Source of the DNA: Hypoxylon rubiginosum | Taxonomy: Eukaryota; Ascomycota; Sordariomycetes; Xylariales; Hypoxylaceae | Assembly: GCA_902806565.1 (NCBI GenBank) | Contig: CADCXA010000051.1 | Location: 592,879 to 656,878, forward strand | Length of the DNA stretch: 64,000 nucleotides | Direction: 5' to 3' | Part shown: positions 1 through 64,000 of the stretch, in pieces | How positions within the stretch are numbered: the stretch's first letter is position 1 | Layout of the letters: each line of letters begins with the position of its first letter | Made by a program: the position numbers and the translations under genes | The notes under the pieces: generated by a model | The model's database searches: none | Seen by the model: only the letters and a program-made list of their open reading frames with translations | What the model was told of the DNA's origin: nothing

Positions 1-425
1 ATTTGGGGATGGCGAACGCACGATAGAGGATGATGATGATTCGAATCTGAGGAGAAGAGAAAATACGGGGAATATATATAGGCATGCGAGGGGAAGCGAG
101 AGGAATACTTTACTTGCAGACTGGTAGCATAGCGTTGCACTACGAGGGTAGCAATCAAATGATTCAATAGATCCAACAATTGTTCCAATGTGGGATATCA
201 ATTCATGCTGAAAAATGCCCGTGTAGTATAGCCTATTCTCTACCACAACCAAAGACGAAAAATGCGCTTCTGGCCAAATTGGCCAGCCTCTTGAATCACA
301 AACACCAATGCTCGTTATTCTTCTATATCATTAATTCACCTTCTTCCCCCGCTCCCGCTTTTCAGCTTTGCTAATCCATTTTTCACTTCTACCCTGATAA
401 TGATATCACATGCAAATCTGATACT
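1..425. other. intergenic, no gene recognised
   Basis: This is the 3' flank of the glycerol-3-phosphate dehydrogenase gene, which ends at 426 on the minus strand. I see no open frame with family resemblance on either strand and no RNA gene. Short pyrimidine-rich runs near 330-360 are unremarkable. Confidence 0.5.
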
Positions 426-1764
426 CTAGGTCCTCGCGACGAGGTTGGGGATGTCGTCGACGGAGTTCCTCCCCTCGAGGATGTTGTAGACGGCGGTGAA
501 GAGGGGGTACTCCTGCTCGAGGCCGCGGCGGCGGAGGAACGAGTTGACCTCGACGGCGGTGCTGGTGCCCTGGAGCTTCTGGCCGTTGAGCTCGGCGCGC
601 TCGACGTCCTGGACCGAGACGCCCGTCTCGACGGCCTTGCGGGCGCACCGGAAGTTGCGGCCGCCGCTGCAGCTCGTGATGAGGTCAGCGACGCCCGCGC
701 TCTCCTCGGTGAAGGTGCCGGTCGAGATGGTCTCGCCGAAGAACTCGTGCCCGAACTTGACCATCTCCAGCAGGCCCACCCGCATGATGGCCGCCTTGGC
801 GTTGTCGCCCCAGCCCCGGCCGTCGACGAAGCCGGCGGCCAGCGCGACGATGTTCTTGAGCGCGCCACCGAGCGACACGCCCGCCACGTCCGACACCATG
901 CGCACGTGGAAGTACGGCCGGTGGAAGAGCGTCTTGAAGGTGTCGTGGTCCAGCGGCGGGTACTCGGGCGGCACCGGCGTCAGCCTGGTCTTGCTGATCC
1001 GGCCCCGCACGTCGCGGTGCTGCGTGTCGGCTAGTGGCGTGATGCTCAGCTCGTCGGCGGACGCCCGCGGCGAGTCGCTGCTCCGGTTCGGCGTCGCGGA
1101 GCGAGGCGTGGGGTTCCGGGACGGGTTACGGGAATTGTCCATCGGCGGCGGGTCGTACGCGATTGTAGTCTCGGACCACTTCTCCGCTGCAATCTCGGAG
1201 GCGATGTTGGCCCCCGACAGCGCGCCGCAGTATATGCCCAGGCCCTCTCCGATCCACTCCGAGAATAGGGATATACCCTCGTCCGTAACGTTGACGCCCT
1301 TGATGCAGGAGATGCCGCGGGCGTAGGGCACAATCTTCCCCTTGAGCTGGCCGCAGATCCGGTGGATGAATTGGTGCGGCAGGTTGAAGATTAGGATGGT
1401 CGACTCGCTTACGGCATCTTCGAGGGAGGGGTTTGCAATCAGGTTCGTGGGCAGTTTGATGTTGGGGAGATACTTGACGTTCTCGTGATGTTTGTTGATC
1501 ACCGTGGTGAGCTTTTGCGTCTTGTCTTCGTACGTGACCTCCTCTTCGTACACCCACATTTGCACATCCTCCTCGAACAGCTCGGGGTGCCCCTTGGTGT
1601 TCTCGGCAACGATCTTCGATATAGTCGAACCCCTATATTATATCACGATGAGCGTCACACCGACGGGGAGAAGGTCGTAGACACACTTACCAGTTACCAG
1701 AGCCGACCACGGTTACTTTATGCTTCCTGCTGCCTCCATTGGCACTTAAGAGTCCCGAAGCCAT
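426..1764 (-). CDS. gpd1: NAD-dependent glycerol-3-phosphate dehydrogenase, cytosolic
   Basis: Reduces dihydroxyacetone phosphate to glycerol-3-phosphate with NADH, for glycerol and glycerolipid synthesis and osmotic response. Exons 1764-1691 and 1632-426 with a 58 nt GTAAGT...TAG intron give 426 aa. The N-terminal Rossmann motif GSGNWGS is split by the intron. The family blocks [38 protein letters not shown] and [10 protein letters not shown] follow in the expected order. A Pro/Ser/Arg-rich insert of about 50 residues before HRPYFHVR is, from memory, usual in Sordariomycete copies. The start was chosen at the Met beginning [11 protein letters not shown]. An upstream in-frame Met at 1890 would add 42 basic, Ser-rich residues resembling a mitochondrial presequence. 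It is probably a housekeeping gene marking the outside of the cluster. Confidence 0.93.
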
Positions 1765-3019
1765 GGTGGAGAATCGGGATGAGGATTGTCTAGGGTAAAA
1801 GATCACAGGTTTCTTCGAGATTCGAACGTTGTTAGCGGGGAATCTGAGTGACGTAGTAATTGGGTATCGTAGTCGATAAAATAATTTCATGAGAGCAACT
1901 CAAGAGTCAAAGGGGCACATCGAAAGCTTTTAAATACGAGTCCAAGTGTCGTAATCACCAGGTAATTTCTATCAGAGGCTCATGTGACAACGAAGACGAT
2001 AATATTACATTGGAATAGACCGGACTGACCGAGGCGCTTGAGGGGACCGAAAACCGAAAATCTGTGGCACCTGCCAGACCTGCCAGGAGTTCTGCTTCCA
2101 GTGACGCACGAGATTGGCAGAATTCAAGGGTATGACCTTACCGCCTACCTTTCTTAGTTAGTTCTGTATCCAGGAAACTGGTTCGCTTATTTAAGTTGGG
2201 GCTAATCTGATCTTGGAAGCGCAGCTTGAATTATGTACATATGTATGTACCTCCTATGTACCTAGGTATGTACCATCTGATAGATGACCTCGATTTACCT
2301 ACAAATGTACCTGGGTATGTAGTAATGATGAAATCTAGGCAACGAATGATGAGCGTTGCTACTAATAATGACCTTCTTTAGATGGCAATTATTTAGGAAG
2401 TGAGGTGTCATTTTCAGGTACAGGATAATGCAAGTGGGCAAGGGGAATAAGATCCGCAAACCTCGGCAGGCCTACCGAGGCAAAGTCTGGGCAGGCTATC
2501 CTAGGTACGGTTCAGAGCTCGTGCATAATCTTCTTCTTTAATGCTTCAGATGCGCTCTTTCTTACCTAGTTGTAACTCAATGGGCAGTGCTCTAATGTAC
2601 GAAGTCCGTATCAAAATTAACCTCGATGAGTTCCCTATACCTAAGAGTTATTTCATAGCTACCCGATAGATCAAGGTAACTTTGGTGAACAACACACCTT
2701 TCGACCGAACTCCATGAGTTTCATCATTCATGATCCATGATCCAGATATCACAGCCAGCCAGCAACACCTCTTACAGCCTGCCACTATCCTCCTTATCCT
2801 TGAGCCCTTCTCCATATTCAAGTCTCATATCAACTATGTCTCTATTTATCGAGTCGATTCAATTTTCTTTTTCATACAAAGCAAATGTTTTCATGTCTGT
2901 TTTATGTATAGTAAGGTGGGAAGTCTACGATATATTGCTTGCCCTTAACCTCTCCCTGTCTACCAATAGCTAACCTCATCCCTACCAACTATTCTACGTA
3001 AACAACCCGCACCCTTACA
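1765..3019. other. intergenic region
   Basis: It holds the upstream region of the dehydrogenase gene (toward 1765) and the 3' flank of the secreted-protein gene. Frames are short and without resemblance to known families. The palindromic sequence TACCTAGGTA occurs at 2259-2268, with related TACCTGGGTA and TCCTAGGTA copies at about 2310 and 2499. No RNA gene was recognised. Confidence 0.45.
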
Positions 3020-3880
3020 TCAGGCGGGAGTCACGGTAAAATTACCACTCTCGATATCCTTCTGACACTGGAGTGTCAGGTTAACGATCTCGATAACCTC
3101 GTGTCGAGATTCCTGTTCCAAGTACTCCTCCGGAACGCCATCTTGATACCACACAGAAGCGTATATCTCGAACCCATTAGTCGGCTGCCCATAATCTGAG
3201 CCGTTGACGTCTCGGAGTGAAATATGCAGCATGCCGAATCGAGTCCCGTCGCGGAGGACCTTGTCGCCCGCCTGCTGGATCGGAAAATCCGGCAGCGGCC
3301 GCAGAAAAGGATCTGCAGTCCGATTCGGTGTCGTAAAGTTGGGGATTGTGAAGTTGGTAGTTATGCCATGCCAGCCTTCCAGAATCCTAGACGCAAGCCC
3401 CGTGGACGTCTGCACGGTGTCTTTCGCGTAATGTTCGGGGTTCGCGGCCAGGTTGGCGGCGTCGGCGTTGGGTGACGCGTACCAAAGCCCGAAGACTTGG
3501 GCGCTCACGTTGGGCAGGAAAATGACGCCCCGCGCGTCGGAAGAGTTCCATCCATCGCCCGAAGCTTTGATGATGTCGTACCAATTCGCGTCAGCCTGGT
3601 CCACGTCCGGCTCTAGGAGCTCTTTGAGCTTGTCGCTGCCAAGGTATTCCTTGAGTTCCAGCACGGCGGTAACATTGTCACCTGGAAGGGAGGGAAGAGG
3701 CTCGTTGCCGAGGCGCCCCTCGAGTATGGACATCGCCGTATTTGCGGCATCATGCTCATATTGAGATTTCGGCAGATCTGTTTTGGGGCCAGACAAGAAG
3801 TACTTGTAGCCTTCGATGGTCTCGTTCATGGCCGATGCCGTGAAGGCAAACGCGGCGATGGGAAATAGCTTCTTCAGCAT
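3020..3880 (-). CDS. secreted protein of unknown function
   Basis: A single uninterrupted frame of 286 aa. The N-terminus MLKKLFPIAAFAFTASA is a classical signal peptide (basic n-region, hydrophobic core, Ala-x-Ala cleavage site). The mature part is acidic and carries many N-glycosylation sequons (for example NVTA, NFTI, NFTT, NRTA, NGSD, NLTL, NFTV). There is no transmembrane segment after the signal and only one obvious Cys, near the C-terminus, so it is not a Cys-rich effector. I do not recognise the family and see no catalytic motif. It is separated from the biosynthetic genes by about 2.6 kb of non-coding DNA and a regulator gene, so membership of the cluster is unlikely. Confidence 0.8.
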   Translation of the reverse strand: MLKKLFPIAAFAFTASAMNETIEGYKYFLSGPKTDLPKSQYEHDAANTAMSILEGRLGNEPLPSLPGDNVTAVLELKEYLGSDKLKELLEPDVDQADANWYDIIKASGDGWNSSDARGVIFLPNVSAQVFGLWYASPNADAANLAANPEHYAKDTVQTSTGLASRILEGWHGITTNFTIPNFTTPNRTADPFLRPLPDFPIQQAGDKVLRDGTRFGMLHISLRDVNGSDYGQPTNGFEIYASVWYQDGVPEEYLEQESRHEVIEIVNLTLQCQKDIESGNFTVTPA

Positions 3881-6528
3881 GATGGTTTAAGAGGACGATG
3901 ATGCGGGTAGATGGACTTGATATTTGATTGGTGGTCTATCTTAAATGTAGATCCCGCTGAAGGTGGCTTGTAAGTATGTATATAGTTTAAGAAAACAGGA
4001 GCTGCTACCTAGGCTTCTTATAAGTCTTTATAACTACCTAGGTACCTAAATGAAATTCATTTCTCATGACTGTATGTTTGGCCAACATGACATGTTGGTC
4101 ACGTTGTAGTCTTCTTGGGGTCATCCATCTGAACCACTCCCTCGGTACCACTTTAAGTCAGAAAAGGGGTTTCGTTAAACAGCCTCTTCGTTTAAGCTGC
4201 AACCCCAGCAAATAAATCAACTCCGCATACGAACGGAATCGTATGTCGACGAATCGCTAGCCATCCGAAGAATTACGTAGTATTTGCATGCGAATAAAGA
4301 ATAATGACAGCTCAATTGGCTCAATCTACTCTGCACATGCCACACGAATTCATGGCATCCCTTGAAATGTGGCGAAGCAGATACATGAACGTACATATCG
4401 CTTGGTCCTCATCGAACAGTCTCCTCATCTCTTCTTCAACTTAACAACTAATTACAACTCTAAGTAACAAGGCAATCTTATCGAACGATATTAAAGATGC
4501 ACCTAATTGCAGTCAAAATGTTCTCAGCAACTGAATCACTACTTAATCACCCTTCACTCTAAACCATGTGTCAATTCCATCTCAAATACACATGCAATCG
4601 ATCAGATATATTTAAAGACCCTATAATAGAAATAGGTGTTTCCAATATAGTTACTGCATGCATAGCCAAACGTTAGCCGCAGTTGATGTGAATGCTCTCA
4701 ACCAACATATTCTGGCCCTTCAACGTGTTTGCTTACAGTACACTAGGCTCATCATTGCAGACGAAAGGAATATACACCCTGTCCAATTATAATGTATTTG
4801 CTTCGACGGGAGTCTCATGCACTGACCCTGACGACATGGTTACTAGAGGGATTAACCCCGTATGAAGTGAGGCAGTTCTTCGGGACCTAACAGTCAAGGA
4901 TGAACCTGTAGCGGGATTCATACGCATAGGGCTATCAATGACATTCCAGCATTTAGTCTCGGGATATGGATAGCCAACAACTCGTAGACGTAGCGAGTCA
5001 TAACGTCTTTAACGTGTGTGATCGAATTTAAAACCTGACCTTTTCGATCCGTACTTACTTACTCCTCACCATTGGCTTCATTCTTCTTAGAAACTGTTTA
5101 AGTCCTCCTCAGTTCAACTCACAGAAGTAATTTAACTAGGTATGTTACACAACCGTACTTGTCATAGGAGGTAGTGGCAAGGGCAACAAAACTCTTGAGA
5201 GCGCAACTACGTAGTTCAAACGCTTGTCGTAAGGAATATAATCGACACTCGGAGTTAGGACGCCATGTTAGCCCAACATATAACAAGGATCTGATCTAAG
5301 ATACTACTGCTTTGATCAATCTACTCAGGTCTCGCTAGACGTATTTGACAAGAGGATATAGAGTGGATATGGATAATAATTATAATCTAGGTAACTCCCT
5401 TTTTCTTTCCCTGTATATATTATAATATTTACATAAGCCTTCGATACTATCTTGTTCTCTTATTATGTTGATTCGATGGTACTTTGCTGTCGCGTGTGGA
5501 CTCAAGATATGGTCCATGGAGGGTCCGAACATTGTGTCCATACATGCTTGCTAGACGGTGGTATAAGAAGACTAATAGCAAGAGTTACTAGCGCTTACGA
5601 CCATAGGATCTAGAGAACTCGGGATATAACCGCTATCCAATGTGTGCACACTATTCCGTACGTATATATGTACCGTCATTTAATGCTCCTTACGACCAGG
5701 TAGAGTTGATTGATGGTTTACATAATCTTACCATTACCATCTAGCCCTATAGGGATTAGGTAAGTCGTATCGGGTTATTGATTAACCCACATGCAGGTAG
5801 GTAGCTGATAACTGGCTTATCAGGTACCTGGGTAGTTCCCATATCGTCCAATGCACCAATCTTATCCGTCACATTTCTTATCTTTTCCCGTCTCCCATTT
5901 TCGATGATGCTATTCGTTGTCCTCGACGGTCTTCGCATATTGTACTTGCTTATTCGGGAGTCAGGCGTACACCTTTGGACGGGGATTTCTCAAGATGAAG
6001 CGGGACGAGACGCAATAACGCTCTTGTATAGTAGCTGATGATCTCATCACCGGTTCTACGAGTCTGTGAGTCCAATCCTTTCGAGGCTAGATTATCATGG
6101 CGAGTTATTGTTCCCCCACCTACACTCTAAGGACCGATGGGCATGACAGTCTTACCATTCATTATTTGTTATCTCCCGTCAGCAACACTGCCGTTGAAGA
6201 ATCTATATTAGTATAACCAACAGTCATCACCTACATCGGCTCTCTGACAACTTTCGGTATCGAGTTTGTAATCAACAATCAACAGTCGACATCTTCCTCC
6301 AGTGGCCATTAGCCCATTGCTCTTGACCCAAAGTGCCGGATAGGTCCGTCGCCATTTTTGCCTACCCCGTCCCCGGAAATATTACCGTTGTCACATCCAT
6401 GCCTATCAAACTTAGCTTGCATGGTGCCCTGAAAATTCCGCCCTTTTCATTACGTTTCTCATTTCCACCAACATCTAACCTCGCTCTGAGCCTTGTCCCA
6501 CCTAGTCCGTTCCCGTCAAGACATTACT
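3881..6528. other. long intergenic region
   Basis: About 2.6 kb with dense stop codons in all frames and moderate A+T content. I see no gene, tRNA or intact mobile element. Copies of the dispersed CTACCTAGG motif lie at about 4004 and 4034 (the second is CTACCTAGGTACCTAA). The last few hundred bases, rich in short C/T runs, should contain the promoter and 5' UTR of the regulator starting at 6529. Confidence 0.5.
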
Positions 6529-9354
6529 ATGGACGGACCCGATCTGTCGGGACTGCGACCACAGGTGAAGTTGACATCAGGTCTCCCTTTCGCCGATTCA
6601 GCCATCCCCCCCGCTAAGAAGAAGTCCAGGAGGGGTGGGGATCCGTCTATTCAAAAACGCCGATGCGTCAGCACGTAAGTTACACATTTTGACTCGCTCG
6701 CTCGCCCGCCTGCTCGTTAGCCTATCCGTTATGCATATCTGACCTTGCGTTTCTAGGGCCTGTATAGCCTGTCGCCGTCGGAAATCGAAATGTGATGGCG
6801 CACTTCCAAGTTGCGCCGCGTGCGCAAGTGTCTACGGTACCGAGTGCATATACGACCCAAACTCGGACCACCGCCGAAAAGGGGTCTATAGGGAGAAGAT
6901 CGACAGCATGAAAGCGCGGAACTCGACACTTCAAATCCTCATCGAGGCCATACTCAACGCGGAAGAGGACGATGTCCCTGATATCGTCAAGAGAATACGA
7001 ACGTGTGATAGCTTGGATTCCGTGGCTGAATCGATACTCAAACAGGAAGAATTCGGCAGTGGAGGGATAGAAGATACGGATCAGGTAGATAATGACTACG
7101 CCACCGACTTGCCTGTCGAGGGCGAGAGAGACCTAGCCCGCAAGATGGGTGAGTTGCGGCTCGAGAACGGATCAACGCGCTTCATCGGTGGTACATCGCA
7201 TCTCATACACTGGGATATACACGGCGCGCCAAATCCGGAATACGAAGCGCGGGTCACTAATGCGGCTGATATTGATCCTATCACGAGCTGGTCCGATGTC
7301 ACGAAGAACACAGACGAGGTCAAGCATCTCTTGAATATGTACTTCAACTGGCATTACCCCTACTTCACTACCCTCTCGCGATCCTTATTTTTTCGCGACT
7401 TCTTGAAAGGGAAATACAGTATTTCGCCCAACAAAACCGCCTATTGCTCGCCATTATTGGTCAACGCAATGCTTGCTCTGGGCTGTCATTTCAGTGATGC
7501 GGCTTGCGCCTACGCTACGGCCGGGGACAGCTGGACCAAGGGAGATCATTTCTTTGCCGAAGCTAAGAGATTAATTGTCGACAATGACGAGTACGAAAAG
7601 CCACGGTTGACGACAGTTCAAGCCCTGGCACTAATGTCCGTCAGAGAAGCTGGTTGTGGTCGAGAAGCAAAAGGGTGGGTGTATAGCGGCATGAGTTTTA
7701 GAATGGCTCAAGATTTAGGGCTCAATCTTGATATCGGCGGTATTAGGAGCGACAGTGATAATTTTGACGAGCAAGAGATCGATGCCCGAAGAGTCACTTT
7801 TTGGGGATGTTTCCTGTTCGACAAGGCCTGGTCTAATTATCTTGGCCGACTTCCACAGCTACCGAAAAACTCTTACAGCGTTCCCAAATATGATGTTTTC
7901 CCCGACGAAGACGCTGAAGCCTGGTGTCCCTATACCGACGCTGGTTTTGATGAATCGGCAAAGCAGCCGTCACGAACTCGCACGATTGGATTACAACTAT
8001 CTAAGTTGTGTGAGATCAGTAGCGACCTTCTCCTCTTCTTTTACCATCCCACCCACATAGGACGATCCAGTGGCAAATCAATCGAGTTGAAGAAGCTTAG
8101 TGAACTGCACCGGCGCCTAGAGGATTGGCGGAAAGAATTGCCTAAAGAGCTTGAACCAAAGGAGGGCCAGTTGCCCAACGCGATTCTAATGCAGTAAGTT
8201 GAATACCACGTCCTCAACGAGAAGTATCATTAACCAATATCAGCATGTTCTTTCATCTCCAATATATCCACCTCTTCCGGCCTTTCCTCAAATATTCACC
8301 GAACACATCTCCTCTACCACCTCATGTGTCCCCACGGAGAATCTGTACTGCAAACGCGGGTGCAATCTCCAAGTTGATGCGATTGTATAAAAAGCTTTAC
8401 AATCTACGTCAGATATGCAACATCGCAGTGTACATGCTGCATTCTGCGTGTACTATACACATACTAAATCTTCCCGAGAAGACTGCAAGAAGGGATATCA
8501 TTCATGGCGTAAAGCACCTCGAAGAGATCGCCGAGGATTGGCTCTGCGGGCGACGTACTCTCAGCATTATTAGCGTTCTCGCTCGTAAGTGGAACGTCGA
8601 GCTCCCCGAAGAAGCTTCACACGTTCTTCGACGCACAGATGAAAGATGGGGCACTTTTAAGACGTCTGATGTTCCCTCGCCTCGGTCACATATGGCTACC
8701 TCTCCGTCACCGTCAGCAGCAGCCGCAGCAGCAGCCATGTCACCATCGGCGAAGACTGAACAACAAAGTCCTGCTAATCATAACACGCCACCTACTTCAG
8801 TTCCATCACCAGCAATTGGAGCAGGATCGGGATCAGTTGTATCACCCGGAGCTGGAAAAACCATGACTACGTCCTCGTCGAACTTCCAGCCCGATGTACA
8901 ACTGCCGCCACAGATGATAGACAATGTAGCTATCATGGGGAACTCGATACCCTTAGATCCCGAGGCATTAAATGGCCCAGATTGGCGCCAGCCTTCAGCG
9001 AACCAGCCGGTTGCTAATTATACACAGCCATATGCTCCAATTCCAAACGATCCTAGGTCTACGCCGACGTCTCAAAATACGAGACGAAACCAGGCTCCAA
9101 ATTCTATCTACGCTGTTGATGGGCAGGACTGGTACCTTAAAGACGGCGTGAATTGGCAGTCGAGTTTTGACGCGTGGAACATGGGGAATGGCGCTTCTGG
9201 GACGAACGTGTCTGATCCTTCCATGTTCATATTCACATCGAATACCCCAGCTAACAACGCCGGGCGATCACTTACTTCCATGGAATTCAATTTCGATGGC
9301 CTTAGCAACTTATCCACATCTATGGACGGATGGGATCTGGCAAATTTGGAGTAG
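6529..9354 (+). CDS. Zn2Cys6 transcription factor with fungal-specific middle homology region
   Basis: Nuclear DNA-binding regulator. Exons 6529-6674, 6757-8193 and 8244-9354 (introns of 82 and 50 nt) give 897 aa. The zinc cluster is Cys51-x2-Cys54-x6-Cys61-x6-Cys68-x2-Cys71-x7-Cys79, preceded by a basic stretch (KKKSRR). The first intron splits the cluster from its basic leader. The middle homology region spans roughly residues 200-600, with LRTTVQALALMSVREAG-type sequence, GMSFRMAQDLGLN and RRVTFWGCFLFDK. This arrangement resembles NirA/xylanolytic-activator-like regulators. The C-terminus is low-complexity: an Ala run, then Ser/Pro/Thr/Asn-rich sequence, a plausible activation region. The start was chosen at the first ATG of the frame that runs into the zinc cluster. 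It lies 0.8 kb beyond the 3' end of the reducing PKS and may or may not regulate the cluster. Confidence 0.9.
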
Positions 9355-10155
9355 CGAGTGAAATTTTGGGTATATATCTCGATATTGGGTGATTTAGGCC
9401 GGCGTGCTGGGGTTTCGTGGTCTTGGAATGGCGCAATCAAAATCTCTCACGGGAGAAGGGGCAGAAACTCGGGGCGTGATGACACTACTATGTATTACGG
9501 CTTGACGTCTCCTCTTAGCCCTGTTATGACATGTATTGATGGGAAGGCTGGAATTTGAATTAAATGAGTTGTACATGTTCATGTGAGAAGTCAGCACAAT
9601 GCAGTATTGCTACCTACCTAGGTAGGTATGATTATGTGTTATGAATCAGATTACTATAAGGAACGTAACGGTAGATACCTAAGGTATCTAACCTATTCAA
9701 TCATAGGAAATATCGTAATACTCATAGACCCAGCTCGCCAGTAAACAGTCTCGACAATCCGTATCTTATTCATCCTCCTCATCCTCCTCATCCTCTAGAT
9801 CTGGTAGGAAAATATGGTCGTTGGCTTCCCCCTAGGCTTAGTATTCAAGGTCTAAGATTAAATGATAATTTCAATTAATATTTTAAGCGTTTCTAGTAAA
9901 AAGAAAATGCGAGCATAAAAATTTCTCACCGACGGGCGAGCCTTAGATTGGATATCTAAAACCAGCATAGCAGTGCAAGCTGCGAATCAATGCCTAAACA
10001 TTCGTGGGGGGTGGGAATAAGGGACAGTTCTCATAACCCAGCCGCCAGGTTGAGTGGTGGGCTTGATAGGAATGAGCTGCTAGTTTTGTTCGGATATTTA
10101 AGAACTAGCATGTTATATACTCCCCGAATATTCGACAAGTACTGCAGAGAAGTAA
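9355..10155. other. intergenic region between convergent genes
   Basis: It separates the 3' end of the regulator (plus) from the 3' end of the reducing PKS (minus), so it probably holds only 3' UTRs and terminators. It includes the perfect palindrome at 9611-9628 and a short TCATCCTCC tandem run near 9768-9795. No coding sequence was recognised. Confidence 0.5.
9611..9628. repeat. 18-nt perfect palindrome TACCTACCTAGGTAGGTA
   Basis: TACCTACCTAGGTAGGTA equals its own reverse complement. The core TACCTAGGTA recurs at 2259-2268, 32494-32503 and 38509-38518, with close variants at about 4004, 4034 and 43261. All of these are in intergenic DNA. Function unknown. Confidence 0.7.
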
Positions 10156-13100
10156 TTATTCATTTACCCGTGCTGCGAGTTGGCTTCTCTTCGCCACCAG
10201 CCGCCCAACCGTCGACATGGCTGCGTCTCGGGACGTGAATTCCGAGACGGGCAAATCGGCTTCAAAGAGGGTCCGAACCCAGTGGCGGAGTTCGACGGCC
10301 ACTAAGGAGTCGACCCCGTAGTCGGCAAGAGGGTCGTCGACGTTTATGTCGTCTAGAGCCAGGGCTAACGCACGGGCGAGCTTGTGGCGGAGCGCCTCGA
10401 CGACCACCGCGGCACGGCCTTCCCTGGTAGATTCCTGCTTGAATAGAGCTGCCGGATTCTTGTTTTCCGTGTGAATACTAGGATATGAGACGTCGGCTTC
10501 ACCACCGCCACCACCGTCAGCTATCGCCTCTGCCCGGGTGAAACCAGCGAAGAGGGGACGCTGTTGCGCTGAGCTAGGAGACGAGTGGCCTTCGGCCATC
10601 TGCTCTGCTGGCGTGACTAGCCCGACCAGGAGCTGACTTGTAGCAACGGGCCGCGAGGGATCGCATATGGCATCGAGCACCGCCAAGAGCTGGGCTGTGC
10701 TCACCTTGCGCATATCGCCGACCTGTTCACGGTGACGCTGATACGCCTCGTTGGCCGCGATGACGCCGGCGTCGTGCATCCAACCCAGGTCCAGAGACAC
10801 GGCCTTCTCGCCTCGGGCAACACGGTGACGCGCAAGCGCGTCTTGGAACGCGCATCCGGCGGCATAGTTGGATTGTCCCGGGCTTCCGTAGATGCCTGAC
10901 AGCGACGAGAGCTGCACAAAAAAATCCAGACCCGTTGGCAGCTGGTTGTGGAGGTTCCACGAGACGTCAACCTTGGACCTGACAGTCTGAGACCATTGTA
11001 GGTGGCGCATATTGTCAAAGACGGCATCTTGGAGGACCATAGAAGCGTTGATACAGCCCTTGATTGGAGCCTTCACTTGGTCATGAGCGCTTTTCAGTGC
11101 TGCCGATAGAGCGGATGAGGACGCAGCATCACAGCATGGGGCGATGACAGAGACTCCCTGCTCTCGAAACCTAGCGACGAGATCGGCGGCGGCCTGTGAT
11201 GAAGGACCTGATCTCGATAGGACAAGTATATTTCTAGCCCCCCGGTCTGCCAACCATTGCAGTATCGCTCTTCCTAGACCTCCGAAGCCGCCCGCAACGA
11301 GATATATAGCTCGTCCGTCAAGCTTCCACTCTCCTCTCGGGGCCAGACGTCTCTGCAAAGTTTCCAGGCTCATCAGCTTCATTGATAATATATTTCGGTA
11401 CACAATGCTAGAATGTCGTTGGTTCACTCACCTCGATCACATCTTCAGGTCCCAACCTGATAACGACTCGACCTGTATTCTTCCCACTCTGCATATATCG
11501 AAACGCGGCTTCGATCTTAGTAGGGGGGTATACATGCAGCGGTTTCGGGCACTGAATATGTCCCTTTACGACGAGCTCCATAGTCTTAGCCATGACCCTA
11601 CCGAGGAGGTTCACGTTGGTCCGAGCTAGGTGATGTAGGTCAACGACGCAGAAACTAATATTCTTGGCCAGGGCGGCCATAGGGAGTCCAGAGTTGGCCA
11701 TGATGTCGGCCTTGCCGATCTCAACGAAACGACCAAAAGGCGCAACACAGTCCAGAGAGGCGACGAGAGCATCGCCTGCCAGCGAGTTCAGTACCACGTC
11801 TAATCCAGCACCCCGGGTCACGCGCATTATGCCCTGCGAAAAGTTGGTGCTCCGGCTAGAGAATATGTGGTCTTCGGGGACCCCAAATTGTTCCATGAGG
11901 AGGCGTTTCTTGTCTGGGAGCCCGACGGTGGCGAAGACCTCGGCACCCACCATCTTGGCGATCGAGATAGCGAGCTGGCCGGTGCTGCCCGAGCCTGAAT
12001 GGATCAGGACCTTATCTCCCGGACCGAGGCGCGCCACCTCGACCAGGCAGTAGTAGGCGGTTATACCAGGGTTTACGACCGAGGCAGCGCTTTCGAAGTC
12101 TACGGCGTCGCCGAATTTAGCCACGGCTTTGTAGTGTGCGCGGGGGAACGTGCGCATGCCACCGAGCGAACACATGGCCACCCGATCTCCCGGTTGGATG
12201 GTGTCGCTGCATGCGGACCCTACTCTGGTTACAACGCCCGCGCAGTCGATGCCGAAATCGTTGTCACCAAGGCGGCCAAGGGCCACAAATACATCTCGGA
12301 AGGCCACGCCCCAGGCTCTGGCCTCGATTTCGACTTCTTCCGGTGCTAGCTCGTCCGGCGGCGCCGAGTCCTCTGAAAAGTAGAGCGTATCCAGGAGACC
12401 GGGGGTGTCGATGGCGAGCCTCACTGGGGGTTGCTGACGCCAGGGTGCCTTTACTGACGTAGGAGCTCCACCGTCAGCAGGGTGGGTGAGCCACGTTTCT
12501 AGCGCTTTCTCTCTGTAAAGGCGACCGGTCTCGATGCGGCCCTGGCGTACGGTGTACTCTACCTCCGGGCATAGAGACTCGAATGATGCCCTGAATATGG
12601 TAGCAAGATAGCCTATGTAGGTTTCGATGCTGTCCGTATTCGGCCCATTGCCAACGGTAAGAGTCACAATCTGTTTCTCGGCCGCCTCAGAACGCACCGA
12701 TCTGAGAAGTCCTTCCATGGTTGCGTGGTAAGGGGGTTTCTCGTGGCATGGGCCGGCGACGGAGCCAACGGTAGCTGTGAACCAAAGCAGTCTTTTCCGA
12801 ATCCCCATCACCAGCGCCTTGAGGCACTCGAATCGGTCCGGGGACAGATTCGGGAGAAGGGGCTCGTGCGCTTCCACGAGGGAGATAACCACGTCAGCTT
12901 CGCTGATGATGGCGGCGCTGTCACTAGATGAAGAACGAATATCATCAAATGACACAGTAGTCACGCTGTATCCTGATGGCTCGAGGAATTCCTCCTCCAA
13001 TCTCCTGGCCATAGCCACATGCAACTGAGAACCGAGACTCCTCACTACCATGACGACATGGGCTGAAGTCGGTAATGAAGACCGTTCGTCTCCTCCTTTC

Positions 13101-16100
13101 TCGTCTTCTTCTATTATTGCTGCCCTGGAGAGTATCAGGTTGAACACCCTGATACCACTGCCACAGGATAGACGAAGATTTCGGAGAGCAAGTTCGATCC
13201 CAGTGAACCCATTGTTTTTCAGTACGGCATTATCCCAATTGGACTTTACCCATCCGCCACTTTTATGCTGCTGACCCTCACGATATCTAGGAACCAAACC
13301 TGTAACAAACGAATCGACAAGACTCTCCCTCATGGGCTCGGCGGTCGTCATCTCCTCGGCATGAAGCAAATACCCCCCCGGCCTCAATGAAGCGTGGGCT
13401 TTTTGAAGCATTGCTCTTCTAATCTCTTTGTCCTCACCTCGGTCGCCAAAGCAGCCATTAACAAGAACCAAATCATACGAACTTGTTACCTCCCCCCCTT
13501 GCTGCTGCTGGATGCCGTCACCCACCACACGAACCTCGCAGCGGTCATCTTCGGAGAACAAGGGCAGGCACTCCTTCACCTTTTCGACCACCGACTCGTC
13601 GACATCTGCGCATGTGAACTCGTCGAAAGCATGGCACCCCGCGCTGTTACCGTAATCCCTGGCCTCGAAGTCAACGAGGGTCGATAACACCTTTACGGCT
13701 AGGTCTACGGCGCTGTCGCCGCCGAGAGATAGCACTTTTTGGTTGGGGTTTTCGTGAGACATGAATCCGAGGAGAGAGTGCAAGGGGTTGTTCTCGTTCC
13801 TATCGGGGAGAGAATTCTCGGAGGAAGGGAGGATTTCCTGCTGGAGTTCGTCTTCACAGGCGATTAGAAGATACGGATCGATGGCGCCAGATAGGATGCT
13901 CTTGATATGGCGAGCGAGGAGCAGCGCGACCTTTAATAAGGAGGAGGCGGGGCGGTGAGAGATCAAGATTCGTTCGAGTCGCTGGAGAGAGGCTTCTAGG
14001 TGCTCCTCATCGATAGTGGTGGTATCGCGCACCTCCGGCCGAAATGGATTGGACGCCTCTTGTCTCTGCTGCATCCATAAGACAAAATCTCGCAGATGGC
14101 CTGGTGGAACCGTCTTGTCAAGTTCTTGGTTGGTGAGCCATTCTAAAGTCGATCGCATAACCAAGTCGAGGGTCTTATCGAGTTGCAGATGATAGTCCTC
14201 GATAGCTGCTACTGTGGTTTCGCCATTTTCATCGCCATTATAATCATAACTATGATCGGCTTGGATGACTTGGCGCAGCTCTTTTGCACTCAGCAGGCTG
14301 AGCTGTGGCTTCCAGCTGATTCCGTACAGCGCAATTGGGTCCGTCTTTGACCCGCTCTCCTTCGTAGTACGTGATATGGGTTTGAAAATCAGCTTCTTAC
14401 AATGGAATAGGACCGAGTCTTCGTCGCTTCCCGTGACGGTGATAGTGCCGTCTACTTCCATACCTTGGGGTTTGCGTTGGGATCCGGTCAGATACCACAG
14501 CCGAGGAGGGGTTGTTCGGGCTTCCTGACACCATCCAGTGGCAGAGATCCAGCACTCGGAAATCTTGAAGGGGACATACGTAGCCGTCGCTTTAGACCGA
14601 GAGGAGGGTGTCTGGACAGCGATGAGCTGGAGTACCGCATCTACCACGGCTGGATGCATCACCATGGTGGTTGTATTATGTTCTTCTGATAACGCGATTT
14701 GGCCGATGGCGGTGCCGTCGGCATACCAACTAACGCTGTCGACAAGTTGAAAGCGTTTTCCGTACTGAAGCCCCTGATTACTGCAGGCTTCGTAGAAACC
14801 TGTCATGTCAGCCGAAGCGGTTATAACTGCACGTGATGACGTTTTAAACATCTTGTAAGCATCTCGTGCATCAGCCTGCTTATCTAGAGCACCCTGGAGA
14901 CTAATTAGGTCGCCTGTTACTTCTCGGAGCTGGATATTTATCTTGGCATGGAAACACTGGGAAACATCGTCACCGGCGCGAACGAATATTTTTACCTCGG
15001 ACCAGACTGACTCTTTCTCGTACGGCTTCTGGATGCGATGTAGATGCAGCTCAGTCTCGACATGCTCCCCAGATGAAAACTCGGGGATGACAACAGGTTC
15101 GAGAAAGCTGGCCTCTTTAATATGAAAACCCGCTGTTGCTTCTTTTTGCTTGGCATAGATAAACCCAACTGCTTCGAGTGCCATAACTAGCATGGCAGCC
15201 CCGGGAAGAAGCATGTTACCACACACCTAATAAGAAAGCATAGTCAGCAAGTCGTTTGGCTTCTATGACATACTATAAAATTCTTACCACGTGGTCGATT
15301 AGCCAGGGAAAGGAATCGGCTGTCCATATTTGTCGCCATCTAGGCTCCAACGGATTCCAATCTATCACTGGCAGTCCCAGAAGATTTCCTGCCGCCGTCC
15401 CCTCGATGCTGCGAAGACGATAGGCGCGACTTAGTCGTGATTCGGCCCAGTACCTTCTGGAATGGTCAAAGGGGTAGCGGGGGCAGTCGATAAGGAATGA
15501 CCGACGATTAACATCTTGCTCTATTTGATTAACGGCTGTGATGGATATGCGGTGGCCATGACAGAATAGACGACCCAAAGTCTCCAGAGCCGCACGTAAT
15601 GCAGGCTTTGACCGGCTCAAGATGCTATGATAGCGCATGTCTCTACTCTGACCCAAGCTGTCTTGTATTGACCGTCGTAAGGTGGAATGTGGTCCAATCT
15701 CTACGACGTCTTTAATAGACAGCATCTTACCTAGGCTATGAATTGCTTCAGAGAACTGCACAGGCGATATCATATTTCCCACCCAGTATTGAGGGGTCCT
15801 AAGGGTGGCGGGGCTCACCACCTCGCCCGTCACCGAGGACAACATAGGAATTGAAGAGTCTTGCTCTCGACTCCCAGTATGGTCTAACGAGCCAATAGAA
15901 ACCAGGTATTCGAACGCGACTGATCGCATTGCAGCTGAATGGTACGCGATTCCCGTCCGAAGCTTCTGCGCGAATATGCCCGTTCTGTCGAGCGTTGCCT
16001 TGATCTTATCGATGTTCTCTTCACTCCCAGAGAGAGTTAGGTTTGAGGGACTGTTAAAGCAAGCAATCTGCACAGATTCTTGTATTCCTTCATCTCGTAG

Positions 16101-18930
16101 GAATTCCCCAACACAATCTTTTGTCAGATTCACCGACAACATGGCCCCAGGCGATGACTGTGTTCTGGCGCGAAGCTTGGTGGCTACTTGCCCGCGAAAG
16201 TACGCAATCTTACAGGTGGAACTTAACGATAAAGCTCTGATGGCATAGCTGAATGATTTTGTCCCATCGTGTCAGAGGCTTTTACCAGGTGGACGGGCGG
16301 AACAGATTTCCAGAAGCCTACTTACGCAGCAGCGATCTCGCCGGATGAGTGTCCGATTACGGCACTTGGATGCAGGCCAAAACTTCGTAGTAACTCGACT
16401 AGGGCAATCTGAAGAGCCGTACAAAGTGGCTGACTATATTCGGGTTGATCTATGGTTTCGGAGTTCTGTAGCTGATCTGTAACTATTAGAAACTTTCGAG
16501 GAGAGGTTGCCTAGACACGGACTAGATCTGAAAAAATTACTTACCCACAATCGACCACTTGCAGCCCAACACTGCATATTCGAAGTCGATATCTTGCAGG
16601 ACCTTTTTAAAAATGGGGTACTGCATAAGTTCTAAGCCCATCTTCGCATACTGTGCTCCTTGGCCCGTGAATACAAAAGCAGGCGCCGCTCCAGCAGACG
16701 AGTAAGTTGGCTCAGCTGTTGAGAAGCAGGCGTCCACGCCCGTGAAGTGGGCATCCACAACTGAGAAAGTTCGACAGGGCATCTGGCTTCGTCGAGCAGC
16801 CAAGGTTAAGGCCAAGTCGTTCAGTTCGGTAGGCTTCCCCCCCGAAGCACGTGATTGATGGTAATCATTATAGCCTTGAACCACACGTTGGAGGGACTTC
16901 TCGTCGGGGGCAGACCACACCAAAAGGTGGAGGGTCTCCTTTGGTAACCCCCAGTTGGCTTTTTCAAGCGAGACTCCATTTGCTACCGCGTTATCCTTTA
17001 CGGTATTAACTCGTAAAATACCCTCGCCGCCGGTATTGATGCCATCAAGGCTAACTGTGTATTGTGCGCGTGGAAATCTGGAAGAATTAACAAGTGCGCG
17101 AAGGTCTCGGGTCTGGATGTAGTGATATGAGTCGTCCAAAATGACATGCGCATTAGCTCCACCAAAGCCGAACGAGTTGACTGAAACTCTGCGAAGGCCA
17201 TTTGTTGGCCAGGGGAGGGACTGAGTAGGGACCTAACAGCCCAGTAAGAAAGGGGTTAAATCAGCAATTAACGAAGAGAATGGCCTACATACCGCCGTGT
17301 GATGCAGCGTTAAATCAATATCAGGATTTATCTTCTCGAATAGAGCATTTGGAGGAATAATACCTCTCTCCAAAACCATCAACGACTTCAAAATACCAGC
17401 AACTAAAATCGTGTATCAGCGTTGCCAGAGCCGGAAGCATTTATACTCTCTTTATTGCTTAGAGAGACGATGTTACATACGGCCACTGCAACCTTCAAGA
17501 TGACCTATGTTGGCTTTTATTGAGCCACTTGTGATTCGGTTAGTTAATTATTTTGACGTCTTTTCGAAGGACACGAACACGTAAAGAGGGTCCCTGGAGC
17601 GGCGGGAAGATCCAAACACCCTGCCGATAGCCTCCACTGGTAATGACTGCTGTTAGACTCCATGTCGAACCAAATAAGGTCTTAGGATTAGCATAAATAC
17701 GAACTCTCGATTGGGTCTCCGATACGAGTCCCCGTTCCTAGTCATTAGGTGAGCACGATGGAGATGGAAAATTCTAAGCGGACGCACAAAAGTAGTAACG
17801 GAACACGTACCATGCGCCTCGAAATATCGGGTGGCGCTGAAACCAATTCCAGCCTTTTCATAAGCCTTTCTAATAAGCTCCGCTTGCGCGTCTGGGTTCG
17901 GACGTGTAAGGCCAGAAGTCCTCCCGTCTGAATTAGTACATGTCGATCGGATGACTGCCCGAATGATATCACCATCCTGCAGGGCCTGAGATACGGATTT
18001 GAGTACCAATACAATGACGCCTTCTCCTCTGGCATACCCGTTAGCCCGGTGGTCGAAGCTGTAACATTTTCCGTCGGCAGAGAGCAAGCCCCGGTTGTCC
18101 AGCAAGACAGATCGCTCGGGGCTTAGAATGAGGCTTGTGCCAATTACCAAAGACTATAGAAAGGCTATCAGCCCTACGGCGTTGTTTTTCAGACATAAAT
18201 TTCCTGGGGGTCTCACCGTAGAGGCCGTACCGCAACGAATGGATTGGCATGCCAGATCAACTGCCACGAGACTACTTGAGCAAGCGGTGTCCACATGCAC
18301 GCTGGGCCCTCGGAAGTCGAAATACCAACTTACCCTGTTGGCGAGAACAGAGGGAGCCGTGCCGGTTACGGACGTGCGTGGGAAAGTATCCGGGTCCCTC
18401 GCAGCAACTCGAGCATAGTCATCAGAGAAAGAGGAACTGAACACCGAGGTTTGGGACCCCTTTAACTTCTCAATCTGTATGCCGGCTGCGAATCATTAGT
18501 GTACAGACGGAGGCGGTTTAAATTGCAGAGAAAAGGCGATTTATACCATTTTCCAGCGCATGGTATGACGTTTCCAGCGCCCATCTTTGCTGCGGGTCCA
18601 TGGCGGCCGCCTCGTTCTCGGATATAGCGAAGAAAGAAGCATCGAAAACGGCAGGATCACCGCGAAGAAAGTAACCGCCACGGCTATGAACCTGATAATA
18701 AGACGTGAGAACGTGGCATATCGGATAGAGGTTAGTTATTCAGAGCTAACCCTGTTCAATTTCGCACCGCTTGGATCATAGAAAGAGTCAATCGCAGCAC
18801 GCGAGTCGGGCCAAGTGGTCATGAGGTTGATACGATCCTGAAGTATAGACCACAAAGCATCCTCATCCTCGACGCCTTGGGGGAGCCGGAAAGCCAGGCC
18901 CACAACGGCAACATCGTCGTCTAATGGCAT
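10156..18930 (-). CDS. highly reducing polyketide synthase (KS-AT-DH-cMT*-ER-KR-ACP)
   Basis: Iterative type I PKS making a reduced chain, plausibly the starter for the non-reducing system. Thirteen exons (18930-18751, 18691-18547, 18485-18217, 18153-17811, 17737-17705, 17636-17579, 17527-17481, 17402-17293, 17232-16545, 16476-16326, 16248-15288, 15226-11432, 11352-10156) sum to 2658 aa. KS: DTACSSS (Cys177), [23 protein letters not shown] (Ser668). [12 protein letters not shown] (His994) and DAVLQ (Asp1191). cMT (about 1350-1690): SAM motif degraded to LSLGGDS. ER: about 1950-2270, with [14 protein letters not shown]: about 2280-2460, SSLSG and Tyr2423, with Cys2427 where many KRs have Asn. 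ACP: GVDSL (Ser2609). There is no release domain, so the chain must be passed on or released in trans. Twelve introns, eight of them within the first 1.7 kb. Confidence 0.95.
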
Positions 18931-19458
18931 GGTTTATTTTTATTTCATCGACGCAAGCAAGAAGAGATTGGCAGACATGGAATAATGAAACCTGAACTCT
19001 ACGAGCGTGAAATAGTCTAAACAAGCAGAGCGGGCGTTGTCGACACCCGAAGTCTGGACCCACTGCGGCATCTTTCCGATTCAGACTGTTGGAAACATTG
19101 CCCGCCTAAAGGTAGATTGATGAAAAAGAAAAATGAATAATGGAAGCTAAGCGAGTAGCTCGTACGGAGGAGAGGTTTGTGTATTGAAAAATACATGTAC
19201 GGGACATGATTTGAGGAGGAGGGCATACTCATAGTCATTTTACTGCCGCTCTTGTTTGAGTTGAGGGTTGATGTTGTAGAGGGGAAGAATTAGCTATCCC
19301 CGCTATCCCCGCTACAATACACTGAAGCGCTGTAATGCCTCCGCTATAGATTACGTAACACACCCAACACCCTCTACCCTCTACTAAAACCATAAAACCA
19401 AAGATATAGGTACAGTAATCGTAATCAGGTATTTTTCTTCCACCTATTCTCTCTACAT
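18931..19458 (-). promoter_or_regulatory. promoter region of the reducing PKS
   Basis: It lies between the PKS start at 18930 and the 3' end of the AflR-like gene at 19459, both on the minus strand. No gene was recognised. Its upstream half holds the block at 19261-19372, which is shared with the non-reducing PKS promoter. Confidence 0.6.
19261..19372 (-). promoter_or_regulatory. promoter block shared with the non-reducing PKS (copy 1)
   Basis: Read on the plus strand, the block contains TTGAGGG, GATGTTG, tandem ATCCCCGCT-ATCCCCGCT, then AGATTACGTAACACACCC at 19348-19365. The same elements occur in the same order and orientation upstream of the non-reducing PKS at 32897-33006. Distance from the tail element to the start codon is about 420 nt. 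It is a candidate binding region for the cluster regulator; TACGTA at its centre is palindromic. Confidence 0.55.
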
Positions 19459-20721
19459 CTATCCACGGCAGAACCGGTCTATCTCGGCCGTGAGATCCGC
19501 AACGGATCTAGATAAATGTCGATGAAGCGCGGACCGGATCCCAAAGCCGGTCGTAGCGATAGCAGAATTCCCTTGTGCGGCAATCACCTCTTCTTCTCTC
19601 TCCTCCAATTTGACCAAAAACTTGGAGAACCCTTTCAACTCGTGAACAACAAGCTGGGCGTTCAGCCGCTGGGATGTAGCCGTGTCGACGTTGAAACCAG
19701 CAAACAGCTGCATGGGCGCGAAAATTGAGCTACTCTCTTCTCCAGCAACAGCAGCGTCATTCTCGTGGCGGTCATGGTGTGACGGCTGCCGCACCCCCTC
19801 GAACACGGCCCAGTAGATACCTAGAATGTCCGACCCTATGGTGAAGAGCAGACACTCCAAGCCTCCGTCCGTGACGCAGGTAGTGCATTGACGAGAGAGA
19901 ATTTGGTTAAGGGTTTGGACGGCAGAGCGAGCGGCCTTGAGGGCTTGGCCTGTCGGAAGATGAGCTATAGCAGAACTTCTGCTGGGCTCGTGGACGGTGC
20001 GGTTGGCGTCGGCTTGGTATCGGCATGGCTGCTTTGAGGGGATGAGGCGGAGGGTGTCAAGTATTGAGAGAGCCATGTCTAGGCAGCCTTGTGCGATGGT
20101 TGTGGTCGTAGATTTGTTATTAGGAGGGGGAGGGGGAGGGGGAGGGGGAGGGGTTACGGCGACCAGAGTAGAGGATGAACCGGAGGACAAGTCCGAGTCC
20201 ACGGACACGGACACGGACACGGGCTCCCACGACGTGGACTCGGCACTGCTCCAGGGGTGCGTCGGCGTCGGCGTCGTACTGGTGGAAGATGCGACACGGG
20301 GATGACGTCTGGGAGCATTGCACGTCTGCGAGAGGATCATTTCGTGGCCGTTGGGCGTTGGTAGGTGATGATCAAGATGCCAAGGTGAAGTGGCCAGGTC
20401 CACATCGCAGAGCGCATCGTCAAATGGGGCATCTTCCAGCAGAGTTGACAGGTCGTTTGCTGGTAACTCCGTCTCTGTACGTTCTAATTCGCCACCGCCT
20501 TTGCTATTAGCTGGCCTCCCTTTCCATCGGTAAGGACTGTAGACGCAGGCCGGTCCAGCAAGCCTGCATCTCTCGCAGGTTGGTCGCTGCTTGTCACATC
20601 GAATCTTTAATGTGGTACAACGGTCGCAACTTGATCTTAGCTTTCCCGCCGTGGGCGACGGTCGCCCTCTCCTAGAAGTTCTTCCAACGCCGCCATTGGT
20701 CTCCTGAGCGTAGCTTGCCAT
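19459..20721 (-). CDS. AflR-like Zn2Cys6 cluster regulator
   Basis: An intronless frame of 420 aa. The zinc cluster is Cys32-x2-Cys35-x6-Cys42-x6-Cys49-x2-Cys52-x6-Cys59, preceded by a basic, Gly/Arg-rich leader and followed by YSPYRWKGRP. This layout, with a C-terminal half containing CLDMALSIL and a second small Cys pair (CTTC), matches the AflR family that controls aflatoxin and other polyketide clusters. A Pro10 run and a Val-Ser repeat (VSVSVSV) in the linker are encoded by microsatellite-like DNA at 20126-20153 and 20199-20221, so linker length may vary between strains. It sits between the two PKS groups and is divergent from the SAT-MAT gene, so it probably controls the whole set. Its target sites are not proven. 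Confidence 0.9.
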   Translation of the reverse strand: MASYAQETNGGVGRTSRRGRPSPTAGKLRSSCDRCTTLKIRCDKQRPTCERCRLAGPACVYSPYRWKGRPANSKGGGELERTETELPANDLSTLLEDAPFDDALCDVDLATSPWHLDHHLPTPNGHEMILSQTCNAPRRHPRVASSTSTTPTPTHPWSSAESTSWEPVSVSVSVDSDLSSGSSSTLVAVTPPPPPPPPPPNNKSTTTTIAQGCLDMALSILDTLRLIPSKQPCRYQADANRTVHEPSRSSAIAHLPTGQALKAARSAVQTLNQILSRQCTTCVTDGGLECLLFTIGSDILGIYWAVFEGVRQPSHHDRHENDAAVAGEESSSIFAPMQLFAGFNVDTATSQRLNAQLVVHELKGFSKFLVKLEEREEEVIAAQGNSAIATTGFGIRSALHRHLSRSVADLTAEIDRFCRG

Positions 20722-20972
20722 TATTACGTATTATACGTAACATGTGAAAACATCTATATTGTACACGAGGCTCCCGGGGGAGGTTCCCTCGCGCGACTTC
20801 AACTTCATATCCTCGAAAACCCATGGTTGGCTGTTGGCTGTTGGCGTTACACTGACATGACGCATGCGATGCCGATGTCTGACACCTCTGCCACCGTCAC
20901 TTTGGCCCCCTCACGGCCCCTCCTTCATGTGCGGCGCAGCCCTGGAGGTGTGTTGTGTGGGGGTAATGTAGG

Positions 20973-20984
20973 CCGGACGTCCGG
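20973..20984. promoter_or_regulatory. CCG-N6-CGG palindrome, candidate Zn2Cys6 site
   Basis: CCGGACGTCCGG is a perfect 12-nt palindrome. Paired CCG/CGG triplets with fixed spacing are the classical target form of dimeric Zn2Cys6 factors. It lies about 250 nt upstream of the AflR-like gene and about 500 nt upstream of the SAT-MAT gene. Confidence 0.4.
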
Positions 20985-21263
20985 GCGGCAATAAAAGGAG
21001 GTAGGTGCCGAAGCCTGCTGCAGCCCAGGGCAGGGCACTGAATCTGTTACATGTTAAGTGTAACGCAGTCTTGGTGGAGGATTGAATCCTTCACGATAGT
21101 ACCACGATTGTCCCAGATGAGGTCTCCCATCCGCGTAGCATCACATCTACCACTATCAGCTACCCTTGCAGTCAGCATGCATGCAACACGATAGCCATGC
21201 AGTCCATCAACCTGGCCCCATGACACTTGAGTCCCGGTATTGGGGGATGTGAATCGGCACCGG

Positions 21264-21367
21264 TTGAGTACCTACCCCCGAATATCCCCACCCGCAGCCA
21301 GACACCCGTAGCTTGAGTACCTACCTAGACACCCTCCGCCGGGTTTCCGCAGCCAGCCAGACACCCG
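21264..21367. repeat. imperfect tandem direct repeat in the divergent promoter
   Basis: Two units of about 45 and 55 nt both begin TTGAGTACCTACC and both end with CAGCCAGACACCCG. They differ in the middle and by a duplicated CAGC in the second unit. The position about 120-220 nt upstream of the SAT-MAT start codon suits a duplicated regulatory element. Confidence 0.5.
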
Positions 21368-21488
21368 ACATTATCAGTGTGCCATTCTACTCGCGTTTAA
21401 GAGGCTATCATGATTTTACCTGATCAGTCGTACAGTAGCTATTGCCCAGCGTATTATTCCCCGGAGAGTCTGAGCGGAAATTTTCACC

Positions 21489-24400
21489 ATGACTGGGGAA
21501 ACAAGTGCATCTCTGGGCCTGGCGGTATTCGGTCCCCAGACCAATGCGCCGCAGCTAGAATATCTTGATAGGCTACGAGGTTATATTCACTCCAATGTTC
21601 ATCTCCAGAGGCTCGCGCGCGAAGCACTTTGCCTGTGCGACACGTGGGATGTGCTAGCGAAACACCGCGAGGACATTGCTACTCTACAGGGGCGTAAACA
21701 CTTGGATTCGCTAGCAGCCTGGCTTAATCATGGCCCCTCGACCCCCGTAGCCAGCGAGGTATCCGGAATACTATGCATGCCGCTCCTGGTCTTGATAGAA
21801 ATTTCCCAGTACTTCCAGTTTCTCGAAAATACGGGCTCGAGCCACTCTGACGTGTTGGCAAACCTACAGCAAGGAAAAGGGGCAGGAGTGCAGGGCTACT
21901 GTGCCGGCCTCCTCCCAGCATTTGCCGTCGCCACTGCTAAAGATGAAGAGTCGGTCATTGTCAACGCTGCCAAAGCTATGCGCCTCGGCCTTGCCATCGG
22001 GGCATACGCCGAGCTTGGTGACGATCTGACCGTCGAGGGAGATACCACCATCGTCGTACGCCTAAGGAATCCTGCGCAAGCAGAAGATATTACGAAAAAT
22101 TTCCCGGCTGTGAGTAGAATAAGACGGGAAGGAGGTCCGAAGCCGCTACCCAGAGGTCACTCCTGGTAACTGACTATAGGTTCAAGACATACATAGGGGC
22201 TATTACCGACGCCAGAACCGTCGGCATCGTGGGCCCTGTTGATACGCTCCGACGAGTAGCAAAATACATCCAGGCGGAAGGAGTGGTGTCGCAATCGATC
22301 CACCTCCGCGGAAAGAATCACAATCCCGAAAATGCCATGCTCGCCGCAGATCTATACCAGCTGTCGGAAAAGTTCGAGTTTCTCCAGCTCGGCAACTCGG
22401 ACCAACTCCTCGTTCGGGTAGATTCCAATCGGGAAGGGAAACCGCTAGGGCCGCATCGCAACCTCTCGCACGAAGCCGTGTTCAGCATGCTGACCTCTAG
22501 TGCCCATTGGGATATCATACTACGAGAGGCTGCTGAATCTCTGCGCTCATCGGTTGGGCGCTCTGACCCGACATGTCCCAATCTCATCGCTCTATTTGGC
22601 ATCGGAGATCCTGTGCCCCTTGTTCCGTTCCACCAAGCACGTATACGCGTGACGAAGCTAGAGATGTCTCGTATAGCAGGGCCGTGGCGCAGCAACAGCA
22701 ACGGCACCGGCAACGGTAAGAGACAATTTATCCTCAGCGACAATGCCTTAGACGGGGGAAGCAACGCTGCTCTCGTCTGTTGCGATGCGCCGCCTGTTAC
22801 AGCCTCTTCAGAGCCCGCTTATCGGGGAGCGGTGCCTATTCTAATATCCGGAGCCACGAAGTCGAGTCTTATCTCGTACTGTAGAGAGTTGGAGAGCTAT
22901 CTGCAGCGCAACGTGGTAAGCATTGGTCAAGCAGCATACACTCTAGCCACACGCCGAAAACATCACCGCTTCCGCTGGTCAGCTGTCGTCTCGAGTACCC
23001 ACGAACTACGGCAGTCCTTGGGTCGTGTAGGGACAAATGACGTGGCCGAGGTGCTGCCGCACCCACGAGCCGCAAAGAGGGTTGTGCTGGCTTTTGGCGG
23101 GCAGAACCAGCGTTTCGTGGGGCTAGACAAGGCAGTCTACGACTGCAACCCGCGATTTCAGTACCATCTCAGTGCTTGTGATGAAGAGTTGGCGCGGTTG
23201 GGGTTCCCTTCACTCCTACCTAGTATCTTTAGCAGGGACCCTGTCACCGACATTGTTTTGCTGCAGACAGGTACCTTTGCGGTGCAGTATGCATCTTCTC
23301 GCTGCTGGATCGACGGCGGTCTGCAGGTTGATGCTGTCATAGGCCATAGTTTTGGGGAGCTCACGGCGCTGGTCATCTCAAACACTGTTTCGTTGCAGGC
23401 CGGGCTGACCATTGTCGCATGCCGAGCGATGCTAATGGCCTCGAAATGGGGTCCGGAACGAGGTGCCATGCTGGCCGTTCACTCGACTTTGGCAGCTATC
23501 TCCGGACTCATAGCTGAGGATGTCGAGGTGGCTTGTTACAATGCAGAGCGCAGCGTGGTTTTAGTCGGGTCGTCTGAGGCCATGTCCCGTCTCGAACACG
23601 AACTAGGCCACGATCCTAAATACGCTGGCATCCGATACCAATGCCTGGACGTTAGCCATGGTTTTCACTCCAAGTTGACCGAGCCTCTGCTCGATGACCT
23701 TCGCGCCATTACCCAAAACATATCGTTTCAACAGCCTGACATTCCCTTGGAACCATGCACACTTGACCCTTGCAATCCCCAGAGCTTAGGGTCAGTCTAC
23801 CTATCAAACCACATGCGAAAGCCCGTGTACTTCGCTAATGCAGTGCGACGGATTGAACAGCGGTTTGGGCCATGTATTTGGCTAGAAGCCGGACTAGACT
23901 CCTCTATAATACCCATGGTTAGGAGGGCGGTCACTAGGACTAAGTCCAATCATATATTCCAACCGGTCTCTTCTGGTCGCAAGCAGGACCGAGGTAACGA
24001 GATGCCTTCGGTTGTTACTACGTTGTGGAAAGCAGGGTGCGCAGTTTTGTTCTGGCCATTCCTCTCCGCTGAGGAAGCTGGGTTTTCGAATATCTGGATA
24101 CCTCCTTATTCCTTTGATCGAGAGAGCACTTCGGTTGAAAAGGTTGACCAACCAGTCTCGGCTCCGTCTGTCGATATCTCATCTCCAAGGCCGACACACA
24201 ATATTTACGAATTGCTGCAAAAAAGCGAGTCATTATTATCAGCGATTGCCGAGCGCAAAGGGCTTCGTAATTACTGGAAAGAGGTGGCTCCGAAGCGAGA
24301 CGCCATTGCCTTAACCTACGTCCTCGAATGCTTTAAAGGACTCCATGTAGACTTTGGGCTTCTGAAGCCGGGGAACGCTATACCTCCTATTTATTATCTA

Positions 24401-33990: not shown

Positions 33991-34680
33991 CGTGCTGTAT
34001 TTTCGATGATGGACGGTGAGGGGACTTAGGGGGGCTTTCAGGTATGTTTTGTTGTTACAAGTGAGCCAAAGCCGACATCTTATACTGATCATAGGTACTC
34101 AAATAAATTGGATGCCCGTTTGCCACAGGCACCCGCAATGTTCACGAGGTGAGGGATGAGGGGCACGGCCTCCTATTGGCGATCTGACATCTCAGACATC
34201 GGGATATCAAATTGACAGTGCCGACTTTGTGCGACACGAAACTCAGAGGATTCCCGATTAAGGGAGCATTGGACGAAGCAAAAGCTACCCCAAGTTTCGG
34301 TGTTGGTCGCACTGAGTGCTAACCTACCACCTCCTACGTCTCACTGCATGTACGTCTCACTGCATGGGGCCAGCCTATGTACGATCTGAGGCGCGGAATA
34401 AGCTGGGCTTAAGTCACACCTGCTGGTGACCGATCCTATCCGACTTTCATTGATCCTGCAGTATGTTCTTGGCGGCTGAAAACTAGTTACTATAGGATAT
34501 AGGATGTAGGATGTGGTGCCCCCCCCTAACAATTTGTGTTGGATGCATGTGTGCCCTGGGCTTAGGCCGTAGGTAGTACACCAGTCTCCCTTGTTTATTA
34601 CCATCGCAATATCCTTTCTATTCAGACTCCCGCTCCAGGCAGATGCTCAGCCAGCACGCCCAGCGACGTCTTGACCGACC
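33991..34680. promoter_or_regulatory. divergent intergenic region, GST and membrane protein
   Basis: It should contain the promoters of the GST (minus) and of the membrane protein (plus). A short direct duplication, TACGTCTCACTGCATG, occurs twice around 34335-34365. I do not see the shared PKS promoter block here. Confidence 0.4.
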
Positions 34681-35860
34681 ATGTCCCAACTCGATCTCAA
34701 CGCGGCCGTCATGCCGCCCCCTCCGGGCGAGACGCAGAACCTCGACAACCCGCCGAACGGGAACGGTATCATGATTGGCGTGTATACTACGTGCATTATC
34801 ATTGCCACCACTTCTGTCGTCCTACGCACCTATTCCAAGTTTTTCCTTTTGAAGTTGGGCCGGATCGAGGACTATCTTTTGGTTCCGACCTGGGGTATTT
34901 TTATCGCCCATTGTGTCTTCTGGTTGAAGATGAACGGTACTACTGGCAATCTTGTGCATATATGGGATTTCCGCATTGGTGGTCTGGCCCCCTTTTATCG
35001 TGTAAGTTTCCTCTCGCGTCAACCCAAATAACGTACCTATGCTTACATGAATCCTGGGTCTCAAGAATGGCTTCTACGGAAGTTTACTCTACGAGACCGT
35101 TATGATGGTCCTCAAACCCATGATTCTATTCGAATGGATGCATATCTTCGCGTCTGCCGGCCCGCGAAACTATTTCAACTGGGCCTGTTACATCCTATCT
35201 ACCATCAATGTCCTCACATATTTTATCTCCATCATGATCGACGCTACGTCCTGTACTCCCCGCGAATATTGGTGGGACCAGACGATCGAGGGCCATTGCG
35301 TCGATACGAAAAGCCTCCCCATCGCTACAGCGATCATCAACGTCATACTCGATGTCTTTATTCTACTTCTACCGCAGGGCATTATCTGGCGCCTAAACAT
35401 GTCCAGGGCTAAGAGGGCTAGTGTTTCGTGCGTCTTCTTCATCGGCCTAATCTCCGTCACCGCCGCTACCGCTCGCCTTGCCTTGTCTGTCGCCTATTCC
35501 ACGTCCGTCGACGTTACCTACCAATTCTCACAGGCAGGTATCCTCATCGTCTTGGAAATGACGTTTGCTATTCTCGTCTTCACCTCACCTCATATGCCCA
35601 AGCCTGTATCTCTACTTGCTCAGGCGACCAGTGCCTCTTTGACCCGACTCATTAGAACGAATAGTGGCTCCGGCAGCGGTCACCATTCCACATCCTCCAG
35701 ATCGAAACACGGCCAGGACATCGACGAAAACGGGAATTCTCTGCCTCTACACGTCTTGCGATCTTCTAAGAGCAGCCGGAGCTTGCCGCGCAGAGTGGGC
35801 AAGAATTCTGTTGAGAGCGAGGTGCAATTCGCCAAGCCGGAAATGCCTGGCCTTCCATAA
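34681..35860 (+). CDS. seven-helix rhodopsin-like integral membrane protein (fungal PTH11-related family)
   Basis: Exons 34681-35001 and 35066-35860 with a 64 nt intron give 371 aa. Hydrophobic segments can be seen at MIGVYTTCIIIATTSVVL, YLLVPTWGIFIAHCVFWL, the region around WACYILSTINVLTYFISI, ATAIINVILDVFILLLP, SCVFFIGLISVTAATARLAL and AGILIVLEMTFAILVF. The charged loop RTYSKFFLLKLGRIEDYL after the first helix is typical of the fungal rhodopsin/SAT4-type membrane-protein family. The cytosolic tail is Ser/Arg-rich and low in complexity. Members are plasma-membrane proteins of mostly unknown function, and some resemble PTH11-type receptors. It is not a recognisable transporter. It may be a passenger in the cluster. 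Confidence 0.85.
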
Positions 35861-36438
35861 GAGTGCAAGCTTTTCTAACCAGACATACATGTACCTAGTG
35901 CGCATCCATGTGTATCACATGTGTCATGTATATTGTTCCAATTTGCGAGATATCTTTATTTCTTTTCACTGCGAGGGACTCAAACTCGCGCTTCTTTCAG
36001 CCTTTTTCTGTGTTATCTCGGCCTTGGCAGCGATGGCTTTTTATAAAATATTATATACCTACCTATGTATCTACCAACTACTCGTAAACTCAGGCACTCG
36101 GGCAATGCTACCCTGGTTTTTCTCAGAATAGAACTATGTGCCATTTTGATTTTCTTTCTCTTGTCTTTCGCAACGCTGTTAGCATCGTATAGACCGGCAT
36201 AGATGTAACCCACATCTTACTCCCATCTTGCCGAAATAGAACGTTGACGCACATACTCTCTAAGTGGTAAATAATTACGACTGCTACAGTACCGGTGTTC
36301 CCCCAAGCCATGTGTGCTGTCTGTAACGCATCGACACTACCTGCACACGTTGGGTAGGGTTACAATCTAATGCGAGCTTACTACAATTGATTAATGGTAC
36401 GCAGATCTGGTCAGAAATTGTCTCCCATTGGTCATTGG
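35861..36438. other. intergenic region between convergent genes
   Basis: It lies between the 3' ends of the membrane-protein gene and the P450 gene. The sequence is A+T-moderate and includes TACCTACCTATGTATCTACC near 36058. No gene was recognised; it probably holds the two 3' UTRs. Confidence 0.45.
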
Positions 36439-38278
36439 TCATACTACGCCACTATAGACTTTCACTCTGATACCCATGGACCCTCTCTGAGGGGTAGGGA
36501 TGAAATAATCGGCCCCCATCTCGACATCCCGCGGTCCCGTCTCAAAGAGCTCCAAGACCCCGACATCGTCGGGCCCCGTCGCCTCGCGGCTCGCCCAAAC
36601 GCGCCAAATGCGGGCTAGCGTCAGGTAAAGCTCGCCGTACGCCAAGTTCATCCCCAGACAGTTACGGCTGCCTCTCGAAAAGCTCGTGAGATACCTGTCC
36701 AACCTCTTGGCCCCTTCCCCGAGCCAGCGGTCCGGGACGAACAGCTCGGACTGCGGAAAGATGGTCTCGTCGCGATGGACCGCCACGCTCGTTATCGAGA
36801 CGGGCGTGTTGGGCGGTATCACGGTCCGCTTGCCCGTCTTCCGGTCGACAAACACGATGGGGTTGTCCGGGTCGACGCGCTGCGACCGCGTCGATAGGCC
36901 GTAGCCCAGCCGCAACCCTTCCTTAATGACGGCCGTGAGGTACGGGAGTGCCTGCAGCGCGGCCAGCGGAACCGCATCCATGTCTGCAGCCGCAGCCGAC
37001 CGCATCGCCGACCGCAGCTCATGCTTGAGCCGCAGCAGCGTCTCGGGCTGCCGCAGCAACCAGAAGGTGATCAGCTCCAGGATCGTAGCCGCAGTAAGTG
37101 TCCCGGCCATGACGAGCACCTGCGCCTCCTGGGAGAGCCGCTCGGCCGTCTTCTCGTTCTGAGGCAGGTGCTTGGAGTCGAGGATCGCGTGGAAGATGGT
37201 CTGGTGCTCTCTGTCGCGCCACCCTTCGTTCTCGCCCGTCATGATGCTCTCGACTTGCAAGCGCGAGGTCCGCTGCTGCGCCAGGAACTCGGCAAGCTCC
37301 GGTTGTATCCGCCGTACCACTGTCTCGGGCAGGGCCTTGACCACACCGTGGATCCACGGCACGTGTTTCACCCAGTGAATCGATTTGAGGCCAGCCAGGG
37401 CGCCGTCTCGCGACGGGGGGTCGAAGTCGGGGGATTCTTGGTTGAGAGCAGGCGCGTCAGCTTCATTGACGCTCTGATGACTGAAGTCCTCCCTCTGACT
37501 TACCAAGCTTATGATCGCAGCGCGCGAACGAGTAGATGTTTACGACGTCGTTCCCCAAAGCCGAGAACATGCAACTCACATTCAACACCTCATCGGAGTC
37601 CCTGAATTCGTCTATTCGCCTCATCATAACGCCTAGTCGCTCTTGTATCACGGGCTGCAGCCTCCTTACGTTGGCCATGCTGAAGTAAAGGCTCAGAGCG
37701 GCGCGCCGCTGACTATGCAGCTCATGCTGAACAGTCGAGAAGACGCAGTTGTCCAGCCCGCTGAACCGCGTGAAAAGGGGGTCCTTGTCCACGCGCCGTG
37801 GAGCAGAACTACTCGCATAAATGGTATCATAGAAATTCTGTTTATGGTTGCCCATTCCAATCAGCCTCTGACCCCGTACCACCTATCTTACTGTCACCAC
37901 TACCATCGACATATTAGCAGGGTCGATCGAGCTTACAGGGTCGGAAATATGGAGTTCTCCGGGTGCGATGCGGATGATTGGCCCATATTTCTTGTGTATT
38001 TCTATAATTTTGAATGTGTATTGTCCCCCAAGCCATATGTCATAAAAGGTCTCATACCTGTTTGGAGTTAGAAAAACGAAGGAAGAACTTGAATCAACAA
38101 ATAGCATGACTGGGTAGAATAAGAAAGTACAGGGCACTTACAATCGTGTGAGAGCTGCGAGACGGGGCCCTGGAATGAAAGATAGAGGTCCTAGGTAGAC
38201 ACTCCAAATAGCATTGTAAATGGCACGACCCAGGAGCAGCAGCACTGCCAGTAGGGCGGCTACAGTGTAGAAATTCAT
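36439..38278 (-). CDS. cytochrome P450 monooxygenase
   Basis: Exons 38278-38142, 38057-37937, 37837-37504 and 37436-36439 (introns of 84, 99 and 67 nt) give 529 aa. The N-terminus [17 protein letters not shown] is a membrane anchor, followed by the proline hinge FIPGPR. Helix C region: [17 protein letters not shown]. Helix I: AGTLTA. Helix K: KEGLRL (ExxR). Heme loop: [11 protein letters not shown] with Cys457 as the ligand. The pattern [13 protein letters not shown] resembles trichodiene-oxygenase-like fungal P450s. It sits in the endoplasmic-reticulum membrane and oxidises a substrate with a reductase partner. With the acyltransferase and O-methyltransferase beside it, it is a likely tailoring enzyme; substrate unknown. 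Confidence 0.92.
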
Positions 38279-39062
38279 GCTGTGGCTTATTCCTAGGATC
38301 GTATACATGTAGAAGTCTATTATGGAAACGAGATGGCGTACCTAAGCGATAGGTTACAAATCAACATGTTATAAATGGCTATCGATGGCTCTATCTACGC
38401 TGTTGTTTAAACTAACACAAAATATAAATCCATTTTCGGTTGTCTGGTTTTCACGGAGGAGGTGGGGAGAATCACACCTCAAGTCGAACAGCTGACTGAT
38501 ACTATAAATACCTAGGTACCCAGAGAGACAGAGACGGAAAAGAAAGTGGGAAAAGCCCCATGCCGATGCAACTGCATAAGTCGGAATGGATTGGCCAGTA
38601 ACATAGGTAGTACAACATTGCCATCCATGGATCGCTTTCGGCTCATCATTCAAGTCCGAGTTGCCACATGTAGGACAGAGATCTGAGCTTAGGTATGTCA
38701 GATCTCTAGGACGAAACAGGTAATCGTCCCCGGCAAGGCATTCACACCAGGCTTGCGTATACGGGGTTTCAACCTCTACTAGCCTCAGCTACACCACTAT
38801 CCGTGCCGCCCCCTATTATCATCTTTCTCGTTGTTTCCCAATTCCTGACTACAGTAATACTCTGCAGCCTAAGTTCGGTAGGATTCGAGGCCGTCATAAT
38901 GGTGCAAAATAGATGCACGGTGGAGGAGGGGGCGGAGGCCGTGAAAGGCCAGTCAGCTCATCAATGATACGAGATAAAACGGTTGGTTCCGGCACATGGA
39001 AATTCGGAAGCAATAGTCAATCAGATTTTCCAGACACCACCGTCACATAACTCGTCTTCAAC
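38279..39062. promoter_or_regulatory. divergent promoter of P450 and acyltransferase
   Basis: A 784 nt region between divergent genes. TACCTAGGTA occurs at 38509-38518. Purine-rich GGAGGAGGGGGCGGAGG lies near 38924-38940. No coding sequence was recognised. Confidence 0.45.
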
Positions 39063-40970
39063 ATGGCGAGTCCCAATGTCTATTCCCGCCCTGCGGGCGC
39101 CATGGAGACATTCTTCAAGAAACTAGGCGACTCAGGCCCCCGGGAAGGACCCGAGCATGGAGCTTGCCTCGGTGTCTTCCAGCTCGAATTCCCGGACATC
39201 ATGAGCAAGGTTAGAGCGGCACAGTACATTGCCGCGGCGTGGGAGACGTTGGGGAAGAGATACCCAGTCCTACGGGCTGAGATTTCTGAGCCTCCCTTCC
39301 CAGTAGACAAGATGGGAAGAGAGCGTCCGATTATCACGGTTCGGTCCTCTACCGAGGCCACCTTCGGCGAGACTTCTTTCTCGACGCACCCAGGTTGCCC
39401 AAGCATCGACGCCCTATTCTCCACCACGCCTCATATTTCGCAAAGCAAAACGGCAACGTGCCACTGGCTTCCGGACCCGGGGCAGGTGATCCTGCGTCTT
39501 TCCCACTGGCGCACCGATGGCTTGGGCAAGCTCCTCCTAGCCCACGAGTTCCTCTCCACGCTCGGGAGCTTGGTGCAGTTTGGGCACGAGCAAGGCCACG
39601 TTGACGTCAAGACTGTCTTGACTCGGTGGCGACAGCAGCAGCAGCAAACCCAATCGTCCCCGCCAATGCTCAGTCCCAGCGTAGAGGAGCTCGTCCGGAA
39701 ATACTTACCGCCGCCAACAAACCCCAAGGAAGCAAGTGCATCTGCCGCCGACGCCCTCGTCCGCACCTTGGTCGACGGTCCCCCGAGTATCGCTCTCCCC
39801 ACCACCGGCGGAGGTCCCAATACCACCTCGCGTGCCGCCATCCGCCTCAGCACGCGAGCATCCGAGCGGCTGCGCGATTCCTGCAGAGCGAGCGGGTTCA
39901 CCGTAACCTGCGCCCTCAACGCGGCCATCATCCGTGCCACCCTGTCGCACATCCCAAGCAAACCCGGCGCGGAACCGGGTTCCTACGCCTTGTTCGCCCC
40001 GGTCGACCTCCGGGCCCCGCTGATGGCGGCCCTGCCTTCCGTCCCCGAAGTGCAGACGTACTGCTCCCGGCCCACGGGCAACTACGTCTCGGGCCTGCCC
40101 CTCCGCATCGGCGGCGTGGCGGGCAAGTCCTTCGCGGTCCTAGCCCGAGAGCTAGCTGCGTCCTACGCGTCCCGGGACGCCACGCGGGGGGAGCTGCTCC
40201 ATATCGCGGAGCCGTATGCCGACAAGATGGCAGACCTGTTTGCCACTTTCGGGGGCAGCCCCGGCTGTCCGTATCCGGGAACGCCGGTGATCACCAGCCT
40301 GGGGGTGTTGGACGGGTTGATTGGGGAGACGTATCCCCCACCGAAACAACAGGACGGTCGCAATGATACGGCATCGGCGGCGGGCAAGCCGGTCCTCCGC
40401 GTCACCGATCTCTGGAATTCGCCCGAGTGCGCGACGGGCATACTGACCTTGTCGCCGTGGAGTTGGGCCGGGAAGTTGACACTTTCGGCCGTTTGGAACG
40501 ATAGGTTTTATGACCGCAGCATCGCGACTAAGATACTGCACAAGATAATGGACGAGTTGGAAGATGGGTTGGGAATGCCGAAACAACGCGACTCGTATCA
40601 GATTATTTATGGTTGTGCCCTTTTTTTTCTTTTTTTTTCTTTTTGCTTTTTCTTCTGAGCCCTTCGCTAACTTATTAAAGCCTGCTCTGACGATGCAACA
40701 AGAGTCAACAGAGTCCCCATAAAATCCATCCCTAAGCCTAAGACGATGCCAGTGCCGTGGCTTACGGGGACACCGCCTGGCATGCCGCTGCGAATCAGCA
40801 GCGGAAGACGTATTGGCTTGGGCGTAGCTTTCATTGCCGGAAGTTTTCTAATTGCGTCTATGGCGATGCGCAAAAGTCGGGTATCGGTAGACAGAGACAG
40901 GAGTAACTACGATGCTGCTAATATCTTGCCCCAGATAGTATCAACCGGGAGTTTGGTCCGAAAGTGTTAA
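39063..40970 (+). CDS. acyl-CoA-dependent acyltransferase, condensation-like fold, with predicted C-terminal membrane anchor
   Basis: The main body (residues 1-516) resembles fungal alcohol O-acetyltransferases of the condensation superfamily. The catalytic motif HxxxDG is His148-x3-Asp152-Gly (HWRTDG), and FTVTCALNAAI and YALFAPVDLRAP fit the second half-domain. It is expected to acylate a hydroxyl on the cluster product. The 3' end is unclear. Read straight through, the frame ends at 40658 in an implausible Phe-rich tail encoded by T runs. Splicing 40612-40680 (GTTGTG donor, T-rich tract, branch-like GCTAAC, AAG acceptor) keeps the frame. It adds a tail with a hydrophobic segment near GVAFIAGSFLIASMAM and gives 612 aa. 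I prefer the spliced model, though its donor is non-consensus. Confidence 0.8.
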
Positions 40971-40975
40971 CCAGC

Positions 40976-41009
40976 TCGGGTGTTGGGGTCAAAGCCCCGA
41001 ACCACCCGA
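40976..41009. promoter_or_regulatory. imperfect hairpin between acyltransferase and O-methyltransferase
   Basis: The arm starting TCGGGTG with GGGG pairs with the arm GCCCCGAACCACCCGA across an AAA loop, with one or two mismatches. It begins 6 nt after the acyltransferase stop and about 150 nt before the O-methyltransferase start. It could be a 3'-end signal or an operator. A direct repeat ATCGGCGATCGGCG follows at about 41022. Confidence 0.35.
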
Positions 41010-41053
41010 CCAAAGGCGTAATCGGCGATCGGCGTCGCTATCAGTTTTGATAT

Positions 41054-41060
41054 TATATAA
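41054..41060 (+). promoter_or_regulatory. TATA-like box of the O-methyltransferase gene
   Basis: TATATAA lies about 100 nt upstream of the start codon at 41158, in the right place for a fungal core promoter. Confidence 0.4.
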
Positions 41061-41157
41061 ACCTGTTAGGAGCGGTAGTCTCTATTAGAACCTGAGTATA
41101 GCATCTGCGTGCCACAATTTCGTCGTCGTGCCAATATTTCCAAATATCAAATTCAAC

Positions 41158-42679
41158 ATGACACCCTCCGTTGAAACCGGTGGGGGAGATAGCCCATCAA
41201 TCATCGCTCTCGCGGAACAGATATCCTCCCTCTGTTCGCAAGTCTCCTCCTATTTGACGGCGAATTCATTTCCCCAGCCCAGTTTCAAGGCAGACACGGG
41301 AGCTGTCCCACAGACTCCCGACTACGAAGCTCTCCGCGCGCCCCTGAACGATGCCGTACTGGATCTGCTCCGCCTCATCAATGGCCCTAAGGCCACACTG
41401 TTGGATTTATGCTTCTCCCATTACAACCTCGCGGCAATGCAGATAGCCCTCGACCGGGGGTTCCCCCATCATGTCCCGGTCGCTTCAGCAACCGGCAGCG
41501 ATGCCGGCAAGGGAGCCACAGTGGCCGAGATTGCCCAAAAGGCGGGGATGGACCAGGACCGCACGGGACGGATTCTGAAGCTTCTGGCTACCCAGCGCAT
41601 ATTCGAGGAGGTAGTCGACGATCCTAATACAGAATGCCACGATGAGGGCAGTCGCCGCTTTACGCACACGGCTAGCTCCGCGCTTCTTGCTCGTGACGTC
41701 CCCTTCTACGCAGCGCTGCATCTGCAAGTGGATGACAACTTCCGAGCCGCTTCCGAGTCTGCGGCCCAGATTTCTCTGGCGCCTTTTGCTTCCAGCGCGA
41801 CTGATTGTCCCTTTAGTAAGGCATACGGGTCTAGTATGTATCAATACATTGCGCAGAGACCGGAAAAGGCAGAGAGGTTCGCCAAGGCTATGGTTGGCTG
41901 GGCTGAGGGTAAGTTATTCCGAATCCTCATCATGCCGAACGCGATGAATAGAGGTTAAACTACTTGCCCCCTTTTCCTTCCTTCGAATAGGCGAATTACG
42001 GCAGATGCATGAACTCCACAACGGGTATCCCTGGGAATCGTTGGAGGGCGGGACTGTTGTTGATATTGGCGGAGGGAATGGGCACATCTCCATTGGCCTT
42101 GCGCGTGTAAGTGTCGAGTGTCGTCCTTCGCTCCAGTGTCACTCCTGTAGTCAAAGTGCTGTTTACTTACCCCTTGGTACGACGCAGATATTTCCCACTC
42201 TCAACTTCATTGTCCAAGACATCTCCCTTCCCATGCTCTCTGCAGGGAAGAAGAACCAAGTTGACGGTCGCGACCATGATGTCTACAAGCACCTGAGCTT
42301 CCAGCATTACGACTTCTTCCAGCCCCAGCCCGTCTATGACGCCTCCGTATTCCTTATGCGGCAAGTCCTCCATAACTACGACGACGAGGAGTCTATAAAG
42401 ATCATCCGCGCCGTGATCCCAGCGATGGAGTGTTGTGCGGGGCCGCTGCTCATCAACGACCTAATAATACCCAAGACTGGGACCATTCCGAGGTATCAGG
42501 AAGAGCAATTGAGGAAAATAGATATAAACATGATGGTCTTGCTAGGCGCTAAGCAGAGGAGCCGGGTAGAATGGGTCAAGTTGATTAAGGAAGCTGACGA
42601 GAGACTGGAGGTCGTGAGGGTCGTCGAAAGTGTTAGTGGTGCTCCAGGGTTGATCGAGGTCCGTCTTCGTGCACAGTAG
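41158..42679 (+). CDS. SAM-dependent O-methyltransferase, COMT-like
   Basis: Exons 41158-41908, 41991-42106 and 42188-42679 (introns of 82 and 81 nt) give 452 aa. The second intron is in-frame without stops, so it can easily be missed. The N-terminal half is helical, for dimerisation and substrate binding (IALAEQISSL, a winged-helix-like VAEIAQKAGM, then LLATQRIFEE). The Rossmann domain has VVDIGGGNGH (Asp275 region) for SAM. FLMRQVLHNYDDEE carries the usual catalytic-base His position, followed by INDLIIPKTG. The start was chosen at the ATG in the CAACATGAC context; the upstream in-frame codon at 41128 is GTG. It probably methylates a phenolic hydroxyl of the polyketide, as in related fungal clusters; this is inference from the family. 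Confidence 0.92.
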
Positions 42680-44583
42680 AATGGATCTGTTCGTACAAGG
42701 CTCACGGAAGTTCTGGTTGGTACATGACATTCGTCTCATTACACGGCAGTGGTCGCAACAGTCTCGTCCAGACCGACTATAAGCAAATAATCGATTTACA
42801 CGAATTTAAAATAATTGAGGTTAATGGTAAACTACCTAACCTAAATACCTTAGGTACCTAATTTTGAGTCCCTTGAAGATTCTCTTTTCGTAACAGACCA
42901 ACTTGTATTAATCTTAGATTATCTTTACCTTTCAAACCTAAAAGATGGAGAGTATATACTGACTTATGAAGTCAGATTATTAGAAGTAATAGGCGGGTTC
43001 GTAACGTAATGTTTGTAGGCATCCCTCCGCTGGCTTAAGTCTGCGAATAGGGGCATCTAATAGAGAACCTGGCTTACGTAAACTCCGGGTTACTGTGCCG
43101 CCCATGGGGTGGCATTGAAATGCAAGTCGGGCTGCCTATCGATCGATACTCCACGTTTCTTCATACAATCCAGATCCTTTATATCGGCCCATCATACCTT
43201 AGTACGCTCAGTGACCGAATATCCGACTAGGAGAGGATGACAAGCCTGAGACGATCCTTCCTAGGTACGAAACGCCTCTATCATAGGGGTAATATGGTAC
43301 GATGGGAATCAATTAATAACTGCCGTCTTTAAGGCCGGCGCCGGCGCATTTAAGGCACGATCCCGAAGCGACAGCCAGGAGACTGCGTGTCCGCTACTCC
43401 GGGGTAGTATGCGCAGCTATCTCCTAACAAATGCGACCTCAGCGACCCCTTGCTGAATATCCTACAGACCCCCACCAACTGCATACGACACACACCAAAG
43501 CGGAAGATGGCCTGCAGAAAACAGCTATGTCGCACCGAGTCTTTCCGAGCCTGCGGCACAGCCAACGCTGTGCATCGCAGCCGTCCTACAGTTCCAGTGT
43601 GCCTTGGATATCTATCTAGCGCCTATTCGCAATGCGACCGACCTGAGCGAACAGGTTAGGTTGTAGTCAAGTGTCCTTTCAGAAGCATTTCGCGACTGCC
43701 ACATCCTAACATCTGGATGTTCATGCAACCGTCGCAGCTGAAGGATCTCCCTGTTGCCACGTTCATTAAGCTTGCGTAATGGGTGGATGAGATGCCTCGG
43801 CTCGCCGTATGCTTACGTCGCAGCCCTATGGGCTCTTCCCTGACTCGACCCTCGCATAATGGCAATCATCAGCCCTAGTGATGTTGACACCCAGAGCTGA
43901 GAACCCGCTCATTGATGTATGACCGTTGTATGATCCGGATCTGATCTACTCCTCTTCGCGATCGTCAACGGCCAGGTCACACAATGGTACGGGTAATTCG
44001 CCGAAATTTTGAAAGTTCCATAGAGTTTATACATACTTCCTAAGTTTTACAAATAATATTTTATCTTAGCACGCTTAGACTAGACGTCACCATTATTAGA
44101 TGAAATTCGCTAGCTCTTCATGTGCGTTGGCCTCGCCGCCGTAATCCTCAAGGCGATGTTCCAAGTCTCTTATCGTTGAGACTATTAGACTCTTTCATAT
44201 ACCCGAATGTCAGTAGACTATACTCCCCTGTCTTACGATGCATCCATAGAAATTTGTTGTGGAAATTAGTTCCTTCTAACGAGCCAGGCCGTCGATTCAA
44301 ATACCTTAACCCACATAGTCGTCGCGATGATCACGTTCTGGAGGGCGCCTAAGGTCGTGGACATGGCCGACCTTGTATTCGAACGTTGCTGATCTAATGT
44401 ATACAGCTCGGCCTCACTTTGGCGACATACGAACCGGTGAGCCATGTTCAAATTTCGCGGAGTACCTCATCATCGCTTCCACGTGTGTCGATGATTAGCT
44501 TCCTTTTAACTACCCCTCAAAGTCGGTACCTTTTACATTGATAAAGCAAGTGTTTATTGATGGAAGTTCACCCGGCCATACCA
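42680..44583. other. intergenic region at the right edge of the cluster
   Basis: About 1.9 kb of normal composition without any frame that I can relate to a family. Short frames on both strands overlap one another and lack protein-like composition. Variants of CCTAGGTA occur near 42853 and 43261. Nothing resembling a transporter, oxidase or RNA gene was seen. Confidence 0.45.
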
Positions 44584-45302
44584 TCACGACGGCGGTGTGG
44601 TATACATGAGTTCCTCGAGTGTTCGTCGGATCATAGCATCATGTTCCTCTCTTCTATAGCCGTAATATGCGTGGTTTCTTTGTACAACGGCCTGCTGTAC
44701 GAAAAGGGTCAAGTCCGGTAGGCTCGGTATGTGTTCCCTCTCGGTCGACATATACAGAGCGACGAGAGTTTCCAACCACGGGTCAAGCCACGGGTACGGA
44801 CGGGGCTCGAATGGCGTTGGTGGAAGGATAGCATTTGCCGCTGTCTTTATTTCTCGCCCAAGGTAAACAGTTGATACAGGTTCGAAGTTCATCGGGGTTC
44901 GCTGGTCCAAAGTAATTATCCGCTGCATAAGCTACATTACTGATCAGTAAGTGACATAAAAATGGAATCAAGCCTCTTATGACGCAGATACATATAACTC
45001 TGATTTGAAAAAGATTTTCTCTGCTACTCCCCCCGGCATCCGGGTCAGATGCAACTAGATCTAATTTACTGTTTCCAAAGTCAATGATCTTTAAAATCGG
45101 TGTAACTACGTGGTCCCCGTCTGTCTCGAAATCCCCAAGAAGGACTTGGTTCAGGTTAATCAGCAACTTCCCGGCTCATACCAGATTTCTAGGTTATTCA
45201 CTTACTATTGCCAGCATGAAGGTCGCCATGCGAGTAACCCGAGGGTGGGACACCCGGTATTGGAAACTCAATTTGTTCCGTACCGTCATGGCGATTTATT
45301 GG
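44584..45302 (-). pseudogene. 5'-truncated protein-kinase-like gene fragment
   Basis: Three segments read in one frame across two plausible introns: 45302-45206, 45144-44999 and 44931-44584 (introns of 61 and 67 nt). The product contains HGDLHAGNILLGDF (catalytic loop) and ILKIIDFGNSK (DFG metal-binding motif), followed by ENLFQI and a C-terminal lobe with FEPRPYPWLDPWL. Upstream of 45302 there are in-frame stops and then the A+T-rich block, so the N-lobe (glycine loop, Lys and Glu) is not present. I infer a gene cut off by repeat insertion or rearrangement. An upstream exon lost in the A+T-rich DNA or an unseen intron is possible but less likely. The second donor (GTTATA) is weak. Confidence 0.6.
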
Positions 45303-45819
45303 CTACTACATGCAATACTGGAGTCAGCTCGAACCATTGAGAGTTAAAATGAGTGATATGTGTTTTGTAAAGAAAAGGATGGTTTAAAAAGTCAGTAGCT
45401 TGTAATAAATATATAAGAGGCGAAAAGAATAAAAAAGGCAATTAATAATATTACTTATAGATATTCCGTAAGCTGCTAAGAAACTTAAGAACTTTTTAAA
45501 TATTATTACGTTTATAAATATTAAAAGTAAAAGGCGGAAATAAAACTATTAACGGTTTATAAAAAACCGTTAAAATAATAAAAATGTTAAATCCGCTAAA
45601 TCCGTTAAATTTATTAAACTTATAAAATAAGTTAAAATTATAATATATATAACTTTTATATTATATAAATATATTAAGTTTTTAATAAATTAATATATTT
45701 TATTAATTTAAATTATAAAAAATATATAAATTAATAATAATATATAAAATATAATAAAAAAATTAAAATTAAAATTATTAATTATAATAATAATTTAATT
45801 ATAATATATTTTTAACTTA

Positions 45820-46080
45820 ATAATAACTTAGTAATAATTTATTAATAATTAAATAATAACTTAATAATAATTAAATAATAATTTAATAATAATTAAATAA
45901 TAATTTAATAATAATTTAATAATTATTTAATAATAATTTAATAATTATTTAATAATAATTTAATAATAATTTAATAATAATTTAATAATAATTTAATAAT
46001 AACTTAATAATAATTTAATAATAATTTAATAATAATTTAATAATATTTTAATTATAATTTAATAATAATTAAATAATTAT
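45820..46080. repeat. 11-nt tandem array (TTTAATAATAA)n, left copy
   Basis: About 260 nt of imperfect repeats with period 11, unit TTTAATAATAA and variants (CTTAATAATAA, TTAAATAATAA). The period shows as a regular one-base shift along the sequence near 45960-46040. Confidence 0.65.
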
Positions 46081-49000
46081 TATATTATAAAAAAAATAAA
46101 TAAATATATATTTTTTTAATATTAATTAATATATTTATAAACTATATATTAAATTCTTTTTATTTTATAAGTTATTATTATAATTTTAATAGTTAATTAA
46201 AACTTTAATTATATTATATTTTTTAATTTTATTTTTTATTATTTTATTTTATTATTTTTTATTTAATTATAATATAATTAATATTAAAAATTTATATAAA
46301 ATAAGTTTTATTTAATAATATTAATTATTAAGCTTTTTATTTAATTTTAATAAAAATTTTTTAATTTTATAAAAAATTTTTTATTTATATATATAAGTGT
46401 AGTTAATATAAAATTAAATATAGTAAAAAAAAAAATAAAAAACCTAAAAAATACAGTTTAAAATATAATTTTATATATAATTAAATACTTAAAATTAACC
46501 TTTAAAAAAAAATAAAACTATAAAATATTTATATATTAAAAATATAACCGGGTAATTTTTAGTTAAATATAATTATAAGAATTTATTATTTATTATTAAA
46601 ATTTTTATAAAATTAATTAATTTATAATTTTTTTTCGCTTATAAAAAAAACTTATAAAAAAATATAATAATTTTAATTTAAAATAATATATTAAAAATAT
46701 TATAAATAATTATATATAAATTATAAAATAAATATAATTTATATTTATAAATAATTATTAAGATTTATTATTTAATTTTTAACTTTTATTAATTTATAAA
46801 AAAAGCTTATAAAAAAGCTTAGTTATTTTAAAATTAAAATATAAAAGCTATAGTTTTATATATTAATTTATATATATTTAATATTTAATTATTTAATTAA
46901 TTTATAGTTATTTAATTTTTAAATGTTTTTTTATATAAATAAATTAAATTAAATAAGTTTTTTTATATTAAGTTTTTATTGTTATAACTTTAAAAAATTT
47001 TTTTTAAATAAAAATAAATACTTTTTATAATTATTAAAACTATAAAAAAAAAATATAATTAAAAGAAACTAAATATTAAATAGTTATTTATAGTTATTAT
47101 AACTTATAATTATATAATTTTAAGGTATATATTTTAATAAAAATAAATAATAAATATTAATTTATATATATAATTATAAAATAATATATTTATATTTATA
47201 TATATATTTATAAAAAAAGGTTGCCTTTATTTTTTATTTTTATATGTTTTTATTTTTCTTTATTTTTCTTTTTTTTCCTTTAATTATTATATTTTTTTAT
47301 TTTTCTTTTTATTTATTTTTCTTTTATTTTTTATTATCTATTTACTTTATTTTTTTTTAAATTTTTTATTTTTTTATTTTTATTATAATTTAATTAAATA
47401 TATTTATTATAAAATATTTTATTTATTATATAAATAAGCCCTCTAAGAATTTTAAGGTTTTAAATAATATATATTAAAATTAAAGATTTTTTTCTTTTTA
47501 TTATAAACATTATTATATATATAATTAATATAATAATATATTTTTTTTAATAACTTATTTTATAAAATAAAAATATATTTTTATATTATAATTTTTTTTT
47601 AAATAAATTTAGTAAAATTTATTAATTATATTAATAAATAAAATCTATTAAAAACTTTAAAATTTTTAATTTTTAAAAAAATATATATTACTTTTATTAC
47701 TAGATTAAAAATAATAATAATAAAAAAAATTTAACTAAATATTAAAAAACTAAGTTAAAACGTTTATTAAATTTCTTTAAAATAATAAAGATATTATTTT
47801 ATAAAAAAATACCAATATTATATTAAAAACCATTAAATTAAATAGTTTAATACTTTTAATCTATTTATTAAAACTTAAATTAAAATTTAAATAATAATAA
47901 TTAATATATATTATTTAATATAAATAATCACTCTATTTAATTATAATTTTAATTAAGATTAAATATTATTAACTTATAATAAATAATATATATTATCTTA
48001 AAAATCTTTTTAAAAGATTTTTTAACTTTTTTTTTATTAAAACCAACTTTATTTTAATTATTTTATTTATTAAAAACATATTTTTTTTAAAAAAAAACTA
48101 AACCTTTTTTTTAATATAAAATTTAAATAAGCTATAAAAACTTACTTTTTTTTAATAAGAATTATTTTTATAATTAATGTTATTTTTTAAAGCTTATAAT
48201 TTAATAAATTTAATTTTAATATTTATTAATTATAATTTAATAATTAATAAGTTTAAATTTATATTACTTTTTTTATTTACTTATATTTTATAAAAAAAAT
48301 CCTTTTTTAAAATTAAAAACTACCATTAGTTTAATTAAAAACTTTAAAATATTTAATTTAATATTAAATTTTATATAAATTTTAACTTTTTTATTAATAA
48401 TATAAATTAAAATAAAATAAGGGTAAAATAAAAAATAAAATAAAAGTGAGATAAAAGGTAAAATAAAAAATATTTATATTTTATTTTCACATTTTAATTT
48501 AATTATAATTAATTATTTCCTATAAAATCAGAAAAAAAAATACTAATAATATTTTTTTAGTATTTATTTAAATATATATTTATATAACTAATTATAATAT
48601 ATATATTTTTTTTTAATTAACTTTTTATTTTATTTACTTTTTTTATAATAAAACATATTATTATAATATATTTTAAAGGTATTAATTAAAAAAATATAAG
48701 TTATATTTTTTTTTATTTATTAAACTTTTTTACTTTTTATTTAATTTCTTTATTTATTATTTTATTTTTAAAAAGTTTTATATATATTTTTTAATTTTAA
48801 TTAATTTTTTTATTTTTAATTAATATATATTATTATATTTTAATATTTATATAAGCTTTATTAAAATTTATTATTAATTAAAACTAGTTTTTTATTATTA
48901 TATATTATTTATTTTTATAATAATTTTATTAAATAAATATATATAACTTTATTAAAACTTATATAAAATATAAGAAAGTTTATAAGTAATTTAAAATAAT

Positions 49001-52000
49001 TTTTAATTTTTATATAAATAAATTTAATCGTATATATTAATTATATTATTTTTTAAAATATTATTAATTTTTAAAAGAAAATTAATTTAAATATATTTTA
49101 CTAACTTAAATATATTTAAAAGTTTAAAACCAATATAAATAAAAGGTTTAATTAATAGTTATTAAAATTTAATAATTTTTTTTAACTGTTTTTAACTTTA
49201 AATTAATAATTTTTATATTTTTTTTTATAAAATATAATTAAATTTTATTAAATATTATAAAGCCTAGTTATATAATAACAAGTTATTATAAACTAATATT
49301 AATAATATTAATATTATAAATAAATAATATAGTTTTTATAATATATTTTATTAGTTTAATAACATTTTTTACTAATAATTTAATTTATTTTTATGTTTTA
49401 AAAAAAAAAGACTTATTTTATATTTAATTATTAATATTTAAAATAATAATAAATATTTAATTTATAGTGATTTTTAACCTTTTTAACCTTTTTTTAAAAA
49501 AAGTAATAATAGGTTTTTATTTTATTATAAGCTTAATATTTTTATTAAATATTAATAGTAAAATATTATAAATTAATATTAATATAAAAATAACTATAAG
49601 TATATTATTTATTTTTAATTATTTTATAGTGGTTATTATAAAAGTTAAATATTATTATTTAAATTTAGATTTTTATTATATATTTAGTTAATAAAAACAT
49701 TTTTTTTTGTTATTATTATAATAATAATTAGCATATATATTATTTAAATATTAAAATAAAATAATATAATATTAAAATATATTATTTTTTATTTAACATT
49801 AAATATAACTTTGTTTTAAAAATAAAATATTATTATATATTTATATATAAATAATTAAAAATAATTAAAATCTTAGTTAATTTAAAAAACCTTTTTTAAT
49901 TTATTTTTATAATTAATAATTAATGTTATATCTAGTTTAATTTTTTTAAAATAACAGTTTTAACTTATATATTATATATTTAAAATAATGGTTTATTTTA
50001 AAAAAACTTATTAAATTATTAATAAAATTTATATATTAAAATATAAAATTTTAAGTATATTTTTATTTATTATTATTTAAATAATAATAATATTAACTTT
50101 TATATTTTTAATTTTAATTAAAGCTTATTATATAAACTTATTTAATTTTATATTATTTACCAGTAAAAACTAATTGTTATATTTATTAATATATAAAATA
50201 TATTAAAATAAATAAAATAAAATTAAAAGATAATTTATTTATATTTAATTTAAAATTATAAAAAGGTTTTAATTAAATTTAAAAAAGTTAAAATAAGTTA
50301 TATTAAATATTAATTAATTATATAAATTAAAGTTAATATATTTATTATTATTATTATTATTAACCTTATTTTTATTTATTAGTTTTTATAATTATTTTTT
50401 TAATTTAATAATAATAATTATTATAATAAGAACTTAATAAATAAATTATATTTATAATAAAAAACTAAAGAAAATAAAATTAAAAAAACTTTTAAAAACC
50501 AGGAAATTTATTAAAATTAAAAGATTTCTTTTAAAGTTTAAAAAAAATAAAAAGGCTTTTTTAATATTATATAAAAAAAATTAATAAACTTAGGTTAATT
50601 AAAAATTAATATTAGTTAAATCACGTGTTAATATTATTTAAAAAGGAAAAAAAAAAAACATTTAAACGTTATATAAAATTAAATATATATTATATTTAAA
50701 AAGTTATAAAATATAAGGAAATTAAAGAAAAAATATAAGTAAATTTAAAGGAGTTATATAATTTTTAAAAATAAATATAAACGTATTTTTAACACTTTTT
50801 ATTATCTATAAAAAACATTAAAAATACGTTTATATTTTTTAATAAAAAACTATTATAATATAACTTAAAAATAATATTTAATAAATTATTTAATTTTCAT
50901 TTAATATTATAAATATTAAAATTATTTATATAAATATTTTATGTTTTTATTAAATATTAATCCTTAATAAATATTATATTTATTATAACTTTAATTTTAA
51001 AATTATTCTTAGTTTATAATATTAAGGTTTTTTTTTTTTTTATAATAAATTTATTTTATATTTTATATAAGTTTTTATTAAACTTTTATTTTAAAAAGTT
51101 TATATAACCGGTAAATATTATTAATATTAAAATTACTAAATTAAAATCCAGTTAATTTAATTTTATTATAAAGTTAATAATCGGTATTAAACATTTTAAC
51201 TATTTTAAATATACGAAATTATTTTTATTTTCTTTTATTTTAAATTATAATAATATTAACTATAATTTTATAATATATATTTATTATATTATAATTAAAA
51301 ATGTTTAGTTTTATAATAATATATTTAATAAAAATATTCTATATTTTTTATATTTTAAAAGCCTTTAAGATATTAATTTTATTTTAATTATTATATTATT
51401 AATAACTAATAATATTATTATTTAAAAAATTTATTATTTTTATATTTTTAGTTATATAAGTTTATTTTTATATTTATTTTATATTTTTAAATTTTAATTA
51501 TAATAAATTTAAAGTTATATATTATAATATCTTTTTTTAATAACTAGTAATTTTTTTATATTTTTAATATTTTTTTATTATATTTTATTATATTTTTAAA
51601 TAACGTTTTTATTAACTTTTTTAATATATTAATAGAAATTATTTTAACACTTTTTCTTTTTATTATTTAATAAGTTATTATTATATTTATATTTATTTTT
51701 TTGTTAATTAATTTAATTAATTATATAATTATTATTAATTATAATAAAATTTATTAAGTTATATAATATAATATAAAAATAAAAACGGTATATTTAATAT
51801 TAAAAAAAACTAAATTATAATTTAATATTAACTATATAAAATAATATATAAAAATACTAAATAATAATAAATCAAGTTTTTATTATTTTATTAGTTAAAC
51901 TATAAATTTACAAGCTAATTAAATATTTAAAATCGCCTTATATTTTTATATTTTTTTTACTTTTATATTTTAGTTTTTATTTTAATTATAATATAACCAA

Positions 52001-55000
52001 CTTTAAAAAGCTATGTAAAACACGTTTTATTAAATAATATTAATTATTAAAATTTTTATAAAAGATTTATATTAATATTATATTTTAAAAAAAAATAAAT
52101 TAAATGTGTGTTATATAATAATTAATATAATTAATTATATGCTTAGTATATATTTAAATATTTAATAAAATAACTAAAATTTAACTAATAAAATAAAGCG
52201 TTAAAATAATATATTTAATTATTAATTAAGTTTTAAATAAAGAAAAATTTAACTAATAAAAGTTTTTAAACTTTTATAATTAAAATTTTAAATTTTACGG
52301 TATAAATTAACATTTTTTAATTCAAAATAATCTTAATTAATAATCTTTTTTATAAATTTCTTTTTATATTATTTAATTTTATTATTACTATTTTATAATT
52401 TTAATTATTTTTAAATAGTTTTAATTAGTATTTTCTTTTATAAATCCTTTTATAAATCCTTTTATAATATATTATTTAATTATATAGTTATTATTTTATA
52501 TTTTTAAATAATCCTATATAATTCTTACTAACATTATTTTTTATTTTATTAATTTATTTTAACTAAAGTTTATATAATTTTATAATTTTATATAATATTA
52601 AACTATTTTAAACAGTTTTAATTAATATATAATCTTAATTAATAAATAATTCTAATTAATAACAACTTTTATTAATTAATTTCTTTTTATAATATTATTT
52701 ATTTAACTTTTAATAATTAATAAACCTTTTTTAAGCTTTTTAATTACTATTAATAAATATAAAAAATTTAAATAATAATCCTTATATATTATACTATTTA
52801 TATTAATCCTAAAAAATATTTTTTAATAACTTTTAAAACCGGGAGATATTTATTAATTATAATAAATATAAATAAAAGTAAATAAATTATTTTTAGGTTT
52901 TTTTTAAAAATTTATTTATAATATCCTTAATATTAAAATTATTTATTTTAAAATATTTATTATATATTTATTATATTATACTTTTAAAACTAATTATTAT
53001 TTTTAAGTTTTAAAAACTAATTTATAAACTTTATTAAACTAGAAATATATTAAAAAACCATTTTATTTTTAATATATTTTTTTTTTTAAGGTTTAATTTA
53101 TAGTAAATTAATAAAATATAACTTAAAAATATAAAAATTTATTATATTATAGTTAGTTTTTTATAAAGCTAGTTAAGATTTATTGGTTTTATAAATAATT
53201 AAAAAATTATAAATAATTTAAGGTTTTAATTATAAATTTTATTTATTTTATTTATTAAAACTTTATAAAAAGTTATTATTTTTAATATTATTATTATTAT
53301 AAAAACTTTATAACTTTAAAAAGGTTTAAATTTAATTTATATATAAAAGTTTTTAAGTTATATAAAATGTTATTTAATTTGTTATTTTAAGGTTTAAAAT
53401 ATACTTATATTATGTTTTTAAAAATAAATATAAATAATTATAAGTATTTAATTATTAAAATAAATTTTAGTTATTATTTGGTATTTATTAAAATTATTTT
53501 TAATATTTTAAAAAAAAGCTTTTATTTATATTAAATTAAATAGATAAGGTAAATAAGTTAATTATATTAGTTATTAAAGTTTTAAATTTTTTTATAAATA
53601 ATAATTATATAATACCAGGATTTATAGTTATTAATAAAATGTTTTTTATTTTAATAAAACCTAAATATAAAAATTTATTAAAAAAGGATTATATAAAATT
53701 TAAAATCATTAATTAAGATTTTTTTATTTTAATTTATAAGCGTAATTAAAAAGAATTATTAAAAGAAAAACCTGGTAAAAATTTAATTAGCGGTTTTAAT
53801 ATAAATTTACGTTTTTTTAATATGTTTATTAAATAAAAGCCTTTTTTTTTACCCTTATTTAAGAAAAAAAAAATTAATAATTTTTAAAAAATAGGTTTTT
53901 TAAAAGTTATAAACGTTTTTTTTAACTTTAATAACTATTTATTAAATGTTATATTTACTTTTAATTAGTTTATAAAAAATATAATAAAAAAGAATTAAAA
54001 AGAAAATATTATAAATAAGTATATATATATATATATAAATATATTAAAAAATATAAAAGTTGGTTTTAAAAATAGATTTTATTATTATATTTTTTAATTA
54101 GTTATTATTAATATAAAATAAACTTTTTTATATTTATTAAAATTTATTTAAAATATAAAAAAGTTTGGTTTTTTTTTAAAATAAATATTAATAGTTATAT
54201 AGGTTAATATTTTTATATTTATAATTTATATTATTTTTTAAAACGATATTTACTATTAAAAAAATTAAATTAAAATATCTTTTATAGTTTTAAATGTTTT
54301 TAAAAAAATTTGTTTGTTTTTATTAAATAAGGTTACTTTTTTAACCGTTTTTTTATATCTTTTTTTAATGTGGGATATTTTAAATTTTTTAATTAGTAGT
54401 AATTAAAATCTTTTATTTATTATTTAGTTTAAATATTAAAAAATGGTTTTTTAAATATTAAAATTTATAATATTAAAATTATAAATAAATAATATAATAT
54501 ATACGATGTTTTATATTAATTAAATAAGTGTTTAAAAAATAAATTAAATAAGAATAAAACTTTTATTTTTTATTATAAAAATAAAAATATTAAACTTATA
54601 GAAATTTATAAGTTATTAAACTTTTTAAAATCATTATTAACTAGGATTAATCTTAAAGTTAAGTTCTTTTAAAAAAATATTTAACGTTATAATTTAATGT
54701 TTATATTTATATTAATATATTATAAATTAATTAATTTTTTTAAAAGTTATTTAAAACTGAATTATTTTTTAATATAAAGTATTTTATATTATTAAACTAG
54801 CCCAATAAAAATAACTAAAAATAAAAGATTTAAATATACCTAACTATACTTTTATAATTTATAAATAATTTTTAATTATTAAATAATTATAAATAATAAT
54901 AATTTAAATTAAAATATTATAATATAATTATTTAAAAAAATTTATATTATAAACTTTTATATTAATAAATATATTACTATTTAAAAATAACTTTAAAATA

Positions 55001-58000
55001 TTATATATTAAATAAAAATAACTAAGATTAATTAAGTGTAATTTTAAATAATTTTAAATGTAAACTTTAATTTTATTATTAAAAAAAATATTAATTAAAA
55101 ATAAGAAAACTTTCTAATAATTAATAATATTACCGGGATTATTTTAAACGTGTTTAATATTAAATAATAGTAAAAAGAAATTATTTTAATTAAATAAAAT
55201 TATTTAAACGCTTTTATATATTTTTATATACGTGTTTTAATTTTTTATTTATTATATATATTATTTTTTTACTTTTTAATATAATTAAATAAAAAAATAA
55301 ACTAAAATTTAAATATAACTATTTATAATAAGAATTATAAAAAAATAAATTTAATTTTAAGATAATATTTTTAATATTATTTTTATAGTTAAAAGCGGTA
55401 AGAATTGTTTTTTTTCGCTTTTAAAAAGCTTTTTTAATAATATTTAATTAACATTTAAACTATTATAAATTAAAACACCTTAAATTAATTAAAATATAAA
55501 TAAAACAATCTTTAAAAAGCGTTTAAAAATAATCTTAAAGATATTATATCGGTTAAAAACGTTAATATATTATTTATTAAACGTATTATATATTTACCGA
55601 TATTATTTACTAGTTTTAAAAGATTTATATCTTATTATTATTAAGATTTAATAGTTATTATTTATAAATAAAACCGATTAATATTATTTATTATTTTTAC
55701 AGTAAATTTATATTAATTAAAAATTTAAAATAAGTTTCTTTTAAAATAAACTGTAAATAATCGGTTAAATATTAATATAAAAGTCTTTAATTAAAAGCAA
55801 GTAATATTACTAAAAGATATTAAACATAGTAAATATTTTAACAATTATATAAAATTAATATAAAGTATTAAATATTAAAAATAAAGTTTATTATATATAT
55901 ATTATTTAGTTTTTTTATTAAAAAATAATTATAAACGGTATTTATAACTTAAAATTATTAATAAAATAATTTAAATAAAAGTTTTTAAGCTTAATATTAA
56001 TTTAAACAATGTTTTATAAAAAATAACTTTTTTAAATATAATATATAAATTTTATAAATTAAATAAATTAAATATTTTATATATATTAAATAATAATTAT
56101 ATTAAAAAATTTTTAAAGTTATTTTATATTAAAATTATAATTAAACTTAATAACTATTTTATTTATAAATAAAAACCTACTATAAAAATCCTTAGTAATT
56201 ATTTAAAATTATAAAATTATAATAATAATTAAGTGATTCTATATAACTTTTATTTAAATTAAAAATTTCAGGCTTATATTAACGTTAAAATCTATATAAT
56301 AATAAAAACAATAAAATATATTTATAAATATATATATAAAAATATTAACAGGATTATTATATATTTATAAACTAATAAAGATTTAAAAGGTTTTAATTAG
56401 GGATTTTAAAATCAAGATAAAATTAATAAATATCTATAAAATCAATTTATAAAACCTTTTAAAATTATATATTAACTATTTAAATTTCTTGTTTATAATA
56501 TTAAATTAATTATTTAATTTTTTATTATTTATTTACCTAGGAAAAATAAAATAATATATAATATTATTAAAAACTTTAATATATTAATAAATAAAATTAA
56601 TTAATCTTAATTAACATTAACCATTTAATTTAATTATAATAAATAATATAAAAATAAATATTATATTTTATATTAAAATTTTCCTAGTAATTTTTAATAA
56701 TATTTAAGATTAAAATAAACTAAATATTAATATAATATAAAAAAAAAAATTAACCAGATTTATTTTATTTATTTAAAAACCAGAAAAAAATTTTACTTAT
56801 AAATACTACTTATAATAATTTTAAAAACTATAAATTAATTTAATTTATATAAATATAAAAATTATTAATATTATATTTTTTAATAAACTTATAAAACCTA
56901 GGGTTTATTAAAAAACAATAATTATTAAAATCACTTTTTTAAAAAAATATATATTTTTATTATAAATTAGTAATTAAAATTTATATTTATATATATTATT
57001 ATTAATAATAATTATTAAATCTTTTTAAATATTTAAAATAAATTTAAAAGATATTTTTATAATAATTTATTAAGGATAATCACTTGTTTTTATAACCTAT
57101 TAATTTTTTTTAAAACCACTTATTTAAATTATAAACTTTATTTTATTAAATAAAATATTATATATAATAAAAATTAAATTAAAGTTAATTTTCCAGATTT
57201 TAAGTATAATTAAAACCAAATAAAAAAAAACCGTTTCTTAAAAAAAAAGTTAAATTATAATAAAAACAAAAAAAAAAATTTATAAAACTAATCGCTTTTA
57301 AAGTTAAATAATTAATAATATTTAGTTTTTAACATTATTATAAAAGCGGTATAAAATAATTTTTTAAATACGTATTTTTATTTTTAAAACTTTATTAAAA
57401 TAAGAAAAATTTTTTTATATTTAATTTTTTATTATTACTATTAATTAAAAAAGAAAATAATTTTATATGTTATTTTTTTTTAAAATCGCAGCCTTTTTAC
57501 TACCCGGTAAAAAAACTATTTATTTATAATTTAAAATTTTTATTTAATTAAATTTAAACTTTATTTATTTTATAAAATAAAAATTAATAATTATTAAACT
57601 TTTTTAATAAATATTATTAATTATTTAAAATAAAGTAATTATATAATATAAATATATTTTTAAAGTTATTTATAAAATATTATATAATATTAAAATAAAT
57701 AAGTTATTATTTAATAAAATTTTTATTTTTTTTAAAAAAAACTTTATATAAATTTTACCTGTTATTTAAAAAGGATTATATTTATAAATTATTGATACTT
57801 ATTTATAATATTCGTTTATATAAGTTTGGTTTTAATAATTAATTTTTACGGAAAATATATAAATAAGGTAAATAAATATTAATAACGTTTAATTTATAAA
57901 ATAACTTTGTAAAATATTTTACAGTTCCAATTAAAATAAAATAACTTTGTTATTAAACACCGTGAAAATATTTAAACGCAGTTAAAATTTATATAACCAC

Positions 58001-61000
58001 GTATTTCTTTTAGCATTTTTAAGTGTAACTAATCACGATTTTATTATTTTTACTACCAGGTTTATTTTATTTATATATAACATGTTTATTAATAAAATTA
58101 ATAATAAATTACTTCGGGATATTTTTAACGGTGTTAAATTATATTAATTAATAAATAATTATTTTTATATAAAAAACGCGAGTTTTTATTAATTATTAAT
58201 AAAAATTATATAATTTTTATAATTAAATAAAATACCTCCAGTAAAATTATATTTAAAAATCGGCGTGTTTATTATATTTTTATATAATTTTAACTTAGAT
58301 AAAAGTTTTTATAATAAAACGTAGCTAATAATAATTTAGTTTAAAAAATATAACATTAAAACGAAAATACTTAAAAAAAATTTTAATAATAAAATTTATA
58401 TTATTTTTAAAATAAAATTAATTTAAAATAATAACAATTAGTTATTTTTATAATTTAAATAATAATTTCTAGTTTCGATTTATTTTATAATAACTATAAA
58501 TAAAATATAAAAGTAATTTTTTAATATTATTAATATTAATTTATAGTTTTTAGTTTTTATTTATAGTTAATTTTATATAATTATATTTAAAATATAAAAT
58601 ATTTAAAATTTAAAAATCTTAAAACCGTTAAAACTAAATAATAATATTTATAATATAATATATTTTAAAATTTTCTAAAAATTAAAAAATAATAATAATA
58701 TATAAATAATTATTAAAAATTAATAAAAAAATAATAAAAAATTATTACACATATATATATATATATATATAAAAAAAAAAGATATTTATTAAAAAATTAA
58801 ATTTAAAGGTATTTATTATAATATAGTTATTTATAAAAATTTAATATTAATTAATATTAATAAAAATTATTAAATTTATATATATAATATATATTTTTTT
58901 TATTTTAAATTAAAAATTTAACTAAATTTTAAAAATCTTTTTATAATTAAAACCGTATTTTTATAAATTCTTATAAATACTATTAATTAAAATTATAAAA
59001 AAAAAATTAATAACTTTATAATAATTTTAAATTATAAAATAATAATTAAAAATAAAAACGTTTTATTTTAACGTTTTTAACGTTTATTTTAAATAACTAT
59101 AACTTTTATAATAAATATAATTAAGTGGATATAATTAACGTTTTTTTTAAAAGTTTTAAACTTAGTTAATATTAATTTAAAGTTATTATTATTAACTAAT
59201 TTTAATAAAAACAATGATAATAAAACTATTTATATAATAATAAAAACACTTTTAATTTTAATACGTTTATTAACGTTTATATATATATATATATATTAAT
59301 TACCATTTACTTATAATCGGTACTAATTAAAAAAAATTAAAGAAAATCAAAAAAAAAAAAAAATATATTAGTTTAATAAATATATTTACTACCGTTATTA
59401 TTATAATAATAATTAATATAAACTTTATTAAAGCAACTAAAAATAATTATATAATAGTTAAAAATATTATTATTTTTTTTATAATAACTATAAGTTATTT
59501 TAAACGGTAAAATAATATTAATTATAAACTTATAAATAACTAAAAAAATATTAAAATTTATAATTAACAACGTAAAAAACCGGAAAATATATATTTATAG
59601 TTATTAATATTAATAAAAACCAATATAATTTTCTTAAGATATTTAACTTAATTTTTATAAAAAGTTTAAAAAAATAAACACTATTTAATTAAAAGTTATT
59701 AATTTTATTAGTTATTAAAAACTAAAAAAAAATATAATTTAATTTTAAAAAAAATAAATCTTATATTTAAATTATTAATTATACTTATAAAGCTATTATT
59801 AAAACGTATTTTTTTAATATAATTAAAATATTAAATTAAATATAACTAATAATTAAAATCGTTTTTAAGGTTAAATAAAAGTTTTTTAAAAATAAGATTA
59901 AATAATATAAAATTATTATTATATAAAACTAAAAAATATAAATAAATATTAAAAGTTTAATTAAATGTTATTATTATATTTTAATTAAAATTACTAGCTT
60001 TTAATTAAGGATTATTATAGTTGTTATTATTAGTTTAATTTTAAATATATTTATTATTTAATTAATAAAATATAAAAAATAATATAATAAAAAATATTTC
60101 TAGTTTTTTAAAATCGTTATAAATGGCTTTTAAATTATTATAAATAACTTTTAAGTTATTATAAATAATTTTTAAGTTAGTTTAAATAGCTTTTAAATTA
60201 ATTTAAGTGGTTTTTAAATTAATATAAATTAAATAATTAATATTATTATAAATATATAACATTTTAAATAATAATAAAAATTTATAAAAAGTTATTAAAA
60301 CCTAGTAATAAAATTAATAACTAAAAAAAAAGTAAGATTTTAATTAAAATTAATAAGTTAATTAATATAAGATTTTTAAAAAATCTTACTAAATATAAAT
60401 TAATTATAATAAATTTATATTAATTGTTTTAAAGTTTAATTAATTTTTTTTAATATAAAATAAATAAGAAATTAACATATTAATAAATTTAAATATATAA
60501 CTAAAACCTATAAAAACTAAAAATAAATAATTAAAATTATATAATTTAAATAAATATAAAGTATTATAATATTATATATAAAAATAGTTTTTAAAAATTA
60601 TAAATTTTAAAAAGGTTTTATTTAAAATAAAATAATTATAAATAAAGTTAATAAAAAATTATTAATATTAATAAAAAGCTAAAAATGTTAGGAATCTAAA
60701 TATAATATTATTTTTTATATATAATAAATAAAAGTTAAAGAATAAAATAAAAAAAAAATAAAAAAAATTTAAAAATATTATAAAAAAATAAAAGAAACCA
60801 AGAAATATAATTAGTTACAACTATCTATAAAAAGTGGGTCGCGGGTAATATAAACTAAGTAGATTATATATAATATAATTATTATAAAAAAATAAATTAT
60901 TTAATATTAAATAAAACCGATTAAAATTATAAATTATTAAGTAATAATTTATTTAAAAAATACAATCCGGTTACCTATAAAACAGGTAGCTTAAAAAACT

Positions 61001-63244
61001 AATTTATTAATAATTTAAATAATATATTTTTTTTTTATAATAATATTTATTATATATTTAATTATAAAAAGCTTATTATTATTTTAAAAAAACTAAATAA
61101 TTAATATATTTTTATTTTTAAAATTATTAAATTAAATATAAAATATTTATATAATATATATATAATATATTATAATTATATTTACTAGGATTTTTTAAAC
61201 GTTAAAATTAAGTTTCTTTTTAATTATTTTATATAAAATATTTTTTATTTAAAAACCATATATATTATTTTTATATTATATTTTTATTATTTAATATAAG
61301 TTTATAATAATAATAAAAACATATATAAAATTTAAAAAAAACTATAATTAATTTATAAATAAAAATAATAAACGTATATATAGTTTAAGTTTAATTAATA
61401 ATAATAACTATTTTATTTAAAACAATAAAATGTTAATATTTAATAAATTTAAATTTAAGTTTAATAATTATTAAAAACGTTTATATAATTTAAACATTTA
61501 TAAAAAGTATTTTTTTAACTTAAAAAACAATAAAAATTATAAAAAATATAAATAAGTTTAAAAGTATAATAATAAATTTAATAACATTAATATTAAAATA
61601 AATATAAATTTTAATATTATTTATTTTATATTTAATAATATTATAAATAAATTTTAAAAATTAAATAAAAATATTACTTTTTTTAGTTATAATACCTTAA
61701 AAAAAGAAATATATAAAAAAAAATATATTCTTAAGGTTTTATTTTAATAAATTAAACCTAAAAAAATAAATTATATATATAACTTTTTATAAAATTTAAA
61801 TTTATTAATTAAAATATTATATATTAAATATAACCAAATAAATAACTATTATATTAAAAAAATCTTAAAATAATATATAACTAATATAAATATATATATA
61901 AAATTATTTTTATATTAATTAATATAATTAATAAGTGTAATAAATATAATAATTAATAACTTTTAATTAATTATTACTTATAATAATTATAACGCTTATT
62001 ATTATAAAAAAAAAAAGCTATTAATAAATAAATTAATAATAATAAAAGCTATATAAATTTATATAAAAATTAAAATAAATTAATATAATTTTTAATATAA
62101 ATAAACTTTTAATAAATATATAAATAAATTAATTTATTATATTAATATTTAGTTTATTTATATAAAAAATATCTATTTAAATTAAAAATAAATATATTTA
62201 TATTTTTAATTTAATATTTAATTATTTATTATTTATTAAATAATATAAATAAATTATATTTTTTTTTTAAATTTTTTAATAATAATTATTAAACTTTTAT
62301 TTAACTATTATTATTAAACTATTATTAACTTATTTTTTAACTTTTATTTAACCATTATTAATTTAGCTTTTATATTTTTAATAACTTTATTATTTTTATT
62401 AATTATTAAGTTATTTTTAAAATTATTATTATTATTTTTAATAATATTAACTTTAGTTTTATTATTTTTAACTTTAGTTTTAATTTTTAATAAAAGTAAT
62501 AAACTTATAAAATAATAATCGTTATTATTTCTAAGTTTATTATTATTTATTATAATATTTAATTATTAAAAAATTATTAATTAATTATTTAATTAAGCGA
62601 TAATTATATTAAACTTATTTTAATTATTTATTAACATAAAATTAATATTATTTATTAAATATAACTTAATAATAAAATTTATTAATATTATTAATATTTA
62701 AAAATATAAAAAATTACTAGATTTAGGTTTTTTTAATTTAATAAAATTAACATTATAATTAACTTTAATTAAGTTATTATTTAACGTTAATTAAAAACTA
62801 ATAATATAGTTATTATAATTAATTTTATTTAAATTATTATTTAATGTTAATTAAGTTTACGTTTAAAATGTTAATATTTAATTAAACATTAAAACTATTT
62901 TATTTTTATTACTTTTTTTCTTTTTTTTAATTTTTCTTTTTTTAAGTATCTTAATATAATATAATAACCATTATTTTTTAATTATTTAAATAATAAACTT
63001 ATTATTTTTTAAATATTTAAATAAAATATTATTTATTTTAAATATATAAAACTTATTTAATAATAAAAAGTTTTTTTTTATTATATTATAAAAGCTTTAT
63101 TTATATGTTTAATTTATTAACTAATTAATATAAAACTAAAAATATAAATATTTTTATATTTTAACTTTAAATTAATTTATAATTAAATTTATTATAATAA
63201 TTTTAAGTTTTTATAAATTATAACTAATTAATATTAATAAGTTA

Positions 63245-63325
63245 AACTAAATAATAATTAAATAATAATTAAATAATAACTAAATAATAATTTAATAATA
63301 GTTTAATAATAGTTTATTTAAATTT
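63245..63325. repeat. 11-nt tandem array, right copy
   Basis: About seven units of TTAAATAATAA grading into TTTAATAATAG. It has the same period and nearly the same unit as the array at 45.8-46.1 kb. Confidence 0.55.
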
Positions 63326-64000
63326 ATAATAAAATTATATATTATATTAATTTTTTATAAAAATAAATTTATATAAAACATTATATTATTTAGTTAATAT
63401 TTATTTTATTAATATTTAAAAAGTATTTTATAAATTTTTAATGGTAGATTTTTTAGTTAATATAAAAAAAACTAGTAATAAATTAATTATATTTATTAAC
63501 TATTACTTAATTTTAATTAAATTATTATTTAATTATAATTTATATATTTATTTTAATATAAAAGTCGTATTAATGTTTTTAAAATTATAATTATTAATTA
63601 AAATCTTTTATATAATTATTAATATATTTATATTTCTTTTAGTTTTAAAAATAATATTATATATAATATTAAATTTAAATATAATTTTAATTATATATTT
63701 TATAATTTATTAAGTTTTAAATATTAATTAAACTTTAATTTAATTTATATATTATTATTATATTAAAAAACTAAAACTTAATTATTAAGAAATATTATAA
63801 CGGTTAATATATTATTTATTATTAAGTTATTATAATATTTACTAGTATTTTAACTTATAAATATATTTAAAAGTTTATAACTTTTTTTAATATGTTTTTT
63901 TTATTTTAAAAACTAATTAAATATTATTAATTAATAATAAAATTAATATTAACTAACTTATAAAAACCTAACTAATAAAATTTTTATTTAAAATAAGTTT

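What the first reader, a model, noticed from the sequence alone, without database searches (positions are those of the whole stretch)
21489..32318. Candidate two-subunit fungal non-reducing PKS with acyl loading supplied in trans
Two adjacent PKS-type genes have complementary domain sets. The plus-strand protein has intact SAT (GYCAG, GKNH) and MAT (GHSFG, SHGFHS) motifs but no KS, PT, ACP or TE. The minus-strand protein has KS, PT, ACP, cMT and esterase but no SAT and a MAT without its Ser and His. Neither can act alone; together they make one complete SAT-KS-MAT-PT-ACP-cMT-TE set. The two proteins differ throughout their shared MAT and cMT regions, so they look like paralogs that lost opposite domains after duplication, not one gene split in two. 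Fungal NR-PKSs normally carry SAT and MAT in cis; I do not recall this exact pairing but could not search the literature.
Basis: partly seen in the sequence, partly recalled or inferred. Interest (0 to 1): 0.95.

Follow-up and report, generated by a model that had tools for sequence, protein, structure and literature searches.

The report
Fungal polyketide synthase in two proteins
Next to each other in a fungal genome sit two damaged-looking polyketide synthase genes whose missing parts fit together, and relatives of each gene in other species keep the same losses and the same working parts, which suggests that two separate proteins share a job normally done by one.

Summary
The anatomy is real. 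Gene A (+, 21489-25336, two introns, 1235 aa) keeps an intact starter-loading domain (SAT) and malonyl transferase (MAT). Its KS is cut out in frame, PT, ACP and TE are absent, its cMT looks degenerate. Gene B (-, 25485-32318) keeps KS, PT, ACP, cMT and TE motifs, has no SAT, and its MAT lost its Ser and the stretch with its His.

New here: relatives keep these losses. A is KS-less, with catalytic motifs kept where covered, in a 99% relative, Hypoxylon cercidicola and H. crocopeplum. B orthologs in H. texense and Hypomontagnella submonticulosa share B's lesions; among the 120 listed B relatives only these two have Gly for the MAT Ser. A and B are not tandem duplicates but come from two NR-PKS lineages (AU p 3e-64). 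An HR-PKS lies beside A.

Best reading: A loads B's ACP in trans (about 50%). A 2021 survey of this family mentions 'disintegrated' PKS genes and knew no split fungal PKS that retains function; a 2023 study could not rescue a SAT-less ascomycete NR-PKS with a free SAT. Not shown: expression, dN/dS, A and B together in a second genome.

The parts
21489..22109 (+). Gene A exon 1: N-terminal part of SAT; catalytic Cys codon (GYCAG) at 21900-21902
22110..22186 (+). Gene A intron 1 (77 nt, GTGAGT...CAAG), predicted
   Evidence: gap-free match to P0001
22187..24803 (+). Gene A exon 2: rest of SAT (His of GKNH at 22319-22321), KS-deletion scar, linker domain, MAT, start of cMT
22652..22753 (+). Scar of the KS: about 34 residues stand where intact relatives have about 430
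   Evidence: alignment with P0004, P0006, P0002
22817..24151 (+). Linker domain, MAT and post-MAT of A; Ser of GHSFG at 23348-23350, His of SHGFHS at 23666-23668
24221..25333 (+). Altered cMT of A (SAM motif GARFGAF, short C-terminus); interrupted by intron 2
24804..24866 (+). Gene A intron 2 (63 nt)
   Evidence: skipped in P0001
24867..25336 (+). Gene A exon 3 with stop
25485..32318 (-). Gene B, one open frame of 2277 aa; the start used by orthologs corresponds to 32198
30921..32174 (-). KS of B (DTACSSS, EAHGTGT, KGNIGH kept)
29919..30551 (-). MAT remnant of B (GHGLGQ; about 85 residues with the His missing)
28653..29609 (-). PT of B
28248..28442 (-). ACP of B (LGIDSL)
26739..28028 (-). cMT of B (LEVGAGTG kept)
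25569..26468 (-). Esterase-type release domain (TE) of B (GWSSGG, GAPHIC kept)
10159..18918 (-). Neighbouring highly reducing PKS (KS-AT-DH-MT-ER-KR-ACP by Pfam, over several open pieces), possible starter donor; exon structure not worked out
19459..20721 (-). Zn2Cys6/AflR-type regulator between the HR-PKS and A

Best explanation
A and B are the two subunits of one non-reducing PKS. A is a loading subunit: its SAT takes up the starter and its MAT takes malonyl-CoA, and both acylate the ACP of B in trans. B is the chain-building subunit: KS condenses, PT folds and cyclises, cMT methylates, TE releases. A has no carrier or KS of its own; B has no working acyl transferase of its own. The HR-PKS next door may feed its product to the SAT of A. 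Shown here: complementary intact and lost domains, the same losses and kept catalytic motifs in other species, separate ancestry, adjacency. Inferred: physical contact, transfer in trans, the HR-PKS link, and any product.
Against: No expression, interaction or product data. A and B together were seen only in this genome; the named A and B orthologs come from different species. Both lineages sit on long stems (A linker-MAT 0.91, cMT 3.42; B MAT 0.85, cMT 1.15 changes per column), as relaxed or changed constraint would give. A's cMT is altered although nothing in the model needs it. B's MAT remnant evolves no faster relative to KS than the MAT of intact synthases, so recent rates show no release of constraint. 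SAT-less ACAS, an ascomycete NR-PKS, was not rescued by a free SAT in trans (PMC10401856, section 9). In P0003 the MAT is not significantly better kept than the N half of the cMT (p 0.19). No shared regulator site was found in the promoters of A and B.
Confidence: 0.5

Rival explanations
1. Dead or dying cluster: both genes are remnants of two NR-PKSs caught in decay, and complementarity is coincidence.
For: Each gene has large deletions; long stems and an altered cMT in A. The 2021 survey calls PKS genes that lack several domains and have no other core gene near presumably dead, and says of disintegrated ones that it cannot be deduced whether they form a product (PMC8403587). An AT-rich tract lies beside the cluster.
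Against: Frames are open and catalytic motifs kept in the orthologs where covered, apart from the annotated C-termini of P0002 and P0003. Neutral substitution of the SAT-to-MAT stretch to the observed divergence left no stop in 1.2, 2.0 and 3.8% of 500 simulations at three settings, indels not counted. Domains are better kept than scar and linker.
Confidence: 0.22
2. B works alone with malonyl from another enzyme (fatty acid synthase or another NR-PKS of the same cell) and primes without a SAT; A is dispensable.
For: SAT-less NR-PKSs of basidiomycetes are active (PMC10401856, abstract and sections 9 and 10); at least 11 other SAT-bearing PKS loci are in this genome.
Against: Does not explain why A keeps SAT and MAT next to B; the same paper knew no active SAT-less ascomycete NR-PKS and found ACAS without SAT inactive.
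Confidence: 0.15
3. A serves another partner, for example the HR-PKS or another NR-PKS, and B is unrelated to it.
For: A adjoins the regulator and HR-PKS as well as B.
Against: The HR-PKS has an AT domain with GHSSGE; B is the neighbour that lacks exactly what A has.
Confidence: 0.1

Closest known systems
Canonical ascomycete NR-PKS with cMT and TE (SAT-KS-MAT-PT-ACP-cMT-TE), proteins annotated BcPKS19 such as P0036 and P0040
   Same: B has 76% KS, 67% PT and 77% TE identity to P0036 and the same domain order
   Different: B has no SAT and a truncated MAT without Ser and His; loading would come from a second protein
NR-PKS lineage of P0004 (Apiospora, annotated BcPKS16), P0005 and P0006 (Talaromyces) and L033 (this genome)
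   Same: A's SAT and linker-MAT are 36-48% identical to them and cluster here
   Different: A has no KS, PT or ACP; P0005 and P0006 carry SAT, KS, AT, a PT/DH-like region and ACP
'Disintegrated' PKS genes in Hypoxylaceae and Xylaria (PMC8403587, section 12 part 1)
   Same: A full set of domains spread over neighbouring genes
   Different: The example described is a split HR-PKS (KS, AT, DH, C-Met, ER in one gene; KR, ACP in the other) of X. hypoxylon, function unknown; here an NR-PKS, two ancestries, lesions conserved in other species
HR-PKS/NR-PKS collaborative pathways (sorbicillin, asperfuranone, chaetoviridin as listed in PMC10401856, section 10)
   Same: HR-PKS gene beside NR-PKS genes with a SAT whose motifs are intact
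   Different: There the SAT is part of the NR-PKS; here it would be on a separate protein
Bacterial trans-AT PKS (recalled)
   Same: AT activity supplied by a separate protein to a synthase without a working AT
   Different: Modular bacterial lines with a discrete AT; here fungal and iterative, with SAT, linker domain and MAT in one subunit

Membership tests
Fungal NR-PKS | KS, PT and ACP with catalytic motifs and no reducing domains | tested here: met
   B: (PT hit below NCBI's cut-off, E 5e-32, His and Asp motifs kept; motif labels recalled)
Fungal NR-PKS | SAT and MAT intact in the same polypeptide as the KS | tested here: not met
   B has no SAT and MAT Ser to Gly plus a deletion; A lacks KS, PT and ACP
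Fungal NR-PKS | Makes an aromatic polyketide | not testable with these tools
   no product data
Split (disintegrated) PKS as in PMC8403587 | Complete domain set spread over neighbouring genes | tested here: met
   the two stop codons are 148 bp apart
Split (disintegrated) PKS as in PMC8403587 | Two halves of one former gene (my wording, the paper's example reads so) | tested here: not met
   overlapping MAT and cMT regions and different lineages, AU p 3e-64
trans-AT type synthase | No working AT in the synthase | tested here: met
   by sequence only: B and orthologs P0034 and P0035 lack Ser and His
trans-AT type synthase | A discrete AT acylates its ACP | not testable with these tools
   A is the candidate; needs a transfer assay
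HR-PKS/NR-PKS collaborative pathway | HR-PKS product handed to the SAT | not testable with these tools
   an HR-PKS lies next door

The most novel reading that the evidence does not exclude
An obligate two-protein fungal iterative PKS assembled from two different NR-PKS lineages: a free SAT-linker-MAT loading subunit takes an HR-PKS-made starter and malonyl-CoA and serves a KS-PT-ACP-cMT-TE subunit in trans, maintained across several Hypoxylaceae species.
Probability: 0.3. Interest if true: 0.85.

Novelty: new variant of a known kind. Interest (0 to 1): 0.7.

Why it matters
The 2021 survey of this family states that no split fungal PKS was known to retain function, and the 2023 study found that a free SAT did not rescue a SAT-less ascomycete NR-PKS. 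A natural pair with reciprocal, conserved losses makes the question directly testable: can a fungal iterative PKS be loaded in trans, and what in A or B makes it possible? If so, PKS genes now dismissed as truncated deserve a second look, and a natural interface for exchanging loading subunits would be at hand.

Tried and rejected
Tandem duplication of one gene: rejected by tree and AU test. One gene split in two: rejected, overlapping domains. SAT remnant upstream of B: none found. Frameshift in A: the apparent breaks fit two introns; the odd C-termini of P0002 and P0003 read as missed intron 2, since their tail resembles another frame of the window's exon 3 (my comparison by eye). Shared regulator site TCGN5CGR: 59 matches on both strands against 41.5 +/- 7.4 in shuffles (3 of 100 shuffles reach it), none in 20722-21488 or 32319-33321 upstream of A and B, one palindromic site at 19040 upstream of the HR-PKS; no support for co-regulation of A and B. 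A third protein search with a 557-aa piece of A, meant to find pieces of A in H. texense or Hypom. submonticulosa, gave P0003 and 27 others of at most 49% identity, so co-occurrence stays unshown outside this genome. The first A search admitted only proteins of 0.55-1.75 times its length, so full-length kin of A are under-sampled. SAT absence is common among annotated B relatives (60 of 120 rows have a gap at the SAT Cys), so the absent SAT of P0034 and P0035 could be annotation; the MAT lesion is inside the open frame. The KS part of the B model has pLDDT under 50 and was not used. Trees: one search used 65 rows (the A-like rows, three B-lineage rows, four own loci and every third of the other listed rows that matched over 300 residues), one search used 50 chosen in a like way, one search used 30 hand-picked rows; searches are quick trees without bootstrap. 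Papers: ten searches. Eight bear on split or trans-loaded fungal PKS or on this family; I saw listings, only part of the hits, and one search returned none. sought species names and a homolog's product. Four papers were opened: PMC8403587 (passages, outline, section 12 part 1), PMC10401856 (outline with abstract, sections 9 and 10), PMC6334511 and PMC12470490 (passages). None of what I saw reports a functional split or SAT/MAT-in-trans fungal NR-PKS. The library is open-access only and supplements could not be opened.

Full report
WHAT IS THERE. Gene A on the plus strand has three exons, 21489-22109, 22187-24803 and 24867-25336, and encodes 1235 aa. It is 99.4% identical (1227 of 1235) to P0001, a public predicted protein whose sequence lacks exactly the residues of the second intron. 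Gene B on the minus strand is one open frame, 25485-32318, 2277 aa. The genes are convergent, their stops 148 bp apart. Pfam and NCBIfam give A as SAT, linker domain, acyl transferase and methyltransferase, and B as KS, a partial acyl transferase, PT, ACP, methyltransferase and an esterase-type release domain (P0001).

THE LESIONS. In A, residues 11-360 align with the SAT of P0004 and 398-862 with its linker-MAT; P0004 has 434 residues between these two parts where A has 37, and the alignment shows the KS removed almost at its borders. H. cercidicola's A keeps a few more residues of the KS end, so I read the scar as shared and wearing away. PT and ACP are absent between MAT and cMT, and no TE follows the cMT. 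A's cMT has GARFGAF in place of GAGTGGT, an altered GWWLFEDGR stretch and an early end, yet still has His and Glu where the others have them (CFHTPR, LTEMM; that these form the catalytic pair is recalled), so it may not be fully dead. In B the SAT is absent, the MAT nucleophile is Gly (GHGLGQ) and about 85 residues, with the catalytic His, are missing; the rest of the MAT and the linker domain remain.

CONSERVATION. A without KS occurs in P0001, P0002 (Hypoxylon cercidicola) and P0003 (H. crocopeplum, annotated only from the middle of the SAT), 84-99% identical. The SAT Cys motif is kept in the 2 of 3 that cover it; the SAT His motif and both MAT motifs are kept in 3 of 3. Against P0002, SAT is 308/348, MAT 273/296, scar 30/45, MAT-cMT linker 16/23 and the N half of cMT 161/193 identical. 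B orthologs P0034 (H. texense) and P0035 (Hypomontagnella submonticulosa) carry the same lesions (P0034 has GNGLG, P0035 GHGLG); KS is 98 and 97%, PT 96 and 93%, ACP 99 and 92%, TE 98 and 94%, MAT remnant 92 and 90% identical to B, and the KS, PT, ACP, SAM-motif and TE signatures I tested are kept in both. In intact synthases MAT also evolves faster than KS (82% against 95% between P0036 and P0037), so B's remnant shows no special recent drift and may be kept as scaffold. In the 120 listed of 7961 matches to B, the MAT Ser is Ser in 117, Gly in P0034 and P0035 and a gap in P0107; the His is present in 117 and missing in P0034, P0035 and P0084. Simulated neutral substitution of the SAT-to-MAT stretch to about 88.5, 90.5 and 92% identity left no stop in 1.2, 2.0 and 3.8% of 500 runs each, indels not counted.

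ANCESTRY. In a 65-row quick tree and a 30-row careful tree of the linker-MAT region, A's group belongs with P0004, P0005, P0006 and L033, and B's group sits inside the lineage annotated BcPKS19; forcing A and B together costs 142 log-likelihood units, AU p 3e-64. The cMT tree likewise keeps them apart, with a very long A stem. The pair is therefore two different synthases reduced in complementary ways, not a duplicate pair.

SURROUNDINGS. An HR-PKS with KS, AT, DH, MT, ER, KR and ACP domains by Pfam lies at 10159-18918 (-), an AflR-type regulator at 19459-20721 (-). Beyond B are a GST, a fungal rhodopsin-like protein, a P450, a PapA-like acyltransferase and an O-methyltransferase. In known HR/NR pairs the HR-PKS product goes to the SAT of the NR-PKS (PMC10401856, section 10); here that SAT would be A's. 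This link is inference.

WHAT IS KNOWN. Kuhnert et al. 2021 (PMC8403587; passages and section 12 part 1) found on a few occasions PKS domain sets spread over several genes, described a split HR-PKS of X. [quoted passage not shown] Hypom. submonticulosa was among their genomes, so this locus may sit unnamed in their tables; supplements were not open to me. Loehr et al. 2023 (PMC10401856; abstract, sections 9 and 10) know no characterised active SAT-less ascomycete NR-PKS and report no rescue of SAT-less ACAS by a free SAT. In vitro reassembly of dissected NR-PKS domains by others is recalled, not looked up.

VERDICT. Observation confirmed; the trans-loading reading is the best supported at about 50%; the duplication story is not supported; the main gaps are expression, dN/dS, and proof that A and B occur together in a second genome.

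Noticed in passing
window 46000-64000: About 18 kb with 5-9% G+C beside a gene cluster of about 48-58% G+C, an extreme AT-rich tract, possibly repeat-induced mutation.
   Followed up: no
window 10159-18918 (-): HR-PKS over several open pieces. Single-frame regexes found a KS Cys, a KS His, the AT Ser, KR and ACP signatures but none for the second KS His, AT His, DH, MT, ER or KR Tyr, although Pfam finds the DH, MT, ER and KR domains; whether it is intact was not settled.
   Followed up: partly
P0084 (Apiospora rasikravindrae): Annotated fusion of a fungal rhodopsin domain to the front of a B-like NR-PKS whose MAT His is also missing, Ser kept; a rhodopsin-like gene also lies near B (35051-35857), which hints at old synteny.
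   Followed up: partly
window 39051-42676: PapA-like acyltransferase and O-methyltransferase genes that could be tailoring genes of the same cluster.
   Followed up: no
P0160, 451 aa, 38 member sequences: Public proteins with linker domain and AT but no KS, in the larger lineage of A; fragments or further KS-less proteins.
   Followed up: no
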